Shown here: positions 1 through 64,000 of the stretch, one piece after another
Layout of the letters: every line of letters begins with the position of its first letter
Numbering within the stretch: the first letter of the stretch is position 1
Source: an uncultured Cryomorphaceae bacterium
GTDB lineage: Bacteria > Bacteroidota > Bacteroidia > Flavobacteriales > Schleiferiaceae
Direction: 5' to 3'
Length of the DNA: 64,000 bases
Assembly (NCBI GenBank): GCA_937120475.1
Contig: CAKZJV010000007.1
Location: 2,372,068-2,436,067 of the forward strand
Program-made: the position numbers and the translations under genes
Notes under the pieces: model-generated
Databases searched by the model: none
Seen by the model: the letters and a program-made list of their open reading frames with translations, nothing else
Told to the model about the DNA's origin: nothing

Positions 1-669
1 CATTTCAGGTTTTTTAACGGTAATCGTTCTGCGGTCAAAGTCAATAAGCCCCTCATCGCGCAACTCGTTAAGAGTAGTGGTAACCGTTTGGCGTGAGGTA
101 CCGATGAGGTTGGCAATGTTTTTATGGGTGTAAAAGTGCTCCACCACCAGGTAGTCGCCTTTTTTCGTGCCTTTTTCGGTAATCAGTTCACGGATAAAAT
201 CCAGCAGCCGCGAACGAACGTCCTTAAACACCAGGTTATCGATTCTGCGCTCCATTTTTCGAATGCGGGTACCGATCCATTTGTAAATCTTGAAACTGAA
301 GTCACGGTTGTCCTTCATCAGGTCGTGCACCTGCTCTATTTTCACCGGGCAAACGGTAGTTTCATTTTCCATGGCCTCGGCAATCTCGCTGCGTTTGTCT
401 TCGCCCAGCAAGGCCAGCTCACCGAACATTTCGCCCCGGCCTAAAATGGCTTTTACCACCTCGTCCCCCTCTTCGGAGTAATTGAGGATGCGCACCTTAC
501 CCTTGGCAATGAGGTACATGGTATTGGCGGAATCTTCGGTAAAGTAAATGGTTTCCCCCTTGCGGTACGTTTTAAAATGCCCCTCTGTCAGGCCGAAGTC
601 CTCCAGCTTGTGGGGGCACATTACGTTAAAGAGGTTTACATCATTAAAATACCAAAGTTGATCTTTCAT
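1..669 (-). CDS. Crp/Fnr family transcriptional regulator (3' end outside window)
   Basis: The reading frame opens with ATG at 669 and runs 223 codons to the window edge without a stop, so only the last few residues are missing. Residues about 15-120 form a cyclic-nucleotide-binding beta-roll with the phosphate-cassette-like stretch GEMFGELALLGE (79-90). The usual Arg-Ser-Ala cAMP contact is replaced by Arg-Ser-Glu, so cAMP binding is doubtful. A winged helix follows, with a recognition segment around 184-203 (NIANLIGTSRQTV). It starts 12 nt after the patatin-like gene and probably shares a transcript with it and uvrC. The effector and target genes cannot be read from the sequence. Confidence 0.93.
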   Translation of the reverse strand, partial: MKDQLWYFNDVNLFNVMCPHKLEDFGLTEGHFKTYRKGETIYFTEDSANTMYLIAKGKVRILNYSEEGDEVVKAILGRGEMFGELALLGEDKRSEIAEAMENETTVCPVKIEQVHDLMKDNRDFSFKIYKWIGTRIRKMERRIDNLVFKDVRSRLLDFIRELITEKGTKKGDYLVVEHFYTHKNIANLIGTSRQTVTTTLNELRDEGLIDFDRRTITVKKPEM

Positions 670-681
670 GTGCAGGGTGCC

Positions 682-2877
682 TTAAAACCAAAATCCCAGA
701 CTAATGTAGGTATAAATATCACTATGGTTGGTACTGCCCATCAGGTTAACCTCCAAAGGTCCTAAGGGGCTGTTGTAGCAATAACCGATACTGTAACCAT
801 CCAATATAATGTCCGACCCAAAGAGCTCGTCAAAAGAACTTTCCAGTTTACCCACATTACCCCTGAGCAGCACGTAATTATCCTTGAAAACCTCCAGGTG
901 AACGTCACCCCGTACCACCAGGGCATTGCGGCCTATGAGCTCCATAAAGCGGTAGCCCACAAAGGGGTAAATGTAGTTTATGTAGTTGCGGCCCATGCTA
1001 CCCAAAAAAATGTTGTAGGGGTAATCGGTATCGGGCCCCAGGGTGGTAGCTCCGAAAACATTGGCAATCAGGGTGAGCTGGGGTAGCAGGGGAATGACCT
1101 GGCTGTAGTTTACATCGATTACCGAGGATGGTTCAAAAAAACGACTGAGGTTATCATGCCGCGCAATGATGCGGCCCTGGGCCGAGAACTTAAACCCACG
1201 GGTGGGGAAATTGGCGCGGTTGTACGAATCGAAATCGATGAAGCCGTAGTAGTTGATGTAATCGGCATTGATGTCCACCTCATCCAGCACATCCAGGTCC
1301 TGCGAGAGGTCGATACCCTCCAGTTGCACGCCCCCGCCTATGGCGTACGCATCGTACAGGGTGGATTGAAAGAAGATATCACTGGAGTAATCCAGGTAAA
1401 TAAGCTGATTGGTAGGCCTACGGTTTTGGTAAATACGTGTTTCAAAACGGTGGGCCCGTAACTTGAAACCCAGGGTGGGTAACACACCGCGATCTACAAA
1501 GTAATTGAGCCACACCCGGGGGTTGTCACCCACCGCGAGGTCGAAACTCAGGCGTGAGTTCTTGAAGAAAAGGTTCCTGCGGGTGTAATTGGCCAACAGG
1601 GCGGTTTTAAAATCATCATCGTAATGCAGCCCCAGGCGAAACTGGCTGAGGGAGGGGTTTTCACGCACATTGATATTGAGCACATAGCCCGTATCCTGTG
1701 GCGTAAGCGTATAATCCACCGTTTGAAAGTACTTGGAGCCGTATAAACGGTCAATGCCCTTATCCAGCCGGGAAAGGCTGCAGTGCTCACCATCCTCAAT
1801 ACGTAGCTTACTGAGAATGTATTCGTTGGTGGAGTTGGTGTTTCCGTTAATCTGCACCCGCGTTACATAAAAGCTTTGCAGGGGTACCGCATCGTATTCA
1901 GAGCGGTTCAGGGGTTTGGCTTTTTTAAGGGCGGCCAGTGCCCGCAGACCGTCCAGTTTTTCGCGGGCCGCTTTTTCACCGGCTGCTACAATGGTATCGA
2001 AAAGGTCGAAAGAGGTAATCCCACCCTCCGGGATATCGGGCTTTATCAGCAGGTTCACAGAATCCAGTTGGCGCAGGTATTCCGTAGCATTCACAAAGGA
2101 AGAGGTTTGCTCCAGTATGCGTACTACGGAGTTCAGTTCATCCTTACCGTACAGAAAGTCCTGAACATCCACCCCCACAATGTAGTCCATGCCCCTGTCC
2201 AGCAGCAGTTCCACCGGGAAGTTATTGGCCACACCACCGTCCACATACAGTTTGCCGTTGAGTTCATAAGGCGTAAAAAGGGAAGGGAAGGCCGAACTGG
2301 CCCGGAGGGCATCGATGAGGCGGCCATCTTCAAAAACTTCCAGTTGGCCGTTTTCCAGGTTGGTGGCCACGCAAACAAAGGGTATGGGAAAGTCGCGGAA
2401 GGAGTCGTAGTGATAACTGCTTTGGGTAAGCATACTCAACTCCTTGATGATGTATTGCGCATAATTCAAGGCGGTGGGAATACGTACTTTTCCTTCAACA
2501 ATGGGGAAGGTAAGCAGGTAGCGCGAATCAGACTTGCGGTCGAAGTAGCTGAGGCGGTTTCGCGGTATTTCGTTGCGCAGCAGCGCGTCCCAATCCACCT
2601 GCCGCAGGTAGGCTTCAATTTCATCAACGGAATAGCCCAGGGCGTACATAGCCCCGATAATGGCGCCCATGCTGGTACCGCTTATGTAATCCACTTTAAG
2701 CCCGGCCTCCTGTATTACGCGCAACGCCCCTATTTGAGCCAGGCATTTGGCCCCGCCTCCGCTGAGTACCAGGCCTATTTTAAGCTCATCATCCGAAGTT
2801 CGGGCAGTATCCACCTGTGCCCCCATGCTCAGGGGCAAAACAAATACAATCCCTAAAAGGATAAGCAAACGATGCAT
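682..2877 (-). CDS. Patatin-like phospholipase fused to POTRA and outer-membrane beta-barrel
   Basis: A 731-residue protein. I chose ATG 2877 rather than the upstream TTG at 2913 because it is preceded by GGAG at good spacing and directly begins a signal peptide ending at GAQ. The patatin domain has the nucleophile motif GTSMG (Ser about 69) and DGG (Asp about 213) of the Ser-Asp dyad. The oxyanion loop reads SGGGAKCLAQIG, with Cys where the family normally has Gly. A POTRA-like segment follows (about 336-410), then a long beta-strand-rich region ending in a terminal Phe, typical of outer-membrane barrels. This is the layout of type Vd (PlpD-like) or BamA-related patatins. The enzyme probably acts at the outer membrane on phospholipid; whether it is active is uncertain because of the Cys substitution. 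Confidence 0.9.
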   Translation of the reverse strand: MHRLLILLGIVFVLPLSMGAQVDTARTSDDELKIGLVLSGGGAKCLAQIGALRVIQEAGLKVDYISGTSMGAIIGAMYALGYSVDEIEAYLRQVDWDALLRNEIPRNRLSYFDRKSDSRYLLTFPIVEGKVRIPTALNYAQYIIKELSMLTQSSYHYDSFRDFPIPFVCVATNLENGQLEVFEDGRLIDALRASSAFPSLFTPYELNGKLYVDGGVANNFPVELLLDRGMDYIVGVDVQDFLYGKDELNSVVRILEQTSSFVNATEYLRQLDSVNLLIKPDIPEGGITSFDLFDTIVAAGEKAAREKLDGLRALAALKKAKPLNRSEYDAVPLQSFYVTRVQINGNTNSTNEYILSKLRIEDGEHCSLSRLDKGIDRLYGSKYFQTVDYTLTPQDTGYVLNINVRENPSLSQFRLGLHYDDDFKTALLANYTRRNLFFKNSRLSFDLAVGDNPRVWLNYFVDRGVLPTLGFKLRAHRFETRIYQNRRPTNQLIYLDYSSDIFFQSTLYDAYAIGGGVQLEGIDLSQDLDVLDEVDINADYINYYGFIDFDSYNRANFPTRGFKFSAQGRIIARHDNLSRFFEPSSVIDVNYSQVIPLLPQLTLIANVFGATTLGPDTDYPYNIFLGSMGRNYINYIYPFVGYRFMELIGRNALVVRGDVHLEVFKDNYVLLRGNVGKLESSFDELFGSDIILDGYSIGYCYNSPLGPLEVNLMGSTNHSDIYTYISLGFWF

Positions 2878-2896
2878 TTTAATACTCCAGGCCGGT

Positions 2897-4696
2897 TTAG
2901 GTTTGTTCTGCAAAATAGGTGATTATTTTTTGCGCCCGGGAAGTTCCCACAATTTCTGCAATTTCAGTTTCCGAAGCTTCTTTCACCTTTTTTACAGATT
3001 TAAAATGCTTGAGTAGCTGGTCAATGGTAGCCTTGCCCACCCCGGGAATGGCTTCCAGCTCCGATTTAAAGGTGCCTTTACTCCTGCGGTTACGGTGGTG
3101 GGTAATGCCAAAACGGTGAGCCTCGTCTCTAAGCCTCTGTATTACCTTGAGGGTTTCCGAACGCTTATCCAGGTACAAGGGGTATTTATCACCGGGAAAA
3201 TAAAGCTCTTCCAGGCGCTTGGCAATACCCAGTATGGCAATGGTACCCCGCAAATCCAGTTTTTCCAGTGCTTGTAGTGCAGCGTTGAGCTGGCCTTTTC
3301 CTCCGTCTATTACAATAAGCTGGGGCAAGGGGTCATCATCATTTAACAAGCGGTTGTAACGCCTGAACACCACCTCTTCCATACTGGCAAAATCATCGGG
3401 CCCCTCCACGGTTTTAATATTGAAGTGGCGGTAATCCTTTTTGCTGGGCTTGCCATCCTTAAAAACCACACAGGCCGCTACCGGGTTGGTTCCCTGAATG
3501 TTGGAATTGTCAAAACATTCAATGTGCCGGGGCTCGGTGCTCAGCCGCAGGTCTTCTTTCATTTGCTGCATCAGGCGGTTGGTATGACGGTCGGGGTCCA
3601 CAATTTGAATGTTCTTCAGCTTTTCAAGCCTGAAGTAGCGGGCATTTTTAAGGCTTAGCTCCACCAGGTGCCTTTTATCACCCCGCTGCGGAACGTGCAT
3701 TTTAACTTCCGGTATTTCCGTTTCCAGGGCGTGGGAGAGGTAAATCTCCCGGGAATTGGATTTAAAGAGTTGACGTATTTCGGGTAAGCTGTGTTCCAAA
3801 AGCTCCTCAGGACTTTCATCCAGCTTTTTACGCAACTCTACGGTATGCGACTGCAATACCGCCCCATCAATAATTTTCAGGTAGTTCACATAACCGAACT
3901 CTGCATCGGTAATTACTGAGAACACGTCCACATCGGTAATGTTGGGATGTACTACGGTGGACTTGGCTTGGTAGCGTTCCACCATTTGGTACTTTTCCTT
4001 GGCCTTTTGAGCCTCCTCAAAGCGCAGCTCCTCAGATAAGCTGCGCATTTGTTTCTCCAGCATACGTTTTACGGCATTGAGATTTCCACGTATTAAGTCG
4101 CGGGCCGATTCCACATTGTGCAGGTAGTCCGCCTCACTTTGCTTTCCCTCGCAGGGGCCCAGGCAATTGCCTAAGTGGTACTCCAGGCACACCCTGAACT
4201 TTCCCGTCTCTATATTTTCGGGGCTCAGGTTCAGTTTACAGGTGCGGATCGGGTACAACTGGCGGATGAGCTCCAACACCGTTTTCATCACTTTAACCGA
4301 GGCATAGGGGCCAAAGTACTCCGAACCATCCTGCACCGGGTTACGCGTAGGGAAAATACGCGGGAAACGCTCATTGCGGATGCATATCCAGGGGTAAGAC
4401 TTATCGTCTTTGAGGTTTACATTGTAGCGGGGCTGGTATTCTTTAATCAGGTTGTTTTCCAGCAAAAGAGCATCGAATTCCGTTTCGGTTACAATCACCT
4501 TAATGTCTGCAATTTTTTTAACCAGAACGTGGGTGCGGGCATTGTCATGATTTTTGGTAAAGTAAGAGGAAACGCGCTTTTTAAGGTCTTTGGCCTTACC
4601 GATGTACAGTATTTTCCCGTTTTTATCCAGGTGCTGGTAAACCCCTGGTTTAGTGGGAAGTGTTTTTAAAGTATTGCGAATAGAGTCCGACACCAT
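2897..4696 (-). CDS. uvrC: Excinuclease ABC subunit C
   Basis: UvrC makes both incisions around bulky DNA lesions in nucleotide excision repair after UvrB loading. The 599-residue product has the N-terminal GIY-YIG nuclease (about 16-95, with KPGVY and LYIGKA), four cysteines at about 153, 170, 178 and 182 matching the Fe-S ligand region, a UVR domain that contacts UvrB (about 207-242), the RNase H-like endonuclease core (IECFDNSNIQG), and a C-terminal helix-hairpin-helix pair (AIPGVGKAT). Length is normal. It is the first gene of a probable uvrC, patatin, crp operon. A TACTTTTG box lies only 4 nt before its ATG. Confidence 0.98.
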   Translation of the reverse strand: MVSDSIRNTLKTLPTKPGVYQHLDKNGKILYIGKAKDLKKRVSSYFTKNHDNARTHVLVKKIADIKVIVTETEFDALLLENNLIKEYQPRYNVNLKDDKSYPWICIRNERFPRIFPTRNPVQDGSEYFGPYASVKVMKTVLELIRQLYPIRTCKLNLSPENIETGKFRVCLEYHLGNCLGPCEGKQSEADYLHNVESARDLIRGNLNAVKRMLEKQMRSLSEELRFEEAQKAKEKYQMVERYQAKSTVVHPNITDVDVFSVITDAEFGYVNYLKIIDGAVLQSHTVELRKKLDESPEELLEHSLPEIRQLFKSNSREIYLSHALETEIPEVKMHVPQRGDKRHLVELSLKNARYFRLEKLKNIQIVDPDRHTNRLMQQMKEDLRLSTEPRHIECFDNSNIQGTNPVAACVVFKDGKPSKKDYRHFNIKTVEGPDDFASMEEVVFRRYNRLLNDDDPLPQLIVIDGGKGQLNAALQALEKLDLRGTIAILGIAKRLEELYFPGDKYPLYLDKRSETLKVIQRLRDEAHRFGITHHRNRRSKGTFKSELEAIPGVGKATIDQLLKHFKSVKKVKEASETEIAEIVGTSRAQKIITYFAEQT

Positions 4697-4700
4697 GTTA

Positions 4701-4708
4701 CAAAAGTA
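4701..4708 (-). promoter_or_regulatory. Candidate -7 box for uvrC (TACTTTTG)
   Basis: The minus strand reads TACTTTTG, matching the Bacteroidota -7 consensus TAnnTTTG, followed by only TAAC before the ATG. A matching -33 TTTG is not present at the usual 19-21 nt, so support is moderate. If used, transcription would start at or next to the start codon, giving a leaderless or near-leaderless message. Confidence 0.4.
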
Positions 4709-4725
4709 AGTATCATTGTAAGCTT

Positions 4726-5109
4726 ATGATACAAGTAGTTTGCGGTGTAGTGGTTGAAGGTAAAAGGGTATTGATGGCCCAGAGGTCCGCACAGATGGAG
4801 CACCCTTTGAAATGGGAATTTCCGGGAGGCAAGGTGCAGGATCATGAAAGTGCCGCGGAGGCCCTGGAAAGAGAACTTTTGGAAGAACTCAAACTGGAAA
4901 TTTATGTTATAAGAGCCCTGACTGAAGTGGTTTGGAAGTATCCCAGGCGGGAAGTTAGCTTACAACCACTTTTGTGTGGAATACGCCAGGGTAAGCCCCG
5001 GGCAATGGAACACGCTGCCATAATATGGTGTACTTTTGAAGAACTACAGAAGCTGGATATTTTAGAGGCTGATGTGTCCATTGTGAAACAAATAGAAGAC
5101 GTTTTATGA
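4726..5109 (+). CDS. Nudix (MutT-like) NTP pyrophosphohydrolase
   Basis: A 127-residue single-domain Nudix protein. The Nudix box begins at GGKVQDHE and continues to RELLEEL, giving the metal-binding Glu residues in the order G-x5-E-x7-REUxEE. The Gly near the end of the box is Lys here. The N-terminal IQVVCGVVVEGKRVLMAQR and overall size match MutT/CTP-pyrophosphatase-type enzymes that clean oxidised or unwanted nucleoside triphosphates. It is divergent from uvrC and overlaps the next gene by ATGA, so the two are translationally coupled. The substrate cannot be told from sequence alone. Confidence 0.92.
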   Translation: MIQVVCGVVVEGKRVLMAQRSAQMEHPLKWEFPGGKVQDHESAAEALERELLEELKLEIYVIRALTEVVWKYPRREVSLQPLLCGIRQGKPRAMEHAAIIWCTFEELQKLDILEADVSIVKQIEDVL

Positions 5110-5795
5110 AGCTCAAGCATGTAAAGCTTTTTTGTGCCCAGTTGGACCAGTTGAAATATTTCTACGGGGAAAAATTTAATTTCCCGGTAGAAGAGCAGGG
5201 CCGGGAGGAAGTGAGCTTCAGGCTGGGGGACTCAAAACTTACCTTTATAGAAACCCGGCTGAATAACCCGTACTATCATTTTGCTTTTAATATTCCCTAC
5301 TACCAGGTGGAGGACGCCCTGCAATGGGCAAAAAAAAGGGTGGATATACTTACCTACCAAAAAAAGGAAGTGCAGGAGTTTCCGGAATGGAAAGCGCGGG
5401 CTTTTTACTTCAGGGACCCCTCCGGGAATATCGTGGAATTTATAGGCAGGGAAAGACTGGAAGGCCAGGGCCGGGAGCCTTTCAGCGAGAAGAGCATCTG
5501 GAATATCAGCGAAATAGGCCTGCCGGTTTTCCAGGTATCATCGGCTGTAAAAATGCTGCAGGAGAACACAGACGTTCCCCAATTTGATTGCAGCGACAAT
5601 GTTTTTTGCGCTTGTGGCGATGATGAAGGATTATTTATAGTGGTGGATAAAGCCGAAAAACAGTGGTTCCCTACCGCTGAGCCCGCCCGCTCCTTTCCGT
5701 TAACGGTGCATTTCAGCCAAGGCGAGAATGACTATCACCTGGAGCTCCGGCCGGGGGATAGCTTCCAGATATCCAAAGCCGGTGAAAACGACTAA
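5106..5795 (+). CDS. VOC (glyoxalase/bleomycin-resistance fold) protein
   Basis: A 229-residue protein starting inside the stop of the Nudix gene (ATGA overlap). The first half is a recognisable VOC module: KLKHVKLFCAQLDQLKYFY at the start, then ARAFYFRDPSGNIVEFIGR around 100-115, where the family places a metal-binding Glu. The second half begins with SIWNISEIGLPV and looks like a degenerate second VOC module. VOC proteins include lyases, dioxygenases and drug-binding proteins; nothing here fixes the substrate. Its 3' end overlaps the convergent serine hydrolase by 4 bp. Confidence 0.85.
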   Translation: MKLKHVKLFCAQLDQLKYFYGEKFNFPVEEQGREEVSFRLGDSKLTFIETRLNNPYYHFAFNIPYYQVEDALQWAKKRVDILTYQKKEVQEFPEWKARAFYFRDPSGNIVEFIGRERLEGQGREPFSEKSIWNISEIGLPVFQVSSAVKMLQENTDVPQFDCSDNVFCACGDDEGLFIVVDKAEKQWFPTAEPARSFPLTVHFSQGENDYHLELRPGDSFQISKAGEND

Positions 5796-6928
5796 AAGTA
5801 CTTCAGTACCTCGCTTACAATAATGTGAAAATCAAGGGGGTGTTCATCCTGCTTTTCCATGCGCTGATGCCCAAGCCTCACCACCACCAGGCTCTTTTCA
5901 GGTATAATGATGATATATTGCCCTAAAATTCCACGCATGTAGTAAACCGGAGTGAGGTGATCGTCATTATCCAGCCAGAAGGAATAGCCGTAGTAGTTTT
6001 CGGCAAAGGGCCGGGTGGCCAGTTCAACAAAGGAGGAATCGATGATGGATTGGCCGTTCCAGCTACCTTTATTCAATACCAGTTGTCCCAGCCGGGCAAA
6101 ATCACGGGCGTTGGAATTAAAGCAACAATAGCTCAGTTCGGTACCGTTTTTATGATCCAGGTGCCATTGCGCATCTCTTTCGGCACCAATGGGGCTCCAA
6201 AGGTATTGGGAGGCAAATTGGCTAAGCGAACTGCCGGAAGCTTTTCGGATAACCAGGCCTAAGAGCTGGGAGGCCCCGCTTTGGTATTCCCACGCCTTAC
6301 CGGGCGGATTAACCACCGGAACTTCCGAAAGCATCAGCTTTTCAATATCCGGTCCATAGTAGGCGCGGGCGGTAATGTCAAAAGGATTTTTGTAATGTTC
6401 ATTCCACTGCAGACCAGCCGTCATAGTAGCCAGGTGAATGAGCTTGAGCTCATTGCGGTAAGCTCCTTCAATTTCGGGTAAGTATTCCGAAACATTATCG
6501 TCCCAGCTTTTTATAAAACCTTGTTGGATAGCGATTTGTGCCAGTAAGGTAGTGATGCTCTTAGCCATGGAAAAGGAGTTGGTCCGGGAAGTATCGCTGT
6601 ACCCATCCCAGTATTCTTCGTACTGGATCACTCCTTCCTTCAAAACCAAAAAGGCTACCGAACCGGTTTGCTCAAGGGTGGTGCGCAGCTCGCTGCTCAG
6701 GTTTTTGTTGTTGCGGTCTTCAGAAACCGGCCAGGCCTGGGGTGTTGCAGAGGCCCTAACGGTGCGGGTTTCAAAAAAGCGGGCATCGTCTATAGTGGCC
6801 GAATTTTCTCCGTGCAGGTAGGTGGCCCAAACTCCTTTCAGCAGGTATTGATTACCGCTTATGAATAAGCCTAGCACTACCAGGCCTAAAATCAAGGACA
6901 ATACGGCCAGGAAACGGAGAAATTTCAT
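5792..6928 (-). CDS. Serine hydrolase, class C beta-lactamase/penicillin-binding-like family
   Basis: A 378-residue protein with an N-terminal hydrophobic segment (about 8-24) that acts as a signal anchor or signal peptide. The catalytic motif SxxK is SMAK (Ser120-Lys123), followed by the YxS/N-type motif YQS (215-217). SKSITTLL-like helix context, a WNEHYKNP loop and a C-terminal GHQRM segment fit the beta-lactamase-related hydrolases (COG1680), which include esterases and D-amino-acid peptidases. The enzyme is expected in the periplasm. It lies downstream of lipB with a 48-nt gap that holds a 7-bp inverted repeat. The substrate is unknown. Confidence 0.9.
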   Translation of the reverse strand: MKFLRFLAVLSLILGLVVLGLFISGNQYLLKGVWATYLHGENSATIDDARFFETRTVRASATPQAWPVSEDRNNKNLSSELRTTLEQTGSVAFLVLKEGVIQYEEYWDGYSDTSRTNSFSMAKSITTLLAQIAIQQGFIKSWDDNVSEYLPEIEGAYRNELKLIHLATMTAGLQWNEHYKNPFDITARAYYGPDIEKLMLSEVPVVNPPGKAWEYQSGASQLLGLVIRKASGSSLSQFASQYLWSPIGAERDAQWHLDHKNGTELSYCCFNSNARDFARLGQLVLNKGSWNGQSIIDSSFVELATRPFAENYYGYSFWLDNDDHLTPVYYMRGILGQYIIIIPEKSLVVVRLGHQRMEKQDEHPLDFHIIVSEVLKYF

Positions 6929-6934
6929 AGTGAG

Positions 6935-6959
6935 TTGCGTTTAGCATTAGGTAACGCAA
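6935..6959 (-). terminator. Small inverted repeat between lipB and the serine hydrolase
   Basis: TTGCGTT (6935-6941) and AACGCAA (6953-6959) form a 7-bp stem with an 11-nt loop in the gap after lipB. There is no T-run on the minus strand, so it is either a weak terminator or a protein-binding dyad in front of the hydrolase gene. Confidence 0.3.
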
Positions 6960-6976
6960 AATAACCAATTAAGCCA

Positions 6977-7681
6977 TTAGTCGTCCAGCAGTTGCACGGC
7001 AAAGATTTCGGTAAAATAGGTTTTGGCCTTTTCGCTGATTTCAGACATGGGAATGCGAAGCCCTAATTCCTGCTCCAGTGACGTTACGCCTTTATCCGCA
7101 ATTCCGCAGGGTACAATCTTGCTAAAGTAACTAAGATCGGTATTCACGTTGAAGGCCCAGCCGTGCATGGTTACCCAACGACTGGCCCGAACACCCAGGG
7201 CGAGAATTTTACGGGCGGAGGGCTTGCCTACATCCAGCCAAACCCCGGTTTCACCATTGGAGCGTTCACCCCTTAGGCCGTAGTCGGCCAAAATGCGAAT
7301 GAAGATATCTTCTAAATACCTAAGATACCGATGTGCATCCGGGAAAAAGTGGTCCAGATCCAGGATGGGATAGCCCACCAGTTGCCCCGGCCCGTGGTAG
7401 GTTATGTCGCCCCCGCGGTTTATTTTGTAGTAAGTAGCACCGGCCGCTTTCAATTGCTCCCGGTTCACCAGCAGGTGTTCCTCTTTACCCGACTTTCCCA
7501 GGGTGAAAACATGCGGATGCTCACAAAAAAGCAGGTGATTCCTGGTTACCAGCTGTTCTTTTTCCGGCAGGGAACGGTTATTGAACTTCTGCTGAACGGT
7601 GCGGTCAAAAAGCTCCTGTTGCAAGTCCCAGGCCTGCTTGTAATCGATTAATCCCAGATTTTTAAAGTGAACCTGTGTCAC
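6977..7681 (-). CDS. lipB: Lipoyl(octanoyl) transferase
   Basis: LipB moves octanoyl groups from acyl carrier protein to lipoate-dependent enzymes, the first step of endogenous lipoylation. The 234-residue product has RGGDITYHGPGQLVGYP (about 89-105), Lys158 in the ARKILALG segment and catalytic Cys192 in IVPCGI. The Lys-Cys spacing of 34 residues equals that of the E. coli dyad (Lys135/Cys169). It begins with GTG, and the G-T-A of the preceding isomerase stop overlaps it by one base (TAGTG), implying translational coupling. No lipA is in the window. Confidence 0.97.
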   Translation of the reverse strand: MTQVHFKNLGLIDYKQAWDLQQELFDRTVQQKFNNRSLPEKEQLVTRNHLLFCEHPHVFTLGKSGKEEHLLVNREQLKAAGATYYKINRGGDITYHGPGQLVGYPILDLDHFFPDAHRYLRYLEDIFIRILADYGLRGERSNGETGVWLDVGKPSARKILALGVRASRWVTMHGWAFNVNTDLSYFSKIVPCGIADKGVTSLEQELGLRIPMSEISEKAKTYFTEIFAVQLLDD

Positions 7682-8670
7682 TAAAGCGGTACTTTGGAAA
7701 GTTCGGTTTTTAAGTGATCGATGGAACGGATATCGATGATGTCCACCTGGTTGAGTTCAGAAAGGTAATAGGATACCCAGTCACCCAGGTGAATGAGGTA
7801 AAAGGCACGGGGCAGAATATCCTCGCCCTGGCTCCATACTTCCAATACGGTGTCGGTTTTTTGCCGAATTATTTCCTTAATAATTTCAATGCGCTTCTGG
7901 TTCCGTTCAAAATCGGTTTTATTGCGAAGGAAAACCGCGGCAAACTGTGAAGAACCGCCTTCCCAGCCCACCAGTTCATTGTGGTTCATTTCGGGGATGG
8001 TTGCCTCCCAAGCCAGCATCTTTGCGTTTTCGTTCAATTGCTGCCGCCAGCGTGAGGCAATTCCTGTTTGTCCGCTTACCGCATACAGCACGGGAATTTT
8101 ACCCTGAAGCTTTTGAGCGATGGTTTCAGCCTCACTTTTGATGGTTTCCGTTTTATCGGCCAGTAGTTTTGCTGAGTCCCTGAGCTGTTTGGCAACTCCT
8201 AGCTCCGCGAGGCCATAAAACTCAAGTATGTAGGCCAGGTAGGCAAAGGCAAAAGCAAACATGCTGCGGGGAGGATTACCGCCCTGCATATTGAGCATAT
8301 TGAGGCCTTTAGAGGAAGCCAACTCTTTTAACCGGCCTCCGGAAGTTATGCAACAAACTTCCGCATGGTGCGAAAGGGCCTCCCGGGTGGCCCAAAGGGT
8401 TTCTTCAGTATTGCCACTGTAAGAGCAAGCAATGACCAAAGTATTTTCATTGACAAAGGCCGGAATGTTGTAATCCTTGATCACCGTAATGGGTACGGGT
8501 GAAACTCCTTGTACCAGCTCGGACACAATGGTGCCACCAATACCGGAACCACCTAAACCGGAAATAAGCACGTTGTGAATAGGTAGTGGAGGCTTCTTAA
8601 AAGAGGAACTTTCAAGGTTTTGGAGCGCGTCTTCAATATGCTGGCCAAATTGCTCTATGAGGCTTTTCAC
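7681..8670 (-). CDS. Bifunctional phosphoglucose/phosphomannose isomerase (SIS family)
   Basis: A 329-residue SIS-domain protein. GLGGSGIGG (about 38-46) and ACSYSGNTEETL are the sugar-phosphate-binding loops, and the C-terminal half carries the conserved EMNHNELVGWEG segment of the bifunctional PGI/PMI family, in which His and Glu act in ring opening and isomerisation. It is expected to interconvert glucose-6-phosphate, mannose-6-phosphate and fructose-6-phosphate in the cytoplasm. It is the upstream partner of lipB, with a one-base stop/start overlap; this pairing is a matter of gene packing, not an obvious pathway link. Confidence 0.93.
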   Translation of the reverse strand: MKSLIEQFGQHIEDALQNLESSSFKKPPLPIHNVLISGLGGSGIGGTIVSELVQGVSPVPITVIKDYNIPAFVNENTLVIACSYSGNTEETLWATREALSHHAEVCCITSGGRLKELASSKGLNMLNMQGGNPPRSMFAFAFAYLAYILEFYGLAELGVAKQLRDSAKLLADKTETIKSEAETIAQKLQGKIPVLYAVSGQTGIASRWRQQLNENAKMLAWEATIPEMNHNELVGWEGGSSQFAAVFLRNKTDFERNQKRIEIIKEIIRQKTDTVLEVWSQGEDILPRAFYLIHLGDWVSYYLSELNQVDIIDIRSIDHLKTELSKVPL

Positions 8671-8740
8671 GACAAATTTTTTAGTGTGTCAAAACTAAGG
8701 TTTATCGGTCAAAGTGTTGGAAGGCAATAGCAGAATTGAA

Positions 8741-9394
8741 TCAGCTGATTGCCGGATATAAATTTTCGGCTTTAGCACTAACACGGGCCGGGAGCATAAA
8801 GGCGGCAAAGAACATGAGTGTGAGCAAGGAGAAGTAAAGCAAGTAGGTCCAGTGATTGGAGATTTGAAGATCGTGAAAAGCATGAAGGTAACTGGGCATA
8901 AGTAAAGGCAGGTAAAAGAAGTAAATCAACCCATCGTAAAAGGCCCGGGTCAAGTAAAAACGACTTTTACGGAGCTTCAGATAATTGTATAGAAGTGCCA
9001 CCACCAAGGCCAGGTCCATACCCAGAACATGGTTCATGAAGCTCGTCCCAAAGGGCAAGGTACTCAGGTAAAAATACCAGGCTGCACCTACCAAAATAGT
9101 AATCATAAACAGGGGCCAACCCAGGAAATCCAGCAGGGTGGAGCTCAATACCCTCAGAATTTTATCGCGAACCCTTTTTCGGGCCTCAACAATATAATCG
9201 TGGAAACCCTTACGGCCACCAAAAGCACGATGCGCCTTGAGCAGGGCTACCTTAAAGCGGATGCCAGGGTTCTGTTCTCTTTGCGCTTCCAAAGCGGTGG
9301 CGAAGTGGTCGATCAGTTCTTCCTGTACATCGTAGTATTTTACACCGTTCAGCGCCAGGTACCTCTTAATGGCTTTGATCTCTGCTTGCGTCAT
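8741..9394 (-). CDS. Small integral membrane protein paired with PadR
   Basis: A 217-residue protein with a soluble N-terminal helical part (MTQAEIKAIKRYL through about 85) and four predicted membrane segments (FLGWPLFMITILVGAAW, DLALVVALLYNYL, LIYFFYLPLLMPS, LLYFSLLTLMFFAAF). It overlaps the padR gene by ATGA. Genes of this layout commonly follow padR in Bacteroidota. The N-terminal part resembles the DUF1700/DUF1048 type of padR partners in general design, but I cannot assign it to a named family. Its function is unknown. Confidence 0.8.
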   Translation of the reverse strand: MTQAEIKAIKRYLALNGVKYYDVQEELIDHFATALEAQREQNPGIRFKVALLKAHRAFGGRKGFHDYIVEARKRVRDKILRVLSSTLLDFLGWPLFMITILVGAAWYFYLSTLPFGTSFMNHVLGMDLALVVALLYNYLKLRKSRFYLTRAFYDGLIYFFYLPLLMPSYLHAFHDLQISNHWTYLLYFSLLTLMFFAAFMLPARVSAKAENLYPAIS

Positions 9395-9723
9395 GTAGTT
9401 TTAGGGGCTAATATTCCACTGATGTTTTGAAGAAACTCCTGTAGTTCCTGCAACTTATCCACGGTAGCCCGCTCTCCTTTTTTGCTCAAACGGTAATATT
9501 TCCGGGTACGGCCGTCCACCTTGTGCGATTCCGTAAGCAGGTAACCTTGCGACTCCAGCTTGTGAAGGGCAGGGTATAAGGCACCTTCGGTAACGTTTAT
9601 CTGATCGGATGAATATTTTTTGATGTTCTGTATGATCTCATATCCATACATACGTCCGTTATCAGCCAACAATTTGAGCAGGATGGTGGATAAGGTGCCT
9701 TTGAGGAGTTGAGAGCCAGCCAT
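9391..9723 (-). CDS. PadR family transcriptional regulator
   Basis: A 110-residue winged-helix protein of the short PadR type (subfamily 2). LLKLLADNGRMYGYEIIQNIKK, then LYPALHKLESQGYL and GRTRKYYRLSKKG are the PadR signatures for helices 1-3 and the wing; a C-terminal helix would dimerise it. PadR proteins repress their own operon and respond to small hydrophobic ligands. Here the operon is padR plus the membrane protein. A 21-bp perfect inverted repeat sits between the promoter boxes just upstream and is the expected autoregulatory operator. Confidence 0.95.
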   Translation of the reverse strand: MAGSQLLKGTLSTILLKLLADNGRMYGYEIIQNIKKYSSDQINVTEGALYPALHKLESQGYLLTESHKVDGRTRKYYRLSKKGERATVDKLQELQEFLQNISGILAPKTT

Positions 9724-9727
9724 GACT

Positions 9728-9759
9728 CAAATATACCTATAAATAATAGGTATGTCAAA
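9728..9759 (-). promoter_or_regulatory. padR promoter with operator dyad inside the spacer
   Basis: On the minus strand TTTG (9756-9759), a 20-nt spacer and TATATTTG (9728-9735) match the Bacteroidota sigma-A promoter exactly. The inverted repeat ATACCTAT/ATAGGTAT (9733-9740 and 9746-9753, 5-nt centre) fills the spacer and overlaps the -7 box, so a bound dimer would block RNA polymerase. Only AGTC separates the -7 box from the ATG, suggesting a leaderless transcript. Confidence 0.8.
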
Positions 9760-9841
9760 TTCTTAGGATTACAGTGCCTTGAAGAGGGTGAAAACAATAA
9801 AGCGTAATCAGCTTATTTCCGTTAATAAGGTCGGTCTAAGA

Positions 9842-10477
9842 TCAGGAAACCGCCTTTTCCTGCTGAGTTTCTGATTCCTCTTCAGAAGGGTTGGCGAAAA
9901 CCGTTTTCTGGAAGAGCAACAATAAAGCCACCCCTACGGAAATAGCGGCATCGGCCAGGTTGAAGATCGGGCGGAAGAAAACAAAGTAATCACCGCCCCA
10001 AAAGGGGAGCCATTCCGGAAGATAGCCACGGAACAACGGAAAGTAAAACATATCCACCACCCGGCCGTATAAGAAGCCGGCATAACCCCCTTCGGCAGGC
10101 ATAAAAGTGGCCACCTGGTTATTGCTTTCGTTAAAAATGAGGCCGTAAAAGGCGGAGTCAATGATATTGCCCAGTGCACCGGCAAATATGAGCGAGACCG
10201 ATACAATGGCGATGGGCCTGGCTTTTTGCGCGGCCAGCCTGCGTAGCCAAATGAAAATGATGACCACGGTAATAATGCGGAAGAGGCTCAATGCCAATTT
10301 CCCCCAGTCCCCTCCAAACTCAAAGCCAAAGGCCATGCCCGGGTTTTCGGTAAACAGGATGATAAACCAATCGGTAATAGGAATCTGCTCGCTCAGTTCC
10401 ATGTGGGTTTTCACCCATATCTTGAGGATCTGATCGGCCAGTAAAACCAGAAAGATAATAAGCGAGGCTCTCTTCAA
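9842..10477 (-). CDS. lspA: Lipoprotein signal peptidase II
   Basis: LspA cleaves prolipoprotein signal peptides before the lipidated Cys in the inner membrane. The 211-residue product has four membrane helices and the two catalytic-Asp motifs: GNIIDSAFYG (GNxxDR-like) and FNLADAAISVG (FNxAD). ENPGMAFGF is the conserved NxGxAF segment. It starts with TTG at 10477, the only start that keeps the first helix with ADQILK; no ATG is available upstream. It has longer loops than E. coli LspA, as is common in Bacteroidota. It lies 8 nt after the dksA/traR-like gene. Confidence 0.96.
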   Translation of the reverse strand: MKRASLIIFLVLLADQILKIWVKTHMELSEQIPITDWFIILFTENPGMAFGFEFGGDWGKLALSLFRIITVVIIFIWLRRLAAQKARPIAIVSVSLIFAGALGNIIDSAFYGLIFNESNNQVATFMPAEGGYAGFLYGRVVDMFYFPLFRGYLPEWLPFWGGDYFVFFRPIFNLADAAISVGVALLLLFQKTVFANPSEEESETQQEKAVS

Positions 10478-10485
10478 ACCGTATT

Positions 10486-10863
10486 TTATTGGCGGTTTTT
10501 AGCCTCGATGCTCAAGGTGGCGTGGGGCACCAGCTTGAGACGTTCCTTATCAATGAGTTTACCGGTTACCCGGCAAATGCCGTAGGTTTTATTCTCGATA
10601 CGGATCAACGCATTTTTAAGGTCGCGGATGAACTTTTCCTGGCGAACCGCCAACTGGCTGTTGGCCTCCTTGCTCATTACATCACTGCCTTCTTCAAAAG
10701 CCTTGAAGGTAGGTGAAGTATCGTCCGTACCATTGTCTCTATCGTTGGCAAAGGTTTCCTTTAGCAGGGCCAGGTCGTTTTCGGCCTTGGCTTTTTTCTC
10801 TTCAATAATAGCTTTGAACTCAGCTAATTCTTTATCGGAATATCTTATTTTTTCTTCAGCCAT
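10486..10863 (-). CDS. DksA/TraR-family RNA polymerase-associated protein, zinc site degenerate
   Basis: A 125-residue protein with a long N-terminal helical hairpin and the C-terminal globular end YGICRVTGKLIDKERLKLVPHATLSIEAK. The C4 zinc finger of DksA is reduced to a single Cys, as in many Bacteroidota members. The fold class binds in the secondary channel of RNA polymerase and can cooperate with ppGpp; this role is inferred from family. It forms an operon with lspA. A TATATTTG -7 box is present at 10917-10924. Confidence 0.9.
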   Translation of the reverse strand: MAEEKIRYSDKELAEFKAIIEEKKAKAENDLALLKETFANDRDNGTDDTSPTFKAFEEGSDVMSKEANSQLAVRQEKFIRDLKNALIRIENKTYGICRVTGKLIDKERLKLVPHATLSIEAKNRQ

Positions 10864-10916
10864 AACTTTTTTGTTTTATAATTGGCTCACATTTAGCATT
10901 TTCTAAAAAAAGCGCC

Positions 10917-10924
10917 CAAATATA
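10917..10924 (-). promoter_or_regulatory. -7 box (TATATTTG) for the dksA/traR-like and lspA operon
   Basis: The minus strand reads TATATTTG in the gap between ileS and the dksA/traR-like gene, a perfect match to TAnnTTTG. No clear TTTG is found 19-21 nt upstream, so the -33 element is weak. The predicted leader is about 45 nt. Confidence 0.5.
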
Positions 10925-10937
10925 AAAATTTAAGTGC

Positions 10938-13900
10938 TCAGATTTTACTCAGCGTGATTTGGGTTCTTATATCGTCAAACTCCACCTCCGTTCCGTTTTC
11001 CAGATGGGAGACTAACTCCAAATGATCTGCTAAGGTTTCGCTGGCAATGTAACTTTTATTTTGGGCTACTGCGCTTTCCAGTACATCGCTTTTTTGCACT
11101 TTAACACGAATACGGTCGGTAACCTCCAGCCCGGAGTCTTTGCGAAGGTTCTGAATCCGGTTGATCAGCTCACGGGCAACCCCTTCATAACGTAAACTTT
11201 CCGTAATTGTGATATCGAGGGCTACAGTAGTTCCTCCTTCAACCGCCACCAGCCAACCGGGAATATCCTCGGTGATGATCTCTACATCGGCCAGCTCAAT
11301 ACGTACTTCTTCGCCTTCTAACCCTATGGAGTAGTAGCCGTTGCTTTCCAGTTGGCCGATTTGATCCTGGTTCATTGCAGTGATGGCACCGGCTACCTGT
11401 TTCATTTGTTTGCCGAAGCGGGGTCCCAGCTTTTTAAAGTCGGGTTTCACCTTTTTGGTTAACACTCCGGAGGCATCGCGAATGATTTCCATCTCCTTTA
11501 CGTTCACCTCCGAGAGTACAATATCGCGAATACTTTCGATCAGTTCCACCGTTTCATCCTTTAGGGCGGGAACCATCATTTTTTGCAGGGGCTGGCGCAC
11601 TTTGATTTGCTCTTTTTTACGCAGGGAAAGAACCATAGAGCTCAGGCGTTGGGCCATTTCCATGCGTTGGTTGAGGTGCTCATCAATCAAGCCGGTTCGT
11701 GCATCGGCCAGGTAGCTCAGGTGTACGGATTCTTCCCTGGAGCTTTCAGGAAGGTGAGCGGTGAGGTTTTGATACAACCAATCGGCAAAGAAGGGTGCTA
11801 CGGGGCTCATGAGCTGACTCAGGGTATAGAGGCAGTCGTACAGCGTTTCGTAGGCCATTTGCTTGTCCTCGTTCATTTCGCCTTTCCAGAAACGCCTGCG
11901 GCTTAAGCGAACGTACCAGTTGCTGAGTTCTTCATCTACAAACTCCTGGATGGCCCGCGCAGCGCGGGTAGGTTCGTAATCGTTGTAACTGTTTTTTACG
12001 GTTTGCCGCAATACCTCCAGGCGCGAGAGTATCCACCGGTCCAGTTCGGGGCGCTGCTCAACCTGGGTTTGTGGGCCATTGGTGGTTTGGAAACCATCTA
12101 TATTGGCGTACAGGGCAAAGAAGGAGTAAGTGTTGTACAGGGTTCCAAAAAATTTGCGCTGTACTTCGGCTATACCTTCCAAATCAAAGCGCAGGTTGTC
12201 CCAGGGTTGGGCGTTGGAGATCATATACCAGCGCACCGGATCAGCACCGTATTTTTCCATGGTTTCAAAGGGGTCGGCTGCGTTGCCCAAGCGTTTGGAC
12301 ATTTTCTGGCCGTTTTTATCCAGCACCAAACCGTTGGATACCACATTTTTATAGGCCACCGAATCAAATACCATGGTGCCGATGGCGTGCAGGGTGTAAA
12401 ACCAGCCACGGGTTTGGTCCACCCCTTCGGCTATAAAGTCAGCCGGAAAATTCTGTTCAAATAATTCCTTGTTCTCAAAAGGATAATGCCATTGGGCATA
12501 GGGCATAGAGCCGGAATCAAACCAAACGTCAATAAGGTCGGCTTCACGCTTCATGGGTTCCCCTTGGGATGAAACCAGGGTAATGTTATCCACAATATGG
12601 CGGTGGAGGTCCACCTTTTCGTAATTGGACTCCTCCATATTACCGGGCTCAAAATCACGAAAGGGGTGATGCTCCATCATGCCGGCCTTTACCGCTTCAT
12701 CACAGGCGGTTTTAAGCTCCTCCACACTGCCGAATATCCTGCGCTCACTGCCGTCTTCCGTACTCCAGATAGGGAGTGGAATGCCCCAGTAACGGGAACG
12801 GCTCAGGTTCCAGTCGTTGGCATTTTCCAGCCAATTGCCAAAACGGCCTTCACCGGTGGATTTGGGCTTCCAGTTGATGGTTTTATTGAGGGTCACCAGC
12901 TTTTCCTTTTCGGCTGTAACGCGAATGAACCAACTATCCAAAGGGTAGTAAAGTACCGGTTTGTCGGTGCGCCAGCAATGGGGATAGCTGTGCACGTATT
13001 TTTCCACTTTAAAGGCTTTGTTCTCTTCCTTCAGTTTGATGGCAATTTCCACGTCCACCGATTTTTCGGGGGCTTCACCATCCGTATAATATTCGTTCTT
13101 CACGTATTTACCCGCGTGTTCGCCCATCTGCTTCCGGAAGCGGCCCTGCAAATCGACTAAGGGCACGGGGTTGTCATTATCATCCAGCACCAGCAAGGGG
13201 GGTACGGGAGGCAAAGCTTCGCGGGCCACCTTGGCATCATCGGCACCGAAGGTAGGGGCGGTGTGTACAATACCGGTACCGTCTTCGGTGGTTACAAAAT
13301 CACCACTGATAACCCGGAAGGCATTTTCCGGATTTTCATAGGGTAGTGCGTAGGGCAACAATTGTTCGTAGCGCAGTTCCAGCAGGTCGGTACCCAGGCC
13401 TTCCCAAACAATGGTCCAAGGGATGTTTTTACCCTTGCCATCGTATTCGTTGAGCGGCTGGTCTTTTTGATCCTCCTTAAAATATTTACCCAGCAGGTTT
13501 TTGGCCAGCACTACTTTTTGTGGCTCCTGGGTGTATTGGTTGAAGGTTTCCACCATAACGTACACAATGCTTTTACCCACGGTTAAAGCGGTGTTGGAGG
13601 GAAGTGTCCAGGGCGTGGTGGTCCAGGCCAGGAAATAAACTTTGTCGGTTATTTTAACCGCCTTACCAAAGGTTTTTTCAAAACGCTCATTCCTCAGCAC
13701 TGGGAACTGTGCAATTATGGTAGTGTCGGTTACATCGCGATAAGCCCCGGGCATATTGATCTCATGAGAGCTCAGCCCCGTACCGGCCTTGGGCGAGTAA
13801 GGCTGTATGGTGTAACCTTTATAAATGAGGTCTTTATCCCAGAGCTGTTTAAGCAACCACCACACCGTTTCCATGTACTTGGGCTTGTAGGTGATGTAAG

Positions 13901-14345
13901 GATCGTCCATATCCACCCAATAGCCCATTTGCTCGGTGAGCTCGTTCCACTTATCGGTATAACGCATCACGGCCTTTTTACAGGCCTCGTTGTATTCCTC
14001 AACGGATATCTTTTTACCGATATCCTCTTTGGTGATACCCAGTTCTTTTTCCACACCCAGCTCTACCGGCAGTCCGTGGGTATCCCATCCGGCCTTGCGT
14101 TTCACCTGGAAACCTTCCAGGGTTTTAAAGCGGCAGAAAATGTCTTTGATGGCACGGGCCATTACGTGGTGAATGCCCGGCATACCATTAGCGGAAGGGG
14201 GACCTTCGTAAAAGGTAAAAGCCTCCTTACCCTGCCGGGAAGAAATGCTTTTTTCAAAGGTGCCGTTATCTTTCCAATACTGCAGGATCTCACGGCTGAT
14301 GGCCGAGGTGTCCAGATGCTTGAACTCTGGATATAACTTAGACAT
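10938..14345 (-). CDS. ileS: Isoleucyl-tRNA synthetase, long eukaryote-like type
   Basis: Charges tRNA-Ile. At 1135 residues it is of the long IleRS2 type rather than the about 940-residue bacterial type. The HIGH-box equivalent is GIHH (57-60, in GPPSANGMPGIHH) and the second signature is KMSKR in KNGQKMSKRLGN. WTTTPWTLPSN marks the editing domain start, and an anticodon-binding domain plus C-terminal extension follow. IleRS2 enzymes are often naturally less sensitive to mupirocin; this is family knowledge, not visible here. A near-perfect palindrome (14351-14366) lies just before the ATG in the leader. Confidence 0.98.
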   Translation of the reverse strand: MSKLYPEFKHLDTSAISREILQYWKDNGTFEKSISSRQGKEAFTFYEGPPSANGMPGIHHVMARAIKDIFCRFKTLEGFQVKRKAGWDTHGLPVELGVEKELGITKEDIGKKISVEEYNEACKKAVMRYTDKWNELTEQMGYWVDMDDPYITYKPKYMETVWWLLKQLWDKDLIYKGYTIQPYSPKAGTGLSSHEINMPGAYRDVTDTTIIAQFPVLRNERFEKTFGKAVKITDKVYFLAWTTTPWTLPSNTALTVGKSIVYVMVETFNQYTQEPQKVVLAKNLLGKYFKEDQKDQPLNEYDGKGKNIPWTIVWEGLGTDLLELRYEQLLPYALPYENPENAFRVISGDFVTTEDGTGIVHTAPTFGADDAKVAREALPPVPPLLVLDDNDNPVPLVDLQGRFRKQMGEHAGKYVKNEYYTDGEAPEKSVDVEIAIKLKEENKAFKVEKYVHSYPHCWRTDKPVLYYPLDSWFIRVTAEKEKLVTLNKTINWKPKSTGEGRFGNWLENANDWNLSRSRYWGIPLPIWSTEDGSERRIFGSVEELKTACDEAVKAGMMEHHPFRDFEPGNMEESNYEKVDLHRHIVDNITLVSSQGEPMKREADLIDVWFDSGSMPYAQWHYPFENKELFEQNFPADFIAEGVDQTRGWFYTLHAIGTMVFDSVAYKNVVSNGLVLDKNGQKMSKRLGNAADPFETMEKYGADPVRWYMISNAQPWDNLRFDLEGIAEVQRKFFGTLYNTYSFFALYANIDGFQTTNGPQTQVEQRPELDRWILSRLEVLRQTVKNSYNDYEPTRAARAIQEFVDEELSNWYVRLSRRRFWKGEMNEDKQMAYETLYDCLYTLSQLMSPVAPFFADWLYQNLTAHLPESSREESVHLSYLADARTGLIDEHLNQRMEMAQRLSSMVLSLRKKEQIKVRQPLQKMMVPALKDETVELIESIRDIVLSEVNVKEMEIIRDASGVLTKKVKPDFKKLGPRFGKQMKQVAGAITAMNQDQIGQLESNGYYSIGLEGEEVRIELADVEIITEDIPGWLVAVEGGTTVALDITITESLRYEGVARELINRIQNLRKDSGLEVTDRIRVKVQKSDVLESAVAQNKSYIASETLADHLELVSHLENGTEVEFDDIRTQITLSKI

Positions 14346-14350
14346 GTAAG

Positions 14351-14366
14351 GCTCTTTTTAAAGAGC
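14351..14366. repeat. Palindrome in the ileS leader
   Basis: GCTCTTT and AAAGAGC flank a 2-nt centre, ending 6 nt from the ileS start codon. It could form a small hairpin near the ribosome-binding region. There is no T-box-like structure; the leader is only about 55 nt long. Confidence 0.4.
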
Positions 14367-14439
14367 TGCGAATTTAGTAATTATCGGGCGGAAGAGGTGT
14401 TTAACGGTCTGCTTTTTAGGAGCAGAAGGCTTAAACGAC

Positions 14440-14473
14440 AAAGCCCGGTATCTCTAAGGGAAAACCGGGCTTT
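14440..14473 (-). terminator. Terminator-like hairpin after cassette 1
   Basis: AAAGCCCGGT (14440-14449) pairs perfectly with ACCGGGCTTT (14464-14473) across a 14-nt loop. It lies 21 nt past the stop of the small protein of cassette 1. The T-tract on the minus strand is short, so termination may be partial. Confidence 0.65.
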
Positions 14474-14494
14474 GCATGGCTTTAAAAGGGATGG

Positions 14495-14683
14495 CTATCG
14501 TAAACTTTTCTTCAGATCATACGCCTTTTTCCCACCGTATATAGCTCCGGCCCCGATGAGGACCTCCACCAGGCCGAAGGGAGTGGGCGCATCCGGTTCC
14601 TCCGGTTGAGCCAGCGCGCTGGTGGCGCAAAGCGTTAGAAATGCAAGCAGGAAAGTATATTTTTTAAGAAAGGACATAGTCAT
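14495..14683 (-). CDS. Cassette 1 small secreted peptide (PDAPTPFG family)
   Basis: A 62-residue protein. Residues 1-26 are a signal peptide ending ALAQ. The mature part is about 36 residues: PEEPDAPTPFG, a 14-residue hydrophobic stretch (LVEVLIGAGAIYGG) and a basic tail KKAYDLKKSLR. Pro-rich motif, short helix and basic tail is the three-part layout of C-terminal sorting signals of the PEP-CTERM/PID-CTERM kind, but here it makes up the whole mature protein. Four near copies lie at 24267, 29444, 37420 and 45535, each 14-16 nt after a large T9SS gene. It is closest to the copy at 45535. Function unknown. Confidence 0.88.
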   Translation of the reverse strand: MTMSFLKKYTFLLAFLTLCATSALAQPEEPDAPTPFGLVEVLIGAGAIYGGKKAYDLKKSLR

Positions 14684-14697
14684 GTATATTTAAGAGG

Positions 14698-17478
14698 TTA
14701 GCGAATTACTTTAACAGATTGGCGGAAGTTATCGGCCTCAACCTTCAGAATATAAAGACCATGGCCCTTAACCGGGAAAGATACTAAGCCATTCTGGCCT
14801 TCCAGCCGGTGCATCAACTGCCCCGCCAGGTTGTACACCTCCACCGAAGCATCCCTTAAAATACCCAGTTCCAGGTGCAACCCCTCATCGTTGGTATAGC
14901 CGTAAATCGGAGCCTCTTCCACGGGCTCATCCGTGCCGATGGTCGATTGCGCAAACTTCAGGATAAAGCGATCCGGACCAAAGCTGTTGTCCTGGATAAA
15001 GTGGTAGTCACCCGTAGTAAGATCGTGGTTGATATTCAATTTACGATCCTCCAGGATCACCTGTCCGAACGACTGCAAGCGGGACACATCCGCCTGTATG
15101 GTCATAGCATCCCCATCCTGGCTGTAATCCAGTTTTAGCGGGAAGCTCCAGGTAGCCGTGTGAGGTACTCTACAGATAGAATAAGCATCCTGCCCCAGGG
15201 CCACGTAGAAGTTAGGAGACGGGCTGCGGTTGAGCAGCTTGCGTGCATCCAGTTTAGGGTCAAAACCAGGAGTAGCCTGGTGATCGAAGCCAATAAAAAG
15301 TCCATCCGCAGAGGAAGAATCCAATACCGTCAGCCAAACCCCGTCCACCGCTGAAGTTTTCATCAAACCGGTAGAAGGGGCGGTAACCCGCTGATCCTGA
15401 TCGAAGGTAAAACTACCCGGGGAGCTGCTGGACGTCTGTATCCAGAGGCCCTGGAAGGGTGCCAGATACTGTGTACCCCCGTTGGTGCCTACCCCACTTA
15501 CGTAGGAAGCGTAAGAGCCACCCTTATTCACATAAAAAGCATTACTCATGCCGGCCGGCAGACTTTGCCCGCTCCAGTCATATTGCGAGGGGTAAGGGTT
15601 GGCCAGGTAATTCCAACCTTCGGTAGCACTTTGGGAAGTTCCCCCTACAAAACCTACCGAAGCGTTCTGACCATCGTTATAGCCGAGGCTAACCGAAATA
15701 TCCCCGCTAACTACTGTTCCGTCCAATTCGGTAACCCCGCTCCCGTTGATGAGAAAGGTACCGGAAGCGTTGGTGCCCGCATAAATAGCGTATCCCCGTC
15801 CGTTGGCCGCCACGTCCGTTAAAGCCGAAGGTGCCTCCCAGGCGGCATTAGCCGCATTCCACTGCCAGATGGTGCCTTGGCTACTGTTGGCCGCTACCAT
15901 GGTTTGCCCCTGATTGAACTCTTCCAGTGTGGCATTGGTAAAGGGCGAGCCTAGGTAGTAATAGCGTGCAGTAGAAACGTCCAACCATGCCTGGGCACTG
16001 ACATTGCCTAGCACCGTACCAGCCCCTATGAGCTGGCCATAGGAAGTGGCCGAAGAAGCGGTCAGGGTCAAGCTATCGTTGGTTTGGAGGGTGGTGCCGG
16101 AGTTTAGCTGAACCACACCTTCAAAATCGATCGAAACATTTGTGACGGATTGACTTTCACCGCTGAACACCAGTGTGCCAGCTCCGGTAATTTTATTTGA
16201 AGAGCTGCTGGACTGGCCAACAGCATTGGACACCGAATTAACCCCGGCATTATTTCCTGCCGCTGTGCCCTGGTTAAAGCGGTAATAGGAAACAAGGCCT
16301 GTTTCATTTCCGGATAATTCACTGTTCATATGGTTTTGAAGTTCACTTTGGCTCCTGGCCACGTTCCAGATGCGTACTTCATCTATTGAACCGTCAAAAT
16401 ACCTGGAAATACTACCCTCCGAGCGTGCGCCTATGTACAGTTCAGAAGCACCGCTATATACCGTACCAGCTATTGAATTGGTGCCGTCAGCGGTGCCATT
16501 CACAAAGGCACGCATGGTAGATCCATCGTAGGTAAGGGCAATATGATACCAGGTTCCGGCACTCAGGTTGGTGCTTCCGCTAAAAAATTGTTCAGCAGAT
16601 CCGTCCAGGCTTATGGAATACTCCATAACTCCTGAGGACAGCAGCAATAAAGAGAATTCCCTCTCGCCATTGGCAAACTTAGATACTGTTGAGGCGGTAT
16701 TGGAGAGTGCGTCAGCATTAATCCAGGCCTCTACCGTTAAACCGTTACTGAAATCAAATACGCCATTATTATTGCCTACTGAAATATAATCGTCCGATCC
16801 GTCAAAGTTAAGCCCGTTAGCCGGGGTTCCACTTCCATTGAAAGTGCTCCCGGCCCCTGAAACCCAGTTAGAACTGTTACCGCTTAGGGCAAAGCCATTG
16901 AGTGAGCCAGATATACCCGCTGAAACTTGTGCAGAAATATTTCCGCTAATATCTACCGTGTCACCATTGCCAATATTCAGGGTTACTCCATCAAGGATTA
17001 AATCTTTAGCGGTAAAACTTCCCGGGCTGATGGAACTATTGATCCTCGCACTCTTTAAGTTATTGGGAACGCCATTACTCCAACTGCTTCCATTCCAGGT
17101 GATAAGCTCAGTACTCACATATCCTTCCAGGCTTGGTGCGGGGGCAGAACCATTTACCACCTGCCAGCCTGTTTTGGGTGGTCTTAAACTATCAGAAGCC
17201 GCAGTGTACAATATCGCGCCAGTGCTATCAACAATATTCCAGCCACTGCCGTTTTTTCGGATTTGATAAGCGGAAACGTCATATCCTTCTCCATCACAGT
17301 TTATAATGGAGTAAAAGCGATTGGTTGAGGCGGTATTGTTATTCTGTACGTAGGCAATATTTGCTTTGGCTTCCCCCGAACCGGATACAATTACAATTCG
17401 ATTAAAGCCGGTTTGAGCAAAACAAACCAGGGAGCTTAAGCCCGCGATACATCCGAATACTACTTTTTTTAAATACAT
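14698..17478 (-). CDS. Cassette 1 large secreted protein: LamG head, shared tail, T9SS sorting domain
   Basis: A 926-residue protein with signal peptide (to about 22, ending CFAQ). A LamG/concanavalin-like domain spans about 225-400 (LNFDGSDDYISVG, GTWYHIALTYDGS, GSIDEVRIWNVARS). The shared tail runs from about 479 (SYGQLIGAGTVLGN) to the end. The final about 75 residues are a type A T9SS sorting domain (VEVYNLAGQL, GLYILKVEADNF, terminal VKVIR), so the protein should cross the outer membrane and be displayed or released. Residues about 479-745 resemble cassettes 2 and 3, but 750-926 resemble cassettes 4 and 5, indicating a mosaic. It follows the 195-residue gene by 21 nt. Confidence 0.9.
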   Translation of the reverse strand: MYLKKVVFGCIAGLSSLVCFAQTGFNRIVIVSGSGEAKANIAYVQNNNTASTNRFYSIINCDGEGYDVSAYQIRKNGSGWNIVDSTGAILYTAASDSLRPPKTGWQVVNGSAPAPSLEGYVSTELITWNGSSWSNGVPNNLKSARINSSISPGSFTAKDLILDGVTLNIGNGDTVDISGNISAQVSAGISGSLNGFALSGNSSNWVSGAGSTFNGSGTPANGLNFDGSDDYISVGNNNGVFDFSNGLTVEAWINADALSNTASTVSKFANGEREFSLLLLSSGVMEYSISLDGSAEQFFSGSTNLSAGTWYHIALTYDGSTMRAFVNGTADGTNSIAGTVYSGASELYIGARSEGSISRYFDGSIDEVRIWNVARSQSELQNHMNSELSGNETGLVSYYRFNQGTAAGNNAGVNSVSNAVGQSSSSSNKITGAGTLVFSGESQSVTNVSIDFEGVVQLNSGTTLQTNDSLTLTASSATSYGQLIGAGTVLGNVSAQAWLDVSTARYYYLGSPFTNATLEEFNQGQTMVAANSSQGTIWQWNAANAAWEAPSALTDVAANGRGYAIYAGTNASGTFLINGSGVTELDGTVVSGDISVSLGYNDGQNASVGFVGGTSQSATEGWNYLANPYPSQYDWSGQSLPAGMSNAFYVNKGGSYASYVSGVGTNGGTQYLAPFQGLWIQTSSSSPGSFTFDQDQRVTAPSTGLMKTSAVDGVWLTVLDSSSADGLFIGFDHQATPGFDPKLDARKLLNRSPSPNFYVALGQDAYSICRVPHTATWSFPLKLDYSQDGDAMTIQADVSRLQSFGQVILEDRKLNINHDLTTGDYHFIQDNSFGPDRFILKFAQSTIGTDEPVEEAPIYGYTNDEGLHLELGILRDASVEVYNLAGQLMHRLEGQNGLVSFPVKGHGLYILKVEADNFRQSVKVIR

Positions 17479-17499
17479 ATCAATAAAACTTAAGCGAGC

Positions 17500-18087
17500 T
17501 TAGAAAATACAAAGAGGCGGTGTACGTCCATTGGAACACGATTCACAATTATCGGAATAAACTAAGGATGGATTGATACACGCAGAGCAATCAGGTGTGT
17601 AAAAATGACCGGGGCATTCACACGCTTCACTGTTGGCATGCACGTAAAATTTGTATTCAGGAGTGGCGGGATCATCAGAACTTATCGTAATTTCTGCCAT
17701 CGCCACCCCGTATTTCACTCTTGTAAATGAAATACCGATGCTGGTGGTGGCTCCGGGAGCTACGGTTGCTGCGGGATTTGTAGTGATCGAAAAGAAGTTA
17801 GCCGAACTGATATTGGTGATCTGGGCGTTGCTAATATTGAGGTTGGATGCACCATTGTTACGGATTAGAAAAAATACGGTTGAATCAGGAATATTGCTGA
17901 AAGTCCGCGTGCCCTGGTAAACGCCAAAATAGGTTTTAAGCTGGCTTGTTACGTTTATTTGGTTAGAGGGAATGTTATTTCCATTTCCTTCAATCATAAT
18001 ATTCTGTGCGTAAACCGGGGAGCTCACGAAAAACAGGAACATCAGTCCCTGAAAACACGGTTTCATAAAAGAATTGATGGCATTCAT
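17500..18087 (-). CDS. Secreted choice-of-anchor-D (ASPM/SPD-2/Hydin-like) protein with Cys-rich tail
   Basis: A 195-residue protein. The signal peptide ends VYAQ (about 28). One Ig-like ASH/choice-of-anchor-D domain follows (about 50-150): FLIRNNGASNLNISNAQI, FSITTNPAATVAPGATTSIGISF, MAEITISSDDPATPEYKF. The last 45 residues are rich in cysteine (eight Cys in an EGF-like pattern ending GRTPPLCIF). It lacks a T9SS domain. It is co-directional with cassette 1 and lies in its presumed transcript, so it may be exported with it. No binding partner can be named. Confidence 0.82.
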   Translation of the reverse strand: MNAINSFMKPCFQGLMFLFFVSSPVYAQNIMIEGNGNNIPSNQINVTSQLKTYFGVYQGTRTFSNIPDSTVFFLIRNNGASNLNISNAQITNISSANFFSITTNPAATVAPGATTSIGISFTRVKYGVAMAEITISSDDPATPEYKFYVHANSEACECPGHFYTPDCSACINPSLVYSDNCESCSNGRTPPLCIF

Positions 18088-18100
18088 GGTATCCTTAAGT

Positions 18101-18316
18101 TTAGATTATACATTTCCTTTTAAATGTGGTGATGCTTCCTAAAAAGTGGTGAACCGGAAAATAATGATGCAAGGGCGACCAATGGAAAGTATGGTTTGTT
18201 TGTAAGATAGAAGTAGCGTGGGTAGTGAAAACCAATTGGGCTTTCAAGCTACAGCTAACTAAAATAAATGCCGTAAACAAAGTGACTTTAAAACTGGCTC
18301 GTAGCTCTTTTTTCAT
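18101..18316 (-). CDS. Short ORF with signal peptide, first in the cassette 1 transcript
   Basis: A 71-residue ORF. Residues 1-27 look like a good signal peptide (basic start, hydrophobic core FKVTLFTAFILVSC, end LKAQ). The rest is His-rich and resembles no known domain. Its start lies 31 nt from a GATTTTTG -7 box, the same relation (25-29 nt) seen between -7 box and start codon in cassettes 2-4, which supports translation. It may be a genuine small secreted protein or the 5' remnant of a lost larger gene whose frame has decayed. Confidence is limited because nothing downstream resembles a family. Confidence 0.4.
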   Translation of the reverse strand: MKKELRASFKVTLFTAFILVSCSLKAQLVFTTHATSILQTNHTFHWSPLHHYFPVHHFLGSITTFKRKCII

Positions 18317-18346
18317 GGCGCACCGATCTTCATTTGGTCAAGGCAT

Positions 18347-18408
18347 CAAAAATCTAAGAATGACCCTATGCAACCTAAAAAACACGATCTACATTTAATC
18401 TACATTTA
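18347..18408 (-). promoter_or_regulatory. Cassette 1 promoter with class A direct-repeat operator
   Basis: On the minus strand GATTTTTG (18347-18354) is the -7 box, with TTTA 21 nt upstream. A perfect tandem of the 11-mer ATCTACATTTA lies at 18387-18397 and 18398-18408. The TCTAC cores are 11 bp apart and begin 33 nt beyond the -7 box. Cassette 2 shows the same -7 sequence, core, period and 33-nt distance. The position fits an activator site near -60; the likely binder is the adjacent class A regulator. Confidence 0.65.
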
Positions 18409-18572
18409 GTGTAATGGGTTTATTAACAGTCAAATAAAAATATTCAAAGTAGAAATACGGCCAATGGCTATTTCCTGCGTACGACAGGTTTGGGAGCTGA
18501 AGAGGATGTTAGGATTGCAGTGTTTAAATAGATTTAATGGTGTGGTGAATCCTTAAAGACACAGTCCTGTTT

Positions 18573-20348
18573 TTAACCCGCAATACTTTCGAAAAAGACC
18601 TCCAGGCTTTGCTCCTGCTCCAGCTTTAATTTTTTCTTAAGGCGGTATTTAGATTGATTTACACTGGTACGGCTTATACCTAACAATGCTGCTATTTCCT
18701 GGCTGCTCATACCGGTTTTTACCAGGGTGGCCAGGCGTTTTTCCTTTTGGGTAAGCGAAGGGTTTAGTTGGAGGAGGCTTGCTATAAAATGAGGGTGCAG
18801 TTTGGTAAAGCTTTGGTCAAAGTGAGCCCAATCCTTTTCCTGGTGTCCATAGCCTTTTAATGTTCTTTTGAGGTTGACCAGGGTAGGTTCCGTCAGGCTG
18901 TTAACCTGTTCCCTTATCTGATCAATTTTATCGGTATGCCGTATAAGTTGAACACTTTGGGCCATCAGTTCCCTTTTTTGGTGATCCAACTCCTGCTCGG
19001 CAAGCTGCCGCTGGGCCGATTCTACTTCCGCCAGGGCTTCTGCGTTAGCCTTGGCTGCCAGGGCCCGCTGTGCTTTGGTTTTCTGAAAAGCCGAGTAAAT
19101 GAAAACCGCTATAACCACCAAAAAAAACGTCAGCAGGGCAATTGCATAGTAAACCTGACTTTGAAGTTTTTCTTTTTTAGCTTCCAGCTTTAGGGTTTCC
19201 AGTTCCAATTGTTTTTGCCGGTTTCTGAAATTAATTTCCAACTGATTCATTTTACCGATGCGGTTCTTTTTTTGAAAGGCACGGTAGGTTTCGAGGTATT
19301 GCTTGTAGTATTCAGCGGAAGTAGCGAGTTCACCTTTGTCTTTATAAATATCCGCCAAAACCTCCAGAGCCCTCAATTGGTGGGATAAAATGTTGGTTTG
19401 CCGGGCGAGTACCAGAGCCTGGTTTACATGAAATATGGCTTGCTCATAATTTTTCTCACTGCGATGTACCGCAGCCAGGTTATTATACGCATTGATCCGT
19501 TGATCGGGGTCTTTTACAATTTCCAGGGCTTCCGTGTATAAAGCCTTGGCCCGGGCGTAGTTTTTTTCATCGCTATACACCTCACCCAGGTCATTATAAT
19601 TGGTAGCGATCCAGTCCTGATTGTTGATTTCCCGGGCCAGTTTCAGCGATTGCTCTAAATAGTAAACGGCACTGTCGGGCTGGCTGAGTTGGTAAGAGGT
19701 ATAGCCCAGGCGATTGAGTGCCGCAGTTTGCCTTTCCCGGTGGTGATGTTGAAGAGCCAGACCTAAAGCCTGGTGAAAGTAGCTTTTGGCAATACTGTAA
19801 ATTCCTGCCGCACGGTTGACTTCACCCAGCAAGTGAATGTTTTTAATGTTCAGGGCAGGATCTTCCTTAAGATAGGGATGGGCCTGGGCTTCAAAAAGAA
19901 AAGTTTGAGCAGGCTCATAATTTCCGAGGTAGTAATAGGACAAGGCCAGTTGGTACAGGGAGAGCACCCCATAACGGGAGTGGTGGTTCCGGAAGTATTC
20001 CAAAGGGCTGGATAATACGGTAATGGCCGAATCAAAGCGCGAGAGGTTTACCAAACTTTTACCGGCCCAAAGTAGCGCTGCATTGGCCCGGGCCGTATCG
20101 CCCTGATTACGGGCCACTTTAAATAATGCCAGGGATTCTTTCAGGCCCTTGCCCGGTGCAACGTCAGCCCACAATTCGCAACTATCCAGGCGGTTACTGA
20201 GCTGGGTTTTCGCTGATGTTGTCTGGCAGGAAGCCCTCAAAGGAAGCAACAGGCCAGCGAAAAAGACCATCGCTAAGAGTATGTTCGGGCTGTGCACAGC
20301 GTGGGATTTGTATCCGGAGCGCCTTGTAAGGGGTTTTGTCTTTCGCAT
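18573..20348 (-). CDS. Class A membrane TPR regulator with C-terminal LuxR-like helix-turn-helix
   Basis: A 591-residue protein starting at ATG 20348, chosen over TTG 20360 because GGAGGAG stands 3 nt before it. A signal peptide or first membrane segment (about 22-42) is followed by some seven TPR units (for example ALSYYYLGNYEPAQTFLFEA, NDLGEVYSDEKNYARAKALY). A membrane helix at about 400-420 precedes a coiled coil (QRQLAEQELDHQKREL) and an HTH at about 535-570 (GMSSQEIAALLGISRTSVNQ). The topology predicts periplasmic TPRs and a cytoplasmic DNA-binding domain, a one-component transmembrane regulator. It shares its C-terminal 100 residues closely with the gene at 27485. Its presumed target is the cassette 1 promoter downstream. 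Confidence 0.88.
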   Translation of the reverse strand: MRKTKPLTRRSGYKSHAVHSPNILLAMVFFAGLLLPLRASCQTTSAKTQLSNRLDSCELWADVAPGKGLKESLALFKVARNQGDTARANAALLWAGKSLVNLSRFDSAITVLSSPLEYFRNHHSRYGVLSLYQLALSYYYLGNYEPAQTFLFEAQAHPYLKEDPALNIKNIHLLGEVNRAAGIYSIAKSYFHQALGLALQHHHRERQTAALNRLGYTSYQLSQPDSAVYYLEQSLKLAREINNQDWIATNYNDLGEVYSDEKNYARAKALYTEALEIVKDPDQRINAYNNLAAVHRSEKNYEQAIFHVNQALVLARQTNILSHQLRALEVLADIYKDKGELATSAEYYKQYLETYRAFQKKNRIGKMNQLEINFRNRQKQLELETLKLEAKKEKLQSQVYYAIALLTFFLVVIAVFIYSAFQKTKAQRALAAKANAEALAEVESAQRQLAEQELDHQKRELMAQSVQLIRHTDKIDQIREQVNSLTEPTLVNLKRTLKGYGHQEKDWAHFDQSFTKLHPHFIASLLQLNPSLTQKEKRLATLVKTGMSSQEIAALLGISRTSVNQSKYRLKKKLKLEQEQSLEVFFESIAG

Positions 20349-20472
20349 GTACTCCTCCAATTACCAGTTGAAAAGACTAAACTATTACCTCGGTTAATTC
20401 AGTTACTGGGCAAGGAAAGTACAAGATTAAAGAAAATCAACTATTGCCAAAACAAGCTTGGCCCGATAAACT

Positions 20473-21438
20473 TTAGGTCATGAAGTTGATAATCTGAAAA
20501 TACAGGGGCATACCCAGCGTAATATTAAAAGGGAAGGTAATGGCCAGGGCCATGGGAATATATAGACCAGGGTTAGCATTGGGGATGGCCATTTTCATGG
20601 CAGCCGGAACTGCGATGTAGGAAGCGCTGGCCGCCAGAATAGCGAAGAGTAGACGGTCACCGGGGCTGTCCGTTACCACCGAACTAATCATTGCTACTAT
20701 GATGCCGTTCAGCAGGGGAACAACGATGGCAAAGGCCAGAGGAAAAACCCCGTTCTTCCAGAAGGCGGAAAGTTTTTTACCGCTGGTAATACCCATATCC
20801 AGCAGAAAAACGGCCAGGAAACCCTTAAAGATATCGGTGGTAAAGGGCTCAATACCCCTTGCCTGGGCATCGCTGGAAACGTAACCGATCAGCAGGCTAC
20901 CGGCAATGAGGAATACGCTGCCATTGGTTACCGAGTGCTTAACAATGGATGTGAGGGATAGCTTTTCGGCCTTATGCCTTCGAAACCATGACATCAGAAG
21001 AACACCTACAATAATGGCCGGAGCTTCCATTAAGGCCATTACGGCAATCATATATCCCCCGAATTCCACGTTCAGGGATTCCAAATAAGCCACGCAGGTT
21101 ACGAAGGTAACGGCACTTACCGAGCCATAGGCCGCAGCAATGGCCCCGGCATTCTCGGTGCCCAGGCGTTTGCGAAGTATGAAAAAGGAATATAAGGGCA
21201 CACTAACCGCCAGCACAATACCAAAAAGCAATATCCATAAAATGCCCAGGGTCAGCTCACTATGAGCCAGCTCATGCCCTCCCTTAAAACCAATGGAAAA
21301 CAAGAGATACAGGGAGATAAATTTGGAAGAGCTCTCCGGGATCGCCAGGTCACTCTTGAATTGAACGGCCAACAGGCCAAGGAGAAAAAAAAGTAAGGCA
21401 GGGTTGGTAAGGTTATCCAGTAAAAAGTCCAGGCTCAT
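20473..21438 (-). CDS. sbtA: Sodium-dependent bicarbonate transporter family permease
   Basis: A 321-residue protein with about ten membrane helices in two inverted halves, of the SbtA (former DUF897) family. Conserved pieces include YLLFSIGFKGGHELAHS near the N-terminus, GSVSAVTFVTCVAYLE in the middle and ASASYIAVPAAMKMAIPNANPGLYIPMALAITFPFN near the C-terminus. Known members take up bicarbonate with Na+. No carboxysome or RuBisCO gene is nearby, so the likely use is supply of bicarbonate for anaplerotic carboxylation or pH control. A strong hairpin separates it from the upstream coiled-coil gene. Confidence 0.88.
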   Translation of the reverse strand: MSLDFLLDNLTNPALLFFLLGLLAVQFKSDLAIPESSSKFISLYLLFSIGFKGGHELAHSELTLGILWILLFGIVLAVSVPLYSFFILRKRLGTENAGAIAAAYGSVSAVTFVTCVAYLESLNVEFGGYMIAVMALMEAPAIIVGVLLMSWFRRHKAEKLSLTSIVKHSVTNGSVFLIAGSLLIGYVSSDAQARGIEPFTTDIFKGFLAVFLLDMGITSGKKLSAFWKNGVFPLAFAIVVPLLNGIIVAMISSVVTDSPGDRLLFAILAASASYIAVPAAMKMAIPNANPGLYIPMALAITFPFNITLGMPLYFQIINFMT

Positions 21439-21470
21439 AAAGAAACAGGCTTAGCGATTGGGGAAAATTT

Positions 21471-21506
21471 AGTCCGGCCTCCGGAAATGTTGCGGAGGCC
21501 GGAACT
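21471..21506 (-). terminator. Strong hairpin between the coiled-coil gene and sbtA
   Basis: TCCGGCCTCCG (21473-21483) pairs perfectly with CGGAGGCCGGA (21493-21503) over a 9-nt loop, extended by AGT/ACT with one bulge. On the minus strand it is followed by AAATTTT. It should end transcription from icd and the coiled-coil gene before sbtA. Confidence 0.75.
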
Positions 21507-21513
21507 AAAGATT

Positions 21514-21807
21514 TTAGGCATCCAGGCTTTCGTTGTGGTGGATATTCATGCGCACTTCGCAGGAAATCTCAATTTCAGCCTCTTCACCTTGCAGCGAGCT
21601 GAAGTGGTTCCGCAGGAAATCCTGCTCGGCTTCCAGCTCAGCCACCCTTTTCTTTAAAGCGGTGGTGTCGCTGCCAAAGCGCTCTTCCAGTGAAAAAATC
21701 TTCTGCTTCAGAAAACGGATCTTGTCACATACCAGTGAGAGCAATACTTCACGTGCATCCTCTATTCCGTAGGTGCTGTCGATTAATCTAAATTGGTGTG
21801 ATTTCAT
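21514..21807 (-). CDS. Small coiled-coil protein, unknown function
   Basis: A 97-residue protein. I use ATG 21807, which lies after the icd stop, rather than the longer frame from 21885 that runs back into icd. The sequence is almost wholly helical: a short N-terminal region (KSHQFRLIDSTYGIEDAREVL) and heptad-rich helices at about 30-75 (DKIRFLKQKIFSLEERF, ALKKRVAELEAEQDFL). The C-terminal end is acidic and His-containing. No known family is recognised. It sits directly downstream of icd with a 31-nt gap and ends before a strong hairpin, so it is probably co-transcribed with icd. Confidence 0.75.
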   Translation of the reverse strand: MKSHQFRLIDSTYGIEDAREVLLSLVCDKIRFLKQKIFSLEERFGSDTTALKKRVAELEAEQDFLRNHFSSLQGEEAEIEISCEVRMNIHHNESLDA

Positions 21808-21838
21808 AATGATACATTTTAAATGATGAGAGAGTTTA

Positions 21839-23278
21839 TTATTGTCCTTGTCCGAGTGAGTAGCGTCTTTCACCGTCAAACTCATAAAGGTTTTCGGTTT
21901 TAATCACATCGATGTTGGCGTTCAGGGCCTCACGTAGCAGTATCGGAATACTTTCACGCAGCGCAGGGTTACCGTTTTCCACCTCAAAGCGGCAGCGCCA
22001 GTGATCGGTGCAGAACGTTTCCTCAAAGCCGTTGGGCCACACTTTTACGCCCCGGTTGGTGATCATGGAAAGGCGGATATCACGGTTTAAGCGTTGCAGC
22101 AGAACCGCCAGTTCGTTGGCATCGGAACCTTTCCAGTCCACAAAAACATCAACGCCTTTGAGCTTTTTACTGGCCGCCTTGGCGCGCTGGTAAATGGGGA
22201 TCTGTATTTGAACGTCTTTATCAAATTCTACCGCGCTCAGTTTTTCGGGCTTTTGACCCAGGTGGGCCACTACCGCTTCAGCAAAGGCACGGGTACCCAG
22301 CTTTTGAGTGCTTACCCCTTCTTTGAAAATGTCAGGAGTGTGGAGGCCTTTTTCGATGGCACACAACCAGGCGTTATTGATCTTTTCAGCCACATCCTGT
22401 TGCCCGATGTGGTTGAGCATCATTACCGCAGCGCGGATGAGCCCGGAGGGGTTGGCCATATCTTTTCCGGCAATATCGGGAGCTGAACCGTGAATCGCTT
22501 CGAACATGGCGCAACTGGCTCCTATATTGGCGGTTCCGGCCAAACCTACCGAACCTGATATTTGAGCGGTTATGTCAGAAACAATGTCCCCGTACAGATT
22601 GGGCATTACCACCACATCGAACATTTCAGGCGTATCCGCCAGGCGGGCCGCACCTATATCGATAATCCAGCTGTCGGATTCAATGTCCGGATATTCGGCT
22701 GCAATTTCTTTAAACACCCGGTGGAAGAGGCCATCGGTATGCTTCATAATATTATCCTTGGTGAAGCAGCTCACCTTTTTACGTTTGTAGAGCCGTGCAT
22801 ATTCGAAGGCATAGCGAATGATCTTCTCGCTGCCGGGGCGGGTAATCAGCTTCAGGCATTGTACCACCTCATCGGTTTGCTGGTGCTCGATACCGGCATA
22901 AAGGTCTTCTTCATTTTCACGAATCACCACCACGTCCATCTCCGGGTGTTTGGTTCGTACAAAGGGATGAAAGCTGTTGCAGGGCCTGATGTTGGCAAAT
23001 AGTCCCAGACTTTTGCGCATGGTAACATTCAGGCTTTTATAACCTCCGCCCTGTGGAGTGGTGATCGGTGCTTTTAGAAACACCTTATTTTGGCGTATGG
23101 AGTTCCAGGCCGATTGATCTATACCACTGGTGTTACCATTGAGATATACTTTTTCACCTACCTCAATTTGTTCGTATTCCAGCCGGGCTCCGGCTGCTTT
23201 TAGTACGGTGAGGGTGGCTTCCATGATTTCCGGTCCGATCCCGTCCCCATGAGCTACGGTTATTTTCTTTACTTCCAT
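21839..23278 (-). CDS. icd: NADP-dependent isocitrate dehydrogenase
   Basis: Converts isocitrate to 2-oxoglutarate with NADPH formation in the citric acid cycle. The 479-residue product is of the isocitrate/isopropylmalate dehydrogenase superfamily with a C-terminal extension as in the alphaproteobacterial/Bacteroidota type. GDGIGPEIM opens the protein, VVIRENEEDLYAGIEH holds the Arg/Tyr substrate region, DNIMKHTDGLF the conserved Lys, MPNLYGDIVSDI the metal-binding Asp region, and EAIHGSAPDIAGKDMANP the cofactor loop. It is divergent from a LysR-type regulator, an arrangement that often marks regulation, though the target is not shown. Confidence 0.95.
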   Translation of the reverse strand: MEVKKITVAHGDGIGPEIMEATLTVLKAAGARLEYEQIEVGEKVYLNGNTSGIDQSAWNSIRQNKVFLKAPITTPQGGGYKSLNVTMRKSLGLFANIRPCNSFHPFVRTKHPEMDVVVIRENEEDLYAGIEHQQTDEVVQCLKLITRPGSEKIIRYAFEYARLYKRKKVSCFTKDNIMKHTDGLFHRVFKEIAAEYPDIESDSWIIDIGAARLADTPEMFDVVVMPNLYGDIVSDITAQISGSVGLAGTANIGASCAMFEAIHGSAPDIAGKDMANPSGLIRAAVMMLNHIGQQDVAEKINNAWLCAIEKGLHTPDIFKEGVSTQKLGTRAFAEAVVAHLGQKPEKLSAVEFDKDVQIQIPIYQRAKAASKKLKGVDVFVDWKGSDANELAVLLQRLNRDIRLSMITNRGVKVWPNGFEETFCTDHWRCRFEVENGNPALRESIPILLREALNANIDVIKTENLYEFDGERRYSLGQGQ

Positions 23279-23326
23279 TTCCGTTGGGTTTTTGATTACG
23301 GCAGCAAAGTAAGGGGGAATGATTCA

Positions 23327-23362
23327 TATATTTGCATTTATATTTATAATGAAAAGCATAAA
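23327..23362 (+). promoter_or_regulatory. lysR-side -7 box and T-N11-A-like dyad in the icd/lysR gap
   Basis: TATATTTG at 23327-23334 matches the -7 consensus and would start lysR with a leader of about 30 nt; no -33 TTTG stands at the right distance. TTTAT (23343-23347) and ATAAA (23358-23362) form a dyad with a 10-nt centre, similar to LysR-type operators. It could be the autoregulatory site. Confidence 0.4.
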
Positions 23363-23370
23363 TAATTTTT

Positions 23371-24270
23371 ATGAATTACACCCTGCACCAGCTAAGAGTG
23401 TTCCTGGAAGTGGTTAAGCAAGAAAGTGTTACCCGGGCTGCGGAAGAGCTCCACATGACGCAACCGGCCCTTTCTATCCAACTGAAAAACTTTCAGGGGC
23501 AGTTTGAAATTCCTTTGACGGAAGTAATAGGCCGCAAGCTGTACATCACCGAATTTGGAAGAAGTATTGCTGGAATGGCCCAAAGAGTATTGGATGAAGC
23601 GGACCAGATCCGTTATAAAACCAGGGAATACGGAGATCTGCTTACCGGCAAGCTCAGTCTTTCCTCGGCTTCCACCGGCAAATACGTGGCCCCTTACTTC
23701 CTAAGTGGATTTTTGAAAGAGCACAGCGGTATTGACCTGGTGCTGGACGTAACCAATAAAAGCCGCGTAATGGAGAGCCTGGTGAAGAATGAAATTGATT
23801 TTGCCCTCGTGTCAGTAATACCAGAAGGAGTGGATGTGTATGAGGAGCCCTTGTTACAAAACCATTTATACCTGGTGGGTAAGCAGGCCCAAATGGACGA
23901 AGAGAAGCCCTTTATTTTCAGGGAAGAAGGCTCCGCCACCCGTAAAGCGATGGACCAATACCTTGGGGGCCGGGAAAAAAGGAAAAGAATGGAACTCACC
24001 TCTAATGAAGCGGTGAAGCAGGCGCTCCTTGCCGATTTAGGTTATTCCATTATCCCGTTGATCGGGATGCACCACGAGTTATCATCCGGTGAGTTGCATA
24101 TTGTGGAAGCACCTGACCTGCCTATAGTTACCACCTGGCGGCTGATCTGGCTCAAGAGCAAAAAGTTATCACCGGTAGCGCAAGCCTACTTGGAGTTTGT
24201 GCGCGAGCATAAGCAGGAGGTTATCCAAACTTCCTTTCGTTGGTACGTGCAGTACCTGGAAGAGGTTTAG
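23371..24270 (+). CDS. LysR family transcriptional regulator
   Basis: A 299-residue LysR-type protein. The N-terminal winged HTH (about 1-60: LHQLRVFLEVVKQESVTRAAEELHMTQPALSIQLKNF) is textbook. The effector domain (about 90-295) has the usual two-lobed periplasmic-binding-like pattern. Divergence from icd and proximity to sbtA suggest control of carbon metabolism; the family includes CbbR/CmpR regulators of carbon fixation and bicarbonate uptake, but I cannot place it there from sequence alone. Its 3' end overlaps the convergent small gene of cassette 2 by 4 bp. Confidence 0.93.
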   Translation: MNYTLHQLRVFLEVVKQESVTRAAEELHMTQPALSIQLKNFQGQFEIPLTEVIGRKLYITEFGRSIAGMAQRVLDEADQIRYKTREYGDLLTGKLSLSSASTGKYVAPYFLSGFLKEHSGIDLVLDVTNKSRVMESLVKNEIDFALVSVIPEGVDVYEEPLLQNHLYLVGKQAQMDEEKPFIFREEGSATRKAMDQYLGGREKRKRMELTSNEAVKQALLADLGYSIIPLIGMHHELSSGELHIVEAPDLPIVTTWRLIWLKSKKLSPVAQAYLEFVREHKQEVIQTSFRWYVQYLEEV

Positions 24271-24470
24271 AGGTTTTGCCGGTAACGACCCGGGCCTTTC
24301 TTCCGGTGATACGCCTTCTTTCCCCCGTACAAAGCACCCGCTGCGATGAGGACCTCTATGAAACCAAAAGGCGTAGGCGCATCCGGTTCCTCGGGCTGTG
24401 CAGAAGCCCTAAAAGATATCAGGATTAGTAAGGAGAGCGTAAGCGCATATTTTTTAAAGCAGACCATCAT
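24267..24470 (-). CDS. Cassette 2 small secreted peptide (PDAPTPFG family)
   Basis: A 67-residue protein, the longest of the five copies. The signal peptide (1-25, ending ASAQ) is followed by PEEPDAPTPFG, the hydrophobic stretch FIEVLIAAGALYGG and a basic tail KKAYHRKKGPGRYRQNL. The last several residues are not found in the other copies and are read from DNA that also encodes the end of lysR on the other strand, so the cassette abuts lysR without any spacer. The gap to the large gene is 14 nt. Start could be either of two adjacent ATGs. Confidence 0.87.
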   Translation of the reverse strand: MMVCFKKYALTLSLLILISFRASAQPEEPDAPTPFGFIEVLIAAGALYGGKKAYHRKKGPGRYRQNL

Positions 24471-24484
24471 GTTGTTTTTTAAGG

Positions 24485-27346
24485 TTAGCGAATAATCTTT
24501 TGAGTACCTGAAACCGCAGCAGAACGCACTTTAACGATGTACAACTGCCGGGACCCGTTGGCAGGGATATGAATGGTACCCTCCTGTCCTTCCATTCTAA
24601 CAACCATTCTCCCACTCAGGTCATAAACCTCGATAGAAACATCAGTAAGTTGCCCCAACACTACCGCAATACCATCATCTGAAGCATACGCATACCACGG
24701 CTGAGCCAAAACCTCCTCCGTATCCACCCCTGGAGAAGAAAAATGCAACACAAAACGATCAGGGCCGTAGGCATCATTTTGCACGAAATTATAGTCTGAG
24801 CTTTTAACATCATGCCATACGTTCAGCATTTTATCCTCCAGGTAAACAGCCGAATAGCGGTTCAATTGACCAGCCTCCAAATGGAAAGAACAAGCCTGGC
24901 CGTCCACCCCATCCCTTAAGGAAAGCGGGAAGGAAGAAATACCATTGAGCCCTACCCGGCAGATGGAGTACAGCTCACCGTTAAGTTGAGTACTTAAGTT
25001 AGGAGTATCCCCATTGAGCAACTTCCGGGCGTCCAAAGCCGCATCAAAACCAGGGGTGGCCTGTGGGTCAAAACCAATAAAGATCTCATCCGATGTAAGA
25101 AAGTCGTTCAGTGTAAGCCATACCCCATCCACCGGAGCAGCCTTCATCAAAGCCGTGGAAGGAGCCGTTACCCTTTGATCCTGTTCGAAGGTAAAGTTAC
25201 CGGCCGTGGCGTTGGAAGTCTGCACCCAAAAACCCTGGAAAGGCGCCAAATACTGCGAACCCCCGTTGGTACCCACCCCGCTCACATAGGAAGCGTAAGA
25301 GCCACCCTTATTCACATAAAAAGCATTGCTCATACCGGCCGGCAGGCTTTGCCCGTTCCAATCGTACTGTGAAGGATACGGGTTAGCCAGGAAGTTCCAG
25401 CCTTCGGTGGCCGTTTGCGCAGTGCCCCCTACAAAACCCACGGCAGTGGATTGCCCGTTGTTGTAGCCCAGAGCCACCGTAACATCACCATTAGCTACCG
25501 TGCCATCCAGTTGAGAGGTACCTGCCCCGCTGCGTAAAAAGGTGCCATAGCTGTTGGTACCCGCATACATGGCGTAACCTTTTCCATTGGCGGCCACATC
25601 GGTAAGAGCAGTGGGCGGCTCCCAGGCAGCCGTAGCGGCATTCCACTGCCAAACGGTACCCTGGCTGCTGTTGGCCGCCACCATGGTTTGCCCTTCGTTA
25701 AACTCTTCTAAGGTGGCATCGGTAAAAGGCGAGCCTAAATAATGATAGCGGGCGGTACTGGCATCCAGCCAGGCCTGGGCACTTACATTACCCAGCACTG
25801 TACCGTCTCCTATAATCTGGCCATAGGAAGAGACAGAAGAAGCCGCTAAGGTGAGGCTATCGTTGGTTTGGAGGGTGGTACCGGAGCTGACCTGCACTAC
25901 GCCTTCGGTATTAATTTTTACGTCATCAAGGCTAAGGGTTTCACCGCTATTGTCAAATACTAAGGTTCCGCTACCGCTGATTACATTGGGGTCGTAGGGA
26001 ATGACTTTGTTGTCGGGCAGGGTCGCAATCCCGGTATTAGCACCCCCGGCCGTACCCTGGTTAAAGTTGTAATAGGCCACCAGTCCGGATTCATTACCAG
26101 TGAGTTCACTGTTCATAGAGGCCTGTATCTGGGCCTGAGTGCGTACCGTATCCCAAAAACGGAACTCATCTATAGTCGCGTTCAGGTGTTCCGAAAAGCC
26201 GGAAGAGACATCACGACAGCCGATGTAGGTGGTGGTAGGTGCGTTCCCGCTATAGGTCTCGGCTGCATTATCGGTAAAGTCAGATACTCCGTTCACATAA
26301 ATGGTTTGCGTATTACCATTTCTTACGTAAGCAATATGATACCAGGTATTGGCAGCAAGTACGGTATTGGCGGTTTTAAAATTACCGCTGGGCAGGTAAT
26401 GGTCAATAGCCACTTTGCCCCCGGATAAAAGCAGGTAATTGCGATAGTAGGAATTGGTCGGGTAAAACTCTCCGTATAAACCACCCGAAGCACTGGCCAC
26501 ATTGGGTTTTACCCAGGCCTCTATAGTATAGGTAGCATCATTACCGATCAGGTGCTCTCCGATTTGGATACGATCGTTTGAACCATCCAATGACAGGGCA
26601 TTGGCCGGGCTACCCGTACCGCTGAAGGTGCCCCCGGCTCCACTTACCCAGTTGGAGCTGTTGCCACTTAGAGCAAAATTGCTCAATGTACCGTTAGTAC
26701 TGGTGCTTTTAGCTACCCCCCTGATATCACCTCCTAAGGTTACCGTATCTCCCTGGCTTAAAGTAAGGTCGATACCACTGGGCAGGATAAGTCTGGACGC
26801 TGTAAAACTACCCGGAGAAGTATTTGAATTAAGAATTACATCAATCGAAGCAGTTGGAGCTGAACCCTTGGACCAGGAGGTACCATTCCAGCTATTAGCA
26901 GATAATTGAGCGCTGGGAAAGGGAGCACTGCCCAAGCCGCTGGAACTTGAAAAGGTAAGGCCCACTGGGTGCGTTTGAGTGCTTCCCGAGACATTGTAAT
27001 AAATCTTGCTATAACTACTACTGCCCAATGTATTGCTAACGCGCCACCAATACCGGACTGGATCCGAGGGAAAGTCCTTAAATGAAACTCTATATATAAA
27101 AATAGAGCCTTTCTGATAATAGTCGGCCGATTCTCCTCTATAATCTGTGTATTGACCCATATAGGTGTAAACACCATTCACCGCAGCGGTTCCGGCCCCG
27201 CTAAGTTCCAGGTCCAGCATCTGGGCATATAACGGAGCCATGCCAGAAAGGACTAAAGCCAGGGTAGCCAGGATTTTTTTACGGGTTCCCTTGTAAAAAT
27301 TGTAAAAAGATTTTTTCGGGAAGAAAAGCAAGATAAGTGGCTTCAT
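24485..27346 (-). CDS. Cassette 2 large secreted protein: LamG head, shared tail, T9SS sorting domain
   Basis: A 953-residue protein starting at ATG 27346; the TTG at 27373 is upstream of the usable start and overlaps the -7 box. The signal peptide ends LYAQ (about 42). LamG spans about 245-440 (LSLDGSNDRIQIGEHL, NTWYHIAYVRNGNTQTIYVNG, ATIDEFRFWDTVRTQ). The shared tail begins at SSYGQIIGDGTVLGN. It ends in a T9SS type A domain (VEVYDLSGRMV-like, LYIVKVRSAAV, terminal QKIIR). The last about 190 residues closely match cassette 3. It should be surface displayed, binding carbohydrate or protein through LamG; the ligand is unknown. Confidence 0.9.
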   Translation of the reverse strand: MKPLILLFFPKKSFYNFYKGTRKKILATLALVLSGMAPLYAQMLDLELSGAGTAAVNGVYTYMGQYTDYRGESADYYQKGSIFIYRVSFKDFPSDPVRYWWRVSNTLGSSSYSKIYYNVSGSTQTHPVGLTFSSSSGLGSAPFPSAQLSANSWNGTSWSKGSAPTASIDVILNSNTSPGSFTASRLILPSGIDLTLSQGDTVTLGGDIRGVAKSTSTNGTLSNFALSGNSSNWVSGAGGTFSGTGSPANALSLDGSNDRIQIGEHLIGNDATYTIEAWVKPNVASASGGLYGEFYPTNSYYRNYLLLSGGKVAIDHYLPSGNFKTANTVLAANTWYHIAYVRNGNTQTIYVNGVSDFTDNAAETYSGNAPTTTYIGCRDVSSGFSEHLNATIDEFRFWDTVRTQAQIQASMNSELTGNESGLVAYYNFNQGTAGGANTGIATLPDNKVIPYDPNVISGSGTLVFDNSGETLSLDDVKINTEGVVQVSSGTTLQTNDSLTLAASSVSSYGQIIGDGTVLGNVSAQAWLDASTARYHYLGSPFTDATLEEFNEGQTMVAANSSQGTVWQWNAATAAWEPPTALTDVAANGKGYAMYAGTNSYGTFLRSGAGTSQLDGTVANGDVTVALGYNNGQSTAVGFVGGTAQTATEGWNFLANPYPSQYDWNGQSLPAGMSNAFYVNKGGSYASYVSGVGTNGGSQYLAPFQGFWVQTSNATAGNFTFEQDQRVTAPSTALMKAAPVDGVWLTLNDFLTSDEIFIGFDPQATPGFDAALDARKLLNGDTPNLSTQLNGELYSICRVGLNGISSFPLSLRDGVDGQACSFHLEAGQLNRYSAVYLEDKMLNVWHDVKSSDYNFVQNDAYGPDRFVLHFSSPGVDTEEVLAQPWYAYASDDGIAVVLGQLTDVSIEVYDLSGRMVVRMEGQEGTIHIPANGSRQLYIVKVRSAAVSGTQKIIR

Positions 27347-27370
27347 AAGGAGAATCTTTAAATCACGTAT

Positions 27371-27427
27371 CAAAAATCCCTGCCCTATCCTATATTGACA
27401 AAAAAACGGTATCTACCTTTTCTCTAC
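27371..27427 (-). promoter_or_regulatory. Cassette 2 promoter with class A direct-repeat operator
   Basis: On the minus strand TTTG (27399-27402), 20 nt and GATTTTTG (27371-27378) form a near-consensus promoter. TCTAC occurs at 27412-27416 and again at 27423-27427 on the plus strand, an 11-bp period, starting 33 nt beyond the -7 box. This duplicates the cassette 1 arrangement in core sequence, period and distance. Confidence 0.65.
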
Positions 27428-27447
27428 AGCATTTTTAAGTTGCTGTA
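27425..27447 (-). terminator. Hairpin between class A regulator 2 and cassette 2
   Basis: TACAGCA (27425-27431) and TGCTGTA (27441-27447) form a 7-bp stem with a 9-nt loop, 38 nt after the regulator stop. There is no T-run on the minus strand. It overlaps the second TCTAC unit, so it could affect both readthrough and operator use. Confidence 0.35.
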
Positions 27448-27484
27448 AATCAGGCGTTTTAATTTAAGACCCAAGGAAATGGTC

Positions 27485-29272
27485 TTAACTTAACTGCAGT
27501 AAAAAAGATTCCAAACCCTGTTCAGCATCCAGGCCAATCTTCTTTTTGAGGCGGTACTTGGCCTGGTGAATACTACTGGAATTGATGTGCAGGAGGCTGG
27601 CAATTTCGCGATTGTTCATACCCAGTTTTATGAGCGCGGCCAGTCGTAATTCCCCGGAGGTAAGTTTAGGGTTGCTGCGCAGCAGGTCCTGCACAAAAGA
27701 AGGGTGTAGCTCCCCAAAGCTGGTGTCAAACTGGGCCCAGTCTTTTTCCTGCAGGCGATTGTCTCTCAGCAGGTGTTTAAGGTCTTTAAGATCGGCTTCT
27801 CCGTTTTCTACTATCTCGTTTTTGATACGACCAATAAACTCATTGTGCCGCATCAGGCCCAGTGCCTGGGCGGTGAGTTCCCGCTTTTGGTGGTCCAGCT
27901 TTTCCTGGATGCGCTCGCGTTCAATGCTTTCGGCCAATGCCGTAGCCTCGGCCAGCTTGCGGCTTTTGGCTTCCCGCTGGGCGCGTACTTTGTGGAGCCG
28001 GGCGTAAATGAGGGCGATGAACCCCAATAAGAGCAGTGCTAGCACCGCGCTGCCGTAATAGGTACGTTGTAGTTCCTTATCCCGCTTCAGCAGGGCCATT
28101 TGCGATTCTGCTTCCAGCAGTTCTTTTTCTTTTTGGGCGGTTTCAAATTTTTCTTCAGCCTCCGCAATGGCCTGGGCATTTACCTGTTGGTTGAGACTAT
28201 CCTGCAAGGCGTGGTAGCGCTTGAAATAGGCAAGAGCCTGCGGGTAATCCTTTTGATCTGCGTAATAGGAAGAAAGGTAATTCAGCAATTGCGCCTGGTT
28301 AGCTGGCATGGCATACTGGAGTACATAATCTTCGGAAAACACCAGGAAAGGACCTTTGCCCCCGTAATCTTTCAAAAACAACTGCACCTCTTGTTCGAGC
28401 GCTTCTTCATATTGTGCGGTATCCATTACAAAAGCAGCTAGGCTCCCCAGCATACGGGCCTCCTGCATTTTGGCCCCCGTTTTTTGGGCCAGCGCCAGTG
28501 CTTCACGCATATAGCGAAAGGCTTCTAAGCGCATCCCCTTTTGTAAAAGGATATCTCCCAGGTAGGAAAGGGACTCCAGTTGCTTGGCTTCAAGCCCGTT
28601 TTGTTGGGTGATATCCAGGCTCAGGCGGATGTAATACTCCGCAGAATCCAGGCGCTCTAATTTTTTATGGGCCAGGCCGGCAAAGAGGTAAGCCCCGGCC
28701 ACACCTTCCGGCCTGGGTTCTTGTTGGTAAGCCCTGGCCGATTCATAAAAGTAAGGAAGTGCCTGTTCGTAATCTTTTTTGAAATAATAAAAATGGGTGC
28801 CTATGCCCATGGCGGTGGGGGCAAATTTGGACACATCCCCCTGTTTCTGATAAAAGTGATACACTTTGGTAAAATAGTACAGCGAACTGTCAAACCTGCG
28901 TTGGTAATAATAATGATAGGCTTTATGGTAAAAAGCACGATGGAGTTGCTCCTTGTTACCCGACCTGCGGAAGAGTTCGGTGGCTTCTTCCACGTAGGCT
29001 TTGGCCGAATCCATATTTCCGGCTTTGGTCCACTGGCCCGAGCCGAGTAATAATATGTCGGCTGTTACGGTATCATTGGCTATGGACCGCGCCAACTGTT
29101 GCGCCAGACGGTTGTAATACAGGCTGGAATCCATGGATTTTTGTTGCCATTGATCGGATAACTGCCGGTAACGCCCAATTTGTTCCAAGGTGTCCGGGTG
29201 ATCCTGGCCTTCAGATGTTGCGGATACTAAGAAGAGTAGAATTACAATGCCTGCTTTTTGGGAAAGGGACAT
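27485..29272 (-). CDS. Class A membrane TPR regulator with C-terminal LuxR-like helix-turn-helix
   Basis: A 595-residue protein: signal peptide ending TSEGQ (about 22), TPR units from about 50 to 380 (for example AFYHKAYHYYYQRRFDSSLYYF, ALPYFYESARAYQQ), a membrane helix at about 404-423, a coiled coil with EKLDHQKRELTAQAL, and an HTH around 538-572 (GMNNREIASLLHINSSSIHQAKYRLKKK). The DW-FD-SF-LHP-F segment before the HTH is shared with the regulator at 18573 and defines class A. Predicted as an inner-membrane one-component regulator whose TPRs read a periplasmic signal. It sits 138 nt upstream of cassette 2, whose promoter carries the TCTAC repeat. Confidence 0.88.
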   Translation of the reverse strand: MSLSQKAGIVILLFLVSATSEGQDHPDTLEQIGRYRQLSDQWQQKSMDSSLYYNRLAQQLARSIANDTVTADILLLGSGQWTKAGNMDSAKAYVEEATELFRRSGNKEQLHRAFYHKAYHYYYQRRFDSSLYYFTKVYHFYQKQGDVSKFAPTAMGIGTHFYYFKKDYEQALPYFYESARAYQQEPRPEGVAGAYLFAGLAHKKLERLDSAEYYIRLSLDITQQNGLEAKQLESLSYLGDILLQKGMRLEAFRYMREALALAQKTGAKMQEARMLGSLAAFVMDTAQYEEALEQEVQLFLKDYGGKGPFLVFSEDYVLQYAMPANQAQLLNYLSSYYADQKDYPQALAYFKRYHALQDSLNQQVNAQAIAEAEEKFETAQKEKELLEAESQMALLKRDKELQRTYYGSAVLALLLLGFIALIYARLHKVRAQREAKSRKLAEATALAESIERERIQEKLDHQKRELTAQALGLMRHNEFIGRIKNEIVENGEADLKDLKHLLRDNRLQEKDWAQFDTSFGELHPSFVQDLLRSNPKLTSGELRLAALIKLGMNNREIASLLHINSSSIHQAKYRLKKKIGLDAEQGLESFLLQLS

Positions 29273-29349
29273 TGAGGTATGCGTTTAGTTTATTAAAGGC
29301 ATTAAGCTAAACATAAAATGGTAAATAAGAACTACGGTAAAGTTTGTTG

Positions 29350-29378
29350 CACCAGTGCCTTTGCCGGGGGTACTGGTG
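29350..29378. repeat. Inverted repeat between cassette 3 small gene and class A regulator 2
   Basis: CACCAGT (29350-29356) and ACTGGTG (29372-29378) form a 7-bp stem with a 15-nt loop about 66 nt past the end of the small gene. No T-run follows. It may be a weak terminator or a binding site in front of the regulator gene. Confidence 0.3.
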
Positions 29379-29443
29379 ATAAATAACTCTAATACAATCC
29401 TTTAGAAAAACCGGATAAGAGGGGCTACCGCATAAAAAAGTAA

Positions 29444-29632
29444 TTATCCATGATTACTTTTTCGTTGATTATACGCCTTCTTTCCTCCGTAGAGGGCGCC
29501 CGCTGCGATGAGGACCTCTATGAAACCAAAAGGCGTAGGAGCATCCGGGTCTTCAGGTTGGCTGAAGGCCGGAATTGTTAGTATAATCAGGAAGGAAAGG
29601 GTAAGGGCGTATTTTATGAAGCTTTTCATCAT
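29444..29632 (-). CDS. Cassette 3 small secreted peptide (PDAPTPFG family)
   Basis: A 62-residue protein from ATG 29632 (a TTG and a second ATG adjoin it). The signal peptide ends AFSQ, then PEDPDAPTPFG, FIEVLIAAGALYGG and a basic tail KKAYNQRKSNHG. It shares FIEVLIAAGALYGG exactly with cassette 2, as expected from the close match of the two large-gene tails. It starts 14 nt after the large gene. Predicted to be exported by Sec and to sit in or on a membrane through the short hydrophobic stretch; role unknown. Confidence 0.88.
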   Translation of the reverse strand: MMKSFIKYALTLSFLIILTIPAFSQPEDPDAPTPFGFIEVLIAAGALYGGKKAYNQRKSNHG

Positions 29633-29646
29633 CAAGAGCTTGAAGA

Positions 29647-32600
29647 TTATCGGATAATTTTTTGGGTTTTGGAGAAGTAAGTAGTGCTTACTTTAACGAT
29701 GTACAACTGCCGGGCCCGGTTGGTAGGTATATGGACCTGGCCTTGCTGGTGTTCCAGTTTAAAAACCATCCTGCCACTCAGGTCATAAACCTCGACAGAA
29801 GCATCAGTAAGTTGCCCCAACTGCACCGCAATGCCACCTTCGGAGGCATAGGCGTACCACGACTGCACGGGAAGTTCTTCGGTTGCTATACCCGGAGAAG
29901 AAAAATGCAACACAAAACGGTTTGGGCCGTAGGCATTATTTTGCACGAAACTATAGTCTGAGCTTTTAACATCATGCCACACGTGCAGCATTTTATCCTC
30001 CAGGTGAACAGCCGAATAGTGGGTCAATTGACCAGACTCCAAATGGAAAGAACAAGCCTGGCCATCCACCCCATCCCTTAAGGAAAGCGGGAAGGAAGAA
30101 ATACCATTGAGCCCTACCCGGCAAATGGAGTACAGCTCACCGTTAAGTTGAGTGCTCAGATTAGCCGCACGGGCATTCAGGAGCTTATGCGCATCCAAAT
30201 CCGCATCAAAGCCGTTGGTGCCATTGGGGTCAAAACCAATAAAAATCTCATCCGATGTAAGAGAGTCGTTCAGTGTAAGCCATACCCCATCCACCGGAGC
30301 AGCCTTCATCAAACTGGCAGAAGGTGCAGTAACTCTTTGATCTTGCTCAAAAGTGAAGTTGCCGGGCGTGGCGTTGGTGGTTTGTACCCAGAAGCCCTGA
30401 AAGGGTGCCAAATACTGCGTACCCCCGTTGGTACCCACCCCACTTACATACGAAGCAAAAGAGCCCCCCTGGTTGATGTAGAAAGCATTGTTAGTACCAG
30501 AGGGTAAAGACTGTCCGTCCCAATCGTATTGCGAAGGATAGGGGTTGGCCAGCAGGTTCCAGCCTTCAGTAGCACTTTGTGAAGTACCCCCCACAAAACC
30601 GATGGTAGCAGACTGGCCGTTGTTATAGCCCAGGGCTACATCAATATCGCCATTAGCCACGGTCCCATCCAGTTCGGATGGCCCGGAGGCACCCATGAGG
30701 AAGGTAGCGTGTGCATTAGTACCGGCATAAATGGCATAGGCCTTTCCGTTGGTGGCTACATCGGTAAGGGCTGAAGGAGCTTCCCAGGCAGCATTGGCAG
30801 CGTTCCATAGCCACACGGAACCCTGGCTGCTATTGGCGGCTACCATGGTTTGGCCTTCGTTGAATTCCTCAATGGTGGCATTGGTAAAGGGGGCACCCAG
30901 GTAGTGGTAGCGGGCCGTACTTACATCCAGCCAGGCTTGAGAGGTAACGTTACCCAGTACGGCACCACCGCCAATGATTTGCCCGTAAGAAGAAACGGAA
31001 GAAGCGGTAAGGGTTAGGGAATCACTGGTTTGGAGGGTGGTTCCGCTTTCCACATGGAGCACCCCTTCAAACTCATAAGCCTCGAGGTATATACCCAGGG
31101 TATCGCCATTGCTGTCAAAGCTCACGGTACCGATGCCGGAAAAGCCGTTGCCGAAATTATAGACGTTTCGACTTACGTTGATGGTGTTGCCGGTGCCGGT
31201 GTTCAGGCTCATGGCTTCATCAATATAAATGTCTTTAGCCGTAAAAGAGGCGGGTGCGGCATTGTCTCTTATCCAAACGTTTACGGTGTCATTAGGAGTG
31301 CCATTATCCCAGGCTCCGGCTGTCCAACTGGAACCTTTTACCGGGAAGTGGCTTTCATAGATCCGTAAATAAGGGTTGCCATCATTACGGAGCGGATGGA
31401 TGGCCCAGGTATTGGTAAAATCAAAGCCACTGAACTTTGATTCCTGCTTCATTTCGGCCGTGCTAAGGCCGGTGCCTGAAGTACCCGTGGCAAAACTATC
31501 CGTATTCCAGTAGTTGCTGGCTGCCGGCTGGGCAAAGGGAAATTGCGTTAAACCAACGGCACCACCTACATTTGAACTACCGCTTGTAGCACTGGTGGTA
31601 TAGTTATTACTGATGGTGCCGGTGATATAAGTACCGATAAGCCCACCTGCAGGTCCACCTCCGTTTACCGTACCGCTAAAGTGGTTGTTGGTTACGATGT
31701 ACCCATTGCCTGAAAACTGACCCATAAGCCCTCCGGTTCGGCCGGTACCGGTTAGGGTACCACTGGCATAACATAGGTTAATATGGATGCTGCCGGCACC
31801 ACCTACCAGGCCACCTACCAGGTCCACCCCGCTTACATCACCGGTAGCATAACATCTACTAATGGTTACATTGGTATTAGCAGCCCCGATGAGGCCACCT
31901 ACAGAGTTGCCCCCGTTTACATTAGCGGATGAATAACAATCTACCATTGTGGTGCCTGTGACACCACCGGAAAGGCCTCCACCATACAAGGGCGTAGTTA
32001 CAGTACCACTACTATAGCAATCTGAAACAGTATCGGATGGATAGCTAAGGCTTCCTACTAAACCTCCGGCATAACCTGTAGTGCCTACTACTGCAACAAC
32101 GCTACCGGTGGCATAGCAGTGTTTTATACTACAGCCCCGGCAGATCCCGAGCAGTGGCCCTGCGTAGCGCCAGCCAGTAATAGTGTCATTTACAAAACCT
32201 AAGCTATCCACCGAGCCGGTAAGGTCCGAGAAAAGGCCGGTCATTTCCATGGTGGGACGGTTAATGTACAGGTTGGATATCACGTATCCCTGCCCGCGGA
32301 AGGAACCGCTGAAATCAATAGTGGAATCTGAAAAGAATTCCCCGTTACCAATCGGGTCGAAGCCCAGTCCATTATTCCAACTTGAAGTGACGGAGGCATC
32401 AATGTTATTCATCAGGATAAAATGACTTTCCAGAAAAACCTCATCATCAATAGCCTGCAGTTCATTAATATTGGTAATCTGGAAAGGGTCACCCTCGGTG
32501 CCCTCACCACCGGCAAAGGGTATTTCCACCAGGTTTACAAAAGCCAGGTCGCTGGCTTCATATCCGGCCTCATCAGTACCGGTAAGCAATACGGGAGTAT

Positions 32601-35256
32601 CGTTATCCGTACGGTCGGTGGCGGGATCCATATTGGCCATGGCTCCGTTATGGCCATTGGGGCCTTCATCCGTAACAATGGTGTCAGAAGCTTCATTAAA
32701 GGGATAATAGGCCACGAGATTGGCTTCGTTTCCGGCCAGCGGCAGGTACATGTTGGTTTGTATTTCGTTCTGGGTACGTAGGTCATTCCAGTAACGCACT
32801 TCGTCAATCTCACCACCAAAGGCCTCAAAACCGGCAGAAGGCACTGAACCACCAATACTTAAATCTAAACCGGTAGCGGCTGAATTGATGCCGGCATAGA
32901 AACTTCCCACATTTTGCCCGTTAATAAGAACATCCACTTTGTTGGGTTGTATGGCCAGGGCGATGTGGTACCACTCCCCACCAATAAAAGGATAGGGAAT
33001 GGTATTATAAGAACCACCGTTCCACAAACCGATGAGGTCGCCCCCTTCATCTATGTGGAAGCTGTAACGTACCGATCCCCCGAAGCGCATTCCTATAATA
33101 CCTGAGTTATTATTGGTGTTGGGTTTAACCCACAGTTCAATGGTGCCGGTGGTAAACTCGAAATCCGCATGGTTCGGAATGACTACAAAATCATTGGCGG
33201 CATCAAAATGCAGGGTGCGTGCCAGGGGTAAAACACTATCACCAAAGGTTACTGTACTTCTATTCAGGGAGAGTGTGATGTTGCAGTTGTCGGTGGAGTT
33301 ATTGTCCAGGTCACCGGTGGTAACGGCTGCCGTATTATTGGCATAGGCAAACTTGTTGATGTTTTGAGCGATAATGGTAGGAATGGTATTATCGGCAACG
33401 GTTACATAAGCCGTATCCGTGGCGGTGTTGCTATTGTTATCCGTAACGGTGAGTACCACCTGGGTGCCGTTATTGATCCAGTCGGTAGCAGCATCCATGT
33501 TGGTGAGGGTACCGTCATTATCAGTGGGGGAATGGTCATAAACCGTATCGCCCTTACCTTTTAAAACCGGGAAGTAAGCTACCAGTCCGTTTTCATTGCC
33601 GGTAAGCAAACGGTTCCTATTGGTTCTGGTTTCCACCGCGTTTCGCCAGTAGTTCCAGATGCGTACATCGCTGATCTGGCCGGGAAAGGCTTCCGCTCCG
33701 TTGGTGCTGGAAGCACCAATGGTTAAATCGCGCCCGGTGGTGCCGGTGGACGCCCCGGCAGTAAGGGAATTCACGTACTGGCCATTCACATACACATCGG
33801 TACGGGCACTGGTATAGTTCAGGGCGAGGTGATACCAGGTATTGGCATTAAAACCCTGACTGTAAGTGATAGCACTGTAGGTACCTCCGTTCCAAATGGC
33901 AATTTGATTGGCCTGCTGGTTCATGAAGTAGCTGTACCGTACTCCCGTTCCATCCAGGCGCATGGCTATCAGGCATCGGTTGCCGGAAAAGGAATTGGGT
34001 TTCACCCACATTTCAAGAGTACCCAGGTTGCTTTCATAGGCGGCATTATTGGGTACCCTGATGAAGTCATCGGTGCCATCCAAATCAAGTACGGTTACAA
34101 TAGATGGAATAGTATCCGCATCGGAGCAAGTAAATGCCGTTTGACTGAGGGAAAGGCTGGCTATCCCGCTTACGGCTTTAGAACCATCATCCAGGTTGTT
34201 AGTACTGAGGGTGGCGTTACCCGAGCCATCCAGGTATATTACAGTATTTTGGGCATGAGCTTCTATGGGAGCATTATCCCGTAAGTAGGGGTAACCATTA
34301 TTAATGTTAGGGTTGATGGCCCAAATGGTGTTAAAATCAAATCCAGTATAGTTAGCTGAGCTTTTCATTTGGGCGGTGGTGAGCCCAGTACCTTCATCGC
34401 TGGTAGCTGAGCTGTCCGTATTCCAGTAGGAATCATATACATCACCAGCATCAACATAACTGATGAGCCCGCCCGGATCAGAACTTGGGGCGCCCCCGCT
34501 AACAGTACCGGCAGCGTAACAGTATTGTATTTCATAATCATACATTTCGCCTACCAGGCCACCGGCATCGCCATTAGTACTATGCACCGGGCCGAGCGCG
34601 TATGAATTGTATAGTTGAGCGTCTTCCATGTAACCCACCATACCACCCTTATGATTATTTGATCCGCTTACGCTAACGTCTGTAAAGCAGCGTGATACGG
34701 TTTCTTCATATTGATAGCCGATCAGGCCTCCAACGTACCTATCAGTACCAGTAACTGATCCTGTTACATAGCAATCCGTTATTGTATAGTTGTAAGCGTA
34801 ACCAGCCAGTCCTCCTACATATTTGTCACCGGATATAGAAACGTTTACGAGACCCAGGTTCTCAATGATGGAGATCCCTGGAATACGGGCATAACTAAAC
34901 AGCCCTACATAGCTGGTAGCAGGACGATTTATGAACAAGTTACTGATCTTATAACCGTTGCCATCAAAGCTTCCGCTAAACCGATTTGTAAAATCTCCTA
35001 TAGGATCAAAACCGGCTCCACTGTTCCAGCCAGAAGTGGCCGAGGCATCAATATCATTCGTTAAGATGAAATAATCGGCCAGGTAGGTCACATTATCCAT
35101 AGCCTGAAGGTCAGCCAGGGTAGTTATCTGCCAGGGGTTACCTATGGTTCCGGCTCCTCCTGAAAACTGGGCATGGGAAAAGAAAGGGTTAAGGACCCAT
35201 AACGTGGTGAAAGCAAATAAGACCAAATTGCGTGTGAGCGGGAAGTTTAAAATCAT
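29647..35256 (-). CDS. Cassette 3 giant secreted protein: GLUG repeats, two LamG domains, T9SS sorting domain
   Basis: An 1869-residue protein, the largest of the family. The signal peptide ends SHAQ (about 30). GLUG-type repeats fill about 80-330 (VGGLAGYAYNYTITDCYVTG and similar Gly-rich units), a LamG domain lies at about 395-570, another at about 690-880, then a second GLUG block at about 930-1290 (GGLVGSLS, GGLIGAANTNVTISRCYATG). The shared tail begins near SSYGQIIGGGAVLGN and ends in a type A T9SS domain (VEVYDLSGRM, terminal QKIIR). GLUG units are known from adhesin-like and IgA-peptidase-like secreted proteins. It is likely an elongated surface adhesin. The two GLUG-LamG blocks suggest an internal head duplication. 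Confidence 0.9.
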   Translation of the reverse strand: MILNFPLTRNLVLFAFTTLWVLNPFFSHAQFSGGAGTIGNPWQITTLADLQAMDNVTYLADYFILTNDIDASATSGWNSGAGFDPIGDFTNRFSGSFDGNGYKISNLFINRPATSYVGLFSYARIPGISIIENLGLVNVSISGDKYVGGLAGYAYNYTITDCYVTGSVTGTDRYVGGLIGYQYEETVSRCFTDVSVSGSNNHKGGMVGYMEDAQLYNSYALGPVHSTNGDAGGLVGEMYDYEIQYCYAAGTVSGGAPSSDPGGLISYVDAGDVYDSYWNTDSSATSDEGTGLTTAQMKSSANYTGFDFNTIWAINPNINNGYPYLRDNAPIEAHAQNTVIYLDGSGNATLSTNNLDDGSKAVSGIASLSLSQTAFTCSDADTIPSIVTVLDLDGTDDFIRVPNNAAYESNLGTLEMWVKPNSFSGNRCLIAMRLDGTGVRYSYFMNQQANQIAIWNGGTYSAITYSQGFNANTWYHLALNYTSARTDVYVNGQYVNSLTAGASTGTTGRDLTIGASSTNGAEAFPGQISDVRIWNYWRNAVETRTNRNRLLTGNENGLVAYFPVLKGKGDTVYDHSPTDNDGTLTNMDAATDWINNGTQVVLTVTDNNSNTATDTAYVTVADNTIPTIIAQNINKFAYANNTAAVTTGDLDNNSTDNCNITLSLNRSTVTFGDSVLPLARTLHFDAANDFVVIPNHADFEFTTGTIELWVKPNTNNNSGIIGMRFGGSVRYSFHIDEGGDLIGLWNGGSYNTIPYPFIGGEWYHIALAIQPNKVDVLINGQNVGSFYAGINSAATGLDLSIGGSVPSAGFEAFGGEIDEVRYWNDLRTQNEIQTNMYLPLAGNEANLVAYYPFNEASDTIVTDEGPNGHNGAMANMDPATDRTDNDTPVLLTGTDEAGYEASDLAFVNLVEIPFAGGEGTEGDPFQITNINELQAIDDEVFLESHFILMNNIDASVTSSWNNGLGFDPIGNGEFFSDSTIDFSGSFRGQGYVISNLYINRPTMEMTGLFSDLTGSVDSLGFVNDTITGWRYAGPLLGICRGCSIKHCYATGSVVAVVGTTGYAGGLVGSLSYPSDTVSDCYSSGTVTTPLYGGGLSGGVTGTTMVDCYSSANVNGGNSVGGLIGAANTNVTISRCYATGDVSGVDLVGGLVGGAGSIHINLCYASGTLTGTGRTGGLMGQFSGNGYIVTNNHFSGTVNGGGPAGGLIGTYITGTISNNYTTSATSGSSNVGGAVGLTQFPFAQPAASNYWNTDSFATGTSGTGLSTAEMKQESKFSGFDFTNTWAIHPLRNDGNPYLRIYESHFPVKGSSWTAGAWDNGTPNDTVNVWIRDNAAPASFTAKDIYIDEAMSLNTGTGNTINVSRNVYNFGNGFSGIGTVSFDSNGDTLGIYLEAYEFEGVLHVESGTTLQTSDSLTLTASSVSSYGQIIGGGAVLGNVTSQAWLDVSTARYHYLGAPFTNATIEEFNEGQTMVAANSSQGSVWLWNAANAAWEAPSALTDVATNGKAYAIYAGTNAHATFLMGASGPSELDGTVANGDIDVALGYNNGQSATIGFVGGTSQSATEGWNLLANPYPSQYDWDGQSLPSGTNNAFYINQGGSFASYVSGVGTNGGTQYLAPFQGFWVQTTNATPGNFTFEQDQRVTAPSASLMKAAPVDGVWLTLNDSLTSDEIFIGFDPNGTNGFDADLDAHKLLNARAANLSTQLNGELYSICRVGLNGISSFPLSLRDGVDGQACSFHLESGQLTHYSAVHLEDKMLHVWHDVKSSDYSFVQNNAYGPNRFVLHFSSPGIATEELPVQSWYAYASEGGIAVQLGQLTDASVEVYDLSGRMVFKLEHQQGQVHIPTNRARQLYIVKVSTTYFSKTQKIIR

Positions 35257-35284
35257 AGGGTTAGGACATAAACATTAACGTGCT

Positions 35285-35342
35285 CAAAACTAAATCTAAG
35301 GGCGGGGTCGTGCGAAAAAACGGTGTCCCAAGTGTGTCCCAA
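35285..35342 (-). promoter_or_regulatory. Cassette 3 promoter with class B direct-repeat operator
   Basis: On the minus strand TAGTTTTG (35285-35292) matches TAnnTTTG, with TTTC 21 nt upstream. TGTCCCAA occurs at 35324-35331 and again at 35335-35342, an 11-bp period, beginning 31 nt beyond the -7 box. The related TGCCTCAA/GGCCTCAG pair stands at the same place in cassette 4. Both cassettes have class B regulators next to them. Confidence 0.65.
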
Positions 35343-35374
35343 AAAGTGTATGGGATTGATTACAAAGGAGATAG

Positions 35375-35417
35375 TTTTATGAAATCAAATGCATCTAAAA
35401 TGCTGATTTTATGAAAT
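35375..35417. repeat. Direct repeat TTTTATGAAAT upstream of cassette 3
   Basis: The 11-mer TTTTATGAAAT occurs at 35375-35385 and 35407-35417, a 32-bp (three-turn) period, in the gap between class B regulator 1 and the cassette 3 promoter. GCAT/ATGC forms a small dyad between the two copies. It could be a second binding site or chance in AT-rich DNA. Confidence 0.35.
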
Positions 35418-35479
35418 AATCAATTGTTCTGTAGTAGAAAATTTACAAGTAAAGGGATATTAATGTGAGCCTGAGGAGA

Positions 35480-37309
35480 TCATTGTCGCGTTAAATCCTC
35501 ATTGATGCGGTGCAGGAATGCAGTAAAGTCGTCCTTGTTTTCCATTCCCAACTTCTGGCGTACCCTGTGCCGCATATTACGGATGGCTTTTTCGGAACGG
35601 TTCAGCACTTTGGCGATCACGTTGGACTCATAACCCAGGAAATACATGGCGGTGGAAATCAATTCAGCTTCTTTGTCCGATCCCAGCTCTTCAGAGAGAT
35701 ATTTGAGCAGGTGGGGATAAAGCTCCAGCATTTTGGTGTAAATATTCTCAAATATTTGCCCCTGGATACTTTTGATGAGATGGGCCTTCATTTGAGCCGC
35801 TTTCTTACGCACCAGGGGCGACTCATTGGTGGTACGTAGCTCTTCTACCATCTCCATGAGCTCGGCATTGATCACCTGTTGCTCCACTACTTGCTTGATA
35901 CGTTGCCCCAGGTCTTTTTTCAGTTCATCATTTCGTTGTACCATGGCAGCCTTCTCTTTACGCTCCCTTTCCAGCTCCAGCTCTTTTAAGCGTTGATCTT
36001 TCCGGTGCAGGGCCTGGTCTCTTTTCTTGCGCTGTATAATCAAGGTTACAATTACCGCCAGTAAACCCACTAAAATAAGCAGCGCAATTAGTTGTGTCTG
36101 GCGGGCGCGGCTTTCGGATTTCAGCAATTGGTTCTCGGCCTCTTTTTTTTCGGTTTCGTACTGTATTTTCAACTCTTCCCGTATGCCTAGTTTTTCCTCG
36201 TCCTGTATAAGATCATTCACAGAATCGAGTTTGGAAGACCACTTTTGATAAGCGGCTAGATCATTGGAAGCCACAGCAAAATATTCCCGTAAGATGAAAT
36301 AATCTCGCTGGCGATTGTAATTATTGCTAATGTGGTAACCCAGGCTATCGATGGCCTTTTTAGCGAGGTCCATTTGATTCTGATCAATCAGAAAAAATGC
36401 GTACAACTCCTGGTCGGCCAACCAGCCAAAGAAATAAGGGTGTGTGCGGTGCAGCTTAAAGGTGAGGTTAAAGTATTTGGCAGCACTGTCCGGTTCATTA
36501 AGGTCATTGTAGGAGCTGGCCAGGTTGCGGTAAATGATCCTCAGGTTGAAGGAATCCGGCTCTTCTATAGCGGATTGCATGGCTTCCCTGCGTATGCGAA
36601 TAACTTCACGCATATCGCCTGTTGAGGTCTCCGTGAGCAAAGCCAGGGTTTCCAACAGTATGGAATTACCATTTTTAAAACCGTGTTTCCGGCTGTGTTT
36701 GATGCTCTTGTGGCAAGCATCCAGACCACTTTCTACTTCACCAATGCTATGCAGAAATACGCAGAGCTGCCGGGAGAGATCAGCATATTCAGCCGGAGAA
36801 ACAAGGTTGCTATCGAGTTTTCTTTGTAGCTGTAGAGCTGCGGCCAGGGCCAGTTCGGTACTATCCATCTCTGCCAGGATGAACATTTTATGGGTAAAGG
36901 CCCACAACTCGCGGAAGCGGTATCCCGCTTTACGATAGTTTAGTATTTGTAACTCTACAAAACGATTAGAGACCGCCATATTCCCCGTTAGCTGATAGGA
37001 GGTAGCCGTAAGCAGGTTATAAAGCCGTGCCTTTTGCGAAGGGGGGCGTTCGGCATATTTCTTCTCCAGTAACGGAAAAATATGGGTTATGAGAGAGTCC
37101 GAATGTTCCTGATTGAGGGTGCGGAGGTGGCGATTAATACTTAGGAGCTGGAGCGAATCCATCTCGTGGTTTTCAATATACGTACGAAGGCCGTTATAGG
37201 TGTTGGGCAGAACCTGACCGAGAGAAACATTCCAAAATGCCGCTCCACAGAAGCCCAGCCACAACATTACGCACCTTATGGTCACAAACATCTCCCCTGA
37301 TAGTGCCAT
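35480..37309 (-). CDS. Class B membrane TPR regulator with C-terminal helix-turn-helix
   Basis: A 609-residue protein: signal peptide (to about 32, ending SLGQ), helical TPR-like region to about 390, a membrane helix at about 407-426 (LIALLILVGLLAVIVTLII), a long coiled coil with RKKRDQALHR and LGQRIKQVVEQQVINAELMEMV, and a C-terminal HTH at about 555-590 (FLGYESNVIAKVLNRSEKAIRNMRHRVRQKL). The coiled coil and the YPHLLKYLSEELG segment are shared with the gene at 40154 but not with the class A pair. Predicted inner-membrane one-component regulator. It precedes cassette 3 by 223 nt. Confidence 0.87.
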   Translation of the reverse strand: MALSGEMFVTIRCVMLWLGFCGAAFWNVSLGQVLPNTYNGLRTYIENHEMDSLQLLSINRHLRTLNQEHSDSLITHIFPLLEKKYAERPPSQKARLYNLLTATSYQLTGNMAVSNRFVELQILNYRKAGYRFRELWAFTHKMFILAEMDSTELALAAALQLQRKLDSNLVSPAEYADLSRQLCVFLHSIGEVESGLDACHKSIKHSRKHGFKNGNSILLETLALLTETSTGDMREVIRIRREAMQSAIEEPDSFNLRIIYRNLASSYNDLNEPDSAAKYFNLTFKLHRTHPYFFGWLADQELYAFFLIDQNQMDLAKKAIDSLGYHISNNYNRQRDYFILREYFAVASNDLAAYQKWSSKLDSVNDLIQDEEKLGIREELKIQYETEKKEAENQLLKSESRARQTQLIALLILVGLLAVIVTLIIQRKKRDQALHRKDQRLKELELERERKEKAAMVQRNDELKKDLGQRIKQVVEQQVINAELMEMVEELRTTNESPLVRKKAAQMKAHLIKSIQGQIFENIYTKMLELYPHLLKYLSEELGSDKEAELISTAMYFLGYESNVIAKVLNRSEKAIRNMRHRVRQKLGMENKDDFTAFLHRINEDLTRQ

Positions 37310-37419
37310 AAAACCGTTTAGAGGGTATTAAGGTGGGGAAAGCTACAAAATATTCAATTCAATACCGGGTGGTTACCGATTAAAGTCAAAGGTTCAGAGA
37401 TAAAACGTGTGCTTGCCGG

Positions 37420-37602
37420 TTAACTACTTTTTTTACGGCTGTCATAAACCTTCTTGCCCCCGTAAAGAGCCCCCGCCCCGATGAGTAGTTCAACTAAGCC
37501 AAAGGGGGTAGGGGCATCTGGCTCTTCCGGCTGGCTGAAAACCGGAAGTGCCATGGTAATCAGTAAGGAAAGGGTAAGGGCGTATTTAATATTATTTTTC
37601 AT
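37420..37602 (-). CDS. Cassette 4 small secreted peptide (PDAPTPFG family)
   Basis: A 60-residue protein, the shortest copy. The signal peptide (1-24) ends VFSQ, followed by PEEPDAPTPFG, LVELLIGAGALYGG and KKVYDSRKKSS. It differs from the other copies at only a few core positions (Leu for Val, Val for Ala). The start codon is 16 nt from the stop of the large gene. The basic tail would remain on the cytoplasmic or periplasmic side depending on how the hydrophobic stretch is handled. Confidence 0.88.
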   Translation of the reverse strand: MKNNIKYALTLSLLITMALPVFSQPEEPDAPTPFGLVELLIGAGALYGGKKVYDSRKKSS

Positions 37603-37618
37603 GATCAGGATCTTAAGG

Positions 37619-40000
37619 TTAGCGAATAACTTTCAGGGATTTTGTGAAGTTTCCTGCTTCAACTTTTACAATGTAAAGGCCGCTTTGCTCCACGGCAAAA
37701 GATGCCCTCCCGTTAAGTTCATTTCCTCTTTCAATCAACTGACCGGCCAGGTTGTATATTTCCACCGAAGCATTATGGAGAATGCCTAAATCCACGTGTA
37801 GGCCTTCATCATTGACGTAACCGTAAACCACGGCTTGTTCTTGAGGTTCCTCTACACCAATGGTGGGCTGACTGAAATGAACGATAAAGCGATTGGGCCC
37901 GTAGGTGTTGTCCTGGATGAAATTGTAATGACCCAGGCTGAGGTCATGCATAGTACCGAGTTTACGGTCTTCAAGGTAAACCTTGCCGAACGACTGTAGC
38001 CTGGATTGATCCAGCGTAATGGTCATGGCATCACCGTCCTGTTTATAATCCAGGCTTAGCGGGAACGAGCGGGGTCCTGTAAAAGGAACCCTGCAAATGG
38101 AATAGGCATCGGGCCCGAAGCTTACGTAAAAGTTGGGGGCATTACCTCTATTCAGCAGCTTACGCGCATCCCAATCCTTATCAAAACCAATGGTTGAAGA
38201 GCTTTGGAAACCAATATAAACATCATCGTACACGTCACCTGCCAAACCTTCAATATGCAGGGCGGCAAAATCTACCGTATAATGGGCGGTTTTGGCCAGG
38301 GTAGCCGATTGGCCGGTAACGCGGTTATCCCGGTCAAAAGTAAGGTTACCCGGGGTGTTGGCGGTAAGTTGCACAAAGAAGGCCTGCATAGGGGCGATGT
38401 AGCGTGAAGCCGTACCAGCGCCCTTGGCGTAGGATGTATAATTGGTGCCGTTAAAGCGGTAAATGGCCGAGCTCATATCGGTAGGTATGGTTTGCCCGTC
38501 CCAGTCATAAATGGCGGCATAGGGGTTGGCCACCAGGTTCCAGCCTTCGGTGGCGGAAACTCCACTTCCGCCCACAAAACTCATGCTGGAGGCCTGTCCG
38601 TCATTATAGCTGAGGGGGGTGCTTACCGTAGCATCATTATTGATAGTTCCGGTTATGGTAACCGTACCGGTACGGTCGCCATCGTCAATAAGAAAGGGTC
38701 CGAAGCTTCCGTTCATACCTGCGTACATGGCGTAGCCCCTGCCACGGGTGGCGGTGGCAGACAGTCCGGTACCGGCTGCAGTGCCCGCTGGGTCCCATTC
38801 AGCATTAGCGGCATCCCATTCCCAGGCCGTTCCCTGACTGGAATTGGAAGAAACCATGGTGGAAGCAGGTTCGTTAAAATCCGATAAGGTGGCATCGGTA
38901 AAAGGTGAGCCCAGGTAAAAGTAGCGGCCAGTGGAAGCATCGAGAAAAGCCTGCATACTTATCGCGTCATTTACGGTGCCGGTGCCGGTAAGCTGACCGG
39001 AGGAAGAGGGAGAAGGAGCGGTTAAAGTTATCAAGCCATTGGTTTTCAGCGCAGTGGTGCCTGATACGGTAATCACTCCGCGGAAAGAATGATTATTGCC
39101 CGAAAGGGTAATGGTATTGCCATCATTATCAAATACCACGCTGCCCGAAGCATCAGCAGCAATAAAGCCAAAGCCATTGTTGGTTACTGAAGTACCCGAA
39201 ACGGTTACGGTTTGATTGGTACCAAAAACCAGCGCGCGGCTGGAGTTGATAGTAAGATCTTTACAGGTAAAGCTGCCCGGGGCCACGTTGCCATCAATAA
39301 CCGCATCAGTATTGGCATCCGGTGCACCGTTACTCCAACTGGAGCCGTTCCAGGTGGTAGGGCCGGCTGCTGTTCCCTGTATACTTACATTATCCACCAT
39401 CATATATTCGGATGAGGAATTGTTGCGTAGGGTTATCTTAAGAATGAAAGAACTGCCGGAAAGGCCTGATTCAGAAACATTGATGGTATTGTTGGCAGCC
39501 GTGCTGAAGTCTGCATCGTCATAAATGTAATTGCCACCGCTAAGAATGGTATCACCGGTATAAGTGAACTGGTAAGGTTGCCGCACTACCCGGGTATAGG
39601 TAGCTCCATTGTTGGTGGAGTATTCTACGTTTACATAATCGGAGTTTTCAATGTCTCCTTCTTCCCTCAGGTCAAATGAAAAGGTAACGTTGGTATAGCC
39701 ATTAATATCAACGGTGTCGGAATACCAAATAGATTCCCCTCCGAGGTCGCGGGCTTCCAGTTCGCCATTATCCACTTTGAAATAATCATTGGCATCGTTG
39801 TAGGTTCCTCCTGAAACATCGAGGGTCCAGCTTACCCCGTTTAAATCGGTAGTACTGGGTCCGGTAAAGCCCTTTCCTTCCTGATTGGTAAAGGTCTCTG
39901 AATAGAGGGTGGTTTGGCCCGCAAGAGGTGCTACAGCCAGCGAGAGGAAAAAAAGAATAACACTTTTCCGCAAATTGGAAATCGGATTGCTCGTGAACAT
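37619..40000 (-). CDS. Cassette 4 large secreted protein with shared tail and T9SS sorting domain
   Basis: A 793-residue protein. The signal peptide ends LAGQ (about 29). The head (about 30-215: ETFTNQEGKGFTGPSTTDLNG, ISFDLREEGDIENSDYVNVEYSTNNG-like) resembles beta-sandwich jellyroll/MAM-like modules of Bacteroidota T9SS cargo, without a LamG signature. The shared tail begins at SPSSSGQLTGTGTVN. It has YGPFLIDDGDRTGTVTITG and PYAAIYDWDGQTIP variants in common with cassette 5. It ends in a type A T9SS domain (VEIYNLAGQLIERG, GLYIVKVEAGNF, terminal LKVIR). Expected at the cell surface. Confidence 0.89.
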   Translation of the reverse strand: MFTSNPISNLRKSVILFFLSLAVAPLAGQTTLYSETFTNQEGKGFTGPSTTDLNGVSWTLDVSGGTYNDANDYFKVDNGELEARDLGGESIWYSDTVDINGYTNVTFSFDLREEGDIENSDYVNVEYSTNNGATYTRVVRQPYQFTYTGDTILSGGNYIYDDADFSTAANNTINVSESGLSGSSFILKITLRNNSSSEYMMVDNVSIQGTAAGPTTWNGSSWSNGAPDANTDAVIDGNVAPGSFTCKDLTINSSRALVFGTNQTVTVSGTSVTNNGFGFIAADASGSVVFDNDGNTITLSGNNHSFRGVITVSGTTALKTNGLITLTAPSPSSSGQLTGTGTVNDAISMQAFLDASTGRYFYLGSPFTDATLSDFNEPASTMVSSNSSQGTAWEWDAANAEWDPAGTAAGTGLSATATRGRGYAMYAGMNGSFGPFLIDDGDRTGTVTITGTINNDATVSTPLSYNDGQASSMSFVGGSGVSATEGWNLVANPYAAIYDWDGQTIPTDMSSAIYRFNGTNYTSYAKGAGTASRYIAPMQAFFVQLTANTPGNLTFDRDNRVTGQSATLAKTAHYTVDFAALHIEGLAGDVYDDVYIGFQSSSTIGFDKDWDARKLLNRGNAPNFYVSFGPDAYSICRVPFTGPRSFPLSLDYKQDGDAMTITLDQSRLQSFGKVYLEDRKLGTMHDLSLGHYNFIQDNTYGPNRFIVHFSQPTIGVEEPQEQAVVYGYVNDEGLHVDLGILHNASVEIYNLAGQLIERGNELNGRASFAVEQSGLYIVKVEAGNFTKSLKVIR

Positions 40001-40024
40001 TTCAGCGTATTTAGTAATGCAGCC

Positions 40025-40083
40025 CGAAAATACTGGTATTCTTACGGCAACTTAAAAAAAGGCGTGCCTCAAATGGGCCTCAG
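40025..40083 (-). promoter_or_regulatory. Cassette 4 promoter with class B direct-repeat operator
   Basis: On the minus strand TATTTTCG (40025-40032) is a one-mismatch -7 box, with TTTA exactly 20 nt upstream (40053-40056). TGCCTCAA (40065-40072) and GGCCTCAG (40076-40083) form a direct repeat with an 11-bp period, starting 32 nt past the -7 box. The unit resembles TGTCCCAA of cassette 3. Confidence 0.6.
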
Positions 40084-40153
40084 GTAAAATAATAGACTTA
40101 AAATGAAAAGTTTAGAGATAACGGGTTTGCAGTGGTAACCAGCCTATTTTGGG

Positions 40154-41959
40154 CTAATTAAGTTCTTGCTGCTTTAACCTCAGGAATTCCAGCAGGTCAT
40201 CCGTATCAGCCAGATTAAGCTTTTTACGTGCCCGGTAGCGCATGTTGCGGACTGCCTTTTCTGTGCGTTGTAGTAATGCGGCAATATCGCGGGTTTCGTA
40301 CCCCATAAAATACATGGCGGTGGACAGGATTTCGTTTCGCTTGCCAGATCCGATGGTTTCTTTCAGGTAGCTATACAAACGGGGATACAGCTGCGCCATC
40401 TTATCTTCCACTTCGGCCAGGGTGTCCTTCTCTATGCGCATGTTGATGTGCCTTTTCATTTGCGAAGCTTTCTTTTTAACACTCAGGGAGTCAGAGGTGG
40501 CCTGTAGCTCTTCAATGAGCTCTTTGAGTTCAGCATTATGGGCCTGTTGTACCACCACCTGCCTTACTCTTTCTTCCAGGTCGGATTTTAATCGCTCGGC
40601 ATGGGTTTTTGCGGCTTCAGCCTCCATCTGTGCCAGTTGTATATTCTGTTGATGGATTTTTTTATCCTTAGCTCTCCTTTGGATAAGGAGCAGGGTTAGG
40701 AAGAAAAACAGAAAGCATAGGATAACCAGGAACCACAGGTCGCGGGTTCGTGCACGGTTGGTGGCCTTTAATAAACGGTTTTCAGCATCTTTTTTTTCAG
40801 ATTCATAACGGGCCATCATTTCTTCACGGGCCTCCACCTCTCTTTCTTGCTGTTCGATAAAATGTAAGGAGTCAGCCCGCATACTGGCTTCCAGGAAGCG
40901 GCCATAGTCCCCGGTATAAGCATAGTATTGAGATTGTAAATCGGCTAACGATAACTGGCTGTTCAGGTGTTCTTTGAGATGTTGATTTACTACTTTTTCC
41001 ACCGTATCAATTATCGGTTTTACAGCCGGGGCATCTCCCTGGCTGAGCAGGAAGGAGCCGTAAGAAGTCTGATCCTGCACCCACCCCAGGAAATAGGGTT
41101 GGTGCCGGTAAATGGCGAAGGTTTTTTGGAAGTAATATTCAGCGCTATCGGGTAGATCCAATCGCGCAAAAGCAAGGGCCATATTCCGGTAAACTACTCT
41201 AAGTCCCAGGCTGTCAACATTTAAGAGGTCATAACGGATGGCCTGCCTTCGTAATTTGAGAACTGAGTCCGGAGAAGCATCTTTGGCCGAGCTGGCCAAA
41301 GCCAGGGTTTCGTACAAACTACCCATTAGAGCGGTTATGCCTTCGGACTTATTATAACTTATGGCTTCATGACAGGCTTTAATGGCCGGGTCAAAGTTGC
41401 CGGTCCGCTGGTAAAAGGCACAAAGTTGGCGTAGCAAAAAGCTCCTCACCGTTTCCTGATTAATATGGGGAATCATAGCTCTAAGCTGTAAGCTTACGGC
41501 ATAGGCTTTTTCGGTTTGATTGAGATCGACCAGGATAAACATGAGGCGGCTGTAAGCGGGGCCTTGCCTATTCGGGGGTGCCGAAAACTCTTCAAGAGCT
41601 TCTATTTCCTTAAGGATCATTGCGTGAGCCTGTTCCAGGTTACCAAGAGCCTGGTAGTAGGCTATCGTCATGGCTTCGTAAAAGTAGGCTCTGAGTCCAG
41701 CGGAGTCCAGCGATTGTGCCCGTTCTAGAAGTTTGGGAAGGAGGGTTTCCGTTTTTCGCTCCAGGTTACCGGACTGCGGCCACATCAGAATCTCTTCGAG
41801 CAAACCATCAATGCTGCTGAAGCTAACGGGCTCCTCCAGGAAGTCCGAAACAGCATTGCTTTCAGAGTTTTGCGAATGCAAGCCCAATGGAAGTAAAAAC
41901 AACAGGCACAGAGCTACAGGCGACAGCGCTGAGGCACCTCGTCTAAACACGTTTTCCAT
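40154..41959 (-). CDS. Class B membrane TPR regulator with C-terminal helix-turn-helix
   Basis: A 601-residue protein from ATG 41959, chosen over ATG 41995 because a TATGTTTG -7 box (41976-41983) lies between them and the signal peptide begins soon after. The order is signal peptide (ending LHSQ), TPR-like helical region, membrane helix at about 408-427 (LWFLVILCFLFFFLTLLLI), coiled coil (LEERVRQVVVQQAHNAEL), and HTH near the end (FMGYETRDIAALLQRTEKAVRNMRYRARKKL). Close in design to the gene at 35480. It stands 153 nt upstream of cassette 4 and is its presumed regulator. Confidence 0.87.
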   Translation of the reverse strand: MENVFRRGASALSPVALCLLFLLPLGLHSQNSESNAVSDFLEEPVSFSSIDGLLEEILMWPQSGNLERKTETLLPKLLERAQSLDSAGLRAYFYEAMTIAYYQALGNLEQAHAMILKEIEALEEFSAPPNRQGPAYSRLMFILVDLNQTEKAYAVSLQLRAMIPHINQETVRSFLLRQLCAFYQRTGNFDPAIKACHEAISYNKSEGITALMGSLYETLALASSAKDASPDSVLKLRRQAIRYDLLNVDSLGLRVVYRNMALAFARLDLPDSAEYYFQKTFAIYRHQPYFLGWVQDQTSYGSFLLSQGDAPAVKPIIDTVEKVVNQHLKEHLNSQLSLADLQSQYYAYTGDYGRFLEASMRADSLHFIEQQEREVEAREEMMARYESEKKDAENRLLKATNRARTRDLWFLVILCFLFFFLTLLLIQRRAKDKKIHQQNIQLAQMEAEAAKTHAERLKSDLEERVRQVVVQQAHNAELKELIEELQATSDSLSVKKKASQMKRHINMRIEKDTLAEVEDKMAQLYPRLYSYLKETIGSGKRNEILSTAMYFMGYETRDIAALLQRTEKAVRNMRYRARKKLNLADTDDLLEFLRLKQQELN

Positions 41960-41975
41960 AATAATCCCTTGTTGC

Positions 41976-41983
41976 AAACATAA
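41976..41983 (-). promoter_or_regulatory. -7 box (TATGTTTG) of class B regulator 2
   Basis: The minus strand reads TATGTTTG followed by C, a perfect TAnnTTTG match, 16 nt before the chosen ATG. A TTTG is not present at the -33 position. The box lies inside the longer alternative frame, arguing for the shorter start. Confidence 0.45.
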
Positions 41984-42043
41984 CGAACGAATCATTAAGC
42001 ACAGCCCTAAGCACCTGCCGAAGCGTAGTGTTTTTTAACCGGG

Positions 42044-42077
42044 AAGTCTGACCCCAAACACGGGTGGGGCCAGACTT
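42044..42077 (-). terminator. Hairpin after the VOC gene
   Basis: AAGTCTG (42044-42050) pairs with CAGACTT (42071-42077), and inner ACCCC with GGGG, across a 10-nt loop. It lies 9 nt after the VOC stop on the minus strand. No T-run follows, so termination may need Rho. Confidence 0.55.
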
Positions 42078-42085
42078 TAAATGTA

Positions 42086-42481
42086 CTATGACGGTTTCAG
42101 TTCTACTACTACGATTTCATTTCCATCGTGGTCAAAGCAATGTAAGAAGCTGTAATCGGGGCTGATAACCGGTTCGGTTTTAATTTTTACACCCTTGTTC
42201 TTCAGACGTCCGTAAAGCTCCTGAAGGTTTGAGGTATAAATAACCAGGGTAGGTTGTCCGGCTGTTTGATTGCCTATTCGTTCACGCTGGGCCTTATCTT
42301 CAGCTTTAAGGAACCAAATCCCCGCATTATCTTCACCCTGATGTCCCAGGTGCAGGAAGCGTTGTCCTACATCGGTGGTTACATCAAAGACTCTTGAAAA
42401 GCCAAAGTTTTCTTCGTAAAAAGCAGCGGACTGCTCGTAATCATCCACCAGGAGGATGATCCTGCCTAAAGTGTTTTTCAT
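42086..42481 (-). CDS. VOC family protein
   Basis: A 131-residue single VOC domain: LGRIILLVDDYEQSAAFYEENFGF opens the first beta-alpha-beta unit, and SPDYSFLHCFDHDGNEIVVVEL closes the second with the usual metal-ligand Glu. The N-terminal His ligand is replaced by an Ile/Leu-rich strand, so a metal-independent binding or resistance role is possible. It follows the 178-residue gene by only 3 nt, forming a two-gene operon. Similar proteins are often called glyoxalase or bleomycin-resistance proteins without proof of function. Confidence 0.88.
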   Translation of the reverse strand: MKNTLGRIILLVDDYEQSAAFYEENFGFSRVFDVTTDVGQRFLHLGHQGEDNAGIWFLKAEDKAQRERIGNQTAGQPTLVIYTSNLQELYGRLKNKGVKIKTEPVISPDYSFLHCFDHDGNEIVVVELKPS

Positions 42482-42484
42482 GGT

Positions 42485-43021
42485 TTATGAATTTAATTTA
42501 AGATAATTGGATACTGCAATATTGTAGAGTGCTTGCCAGGCGGACTTATCAGCGGGTTTAACCCAATCGTAAGCCGCTTTCTTCCACTCTTTTTTGTAGA
42601 TGTGTAAGTGAAGGCTCCGGATATACTCCTCTCCACATACCACATAATCACCCCAGAAGCGCAGCAGGTAACCACCATGGGTCAGGTGAAAATCCCGGGC
42701 TTCAGGGTAGGATTTGAACCAGCGATGTACCAGTATTGCGGCAGACGGCCGGTAGAGGCAATCCTGATTAATCACCTCCTGTCTTAAATCTTCCCAGCGA
42801 TCAAAACCATATTGCCGGGCCAGTAAAATGTAGGCATCTTTCAGCTTCGCTTGGGCTGAAGGGAGGCAAAGAGCCTTAAAATCAGCATTGTTTTTAAGGT
42901 CGGGGTAATGATCGTTAAGTAAAGGGCTATTTGAAAACGAAATCCGGCCCTTAATCAGCTTTAAAAGCAGGTTGGCCTGTGTCCTTAATTCGGAAAGTCG
43001 TACGGGAGAAAGTGAGATCAT
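42485..43021 (-). CDS. Unknown protein with ankyrin-associated N-terminal helix motif
   Basis: A 178-residue soluble protein. The segment LKDAYILLARQYGFDRWEDLRQEV (about 60-83) strongly resembles the short helical motif found N-terminal to ankyrin repeats in many bacterial proteins (LARRYGFxSWxxLK). No ankyrin repeats follow; the second half (YPEARDFHLTHGGYLLRFWGDYVV, WVKPADKSAWQALYNIAVSNYL) is unlike any family I recognise. It is upstream of the VOC gene in an operon. An unusual dyad-rich region lies in front of it. The function is not known. Confidence 0.8.
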   Translation of the reverse strand: MISLSPVRLSELRTQANLLLKLIKGRISFSNSPLLNDHYPDLKNNADFKALCLPSAQAKLKDAYILLARQYGFDRWEDLRQEVINQDCLYRPSAAILVHRWFKSYPEARDFHLTHGGYLLRFWGDYVVCGEEYIRSLHLHIYKKEWKKAAYDWVKPADKSAWQALYNIAVSNYLKLNS

Positions 43022-43417
43022 CTTAATTTCTGTTTAATGCCATTCCCACATTATGGCAGAAACTAAGAATATATTGAAACCGTTTCAGGTTTTGAAATTA
43101 ACGGGTGACATCGTCTTTTGTGGGAACAGGCTACCCGATTAGCCAAAGCAATATTAAGTAATTCAATGTATATCACAAAACGGTGGTTCAAGGTGCTTTC
43201 AAAAAAGAATGATTGAAGCTCAGAGGCAAGGCGATTGGCTGATTGACTTTGAGGGGGAGTGATGATAAAAGGAATGTATAAACGGTAGTTCACTGGCTTT
43301 TGGATATTATAAATTAACACCAAAACGCTTTGGCTGCGATAAAAGCTTAGCGGATGGGGTACGGCCAAACTTTCAGAAATGCGGGAATCCTTTTACTTTC
43401 GGGGTAAAATAATAACT
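43022..43417. other. Intergenic region with nested dyads, no convincing gene
   Basis: This 396-base divergent gap has a 101-codon minus-strand ORF (43063-43368) with no signal peptide, no ribosome site and no recognisable motif; I treat it as chance. It holds a LacI-like palindrome TGAAAC-C-GTTTCA (43075-43087), with a further TTTCA/TGAAA pair just after it, and an inverted repeat TGCCAT/ATGGCA (43038-43058) inside a wider TTTCTG/CAGAAA pair. The right end carries TACTTTCG (43394-43401) with TTTC 19 nt upstream, a plausible promoter for the ion-channel gene. Confidence 0.5.
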
Positions 43418-44479
43418 ATGAGCTTTGTCCGATACCTCGTTTTCATCCTGTTCCCGGCACTGATATTTCCCGTAGGTGTAAGCGCATCAGATTCTACTTT
43501 GGTCATTGGCATTAAGCAAGCGCCACCTTTTATTCAGTATAACACGGCCGGTAAGGCCAGCGGATTGAGTGTTGATTTCTGGGAGCTAGTGGATAACGAC
43601 CTTGCTACTGCCGTCCAATACCGGGAGTTTCAAACTATTCCGGCATTGCTGGAAGCTTTAAAGAAAGGCGAGGTGGACCTGAGCATAAACCCGTTAACGG
43701 TTACGGACCAGCGGATGGAATACCTCGATTTTTCACAGCCTTTTTTTATTTCAGGAACGGCTGTTGTGCGCAAAAAGGAAAGCCGTTGGTGGTCGGTGCT
43801 CAACAATGTGTTTAGCTGGCAGTTTTTGTCGGCTATAGCGGCCTTGTTCCTGGTGATATGGATTTTCGGATTTTTAATGTGGCTGTTAGAGCGGAGGAAA
43901 AACCCCGAGCAGTTTCATAAAGGTTGGCAGGGAGTAGGTGATGGTTTTTGGTGGAGTGCCGTTACCATGACTACTGTAGGCTATGGTGATAAAGCCCCCT
44001 TGAGTCGTGGTGGTCGCATATTGGGCCTGGTATGGATGTTTGCCGCAATATTGATGATTTCAGGTTTAACGGCAGGTATTGCCTCGGCCTTAACGGTTTC
44101 GTCATTGGAGGACAATATCGGCAGTGCTGAAGATCTGCAACGATTTAAGGTAGGAACCATAAATGGCTCCAGCAGTAAGGATTACCTGGAAATATTTGAA
44201 GTGGATGCCCGGGGTTTTGGAACAGTGGATGAAGGTCTTAAAGCGGTAGAAAGCGGTGAGTTGGAGGTATTTGTTTATGACCGCCCATTGCTGCAGTATT
44301 ACCTCGAAAAAGGGAATTACGAGGAGCTGAAGTTGGATAAGGATCTAAAGACGGATTATTACAGCTTTAGTTTTCCCAAGGGGAGCAGGTTGCGCAATGT
44401 TCTGGACCCTGCCGTAGTACGGCAGTTGAAATCTCCCCGCTGGAACAGGAGGCTCAATCAATTGAAAGAAGAAGAGTAA
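43418..44479 (+). CDS. Glutamate-receptor-like ligand-gated potassium channel
   Basis: A 353-residue protein from ATG 43418 (the upstream ATG 43379 lacks a leader). After a signal peptide ending GVSA, a periplasmic solute-binding lobe 1 runs to about 118 (LVIGIKQAPPF, SGLSVDFWELV, DLSINPLTVTDQR). A channel module follows: helix about 134-157, pore loop with the K+ filter TVGYGD (186-191), helix about 200-227. Lobe 2 then resumes (EDLQRFKVGTINGSSS) to the end. This is the GluR0 design, with filter between two lobe segments. The ligand is probably an amino acid; the channel would let K+ pass when it binds. Its last 22 bp overlap the convergent ATPase gene. Confidence 0.92.
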   Translation: MSFVRYLVFILFPALIFPVGVSASDSTLVIGIKQAPPFIQYNTAGKASGLSVDFWELVDNDLATAVQYREFQTIPALLEALKKGEVDLSINPLTVTDQRMEYLDFSQPFFISGTAVVRKKESRWWSVLNNVFSWQFLSAIAALFLVIWIFGFLMWLLERRKNPEQFHKGWQGVGDGFWWSAVTMTTVGYGDKAPLSRGGRILGLVWMFAAILMISGLTAGIASALTVSSLEDNIGSAEDLQRFKVGTINGSSSKDYLEIFEVDARGFGTVDEGLKAVESGELEVFVYDRPLLQYYLEKGNYEELKLDKDLKTDYYSFSFPKGSRLRNVLDPAVVRQLKSPRWNRRLNQLKEEE

Positions 44480-45423
44480 AGCCATTGCAGCCATCGCTCA
44501 TGAATGGTTTGCGTGAGTTGCCAGGCCTTATTGCGTTGCTGGATCACTCCTGAGTCAGAGAGATTTTTGAGAGCCCTTTCCACGCTGCTGGCAGCCCCGA
44601 GTTTGTAGTGTACCAAAAAGTTAAAGGCATGCGGTTGCTCTACACTTCCCTCCAGCGCAATCGCCATTAATAATTTCCATTGGAGATTGGTAAAGCGGTT
44701 TTTAAAGAGTTTAAAGCGCGGGTGTATTTCCTGCATGAGCTTTTCACTGGCTGCGGAGAAGTTATCACCGTTGGCCTGGTAGCGTGTAAGGTGTAGTAGA
44801 AAACCAGTATGTCCCCCGGTATATTCGTAAGCCAGTTTCTGCTCGGCAGTGGGGCCTTCAGGCCATACACTTTCGGCTGCGAGAGGTTCCAGCGTGTAAT
44901 GAGTAATGCCGGGTATGTCGGGTTTTGTAAAGGCCGACAGGTTGGCGGTAAAGAGCAATTGGGCATTCCGGGCGGAGCCTACAGATTGAAAGAATTGATG
45001 GATTGATTCGTCACCGGCCTCGGCCTCCCATTCTTCAAGGTCTTCAAAAATGAATAAGAAATCCAACGATACCTGGGCCAGCATTTGTGAAAGATGATGG
45101 CACCATTCCAGGGCCTCCCCGATTTTTTGAAGTCGCAAGGGACTGTTGCTTTCCAGGAAACGTTTGAACTGGTATTGCAAGTTATTATGCCCGGCAGCTA
45201 CCCTGGATATTTCGGCTATCCAATCTTCGATAAACTGTTGAAAGGAAAGGTAGCCACGCATGGAGATGTAAAAGCAAACCCTTCGCTGCTCGAGCTTGCT
45301 GATCAGTTGTTGTAAAAGAAAGGACTTACCCATTCCGTCCGGGGCGGCAAGAAAGATGGGGGTGCGCTGCATGACGAGGTCATACAGTACAGTAAGGTCG
45401 TGAGTGCGGTTGAATTGAGCCAT
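44458..45423 (-). CDS. P-loop ATPase with C-terminal winged-helix region
   Basis: A 321-residue protein with Walker A APDGMGKS (27-34) and Walker B FLFIFEDLEEW (about 120-130), in the order of the archaeal-ATPase/AAA_16-type proteins (COG1672). The C-terminal part (RFTNLQWKLLMAIALEG, VERALKNLSDSGVIQQRNKAW) is a winged helix typical of these ATPases. They are often toxin-antitoxin-like, defence or regulatory proteins, yet no partner is encoded next to it. Its promoter is downstream of the cassette 5 terminator. The function is unknown. Confidence 0.85.
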   Translation of the reverse strand: MAQFNRTHDLTVLYDLVMQRTPIFLAAPDGMGKSFLLQQLISKLEQRRVCFYISMRGYLSFQQFIEDWIAEISRVAAGHNNLQYQFKRFLESNSPLRLQKIGEALEWCHHLSQMLAQVSLDFLFIFEDLEEWEAEAGDESIHQFFQSVGSARNAQLLFTANLSAFTKPDIPGITHYTLEPLAAESVWPEGPTAEQKLAYEYTGGHTGFLLHLTRYQANGDNFSAASEKLMQEIHPRFKLFKNRFTNLQWKLLMAIALEGSVEQPHAFNFLVHYKLGAASSVERALKNLSDSGVIQQRNKAWQLTQTIHERWLQWLYSSSFN

Positions 45424-45483
45424 AAAACAAAGTTCCGAAATTACACTAAATGCGTAACGCTTGGAAATCAGTAAGGTCCAAAA

Positions 45484-45507
45484 AAAGCCACCTTGAAGGG
45501 TGGCTTT
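45484..45507 (-). terminator. Rho-independent terminator of cassette 5
   Basis: AAAGCCACC (45484-45492) pairs with GGTGGCTTT (45499-45507) over a 6-nt loop. On the minus strand the stem runs into seven consecutive T residues, a classic intrinsic terminator, 28 nt after the small gene stop. Confidence 0.85.
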
Positions 45508-45534
45508 CGTTTTAATTGTGGGATAACCCGTGGG

Positions 45535-45726
45535 TTATTCCTGGTTCTTTTTTCGTTTGTCATACGCCTTTTTCCCACCGTATATAGCCCCGGCCCCGAT
45601 GAGGACCTCCACCAGACCGAAGGGAGTGGGCGCATCTGGATCTTCTGGTTGTGCCAGGGCACTGGTTGAACAAAGGGCTACAAAGGCGAGAAGAAAAGTA
45701 TATTTTTTAAGAATGGACATAGTCAT
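45535..45726 (-). CDS. Cassette 5 small secreted peptide (PDAPTPFG family)
   Basis: A 63-residue protein. The signal peptide ends ALAQ; then PEDPDAPTPFG, LVEVLIGAGAIYGG and KKAYDKRKKNQE. It is almost identical to the cassette 1 copy, including MTMS and LKKYTFLLAF at the N-terminus, although the two lie about 31 kb apart. It starts 15 nt after the large gene. A 7-bp palindrome (ATAACCC-GT-GGGTTAT, 45523-45538) overlaps its stop codon, and the terminator follows. Confidence 0.88.
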   Translation of the reverse strand: MTMSILKKYTFLLAFVALCSTSALAQPEDPDAPTPFGLVEVLIGAGAIYGGKKAYDKRKKNQE

Positions 45727-45741
45727 GTTATATTTAAGTGG

Positions 45742-48123
45742 TTAGCGAATTACTTTAACAGATTGACGGAAGTTATCGGCTTCAACTTTCAGAATATAAA
45801 GACCATTGTCCTTAACCGGGAAGGATACTAAGCCGTTCTGGCCTTCCTTGCGGTTCAACAACTGGCCGGCAAGGTTGTAAACCTCAACCGTGGCATTATT
45901 CAAAATGCCAAGCTCCATATGCAAGCCCTGGTCGTTGGCATAACCATAAACCATAGCTTTTTGAGTGGGTTCCTCAATGCTTATAGAGGGTTGGCTAAAA
46001 TGCAGGATAAAACGGTTCGGTCCGAAATTATTATCCTGAACAAAACTGTAAGTACCATTGGCAAAATCGTGCATGATGTTCAGTTTGCGGTCTTCAAGCA
46101 TTACCTGGTTGAAAGACTGCAACTGGCTAAGGTCAGCATCAATGGTCATATTATCTCCATCCTGATCGTAATCCAGTTTCATGGGGAAAGACCATGGGCC
46201 GGTTTGAGGCACCCGGCAAACCGAATAGGCATCGGAACCCAGGTTAATGTACAGGTTAGGAGCGTCCCCTCTATTCAGTAGCTTACGAGCATCCCAGTCC
46301 TTATCAAAAGCCATGGTAGCGTTTGCATCAAAGCCCGCATACACGTCATCGTAAACCGTACCACTCAAACCCTCAATATGTAGATATACACCATCAATGG
46401 TATAAGAAGGTTTTTTAGTAAGGGTAGCCGATTGTGACTCCGTCCGGTTAGAGCGGTTGAAAGTAAGGTTACCCGGGTTATTGGCCGTAAGTTGTACAAA
46501 AAAGCCCTGGAAAGGAGCAATATAGCGTGAACCGGTACCGGCACCCTTTACGTAAGAAGTGTAATTGGTCCCATTAAAACGGTAGATAGCCGAACTCATA
46601 TCGGTAGGTATGGTTTGGCCATCCCAGTCGTAAATAGCGGCATAGGGATTGGCTACCAGGTTCCAGCCTTCGGTGGCGCTCACCCCGGTTCCTCCCACAA
46701 AACTCACGGAGGAAGACTGTCCGTTATTGTAAGACAGGGGAGAGGTGAGGTTATCATCATTGGTAATAGCTCCGGTAATGGTAATGGTTCCGGTGTTGTC
46801 ACCGTCATCAATCAGGAATGGGCCATAGGCTCCGTTCATGCCGTAGTACATGGCAAATCCACGGCCACGGGTAGCAGTAGCGGCCAAACCTGTACCGGCA
46901 GCGGTACCGGCCGGGTCCCACTCGGCATTGGCGGCATCCCATTCCCAGGCAGTTCCCTGGCTGGTGTTGGCAGAAACCATGATTGCCCCGGGTTCATTAA
47001 AATCATTTAAAGTAGCGTTAGTCAGGGGAGAACCGATGTAGATGTAACGACCGCCAGCGGAAGCATCCAGAAAGGCTTGCAGGGAAACATTACCGGTAAC
47101 GGTACCGGTTCCTACTAATTGACCGGACGAGCTGGTACTGGGGGCGGATAAGGTGAGTAAACCTCCGGAGCTTAAAGTAGTAGTACCAGATACTTCTACA
47201 ACTCCACGAAAAGTATGCGCATTACCAGTCAGTGAAATGGTATTGCCATCATTGTCAAAAACCAGGCGGCCGGTGGCATCGGCAGCAATGGCTCCGAAAC
47301 CGCTGTTGGTTACGGTAGTACCGGATACTGTAACTACCTGGCCGGATCCAAATATCAGAGCTCTGCTGGCGTTAATAGTTAAATCTTTACAGGTGAAGCT
47401 ACCGGGAGCTGTGTTGCCATCAATAATCGCATCGGTATTGGCATCGGGAACTCCGTTATTCCAGGTTGTGCCATTCCAGGTGGTAGCACCCGACTGGATG
47501 GTAAATGAAGTGGTGCTTAAAGCCGGATCTGCCGTAGCACTTCCGGTGGTATAGTTAGAAGGATCATCAATTAGCGCATATAGTGCTGCTGCCGTTCCGG
47601 TACGGGAACCGCTGTAATTGGCATTATCGCCTCCGGTGAGTACCTGATCATTGGTGGTGAGACCGGTTGGGGTACCCACATCGCCAGCGTCTTCACCTAT
47701 TTGATGCAAAAAGGTGGTAGCGGTGCCGGTACCATTACCATTATCGGTAAAACCCTGGAACATGGTAACACCATCACCACCGTTCGCCAGAACAAAATTG
47801 GGGAAATTGGTTACCTCAGCAAAGTCACCCGATGGGTTAACCACATCAGAACAGATAATTACTGTACCGGCCGAAACCGCACTGGACGCGGTATATAATA
47901 TGGTACCCTCACCACTGGCAATGGTGGTTCCACTGGGTTCTTCATCGGTAAAATAAATTTGAGTACCGGCCTGTAGGTCCACAAAGGTTACAAAAGTAAA
48001 TTGTTCATCATCGGCTTGGATGCCAATAAGAGCTATATCACCGACACTAAGGGTGGTTTGAGCGTGAATAGTGTAACTGAGAAAGAAGCTACTCAGCAAT
48101 AGCAGAATAGATTTTAATTTCAT
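45742..48123 (-). CDS. Cassette 5 large secreted protein with shared tail and T9SS sorting domain
   Basis: A 793-residue protein. The signal peptide ends IHAQ (about 22). The head (about 23-200: LSVGDIALIGIQADDEQFTFVTF, AGTQIYFTDEEPSGTTIASGEG) resembles the lamin-tail-like/'surface-anchored' repeat heads of bacterial exoproteins rather than LamG. The shared tail begins at STSSSGQLVGTGTVTGN. Its last about 180 residues closely match cassette 1 (VEVYNLAGQL, GQNGLVSFPVK, LYILKVEADNFRQSVKVIR), while the middle matches cassette 4. Unlike the other cassettes it has no TPR regulator upstream; the next gene up is a tail-collar protein. Confidence 0.89.
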   Translation of the reverse strand: MKLKSILLLLSSFFLSYTIHAQTTLSVGDIALIGIQADDEQFTFVTFVDLQAGTQIYFTDEEPSGTTIASGEGTILYTASSAVSAGTVIICSDVVNPSGDFAEVTNFPNFVLANGGDGVTMFQGFTDNGNGTGTATTFLHQIGEDAGDVGTPTGLTTNDQVLTGGDNANYSGSRTGTAAALYALIDDPSNYTTGSATADPALSTTSFTIQSGATTWNGTTWNNGVPDANTDAIIDGNTAPGSFTCKDLTINASRALIFGSGQVVTVSGTTVTNSGFGAIAADATGRLVFDNDGNTISLTGNAHTFRGVVEVSGTTTLSSGGLLTLSAPSTSSSGQLVGTGTVTGNVSLQAFLDASAGGRYIYIGSPLTNATLNDFNEPGAIMVSANTSQGTAWEWDAANAEWDPAGTAAGTGLAATATRGRGFAMYYGMNGAYGPFLIDDGDNTGTITITGAITNDDNLTSPLSYNNGQSSSVSFVGGTGVSATEGWNLVANPYAAIYDWDGQTIPTDMSSAIYRFNGTNYTSYVKGAGTGSRYIAPFQGFFVQLTANNPGNLTFNRSNRTESQSATLTKKPSYTIDGVYLHIEGLSGTVYDDVYAGFDANATMAFDKDWDARKLLNRGDAPNLYINLGSDAYSVCRVPQTGPWSFPMKLDYDQDGDNMTIDADLSQLQSFNQVMLEDRKLNIMHDFANGTYSFVQDNNFGPNRFILHFSQPSISIEEPTQKAMVYGYANDQGLHMELGILNNATVEVYNLAGQLLNRKEGQNGLVSFPVKDNGLYILKVEADNFRQSVKVIR

Positions 48124-48246
48124 TATGTGCAGCTTTAAAAATTAATATTCAGGGTTAGATAAATTTTTACCGTTGTTTCATGAACGTAAAGTAACGTCAA
48201 AGGTTCAAAAAAATATTTTAAATAAGTATAACTCTATGTTAAATAT

Positions 48247-48276
48247 AACTGAGGAGTGAGAATCACTCCTCAGTTT
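48247..48276 (-). terminator. Terminator hairpin after the tail-collar gene
   Basis: AACTGAGGAGTGA (48247-48259) pairs perfectly over 13 bp with TCACTCCTCAGTT (48263-48275) across a 3-nt loop. On the minus strand it is followed by AT-rich DNA with a short T-tract. It separates the tail-collar gene from cassette 5. Confidence 0.75.
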
Positions 48277-48289
48277 AAAGGGTGTGTGC

Positions 48290-48919
48290 CTAACTCCTTG
48301 AAGGATAAAGCCCTTGCAAACAAATAATATAATATACCGATAGCCAGGGCTGCATAATATTGAAGGGGTAGGAGCCTCCGTTATTTTGCACGGTAACTGA
48401 ACCGGTAATCGTGCTCAGGTCGGCTACACCGGTTACCGGGGCCGTATAAGAGGCCATATCCACCAGGGGAGAGCCATCACCACTATATATCTCTGCTCCA
48501 TCGGTATTGCAAAGGTGCATACCCGAGGCAGTAGTTTCTCCTCCCTGATCACTTACCGCCTGGGGAGTTACGGTAGCTGAACCCGATACGGGAGCGATAC
48601 CCCCGGCACCGCTAAACGAAGCGATGTGATTGTGAACCGGCAATTCATGAAGGCTCATAGTGTGGGTTTCCTGACCCGATCTTTGTCCTAATACGCGGTT
48701 GGTAAGTCCTGGTCCCTGGCCGGGCCCGATGGGTGCGCGTCCGCGCATGTCAGGTAAGCCGAAGGAGGTACGTCCGTCACCGCCATAAGTTGTTCCTAAT
48801 AAGGAAAATAGGGCCTGGTTTTGAGCAATTGACAATAATTGGCCAGCACAAAAGGCCCAGTTTCTGGGGGCAAAGTTTCCGGCAAAAATCCGGACCTCTG
48901 CTAAATAACCATTATCCAT
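48290..48919 (-). CDS. Phage tail collar domain protein (microcystin-dependent protein type)
   Basis: A 209-residue protein. The N-terminus holds the collar domain FAGNFAPRNWAFCAGQLLSIAQNQALFSLLGTTYGG with GRTSFGLPDMRGRAPIG, the signature of short tail-fibre-like or Mdp proteins. The rest is Gly/Thr/Ser-rich and ends in a C-terminal region similar to the same family. These proteins occur both in phages and as bacterial genes beside secretion or contractile systems. No phage genes are near. It has its own hairpin terminator and lies 166 nt upstream of cassette 5. Confidence 0.9.
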   Translation of the reverse strand: MDNGYLAEVRIFAGNFAPRNWAFCAGQLLSIAQNQALFSLLGTTYGGDGRTSFGLPDMRGRAPIGPGQGPGLTNRVLGQRSGQETHTMSLHELPVHNHIASFSGAGGIAPVSGSATVTPQAVSDQGGETTASGMHLCNTDGAEIYSGDGSPLVDMASYTAPVTGVADLSTITGSVTVQNNGGSYPFNIMQPWLSVYYIICLQGLYPSRS

Positions 48920-48977
48920 AAGATAAAATTTAATTGATTAATTAATTGGTAATTATGAAGGTTTGATACTTCCATTT

Positions 48978-49916
48978 TTAAAAATTAGCACTCAGAATTT
49001 TGTTATCAGGTTGGTAATAACGGGCAAAATCCTTTCCCGTGTAAATACCTTCTTCAACCGCTAATACATCCACCACCAAATCCAGATTTTCGTGTGTATT
49101 GATGCGCAAACTACCGTCTGCATCTACTTCCAGTCGGCCTGCTTTGCGATTTCCTGAGGGAGTCCCTTCCTCAATGCTCACAGCCGAAATACGAAGGGGT
49201 TTACCTTCTAAAAAAGCAATGGCTCCCTTATTCCAGGGGTTGGCGGCATTAACCAGGGCTTTTATATCTCTGGCTTTCATCTCGTCCCATTGTATAATAA
49301 GGTCGCGGGCGGTAGCCCGTGGATAGGTTTTAGCCTTTGCCTCATCCTGGGGTTGTAAGGGTATTTCGGCACCCCGTTCCTCCCATAAATTGATCAGTTT
49401 AACCAATGATGCTGCGCCCGAATAGGCCAGTTTGGTAATGTACATACCATGCGTATCATCAGGCGCAATAGCCACCGGGTCTGAGAAAACAATCGGGCCG
49501 GCATCCAGGTTTTCGGTAAGTTGATGAACCGTTACGGCTCCTTCTTTTTCCTGGTTTCGCAATTGCCAAAAGGTAGGTTCGGCCCCACGGTACTCCGGTA
49601 AAGGGGCATAATGAAAGTTGAACCAGGGCACACCTCCTTTATCCAATATTTCACTGGGAATGATGTAGGGAAAGGTGAGTACTACAACCAACTCGGGTTT
49701 TTCGCGCGATAACCAATCGGTGAGTTGATGCTTTAGATTTTGATTTTCAACTTTGAGGGGAACCAAACCGTAAGACCGGGCCATGTGCTCCAATTGATCG
49801 GTTTGCTCCGATGCTTTTGATGGCATCACCAAGGAGACAGGCACGCCATTGTGCAACAAAGTTTGCAAAGCCGGAAGACCGAGCCTTGAGCTCCCTAAAA
49901 CCCCTATTTTGACCAA
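48978..49916 (-). CDS. Formyltransferase-family protein, not tRNA-Met formyltransferase proper
   Basis: A 312-residue protein. The formyltransferase core has FNFHYAPLPEYRGAEPTFWQLRNQ with the catalytic Asn-x-His pair and LDAGPIV with the conserved Asp region, as in Fmt, PurN and the ArnA N-terminal domain. The C-terminal part (ARDLIIQWDEMKARDIKALVNAANPWNKGAIAFL) resembles the Fmt C-terminal fold. It starts with TTG at 49916; no other start keeps the Rossmann-like N-terminus (VKIGVLGSSRLG). It may act on sugar nucleotides or amines; it is not near def or fmt partners. Confidence 0.86.
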   Translation of the reverse strand: MVKIGVLGSSRLGLPALQTLLHNGVPVSLVMPSKASEQTDQLEHMARSYGLVPLKVENQNLKHQLTDWLSREKPELVVVLTFPYIIPSEILDKGGVPWFNFHYAPLPEYRGAEPTFWQLRNQEKEGAVTVHQLTENLDAGPIVFSDPVAIAPDDTHGMYITKLAYSGAASLVKLINLWEERGAEIPLQPQDEAKAKTYPRATARDLIIQWDEMKARDIKALVNAANPWNKGAIAFLEGKPLRISAVSIEEGTPSGNRKAGRLEVDADGSLRINTHENLDLVVDVLAVEEGIYTGKDFARYYQPDNKILSANF

Positions 49917-50043
49917 GGTGTAATGTTGATTAATGGTTTGGAAAGTGTAAATTAAGTATTTCTACAACATACCAAGGTTAAGCTTAGGTTTTTTTTAGTG
50001 AATGCCGCATTGTTTTTAGTGTACTGCCCGGTTTCCATTTCTT

Positions 50044-50075
50044 TTTGCGGTAATCATCTAAACGGTATTAATTTG
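50044..50075 (+). promoter_or_regulatory. Promoter of the lipoprotein gene at 50096
   Basis: TTTG (50044-50047), a 20-nt spacer and TTAATTTG (50068-50075) match the Bacteroidota consensus with one difference. The predicted start of transcription is about 15 nt before the ATG. Confidence 0.6.
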
Positions 50076-50095
50076 TAGCCCCAATTCCCTATTGA

Positions 50096-51352
50096 ATGAA
50101 GAAGTTATTATTTCCGGCAGTATTTGCCTTCGTGCTATTCTTGGCCGGGTGTTCCAAAGACCCAAAAGCACCGGTGCCAACCACTAATTGCAGTGCTAAG
50201 AGTGATCCCTTAAAGGTCGGCTTAAACGTCAATTTCGATCAGGCGCAGCGGATGAGCCTGGATAGCTGGAACGATGGCTGGGTAGCCCTCAATATGGATC
50301 ATGAAGACCGGGTGGTTATTTACAACGATCGTTTAGAAGAGGTGGAGAGCATGGCCATTAAAGCGGATGGGGTAGTATGTTTGGCTGACGGAAGCCTGCT
50401 GGTACTAAAATCCCATAAGTACGATTACCACCACCCGTTCGATCCGACTTTTTCAGTGTGGGCGTGGTTTACTGTAGGCTATAACGGCTGCCAGCTTGCC
50501 TACAGTTATGGGCGCCCCTTTAATGAGTATAGCACCTTTGACATGAATACGGAGCTCTATCACTACGACCGGAATGGTAACCAGTTGGGCTATCAAAAAG
50601 TAAAGGGCTATGCAGAGAATATAGCCCGTACCGTAGCACAAGCCCCTTCAGGTACCGTTTTTATGGCTCTTGAGAATCTGGATACGGCCCATACACGCTT
50701 CGTGATTCGCAACGGCTCTTTTATGGATACCGTACTACAGCACCTGAATGAAAAGGAACTATGGTTGTATGAGTGGGACCTGAAATCCGGTAAGCTCAAT
50801 AGCACGCTGGTGGCAGCTGATCTTAAAAGTGACCACAGTGCTTACCAGGAGGGCCATTTGTTTTTACACCGCAATAAGTTCTGGTATGCCGGTTATGAAG
50901 AGGCCCTTTTATTTGGCTTACAGGGAGACGTGTTGAAGAGGGCCCCATTTTACGGAAAGGATTGTTTGGAATTGCTGCGGGACGCACGTCCTTCGCCACA
51001 GGGTATGATTATTTTTTCGGATCATGTCTCCGGAGATCAACCGCTGTATGAAATGGATGAAAATTTTGAAGTTACCAATGTGCCTAACTTATTACATACC
51101 GATGCTTCAACCGGGAGTGCCAGGCTCATAGCCTCTGATGCCGGAAACTATTACATGACTACCTACAGTTCGTTGCGAAGAGAGGGCTCGGCCCCGCAAA
51201 TTTTATGGCAGAGAGGCTCAGGTGATACGGGAATTATTCCGTTTACCTTTAAAAGAGGTTGCAACGGAGCTTTTTACGGTATAGCCTCCGGGGGGAACCA
51301 ATATTTTCTGGTGAGGCTCAGTGAGGACGGAAGCTTTCCACCTGGCTTATAA
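50096..51352 (+). CDS. Lipoprotein of unknown function with beta-propeller-like repeats
   Basis: A 418-residue protein. The signal peptide carries a lipobox with cleavage before Cys19 (LAGC-SKD). The body consists of repeated short strands (WNDGWVALNMDHEDRVVIYND, ADGVVCLADGSLLVLKSH, DGNYYMTTYSSL-like), suggesting a seven- or eight-bladed beta-propeller, but I recognise no named family. The sequence is expected in the inner leaflet of the outer membrane facing the periplasm or on the surface. It is divergent from the formyltransferase gene and ends 6 bp inside the ridA gene. Confidence 0.8.
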   Translation: MKKLLFPAVFAFVLFLAGCSKDPKAPVPTTNCSAKSDPLKVGLNVNFDQAQRMSLDSWNDGWVALNMDHEDRVVIYNDRLEEVESMAIKADGVVCLADGSLLVLKSHKYDYHHPFDPTFSVWAWFTVGYNGCQLAYSYGRPFNEYSTFDMNTELYHYDRNGNQLGYQKVKGYAENIARTVAQAPSGTVFMALENLDTAHTRFVIRNGSFMDTVLQHLNEKELWLYEWDLKSGKLNSTLVAADLKSDHSAYQEGHLFLHRNKFWYAGYEEALLFGLQGDVLKRAPFYGKDCLELLRDARPSPQGMIIFSDHVSGDQPLYEMDENFEVTNVPNLLHTDASTGSARLIASDAGNYYMTTYSSLRREGSAPQILWQRGSGDTGIIPFTFKRGCNGAFYGIASGGNQYFLVRLSEDGSFPPGL

Positions 51353-51760
51353 TTCGGCTACACATTTGAGCTCGATGGCAATGGGCGTAGGCAGGGCCGC
51401 AATAGCAATGGTGGTGCGGCAGGGCTTAGGGTCAATGTCCTTAAAGTAGTCGGCATAAATACCATTGAAAGTGTGGAAATCACGTTTCATATCCACCAAA
51501 AAAACCTGAATATCCACGAGTTGGTCCCAACTACTCCCGTGCTCTTCGAGTATGGCCTTAACATTGGCAAAAACCGAATGTACTTGTGCGGCAAAATCGA
51601 ATTGGCGAAAGTTGCCATTGTGATCCAGCTCCAGGCCGGGTACCCCTGAATCATGAGCATCACTACCGGCAATACGAGGCCCCACACCACTTAAAAACAG
51701 CAGGTTTCCAACTTTGCGGGCCAAGGGGTACAATCCAACGGGTTTAGGGGCTTTGCTCAT
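51347..51760 (-). CDS. ridA: RidA-family enamine/imine deaminase
   Basis: A 137-residue protein from ATG 51760; the GTG at 51769 gives three more residues and is less likely. NLLFLSGVGPRI, the QVHSVFANVKAIL helix and the PCRTTIAIAALP segment with the catalytic Arg are family marks. RidA proteins hydrolyse reactive enamines formed by PLP enzymes such as threonine dehydratase. The family also includes members acting on other substrates. It is the first gene upstream of the 351-residue membrane protein in opposite or shared transcription on the minus strand. Confidence 0.92.
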   Translation of the reverse strand: MSKAPKPVGLYPLARKVGNLLFLSGVGPRIAGSDAHDSGVPGLELDHNGNFRQFDFAAQVHSVFANVKAILEEHGSSWDQLVDIQVFLVDMKRDFHTFNGIYADYFKDIDPKPCRTTIAIAALPTPIAIELKCVAEL

Positions 51761-51796
51761 AATATGCACTTTTAGGCAAATATGAGGAATTAGCGT

Positions 51797-52852
51797 TTAA
51801 ATACCCTTAAGGATACCTCCAATAACCGGGAAAAGGCTGGTGATAACCGGGGAGGCGATGGTTAAAAGCACGCGGGGGTTATTGAGCTTCATAAACTTAT
51901 CGCTGGCTTCTTTTATGGCTGCTTTAGCCTCTTCCGAGGGGGCTTGCTGTAAAGCCTCCTCGTTCAATTTTTGTACTTTAAAATAAGTGGGGATGTAAAA
52001 CAACAGGATGAAAAAAGTAAATACCGCTCCATAAAGAACAAGCAGGCGTTCAGGAAGGAGAAAGCTAAGGTCACCGATTACGCTCTCCTGCGTGGCCTGA
52101 TACATAAAGTAAGTGGTAACCACGGTAAATACCAATACTACACTTAATACCACCAGTAGGTGATAGGAAAGGCGGTTTATTTGGATGAGGCGCTGCTTTA
52201 CTTTTTCCACCCCTTCACCCCAATCTTCTATTACACTATTCCCGATAAGTATCAAGCAAAAAATGCATGCAAAACCTAGTGCATAACCAGGTACCTGTAT
52301 TTGCCAAATCAGGCTCTCGGAGGGATAAAAAACTTCCGGAAAGAAATGCCAGAGCCGCAAGGGTGGAATCAATTGATGGGAAGGAACAAATTTACCGGTT
52401 GCCAGCAAGGCCACCATAACTATGGACAGCAGGCTTAAGAGGATAACAATCCATAAACGGCTTATAAATTCTTTTTTCCTGAAGGTGCTGAAGGTGAATA
52501 AGGGCAAATACAGGAGCGCTCCAAAGCAGAAACCATTGAATATCAGGAATAGGAGTACCCAAGTGAGCAGGTTGGGCCGCAGGTTTAAAAAGAACCATCC
52601 GTCTTTCTCATGCAGAAGAACTTCTTGCGCCCCCCGTTCATCGGATTCCAGGGGTGTAAAGTACCCCTCCATTACGGCCGGGCTTCGCATCTGGAAGCGA
52701 TAAACGGTATCATCCTGGGTCCAGCAAAATTCCCGCTGATGGCCCTCCTGAAAATCCGGTTGGTAATGGCGGTGGAAAATGTACAAGGACAAGGCAATAC
52801 CGGCAAATACTACAAAAAGGAAACCGTTGAATACGGTAGGAGACAGTTTCAT
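51797..52852 (-). CDS. Multi-pass membrane protein, unknown function
   Basis: A 351-residue protein with an N-terminal helix (FNGFLFVVFAGIALSLYIF), a soluble insert of about 90 residues (DFQEGHQREFCWTQDDTVYRF to VLLHEKDGWFFL), and about five further helices (LLTWVLLFLIFNGFCFGALLYL, LWIVILLSLLSIVMVALLA, YALGFACIFCLILIGNSVI, LLVVLSVVLVFTVVTTYFMY, LYGAVFTFFILLFYIPTYF). The C-terminal end has an amphipathic helix and a last hydrophobic stretch. No family is recognised. It is divergent from the gene at 52938. Confidence 0.75.
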   Translation of the reverse strand: MKLSPTVFNGFLFVVFAGIALSLYIFHRHYQPDFQEGHQREFCWTQDDTVYRFQMRSPAVMEGYFTPLESDERGAQEVLLHEKDGWFFLNLRPNLLTWVLLFLIFNGFCFGALLYLPLFTFSTFRKKEFISRLWIVILLSLLSIVMVALLATGKFVPSHQLIPPLRLWHFFPEVFYPSESLIWQIQVPGYALGFACIFCLILIGNSVIEDWGEGVEKVKQRLIQINRLSYHLLVVLSVVLVFTVVTTYFMYQATQESVIGDLSFLLPERLLVLYGAVFTFFILLFYIPTYFKVQKLNEEALQQAPSEEAKAAIKEASDKFMKLNNPRVLLTIASPVITSLFPVIGGILKGI

Positions 52853-52937
52853 AATGAAAGGTTTGGTATAGTGAAATTACAAATATTTCGCACCGCTTGG
52901 GTAAACATTAGTGGCCCCGTTTTCATTTTTTCAGGGT

Positions 52938-53606
52938 ATGGAACCACAACCTTCGATATACCCTTTTGGCTTACGCATTGACGAACCGGTGACCATGATA
53001 ACCGATGTACTGGTAGCAGCCGTATGCTTTTACGCCTTTTTTAAACTTCGGCCATTGGCCAGTGAGAAACTGCACAATAGGCTACTGGTTTTTTTCGCCT
53101 TAATGGGTACGGCTACTTTTTTGGGCGGGGTGCTTGGTCATGGCTTTTTGTACACTACCGGCTTTTACGCCAAACTTCCGGGCTGGCTCATCAGTATGTT
53201 GGCCGTAAACTTTGTGGAGCGCGCCATGATCCGGTATTCCCGCGCTGCACTATCGCCAAAAACCATCCGTGTGCTTACCGTACTGAACTGGACAGAACTG
53301 ATTGTTTTTGCGGCACTGGCTTTTGGAACACTCAACTTTCTGTACGTAGAAATACACTCTACCTACGGTTTTCTGGTGGTGGTTTTCACGCTTTGCGTGG
53401 TTAATTACCTGCGTGGTAACCGTACTCCCTTTGTATATTTTACCATGATAGCGGTAGCCATGATTTTTATTTGCTCGGTAATATTTGTGGCGCAGCTGGG
53501 CATTCACCGTTGGTTCAATCATGCTGACCTGGCCCATATTTTCATGGCCCTGGGAGCCTATTTCTTTTACCGTGCGGCCCGCTCCCTAATGCAGGGTGAG
53601 TACTAA
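52938..53606 (+). CDS. Seven-helix membrane protein resembling DUF6962
   Basis: A 222-residue protein from ATG 52938, chosen over ATG 52911 because the shorter start begins directly with the IDEPVTMITDVLVAAVCFYA helix region. About seven membrane helices are predicted. The start (EPVTMITD) followed by a family of short helices with HGFLYTTGF and a conserved His/Arg set resembles DUF6962 proteins, but this is from memory and not certain. Function is unknown. It ends 2 bp before the convergent GH16-like gene. Confidence 0.75.
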   Translation: MEPQPSIYPFGLRIDEPVTMITDVLVAAVCFYAFFKLRPLASEKLHNRLLVFFALMGTATFLGGVLGHGFLYTTGFYAKLPGWLISMLAVNFVERAMIRYSRAALSPKTIRVLTVLNWTELIVFAALAFGTLNFLYVEIHSTYGFLVVVFTLCVVNYLRGNRTPFVYFTMIAVAMIFICSVIFVAQLGIHRWFNHADLAHIFMALGAYFFYRAARSLMQGEY

Positions 53607-53608
53607 AT

Positions 53609-55612
53609 TTATTCCACGGTTATCTCGTACACCTCGCCCTTGATATCCCGCAAAGGAAAAGGGATGTCGTTCTGTTCAAAGGCCGGAATACCCCACCAGG
53701 CAGTATTGTGGAATTCCTGCGAAACTACCGGCACCATCTGGTTATCCGGAATGGTGGTCATGGAGGTATCCATTACACAAAAGGTACGCAACTGCTCTTT
53801 GGAAGGCCCCATCCGGTAAATGATTTTATGCGGTTGCCAATCAATCTGGTAATAATATATTTCGCCCATCATGCCATCGTGTGGGGTCATAGTTTTAGCG
53901 GTAAGTGCCTGGTAATCGTAATCCCAGCGGTGGTAGGTATATAGTTCATTGTTGAAGGAGCGGCTTTGCGCGCCAATAATAGGGCTGGAAGGATCATTGC
54001 AGGCCATATCCCAATTGGTGGCAGCCACCATAATTTCATCCTCGAAGCTTTCCTGTCCGGGAGGGTAGGGTGTGGAAGGGCCATAAGAAGTTTGTGGCCA
54101 GTAGGGTGAAGTTTTTAAAATTTCGATGTCTATTTCACTGTACGCCACCTGGGTTTTTCGTTCGCCCCCACTTTTTGGGCGGTAACCTACCTGGTCACAG
54201 CTACTGCGCTGGTTCCACTGTTCGTCACCCTGGTTGAGCAGCCAAAAGGCGCAGGTGAGTCCATTCCAAACCCGGTGGGGGCTTACAATTTTTGGGAAAC
54301 GCACTTTAGCGGTGTACTTACCGTAGGTTAAGCCGATTCGCCCCTTAATACCTGAATTTTGTTTTTGCAATTGTTCCGCGCTTCCCCGGTTGATGAGGCT
54401 TATGAATTCTCCCTCGGGGTTGTAATCTACACTTCTGCAACCACATTTTTCAAAGCCTACCTCTGACTGTACACGTTGATCATCTGAAAAGGCCGATGCA
54501 TTTTCACGGTATTGCTGGCGTGTATAGCCCTCACCGGTAACATCATAGGCCACCGGAATATTGTTCAGCCTAAAATCTCCCACCGGATCATGCGCATAAG
54601 GTTCAAAAAGCGCGTTCACATACAGCGCATCAGAAGCGTTGCAGTAGGACAGGGTATTGCTGCCCCGGCAACGGCTGCTGTCCTCCTCCTTACGGTAAAG
54701 CCCGGGCTCACCGTTAAAAGTAAGTTGGGCACTAAAGGCACTGTCGTTTTTCACTGACCATAGGTCCAGCAATTTATGATCAGCGTGCGAGTAATAGAAA
54801 TAGGGATTTACACGGGCGTTGGTGTTGGGATCGGGTTTGGAAAGGTCCACCGCATATTCGGGTAATTTTTCCAATGATTCGGCCGTGGTCAGTATCACCA
54901 TAACGCTGTAATTCCCCATTCTTGGATTCTGTTTCCAGCGGTTATTGACCGGTTCATTACCCCGTTCGAAATCTATAGCCCATAAAGCATCCTTTTTCAA
55001 CTGTTTTTCCAGAGCAATGCCCTGCTGGCGGGCCTTTTCCTGAACTTGCTTATACCACTCGGGTGTACTGCGAATGCGGTTGATAAACTCTTCCAGGCGT
55101 TCTTCGGTGTAGGAAACCGGGGTAATATTTTCGCCAAAATAATCCTGAAGGTTGAGTGGGTTGCCCACTACTCTAAAGGAATCTTTTACCGCCAGGGTTT
55201 GCTTCTGTTTGACTGTGCCCAGGGGGCGAAAACCGCTGGCATCATGCCAGCTTCCGTAGAAATTGTGCACTGCAGCCGGATTGGGAATCTTCTTTTTATA
55301 GGAATCCGTCACAAACTCCCGGACCTTATAACTTTCGTTCTGGTAAACCACTTTATAATAGTAATCTACATCTGCACGCCCGGGGTTGTGTACCTCAAAA
55401 GATAGGTGAATGTAGGTGTGGTTGTCCGGTATGGTAATGCCGTTTACGTAAGCCGAGTCCAGGGATAGCTGTATTTGATTATCGGCAAAATCACTGGCTA
55501 CCTCCAGGTTCTGAATCCGCTTAATGCCAACTTTGGGTGAAGAGGAGTTGTTTGGTTTTGAGCAGGATAACAGGAAGGTGGCCAGGGTGATGAATGAAAG
55601 GGTGAAGCGCAT
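53609..55612 (-). CDS. Lipoprotein with C-terminal GH16-like glucanase/lectin domain
   Basis: A 667-residue protein from ATG 55612, preferred over ATG 55672 because it starts the lipoprotein signal (LATFLLSC). The N-terminal about 370 residues are unassigned beta-rich sequence. The C-terminal part (from about 375: LTYGKYTAKVRFP) is a concanavalin A-like fold with EIDIE at about 493-497, matching the catalytic GH16 pattern ExDxE, and a later YQIDWQPHKIIYRMG segment in the usual place. It could hydrolyse beta-1,3 or mixed linked glucans or bind polysaccharide. It is a surface lipoprotein candidate, and it is not beside SusCD genes. Confidence 0.83.
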   Translation of the reverse strand: MRFTLSFITLATFLLSCSKPNNSSSPKVGIKRIQNLEVASDFADNQIQLSLDSAYVNGITIPDNHTYIHLSFEVHNPGRADVDYYYKVVYQNESYKVREFVTDSYKKKIPNPAAVHNFYGSWHDASGFRPLGTVKQKQTLAVKDSFRVVGNPLNLQDYFGENITPVSYTEERLEEFINRIRSTPEWYKQVQEKARQQGIALEKQLKKDALWAIDFERGNEPVNNRWKQNPRMGNYSVMVILTTAESLEKLPEYAVDLSKPDPNTNARVNPYFYYSHADHKLLDLWSVKNDSAFSAQLTFNGEPGLYRKEEDSSRCRGSNTLSYCNASDALYVNALFEPYAHDPVGDFRLNNIPVAYDVTGEGYTRQQYRENASAFSDDQRVQSEVGFEKCGCRSVDYNPEGEFISLINRGSAEQLQKQNSGIKGRIGLTYGKYTAKVRFPKIVSPHRVWNGLTCAFWLLNQGDEQWNQRSSCDQVGYRPKSGGERKTQVAYSEIDIEILKTSPYWPQTSYGPSTPYPPGQESFEDEIMVAATNWDMACNDPSSPIIGAQSRSFNNELYTYHRWDYDYQALTAKTMTPHDGMMGEIYYYQIDWQPHKIIYRMGPSKEQLRTFCVMDTSMTTIPDNQMVPVVSQEFHNTAWWGIPAFEQNDIPFPLRDIKGEVYEITVE

Positions 55613-55699
55613 AGGTTCATTAAAATTGCCGAGCCCGAATATAATCATAATAAAAGGCCAGCGAGCAAACAATTCGGTGGCGATAAAGGTCTTACAAAT

Positions 55700-56707
55700 A
55701 TGTCACTGCTTCAATTCAATGATAAGGGCATTTACTGCGCTGCGGCCGATGTTTATATTGATCCGTGGAAACCGGTTAAAAGGGCTTTGATCACCCATGC
55801 TCATGCGGATCATGCCCGGTTCGGGCACGAGCATTACCTGTGCCATAGCGACTCGGCCCCGGTGATGCGGCACCGCCTGGGTAACAATATAAGTTTACAA
55901 ACCGTGCATTACGGGGTTTCTACGAAACACAATGGCGTTGAATTTACTTTTTACCCGGCTGGCCATATTCCCGGTTCGGCTCAAATTAAAGTAGAATACC
56001 AGGGTGAAAGCTGGGTGGTAAGTGGCGATTACAAACTGGAAGACGATGGGCTTTCCACTCCTTTTGAGCCGGTGCAGTGCCAGCATTTCATTACTGAATC
56101 AACCTTTGGGCTACCGGTGTATGCCTGGGATGATCAGCGATCCGTATTCGAGGAGATCAACGCCTGGTGGCGGCAAAACCAAAGCGAGGGCCGCGTAAGT
56201 GTAATTGCCGGCTATTCGCTGGGTAAGGCGCAGCGCATTTTGCGGGGTGTGGATACTTCCATAGGAAAGATATTCACCCATGGTGCGGTGGAAAATACCA
56301 ATGAGGTTTTAAGGGCACAGGGTTTGGAACTTCCCGAAACTATCCTGGTAAATCCGGAGCATAAAAAGGCCGATTTTAAGGGTGCCCTGGTGGTATGCCC
56401 TCCTTCAGCTATGGGCAGCACCTGGATGCGAAAATTTGCTCCTTACAGCACCGGGTTCTGCTCCGGATGGATGCGCTTGAGAGGTGCCCGCAGGCGCAGA
56501 GCAATGGACCGTGGCTTTATACTTTCTGACCATGCCGACTGGCCCGGTTTAAATAGAGCCGTGCAAGAAACCGGGGCGGAAAATATATATGTTACCCACG
56601 GGTATAAAGACATTTACGCACGCTGGCTGCGGGAAAGTATGGGTTTAAACGCTCAACCCGTGGATACCCTTTACGAAGACCAGGGGGAATCCGACAGTTC
56701 TGATTGA
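55700..56707 (+). CDS. Ligase-associated MBL-fold DNA exonuclease (orphan)
   Basis: A 335-residue metallo-beta-lactamase protein. HAHADHARFGH holds the HxHxDH metal site; FYPAGHIPGSAQIKVE and VVSGDYKLEDDG are the usual following motifs, and LSDHADWPGL closes the site. It belongs to the family usually found with an ATP-dependent DNA ligase and a Lhr-like helicase in a repair operon. Neither is in the window; the neighbours are the GH16-like lipoprotein and an antiporter, with which it is divergent and convergent. It ends at the base before the antiporter gene stop. Confidence 0.9.
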   Translation: MSLLQFNDKGIYCAAADVYIDPWKPVKRALITHAHADHARFGHEHYLCHSDSAPVMRHRLGNNISLQTVHYGVSTKHNGVEFTFYPAGHIPGSAQIKVEYQGESWVVSGDYKLEDDGLSTPFEPVQCQHFITESTFGLPVYAWDDQRSVFEEINAWWRQNQSEGRVSVIAGYSLGKAQRILRGVDTSIGKIFTHGAVENTNEVLRAQGLELPETILVNPEHKKADFKGALVVCPPSAMGSTWMRKFAPYSTGFCSGWMRLRGARRRRAMDRGFILSDHADWPGLNRAVQETGAENIYVTHGYKDIYARWLRESMGLNAQPVDTLYEDQGESDSSD

Positions 56708-58567
56708 TCAGGATTGTGAAAAATTCTCATCTTCACCAATGTAGCGGTTGGCATGCTGAGGGTCATCATACGGCAGAAATACCAGCTTATCTCCTTTCTG
56801 AAAAGAGGGAATATCCCTTAGAATAGGATAGGGGTCTTCATCGTCATCCAAACGGAAAAGAGGAATAACCCGCCCTTTTTGTTTTTTGATGATCTCATCG
56901 TAGGCTTCCTCGTTGGAACAGTCGTCAATGGTGGGTTTACCCTGTTGACGGATATATTGGGCAAGGGTTAGATAATCCACTTTTCCTTCAAAAAGAATGG
57001 CCTTTTCCAGCTTGAGATCTTTTAGCTCCAGCTCGTTTTTGCTGGCCAGGCGGAAGACATTTTCTTCACCAAATTCATCCTGGAACCACTTGCAGGCCAG
57101 CGCATTGATTTCGGTATTGGGGGTGAGTGCCAGCAATCGCCCGATGGAGGTTAAATCCAGTTCCTCGAATATGCGGTCGCCCACAATGTTGCCTTCGTAC
57201 ACTTCAAAACCCTGCTTGCGGGCCTCCTTGATGTTGGCGGAAGAAATATCCACCATCATCACCGGGATATTGCATTCGCGGATAATATCCGCGATAAAAC
57301 GGGCTACTTCATTGGCCCCGGCTATCAGGTAACCCTTGGGTTCCTCACGCTCTACTTTCAGGGCTCGCGCCAGAGGCTTGGCCGTGGCTCCCTGTAACAC
57401 CACCGTACCCACAATCACCAAAAAGGTAAGCGGTAATATTAGTTCGGCCTGGGCTGCGATAGCTGAATTTTCTGAATTGGTCATCAGTTGCAGTGAGAAA
57501 AGGGAAGCTACCGCGGCCGCCACAATACCCTTGGGTCCTACCCAGGACATAAACACTTTTTCGCGCCAGTTGAATTTTTTGTTGATAGTACTGATGAATA
57601 CCGAAAGGGGACGGATGATGAGGATCACAATCAGGAAAAGAAAAATGCTCTCCCAACCCAGTTTCTGGATTTGTTCCATATCGATGCGGCTGGAAAGCAG
57701 TATAAAAAGTACGGAAATAAGGATCAGTGAAATATCCTCCTTAAAAGACAGTATTTTCTTGAAGTCATTTACCTTGATATTAGCCAGGATGATACCCATA
57801 AAAGTGGCGGCCATCAACCCCGCTTCCGGGTGTATCAACTCGGAAAAGGTAAAGGCAAAGATCACCAGCCCCAGCGTAAATACGTTGCGGAGAAATTCGG
57901 GCACCCGGTTTTTTTGCAATACATAACGCAGGAAAAAGGCGGCTACCGCTCCCACAAAAACCCCGGAAGCTACCGTAATGAAAAACTCTTTAAGAATATC
58001 GAAGGTAAAACCCTGCTCATGGCCGCCCCCGGATTGAATAAATTCATATACCAATACGGCAATGAGGGCCCCCAGGGGATCGATGAGAATACCTTCCCAT
58101 TTCAATACGGTATTCACCCGCTCATTGGGGCGAACATTTCTCAGAATAGGCATGACCACCGTAGGTCCGGAAACAATAATCAGTGCACCGAATAAGAAGG
58201 CCAGAGAATAATTGAGCTCCAGCAGGTAATGCGCGGCCAGCCCACCCCCGATAAGCGTTATAATAGGCCCGAAAACCAGCAGGTTGCGAACGGTGCCTAC
58301 GCGGTAGCGTATTTCGGAGAGCTTGAGCGTTAAACCACCTTCAAACAGGATTACACCCACCGAGATGGAAACAAAGGAAAACAGGAAATCTCCCGAAAAA
58401 ATGGTATCCCCATCCAGTAATTTATCCCCGTAAGGAGTAAAATAAGTGGATAGTGGGCCCACCGCCAAGCCAATAATAATAAGGGGCAATATGGCCGGGA
58501 TCTTTATTTTCCAGGCCAGCCATTGTGCTAATACGCTTAATACAAGAATGCTGGCTAATTCAATCAT
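56708..58567 (-). CDS. Cation:proton antiporter (CPA family) with C-terminal TrkA-N/RCK domain
   Basis: A 619-residue protein. About twelve membrane helices (1-390) with the conserved Asp-Pro-like ion site region (ILIDPLGALIAVLVYEF) match the NhaP/CPA1-like sodium:proton exchangers. After the membrane part, GYLIAGANEVARFIADII and PVMMVDISSANI start a TrkA-N/Rossmann domain (about 405-540), which senses NAD(H) or other ligands. A further C-terminal TrkA-C-like end is present. It would exchange Na+ or K+ for protons. It is downstream of arsC, with an 8-bp inverted repeat in the gap. Confidence 0.92.
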   Translation of the reverse strand: MIELASILVLSVLAQWLAWKIKIPAILPLIIIGLAVGPLSTYFTPYGDKLLDGDTIFSGDFLFSFVSISVGVILFEGGLTLKLSEIRYRVGTVRNLLVFGPIITLIGGGLAAHYLLELNYSLAFLFGALIIVSGPTVVMPILRNVRPNERVNTVLKWEGILIDPLGALIAVLVYEFIQSGGGHEQGFTFDILKEFFITVASGVFVGAVAAFFLRYVLQKNRVPEFLRNVFTLGLVIFAFTFSELIHPEAGLMAATFMGIILANIKVNDFKKILSFKEDISLILISVLFILLSSRIDMEQIQKLGWESIFLFLIVILIIRPLSVFISTINKKFNWREKVFMSWVGPKGIVAAAVASLFSLQLMTNSENSAIAAQAELILPLTFLVIVGTVVLQGATAKPLARALKVEREEPKGYLIAGANEVARFIADIIRECNIPVMMVDISSANIKEARKQGFEVYEGNIVGDRIFEELDLTSIGRLLALTPNTEINALACKWFQDEFGEENVFRLASKNELELKDLKLEKAILFEGKVDYLTLAQYIRQQGKPTIDDCSNEEAYDEIIKKQKGRVIPLFRLDDDEDPYPILRDIPSFQKGDKLVFLPYDDPQHANRYIGEDENFSQS

Positions 58568-58570
58568 GGT

Positions 58571-58619
58571 GCTCTATTTCTCAGGCAAAAGATAAGGTTT
58601 AGTTGCCAATGAATAGAGC
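58571..58619. repeat. Inverted repeat between arsC and the antiporter gene
   Basis: GCTCTATT (58571-58578) and AATAGAGC (58612-58619) form an 8-bp dyad with a 33-nt loop in front of the antiporter gene. The loop contains the probable promoter. It may be an operator or a weak terminator of the arsenic operon. Confidence 0.35.
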
Positions 58620-58633
58620 TTATAACCGAAAGC

Positions 58634-59047
58634 CTACAGGTGCTTGTTCACAAAGTTTTGAGAATACTGCCGGATGGCATTCCGCACCTCGGCAAACTTG
58701 GCCCTGGTGGCTTCTTCGGAACCTTTAAAGGAAGCCGGGTCTTCAAAGCTTTGATGCATTTTTTGGGCTTTGGTGGGGAACCAGGGGCAGTTTTCACGGG
58801 CATGGTCACAAACCGTAATCACAAAATCGAAATTCACATCCCGGTACTCATCAATGTGATTGGAGGTATGATGGCTAATGTCCACACCATCTTCCTTCAT
58901 GGTGGCAATGGCATGGGGGTTTACCCCGTGTGTTTCAATTCCCGCACTGTACACTTTGGCCTTATCACCGGCCAGTTTTTGCAGGTAACCTTGCATGATT
59001 TGGCTGCGACAGGAATTACCGGTGCAGAGCACTAAAATATGTTTCAT
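58634..59047 (-). CDS. arsC: Arsenate reductase, thioredoxin-coupled (LMW phosphatase fold)
   Basis: A 137-residue protein. The nucleophile loop is CTGNSCRS with Cys8, and VCDHARENCP holds Cys80 and Cys87. These three cysteines have the spacing of the S. aureus pI258 ArsC relay (10, 82, 89). FEDPASF is the D-P motif with the general acid Asp. It reduces arsenate to arsenite using thioredoxin. Its ATG overlaps the aquaporin stop by ATGA, a translational link to the channel that would release the product. Confidence 0.96.
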   Translation of the reverse strand: MKHILVLCTGNSCRSQIMQGYLQKLAGDKAKVYSAGIETHGVNPHAIATMKEDGVDISHHTSNHIDEYRDVNFDFVITVCDHARENCPWFPTKAQKMHQSFEDPASFKGSEEATRAKFAEVRNAIRQYSQNFVNKHL

Positions 59048-59697
59048 GTTTTTTTAAGGATTTTCCAGGCTCCGATAGCCAGGCTTGCCCCGGCTACAGG
59101 CCCGATCAGGTAAATGTAGAAATACGAAAAGTTGCCAGCCGCCAGGCTCGGCCCAAAAGTACGGGCCGGGTTCATGGAAGCCCCGGTTAAAGGGCCGCCC
59201 ATGGCGGCTTCCAGGAATACCACCATACCGATGGAGAGGCCGGCAATAATGCCCTTTTCCTTCGCTCCGCTGCTCACAAAAATGATGACCAACATGAGGA
59301 AAAAGGTAAAGATACCCTCCAGCCATATCGCGGAAAGATCACTGCCGTAGGGCTGTGTTTCGCCCCAGGTTTGCACTTGGGGAAGAAGGGCACCTAGCGA
59401 TAAACTGGCCAAAGCCGCCCCGCTTAATTGTGCCAAAACGTAGGGGGGTAACTTTTTCCAGCTAAAGCGGCCGCTCAGGGCGAAGGCAAAAGATACGGCC
59501 GGGTTGATGTGAGCACCTGAAATATCGCCCAGCCCGTAAATAACGGCTGATACCGTGGTGCCAAAAACGGCAGCAATACCCACCACTCCTAAAGCACCAC
59601 CGGTCCATTCATCCACCATAACGGAGCCCGCCCCGAAAAACACCAGGGTAAAAGTGCCGATCAATTCGGCCGTAAAAGTGCGCAGGTTCCAGTCCAT
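59044..59697 (-). CDS. aqpS: Aquaporin/aquaglyceroporin in the arsenic operon (AqpS-like)
   Basis: A 217-residue MIP channel from ATG 59697; the longer start runs back into arsI. Six helices with the two NPA boxes: HINPAVSFAF and SMNPARTFGP. It overlaps arsI by one base (TAATG) and arsC by ATGA. No ArsB or ACR3 efflux gene is present. In Sinorhizobium meliloti, AqpS with ArsC gives arsenate resistance by letting the arsenite leave down its gradient. The same arrangement here suggests the same route; this is inferred from the gene order. Confidence 0.9.
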   Translation of the reverse strand: MDWNLRTFTAELIGTFTLVFFGAGSVMVDEWTGGALGVVGIAAVFGTTVSAVIYGLGDISGAHINPAVSFAFALSGRFSWKKLPPYVLAQLSGAALASLSLGALLPQVQTWGETQPYGSDLSAIWLEGIFTFFLMLVIIFVSSGAKEKGIIAGLSIGMVVFLEAAMGGPLTGASMNPARTFGPSLAAGNFSYFYIYLIGPVAGASLAIGAWKILKKT

Positions 59698-60203
59698 TAG
59701 CAGCAACCTGAACCAGGTTCGCAACAGGCTTCACCAAACTCAGCCAGTGCCACTTTGGGTTTTACCGCCATTTCCGGTGTGCAACAGGCGGATGTGTCTT
59801 CCAAGGCATAGCGAGGGTCGTTAAACTCCGTATCGGCATGCCGGTAATACACCTCCCACTGGTGTCCGTCCGGGTCGGTAGCCCAAAACTTATCCTGCAG
59901 TGCATAACAGCAGGCGGTACCGATTTCTTCCAATGAAACCAAATTGTGCTGGCGTGCTTCTTCCAATTTTTCCAGCATAACATCGCGGCTTTCCACTTCA
60001 AAGCCCAAATGTCCGTACCCGGCATTCACTCTTTCGGGGTTTTGGATGAAGGAAATAATCAGCGAAGGTTCTTCCAGGGTAAACCGGGCGTAGGCGGGTT
60101 TAACTTTATCAGCTGGCTGTCCAAAAAACTTTTGGTAAAAATCCAGGCTTTTTTCGAGTTGGCTCACGTACAGTGAAACGTGCATTCGGGGATAATTTTT
60201 CAT
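59697..60203 (-). CDS. arsI: ArsI/CadI-family VOC dioxygenase (C-As lyase type)
   Basis: A 168-residue VOC protein. Metal ligands fit His8, His65 and Glu117, and the Cys98-Cys99 pair in GTACCYALQDKFWATDPDG is the ArsI arsenic-binding signature. The C-terminus has a second Cys-rich tail with three vicinal Cys pairs (ACC, ACC, GCC). Known ArsI enzymes cleave the carbon-arsenic bond of trivalent methylarsenic, and they also include CadI, a cadmium-related branch. Location in this arsenic operon favours the arsenic function. It overlaps the aquaporin start by one base. Confidence 0.92.
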   Translation of the reverse strand: MKNYPRMHVSLYVSQLEKSLDFYQKFFGQPADKVKPAYARFTLEEPSLIISFIQNPERVNAGYGHLGFEVESRDVMLEKLEEARQHNLVSLEEIGTACCYALQDKFWATDPDGHQWEVYYRHADTEFNDPRYALEDTSACCTPEMAVKPKVALAEFGEACCEPGSGCC

Positions 60204-60237
60204 AGTATCTGGGAATTAATGTTGATTATTTTATGGT

Positions 60238-60612
60238 TTAGGGCGTTAGCCTGGCTTTAGCAAAAATGCTTTGTAGCTCCTCATCTACCGGGAAGGGCTT
60301 TAAAGGAGGAACGTTGGACCCTCCGGGGTTTCCTACCGGAATTTTTCCCACAAAGGATTTTACTCCGCCAAAGATCAGGCGAGGTATTTGTCCCAGTACT
60401 TCCCTACTGCTTTTTATTCTGAAACCGAATTGCAGCATTTTCCAATGCACCAGGCTATGGGTGTATGGATATTTTTGACCCATGATGTGCGCCCGTTCCA
60501 GGTGGTTCCAGGCAGCTTTCAGGTTTCTCTGCGAGTACTCTTCATGGTACCGCTGTAATTCAGTATGGTAGTAAGGTTTGAGTCCTTCGGGCATGGAGGT
60601 ATTAAATTTCAT
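60238..60612 (-). CDS. DUF3703 family protein
   Basis: A 124-residue protein. MPEGLKPYYHTELQRYHEE and AAWNHLERAHIMGQKYPYTHSLVHWKML are the DUF3703 signature, with conserved His and Trp residues. The family is often found in arsenic operons but its role is unknown. It lies between arsR and arsI. A 16-bp near copy of the putative arsR operator stands 36 nt before its start. Confidence 0.85.
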   Translation of the reverse strand: MKFNTSMPEGLKPYYHTELQRYHEEYSQRNLKAAWNHLERAHIMGQKYPYTHSLVHWKMLQFGFRIKSSREVLGQIPRLIFGGVKSFVGKIPVGNPGGSNVPPLKPFPVDEELQSIFAKARLTP

Positions 60613-60647
60613 AGAGACTTCTTTACAGTTCGATACTTCGTCTATTT

Positions 60648-60663
60648 ATCGCATTATTACGAT
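60648..60663 (-). promoter_or_regulatory. Second putative ArsR site, upstream of DUF3703
   Basis: ATCGCATTATTACGAT differs at two positions from ATTGCAATATTACGAT in the arsR promoter. It also has an ATCG/CGAT dyad. It lies in the gap after arsR, suggesting a second regulated entry into the operon, though no clear -33/-7 pair fits around it. Confidence 0.5.
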
Positions 60664-60681
60664 GTTGTGGGTCAAAAAAAC

Positions 60682-61011
60682 TCAGCAGCAATTCAGTTTA
60701 TCGGTATAGTGGCTAAACAAGGTGGATAGCTTTTGCTCCACGTCCTTCCAGGTTTCCGGGTTAATGCAGTAACACATGGAGGTTCCCTCCACTGTTCCCT
60801 GCAGCAAGCCTATGTTTTTCAACTCCTTTAAGTGTTGAGATATGGTGGCCTGCGCTAAACCGAGCTCCTGCACCAGGTCACTGTTAATACATTGGTTGGC
60901 CTTTAAAAGGTGCTGCAAAATGGCAATGCGGGCCGGGTGCCCCAAAACGCGGGCAATGGTGGCTATTTCATTTTGCTCTTCCGTAAAAAGCTGTGACTTG
61001 GTAACGCCCAT
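60682..61011 (-). CDS. arsR: ArsR-family metalloregulator
   Basis: A 109-residue winged-helix repressor. IARVLGHPARIAILQHLL, DLVQELGLAQATISQHLKELKNIGLL and the wing (GTVEGTSMCYCINPET) are standard. Cysteines lie in the wing region (MCYC), in CINS near the start of helix 3, and as a C-terminal vicinal pair; at least two could bind arsenite. It would repress the operon until As(III) binds. A promoter with TTTG-N20-TAATATTG is overlapped by the repeated 16-bp motif. Confidence 0.93.
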   Translation of the reverse strand: MGVTKSQLFTEEQNEIATIARVLGHPARIAILQHLLKANQCINSDLVQELGLAQATISQHLKELKNIGLLQGTVEGTSMCYCINPETWKDVEQKLSTLFSHYTDKLNCC

Positions 61012-61023
61012 ATCTTTTTGTTC

Positions 61024-61059
61024 ATTGCAATATTACGATCAAAGAGAAGAATCTCCAAA
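61024..61059 (-). promoter_or_regulatory. arsR promoter with overlapping putative operator
   Basis: On the minus strand TTTG (61056-61059), a 20-nt spacer and TAATATTG (61028-61035) give a one-mismatch promoter. The 16-bp motif ATTGCAATATTACGAT (61024-61039) covers the -7 box. A 14-of-16 copy occurs upstream of DUF3703, which supports a regulator-binding role, probably ArsR. Confidence 0.7.
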
Positions 61060-61112
61060 TGCTTTTGAACTTTTTTAGAACAAAAGTTTTATGCTTGCAC
61101 TAAATCTCAGGT

Positions 61113-61658
61113 ATGAAAGTATATACACGCAAGGGTGATGCGGGTGAAACCTCGCTGATCGGTGGAAAGCGGGTTAAGAAGTATCACGTGCGCATTGAGG
61201 CCTACGGCACGGTGGACGAACTGAACAGTTTTATAGGTTTGATACGTGACTCAGCCGAAGCCTCGGACCAGGACGATTTGCTGCTCGAAATTCAGAATCG
61301 TTTGTTTACCATCGGTTCGGAACTGGCCAGCGACCCGGCCTCCAAAATGGAGATTCCCAAACTCACGGCACAGGATATTGAAAAACTGGAAAAGGCCATC
61401 GACCACATGGATGAACATTTGGAACCCCTGCGCAATTTTATATTGCCGGGTGGCGACCGGACCGCCTCCCATTGCCACGTGGCCCGTTGCGTATGCCGCA
61501 GGGCCGAACGTAGGGTGGTGGCGCTCAATGAAGAAACGGAAACGGACCCTAAAATAAAGGAATACCTGAACCGTTTAAGCGATTACCTGTTTGTACTGGC
61601 GCGTTATTATACGAAGCAGCACGGGGGTGAAGAAACGCTTTGGAAAACAAGAGCTTAG
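61113..61658 (+). CDS. Cob(I)yrinic acid a,c-diamide adenosyltransferase, PduO type
   Basis: A 181-residue protein. VYTRKGDAGETSLIGGKRVKK carries the ATP-binding loop, and GGDRTASHCHVARCVCRRAERRVV the other half of the site, both diagnostic for PduO/MMAB enzymes. It makes adenosylcobalamin from ATP and cob(I)alamin. No cobalamin biosynthesis genes are nearby, so it may serve salvaged cobalamin for a mutase elsewhere. It is divergent from arsR. A TATGCTTG box (61090-61097) with TTTG 22 nt upstream is the likely promoter. Confidence 0.95.
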   Translation: MKVYTRKGDAGETSLIGGKRVKKYHVRIEAYGTVDELNSFIGLIRDSAEASDQDDLLLEIQNRLFTIGSELASDPASKMEIPKLTAQDIEKLEKAIDHMDEHLEPLRNFILPGGDRTASHCHVARCVCRRAERRVVALNEETETDPKIKEYLNRLSDYLFVLARYYTKQHGGEETLWKTRA

Positions 61659-61684
61659 GAATACCCGAAAAATTTTTGTACCCT

Positions 61685-61715
61685 ATTGTATAAGAGCGGT
61701 AAAAAATTATTTTTG
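61685..61715 (+). promoter_or_regulatory. Promoter of the DUF2795 gene
   Basis: ATTG (61685-61688), a 19-nt spacer and TATTTTTG (61708-61715) match the consensus closely. The predicted leader is about 15 nt. Confidence 0.6.
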
Positions 61716-61736
61716 CAAAAAATTAAATAGGCAGAT

Positions 61737-61961
61737 ATGTATTGGACATTAGAATTGGCAAGTTACCTGAGTGACGCTCCCTGGCCTGCAACCAAGGATG
61801 AGCTTATCGATTATGCCATTCGTACCGGTGCACCTTTAGAGGTTGTGGAAAACCTGCAGGCGATTGAAGACGATGAAGACGAAGCCTATGAAACCATCCA
61901 GGAAATCTGGCCCGATTACCCCTCGGAAGAAGACTTCCTCTGGAATGAGGATGAATATTAA
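61737..61961 (+). CDS. DUF2795-like small acidic protein
   Basis: A 74-residue acidic protein. ELASYLSDAPWPATKDELIDYAIRTG and the following VVENLQAI helix fit the DUF2795 fold (small helical domain with KEEL-like core). The C-terminal part is very acidic (EDDEDEAYET, EEDFLWNEDEY). Members are short, conserved and uncharacterised. It has its own promoter and a strong bidirectional terminator. The function is unknown. Confidence 0.85.
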   Translation: MYWTLELASYLSDAPWPATKDELIDYAIRTGAPLEVVENLQAIEDDEDEAYETIQEIWPDYPSEEDFLWNEDEY

Positions 61962-61982
61962 AAGAACGTTAATTATCTTATA

Positions 61983-62017
61983 AAAAAGCCCTCAATTGTT
62001 GAAATTGAGGGCTTTTT
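61983..62017. terminator. Bidirectional intrinsic terminator after the DUF2795 gene
   Basis: AAAAAGCCCTCAATT (61983-61997) pairs over 15 bp with AATTGAGGGCTTTTT (62003-62017) across a 5-nt loop, with A- and T-tracts on the two sides. A second small hairpin TTCTGG/CCAGAA (62021-62035) follows. Confidence 0.9.
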
Positions 62018-62131
62018 ATTTTCTGGAAACCAGAAGTATAGAAAGTTTAACGCAATAAAAATATTCTGTTATAGTTTTATCTCAGAGTATTTTTCTTCTT
62101 TTGCGAATTCTTAAATCTTAACCTAATTTCA

Positions 62132-64000
62132 ATGAAAGAGCTCGGACTGTTTTTCTCTTTGCTGGTTGGTATTTCACTAAGTGCTCAGGATGTTTTATCT
62201 CAATATGAGGGTCTGGTTGATCCCGTTACCGGTGATTTCAACTGGTCAGAGAATGTGATATCCATAAGTAGCAATAATGGGCGGTCTTACCCGATACGCC
62301 TTTCCTATAATCCGAATATTCGCAATAATCAGGCAGCCTCGTGGGTAGGCTTGGGTTGGAGCCTGAATACCGGTGAAATAAGCCGTAGTGTAGTAGGTTT
62401 TCCAGACGATGGGAAGGGCTACGTACAAACGGAAAAAAAGATTTGTAGTGGTTGTTCGATTCCCGATGAACAAACCGAAGGATATGGTCCTATGTATTGG
62501 AAATCCAACCCTCAGAGCTCTATTTCCACTTCTGACGTGATTTTTTCCTCCTTCGACCCCTATCAGCCCTCGGTTATTTATCCTGCCCTGGATCAATTCC
62601 AAGTAAGCTCATCTTTACTGAATGGTTCTATGAAATTAGCCCGGTATTGGAGTAATGGATATACCCAGGATCCTCAGCCTCCGGGAGCTACAATTTCTAA
62701 TCCAAATTTTAATGATCCCCGCATTAACACCGTAGCTATCAAGAATTTTGAAAAGAAGGTAAGTGGAAACACTGAAACGCACAAATGCGTAACAACCGGC
62801 CCCGGCAAAGATGAAAACCTTACCATATTTCAATTGGAGAATGACCCTCTTCGAAATAATTACATAGCCTACTTCACTAAAAATAAAGTTGCTACCGACC
62901 CCAACCTTGATGATAAGGGCTACCTTAAGTACGAAGCAAATCCTGATTTTACTCTATTATCTAATGATGCTATAGTAGGCTTTACCGTTTTTACCGAAGA
63001 TGGTACCCGCTTACACTACTCATTACCGGTAATTGAGAAAAGCAGCATCAATTACACGGTAAAGCTGGACAATAACGGCAATTTACTAACTCAATCGGAC
63101 ACGGTTAGCCTGATTGAAAAAACTACGCCTTATGCCGTGGCCTGGAAATTAACCGCTGTAACCGGGGCCAATTATGAAGATAGTAATGGGAATATGTTGC
63201 CGGATGATGGAGATAAAGGTTATTGGCTACGGTTTCATTACAGCCAGTGGATGGACGTAGAAGAGCGCAGCCCCATTTTCGATTTTAACAACGGGGTGGG
63301 GCCACATTACAATGTCAATAACGAGGTGCCACGTTATCCATTTACGGCCAATGTTCATATTGCGGTCAAAGAACAATTTTACCTGGATAAAATTGAAACA
63401 GATCGGGAGTTACTGGTTTTCTATAAGGGAATACGTGAGGACGAATTCAGCAATGAGCCCGGCAATACCGGGGGATTAACCAAAAAAATACCCGCCCTTA
63501 AGCTGGATAAAATTGTGCGGTATTATAAACCCGGAACCAGTATTGATAAGGTGAACCCGGTGGCCCAGGTTAATGGTGCTTTTAGTCACTTAAACGGTAG
63601 TTCCACTTCCTATCGTAATAATACCTTTATGACCGAGGATTTTGATCCCTTGGAAAATACGGCCAATATCCTGGAAGGTGTTGAATTCAATTTCAATTAT
63701 TCCCTGGCCGGTCTTTACGTGGCGAATATTACCAACATAGGCTCCTGGCCTTCCCAGTTTTCAAGCTTCAGCAGCTCTTCCATACCGGTTATTTACCAGG
63801 AGCCCAGTGCAACCGGTACCAATGGTAAATTGACGCTTCTATCGGTAAAGCAATACAACCAGGGTTATGCGGATATTTTTGATCCGTATGTATTTGGATA
63901 TACGGATGGTATAACGTTCAACAACCCTAACCATAAACTAAAAAATTACGATTACCTGGGGTACTATACACCCATGTCATCCCATCGTAGGCAATTGCGT
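62132..64000 (+). CDS. RHS-like giant secreted protein, N-terminal 623 residues (3' end outside window)
   Basis: The ATG at 62132 opens a frame without a stop to the window edge (623 codons). The signal peptide (MKELGLFFSLLVGISLSAQ) is followed by SQYEGLVDPVTGDFNWSE and RLSYNPN, then NQAASWVGLGWSLNTGEISR, a pattern at the start of very large Bacteroidota RHS/YD-repeat proteins. The visible part is beta-rich without enzyme motifs; the RHS core would be downstream of the edge. Such proteins often end in toxin or T9SS modules, which cannot be seen here. Whether the whole is intact is not known. Confidence 0.88.
   Translation, partial: MKELGLFFSLLVGISLSAQDVLSQYEGLVDPVTGDFNWSENVISISSNNGRSYPIRLSYNPNIRNNQAASWVGLGWSLNTGEISRSVVGFPDDGKGYVQTEKKICSGCSIPDEQTEGYGPMYWKSNPQSSISTSDVIFSSFDPYQPSVIYPALDQFQVSSSLLNGSMKLARYWSNGYTQDPQPPGATISNPNFNDPRINTVAIKNFEKKVSGNTETHKCVTTGPGKDENLTIFQLENDPLRNNYIAYFTKNKVATDPNLDDKGYLKYEANPDFTLLSNDAIVGFTVFTEDGTRLHYSLPVIEKSSINYTVKLDNNGNLLTQSDTVSLIEKTTPYAVAWKLTAVTGANYEDSNGNMLPDDGDKGYWLRFHYSQWMDVEERSPIFDFNNGVGPHYNVNNEVPRYPFTANVHIAVKEQFYLDKIETDRELLVFYKGIREDEFSNEPGNTGGLTKKIPALKLDKIVRYYKPGTSIDKVNPVAQVNGAFSHLNGSSTSYRNNTFMTEDFDPLENTANILEGVEFNFNYSLAGLYVANITNIGSWPSQFSSFSSSSIPVIYQEPSATGTNGKLTLLSVKQYNQGYADIFDPYVFGYTDGITFNNPNHKLKNYDYLGYYTPMSSHRRQLR

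Follow-up and report, generated by a model that had tools for sequence, protein, structure and literature searches.

The window, by which we mean the whole stretch of 64,000 nucleotides, carries five paralogous genes (c1–c5) on its minus strand (Table 1). Their products end in a common tail, about 500 residues long, and carry different heads: Pfam recognizes a LamG domain in c1 and c2 and GLUG plus two LamG domains in c3, while the heads of c4 and c5 contain no Pfam domain above the cut-off. The N-terminus of c1, judged by eye, is basic and continues into a hydrophobic stretch. The array probably encodes adhesin-like surface proteins exported by the T9SS. A search of the same genome with c1 recovers the five copies and one distant match on another contig. 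We distinguish two types of tail, the c2/c3 lineage and the c4/c5 lineage; these names are distinct from T9SS Type A and Type B.

Downstream of each of the five lies a small gene whose product has 60–67 residues and a DAPTPFG motif. The five small proteins score 12.6 to 18.0 bits against the PID-CTERM model NF046080, all under its 26-bit cut-off, and inspection of their translations by eye reveals no two forms paralleling the tail lineages. A similar small gene is also found 3' of tail genes in a congener taken to be the Owenweeksia sp. EAC74 MAG (hereafter G001), and of one tail gene in the genome G022. Genes resembling TPR/HTH regulators (R1–R4) lie upstream of c1–c4; R1 and R2 share only 30% identity, and R3 and R4 have counterparts in G001 at 63% and 71%. 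Between R1 and c1 lies a gene for a 195-residue protein with a HYDIN/VesB Ig-like domain, for which tblastn against seven relative loci returned no match.

Table 1. Genes and sequence tracts of the c1–c5 array, in window positions.
Feature	Position	Strand	Description
c1	14698..17478	-	mosaic surface-protein gene, 926 aa
c2	24485..27373	-	c2/c3 tail lineage, own LamG
c3	29647..35256	-	c2/c3 tail lineage; GLUG and two LamG
c4	37619..40000	-	c4/c5 tail lineage
c5	45742..48123	-	c4/c5 tail lineage; partner of the younger tract with c1
c1 LamG domain	16339..16803	-	residues 226-380; Pfam Laminin_G_3, E 2.3e-32; closest by tree to the LamG of E_c2p (G001)
c1 upstream tail part	15250..16185	-	residues 432-743, c2/c3 lineage
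c1 switch region	15206..15257	-	residues 741-758, DARKLLN at 744-750; support interval of the best break
c1 downstream tail part	14698..15228	-	residues 751-926 and stop, c4/c5 lineage; T9SS Type A sorting domain at 865-925
Younger c1/c5 tract, c1 side	14515..14840	-	c5 side about 45560-45884; edges approximate
s1, small gene 3' of c1	14495..14683	-	62 aa
s5, small gene 3' of c5	45535..45726	-	
Small genes after c2, c3, c4	24267-24470, 29444-29635, 37420-37602		
c2/c3 tract, c2 side	24740..25000	-	c3 side about 29905-30162; edges approximate; 95.0% of 259 nt
R1, R2, R3, R4	18573-20360, 27485-29272, 35480-37309, 40154-41995		TPR/HTH regulator-like genes
HYDIN/VesB Ig-like protein gene	17500-18087		195 aa, between R1 and c1

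An earlier note on this DNA had read c1 as a mosaic of two tail lineages, and the motifs that it named are present in the translation of 14698-17478(-). Comparison of the five copies bears out this reading. Upstream of the DARKLLN motif (residues 432–750) the c1 protein is 77% identical to c2 and 73% to c3 (73% and 68% in nucleotides), against 49% to c4 and 50% to c5 (55% and 54%). Downstream (residues 751–926) the order is reversed: identity is 40% to c2 and 39% to c3 (48% in nucleotides for both), and 66% to c4 and 71% to c5 (64% and 72%). We painted c1 at 216 columns that separate the lineages; 24 columns where c1 matches neither lineage were dropped, leaving 192 informative ones. The optimal break falls between residues 743 and 758, with c2/c3-type sites at 103:17 to its left and 13:59 to its right. 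Its LLR of 45.9 was reached in 0 of 20000 permutations, the largest permuted value being 11.7. The diagnostic sites place the switch within residues 741–758 (window positions 15257-15206), near DARKLLN as had been suggested. The proposed spans on either side hold in their affinity and not in every detail: residues 479–745 are c2/c3-like, with similarity to c2 starting already at about residue 110, and residues 750–926 belong to the c4/c5 lineage, with the motif GLVSFPVK forming part of a second, c5-specific tract.

Nine sequences served as leave-one-out controls for the painting. Seven of them show no break, their value being reached by 252–862 of 1000 permutations. E_c3p, the G001 counterpart of c3, has a weak break (14/1000) at which the c2/c3-like fraction passes from 1.00 to 0.86, both sides being c2/c3-like. 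The relative H_C71 displays a strong break (0/1000) at residue 806, where this fraction falls from 0.84 to 0.45; its C-terminal part is divergent from both lineages (40–42% to c2/c3, 34–37% to c4/c5). Neither c4 nor c5 has a break of its own.

The switch extends to third codon positions. Matches between c1 and c2 drop from 163/312 to 33/113 across the seam (Fisher 2.6e-5), and those between c1 and c5 rise from 99/310 to 52/115 (p 0.012); between c1 and c4 third positions hardly change (39% to 42%) and are saturated. At DARKLLN itself the nucleotide identity between the two lineages averages 75% (62–90), compared with 54% before and 45% after the motif. The ends in general evolve faster than the upstream parts: c2 and c5 are 56% identical in nucleotides upstream and 46% downstream.

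Trees of the five copies alone should be compatible between the two parts of the tail as unrooted trees, and relatives from other genomes were therefore required. We added nine from three other genomes (five genes from G001, three from G022 and one from G002); the sample includes three genomes from the genus and a single one from this species. In the tree of the upstream part c1 groups with c2, c3, E_c2p, E_c3p and H_C71 (split support 100/100), and in that of the downstream part with c4, c5, E_c4p and E_c5p (93.9/91 for protein, 96.6/88 for nucleotides). The AU test rejects a placement of c1 with c4/c5 upstream (p 2.3e-7 for protein, 9.3e-10 for nucleotides) and with c2/c3 downstream (p 6.8e-4 and 2.3e-3). 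A uniform tree for the whole tail, which would have spoken against a mosaic, is thus not what we find. In a broader set of 41 near-full-length tails (820 pairs), a subset of all matches drawn from the loci examined with duplicates removed, pairs involving c1 make up the four largest positive residuals and three of the four most negative ones. The change of nearest relative is also strongest in c1 (score 60), followed by c5 (34), L043 (33) and L039 (32).

The exchanged end carries the putative sorting domain. Scanned with TIGR04183 (cut-off 23 bits), c1, c4 and c5 score 25.8, 30.9 and 32.1, and c2 falls just under the cut-off with 21.5; Pfam Por_Secre_tail stays below its cut-off of 27 in c4 (18.9) and c5 (18.5). 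By sequence, the tails of both lineages resemble T9SS Type A, so the swap would keep the export route. The C-terminal part of the tail aligns to residues 892–1105 of Flavobacterium johnsoniae RemZ (E 3.6e-16) and 1215–1434 of RemA (E 2.8e-13), and the whole tail to RemZ 783–1105 (E 5.2e-22), RemA being absent among the matches listed there. A structure model of the whole c1 tail was set aside (mean pLDDT 41.8). In a model of residues 700–926 (mean pLDDT 60.3) only the sorting domain is usable, with block means of 84–93; it matches the CTDs of NucA, RemZ and RemA with TMt of 0.71–0.74 and Foldseek E values of 0.003–0.035 (ranks 4, 35 and 46). The top three Foldseek matches, to PorZ and a polysaccharide lyase, were set aside for an rmsd above 20.

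A second, younger layer of exchange overlies the first. From about 14840 to 14515, c1 and c5 are 75–98% identical in windows of 40 columns, and identity returns to the background level beyond. This tract runs through the sorting domain and the stop codon, crosses the non-coding spacer of 14–15 nt and takes in most of the small gene. One substitution and one indel distinguish the spacers of c1 and c5. The small gene beside c1 had been said to match that of c5, and it does: s1 is 82% identical to s5 in nucleotides, against 65% to s2 and 56% to s4. Within the sorting domain c1 and c5 share 84% of nucleotides and 42/61 third positions, compared with 65% and 52/115 just upstream (p 0.004). The pair c4 and c5 shows no such step (65% before and 66% within the domain; third positions 50/115 and 26/61, p 1.0), and the sorting domain is thus not unusually conserved in itself. 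Since the 84% between c1 and c5 exceeds the 65% between c5 and E_c5p in this region, the tract postdates the split from G001.

The array contains further tracts of this kind. A run of 259 nt between c2 and c3 is 95% identical, and over residues 751–865 these two genes share 86% of nucleotides, against 67% between c3 and E_c3p. A 118-nt run at 88% (0/300) is shared by the small genes that accompany E_c4p and E_c3p in G001. A run test gives 0/400 for both c1/c5 and c2/c3, but it does so in 6 of the 10 pairs of own copies (c1/c2, c1/c3, c1/c5, c2/c3, c3/c4 and c4/c5). Given this lack of specificity, the main evidence for the tracts comes from comparing the copies with G001 and from third positions. 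Gene conversion between paralogues makes copies of a single genome more alike over limited tracts, and in the c1/c5 sorting domain and in c2/c3 residues 751–865 paralogues are indeed more alike than orthologues.

The main swap is older. Over residues 751–865, c1 is only 61–65% identical in nucleotides to the four copies of the c4/c5 lineage, with 36–45% of third positions shared. In residues 751–860 c1 is not nested with either c4 or c5: the nodes around it have a support of 21–65, and the nucleotide tree joins c5 and E_c5p (78) without c1. The resolution of this segment was insufficient for naming the donor or dating the swap.

The array of G001 lies between the same kinds of neighbors, with a downstream gene that looks like ileS (all named by eye). 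It holds counterparts of c3, c4 and c5 and a fourth gene, E_c2p; a scan of the genome contigs found one locus (L070), which is the E_c2p gene. The LamG domain of E_c2p pairs with that of c1 in the tree (support 99), and its head matches c1 at 59% over 296 aa, compared with 43% over 316 aa between c1 and c2. The upstream tail of E_c2p is of the c2/c3 type, 75% identical to c1 and slightly closer to c2 at 79%, and the upstream trees do not settle whether c1 or c2 is its sister. Its end is of the c2/c3 type as well (59% to both c2 and c3, 38% to c1). This combination of a c1-type LamG with a c2/c3-type end points to c1 as the probable line in which the tail end was exchanged for another. The two genes occupy different places in their arrays. 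The R3-c3 and R4-c4 units (29647-41995) also stand in the opposite order to those of G001 (G001:C13:488010-500342; L057, L058), so moves and losses occurred too. The heads of c4 and c5 are only 34–35% identical to their G001 counterparts over the aligned stretches; the corresponding values are 76% and 68% for the upstream tails and 67% and 66% for the downstream parts.

We consider it highly probable that c1 is a recombinant gene within an array of five paralogous T9SS surface proteins, with a history in four steps. The body of the gene, of c2/c3 lineage, is joined at DARKLLN to the C-terminal 176 residues of the c4/c5 lineage. This end would have been brought in by homologous recombination in the c1 lineage, either as a conversion-like replacement or by unequal crossover within the array; over the short DARKLLN stretch the DNA of the two lineages is more similar than on its flanks. 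After G001 had split off, copying between c5 and c1 then affected about 325 bp, which take in the sorting domain, the spacer and the greater part of the small gene. The hybrid would still be exported by the same route, and the exchange would thus be tolerated. Homologous, conversion-like recombination between paralogues is the likely mechanism. Recombination or gene conversion between cassettes, as the earlier note proposed, is well supported by the change of nearest relative, the AU tests, the third positions of c1 and c2 and the spacer-spanning c1/c5 tract. Its further suggestion of a way to shuffle surface proteins is supported only in part: the piece that moved belongs to the conserved C-terminal region, sorting domain included, and not to the variable head, and the main swap is old. 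Exchange in the service of surface variation is at most a possibility here. We regard as doubtful a wider scheme in which tail and small downstream gene form an exchangeable display module and DARKLLN a recurrent homology seam, with heads kept diverse and the export end homogenized throughout an array made up of regulator, surface protein and small protein.

The order of events could also be turned around: the mosaic c1 would predate the split from G001, and E_c2p would be either a separate paralogue or a gene converted back to a c2/c3-type end. This overlaps with the account above and differs from it in the second step only. It would agree with the similar distances that separate c1 from the four copies of the c4/c5 lineage and those four from one another, and with the different array places of E_c2p and c1. 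The pairing of the c1 and E_c2p LamG domains argues against it, as does the fact that in c2, c3, E_c2p and E_c3p the upstream part and the end are both of the c2/c3 type, and we hold it to be unlikely. Transfer of the c4/c5-type end from another cell or species, rather than from a copy in the same array, seems to us distinctly unlikely. The genome offers no close donor for residues 751–865 (65% nucleotide identity at best), nor does c1 nest among the own copies there; yet c1 is slightly closer to the own copies (64–65%) than to the G001 ones (61%), and the younger c1/c5 tract is an instance of copying inside this genome.

Uneven rates, with a fast c2/c3 end or selected convergence of the c1 and c4/c5 ends, might imitate a mosaic with no recombination at all. 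The compatibility of the five-copy trees and the generally faster evolution of the ends leave room for this, but the AU tests with outside relatives, the narrowness of the switch and the change in c1–c2 third positions alongside the protein make it very improbable. Artificial joining of two genes during assembly or binning is hardly credible, even in a genome of 9 contigs: the contig extends over at least 2.4 Mb, and the two parts of c1 are identical to none of the copies seen here (73% to c2, 64–72% to c4/c5 in nucleotides), which rules out a misjoin of these.

The c1 mosaic is a well-documented case of a known process, and the array shows no difference in kind from gene conversion between paralogues in general. 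Exchange among surface-gene copies or alleles is known also for the T9SS: according to the available parts of PMC5266723, surface proteins of Porphyromonas gingivalis such as Kgp are diversified by allelic exchange. Both cases concern T9SS surface proteins made mosaic by recombination; that of Kgp, as presented in these parts, involves several alleles between strains of one species, whereas here it is paralogues in one genome that exchanged a tail end. What is new here is the G001 relative that combines a c1-type LamG with a c2/c3-type end, the younger c1/c5 tract and the 259-nt c2/c3 tract. Judged by their titles, the papers listed in literature searches include none on this gene cluster, 'PID-CTERM' gave none, and the accessible sections of PMC5808330 and PMC5771137 hold nothing on conversion of T9SS genes.

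In F. johnsoniae, RemZ and RemA are T9SS Type A surface proteins, and RemA is described in the available text of PMC12618676 as an adhesin with a lectin domain and a role in gliding. The likeness of RemZ and RemA to the c1–c5 proteins lies in the C-terminal tail region upstream of the sorting domain and in the modelled fold of the CTD; the heads differ, and the relation found by these searches is limited to the tail. The same portion of that source reports that all Type A CTDs are recognized by PorV and that swapping CTDs between Types A and B alters the destination of the protein; heads tolerate a foreign CTD, which carries secretion and targeting information (PMC12618676). Those swaps, as reported there, are artificial and set Type A against Type B, whereas c1 is natural and both of its possible ends look like Type A. 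The c1 gene shows exchange among paralogous T9SS surface proteins in several layers, while a relative in a congener keeps the other end, and it suggests a natural counterpart to the laboratory swaps in which heads and export tails can be recombined. It also cautions that the orthology of such genes is to be judged part by part. Another possible tail mosaic appears in the wider comparison among L039 (G037), L043 (G060) and L042 (G009), where the identity of L039 to L043 is 31% upstream of the seam and 50% beyond it.
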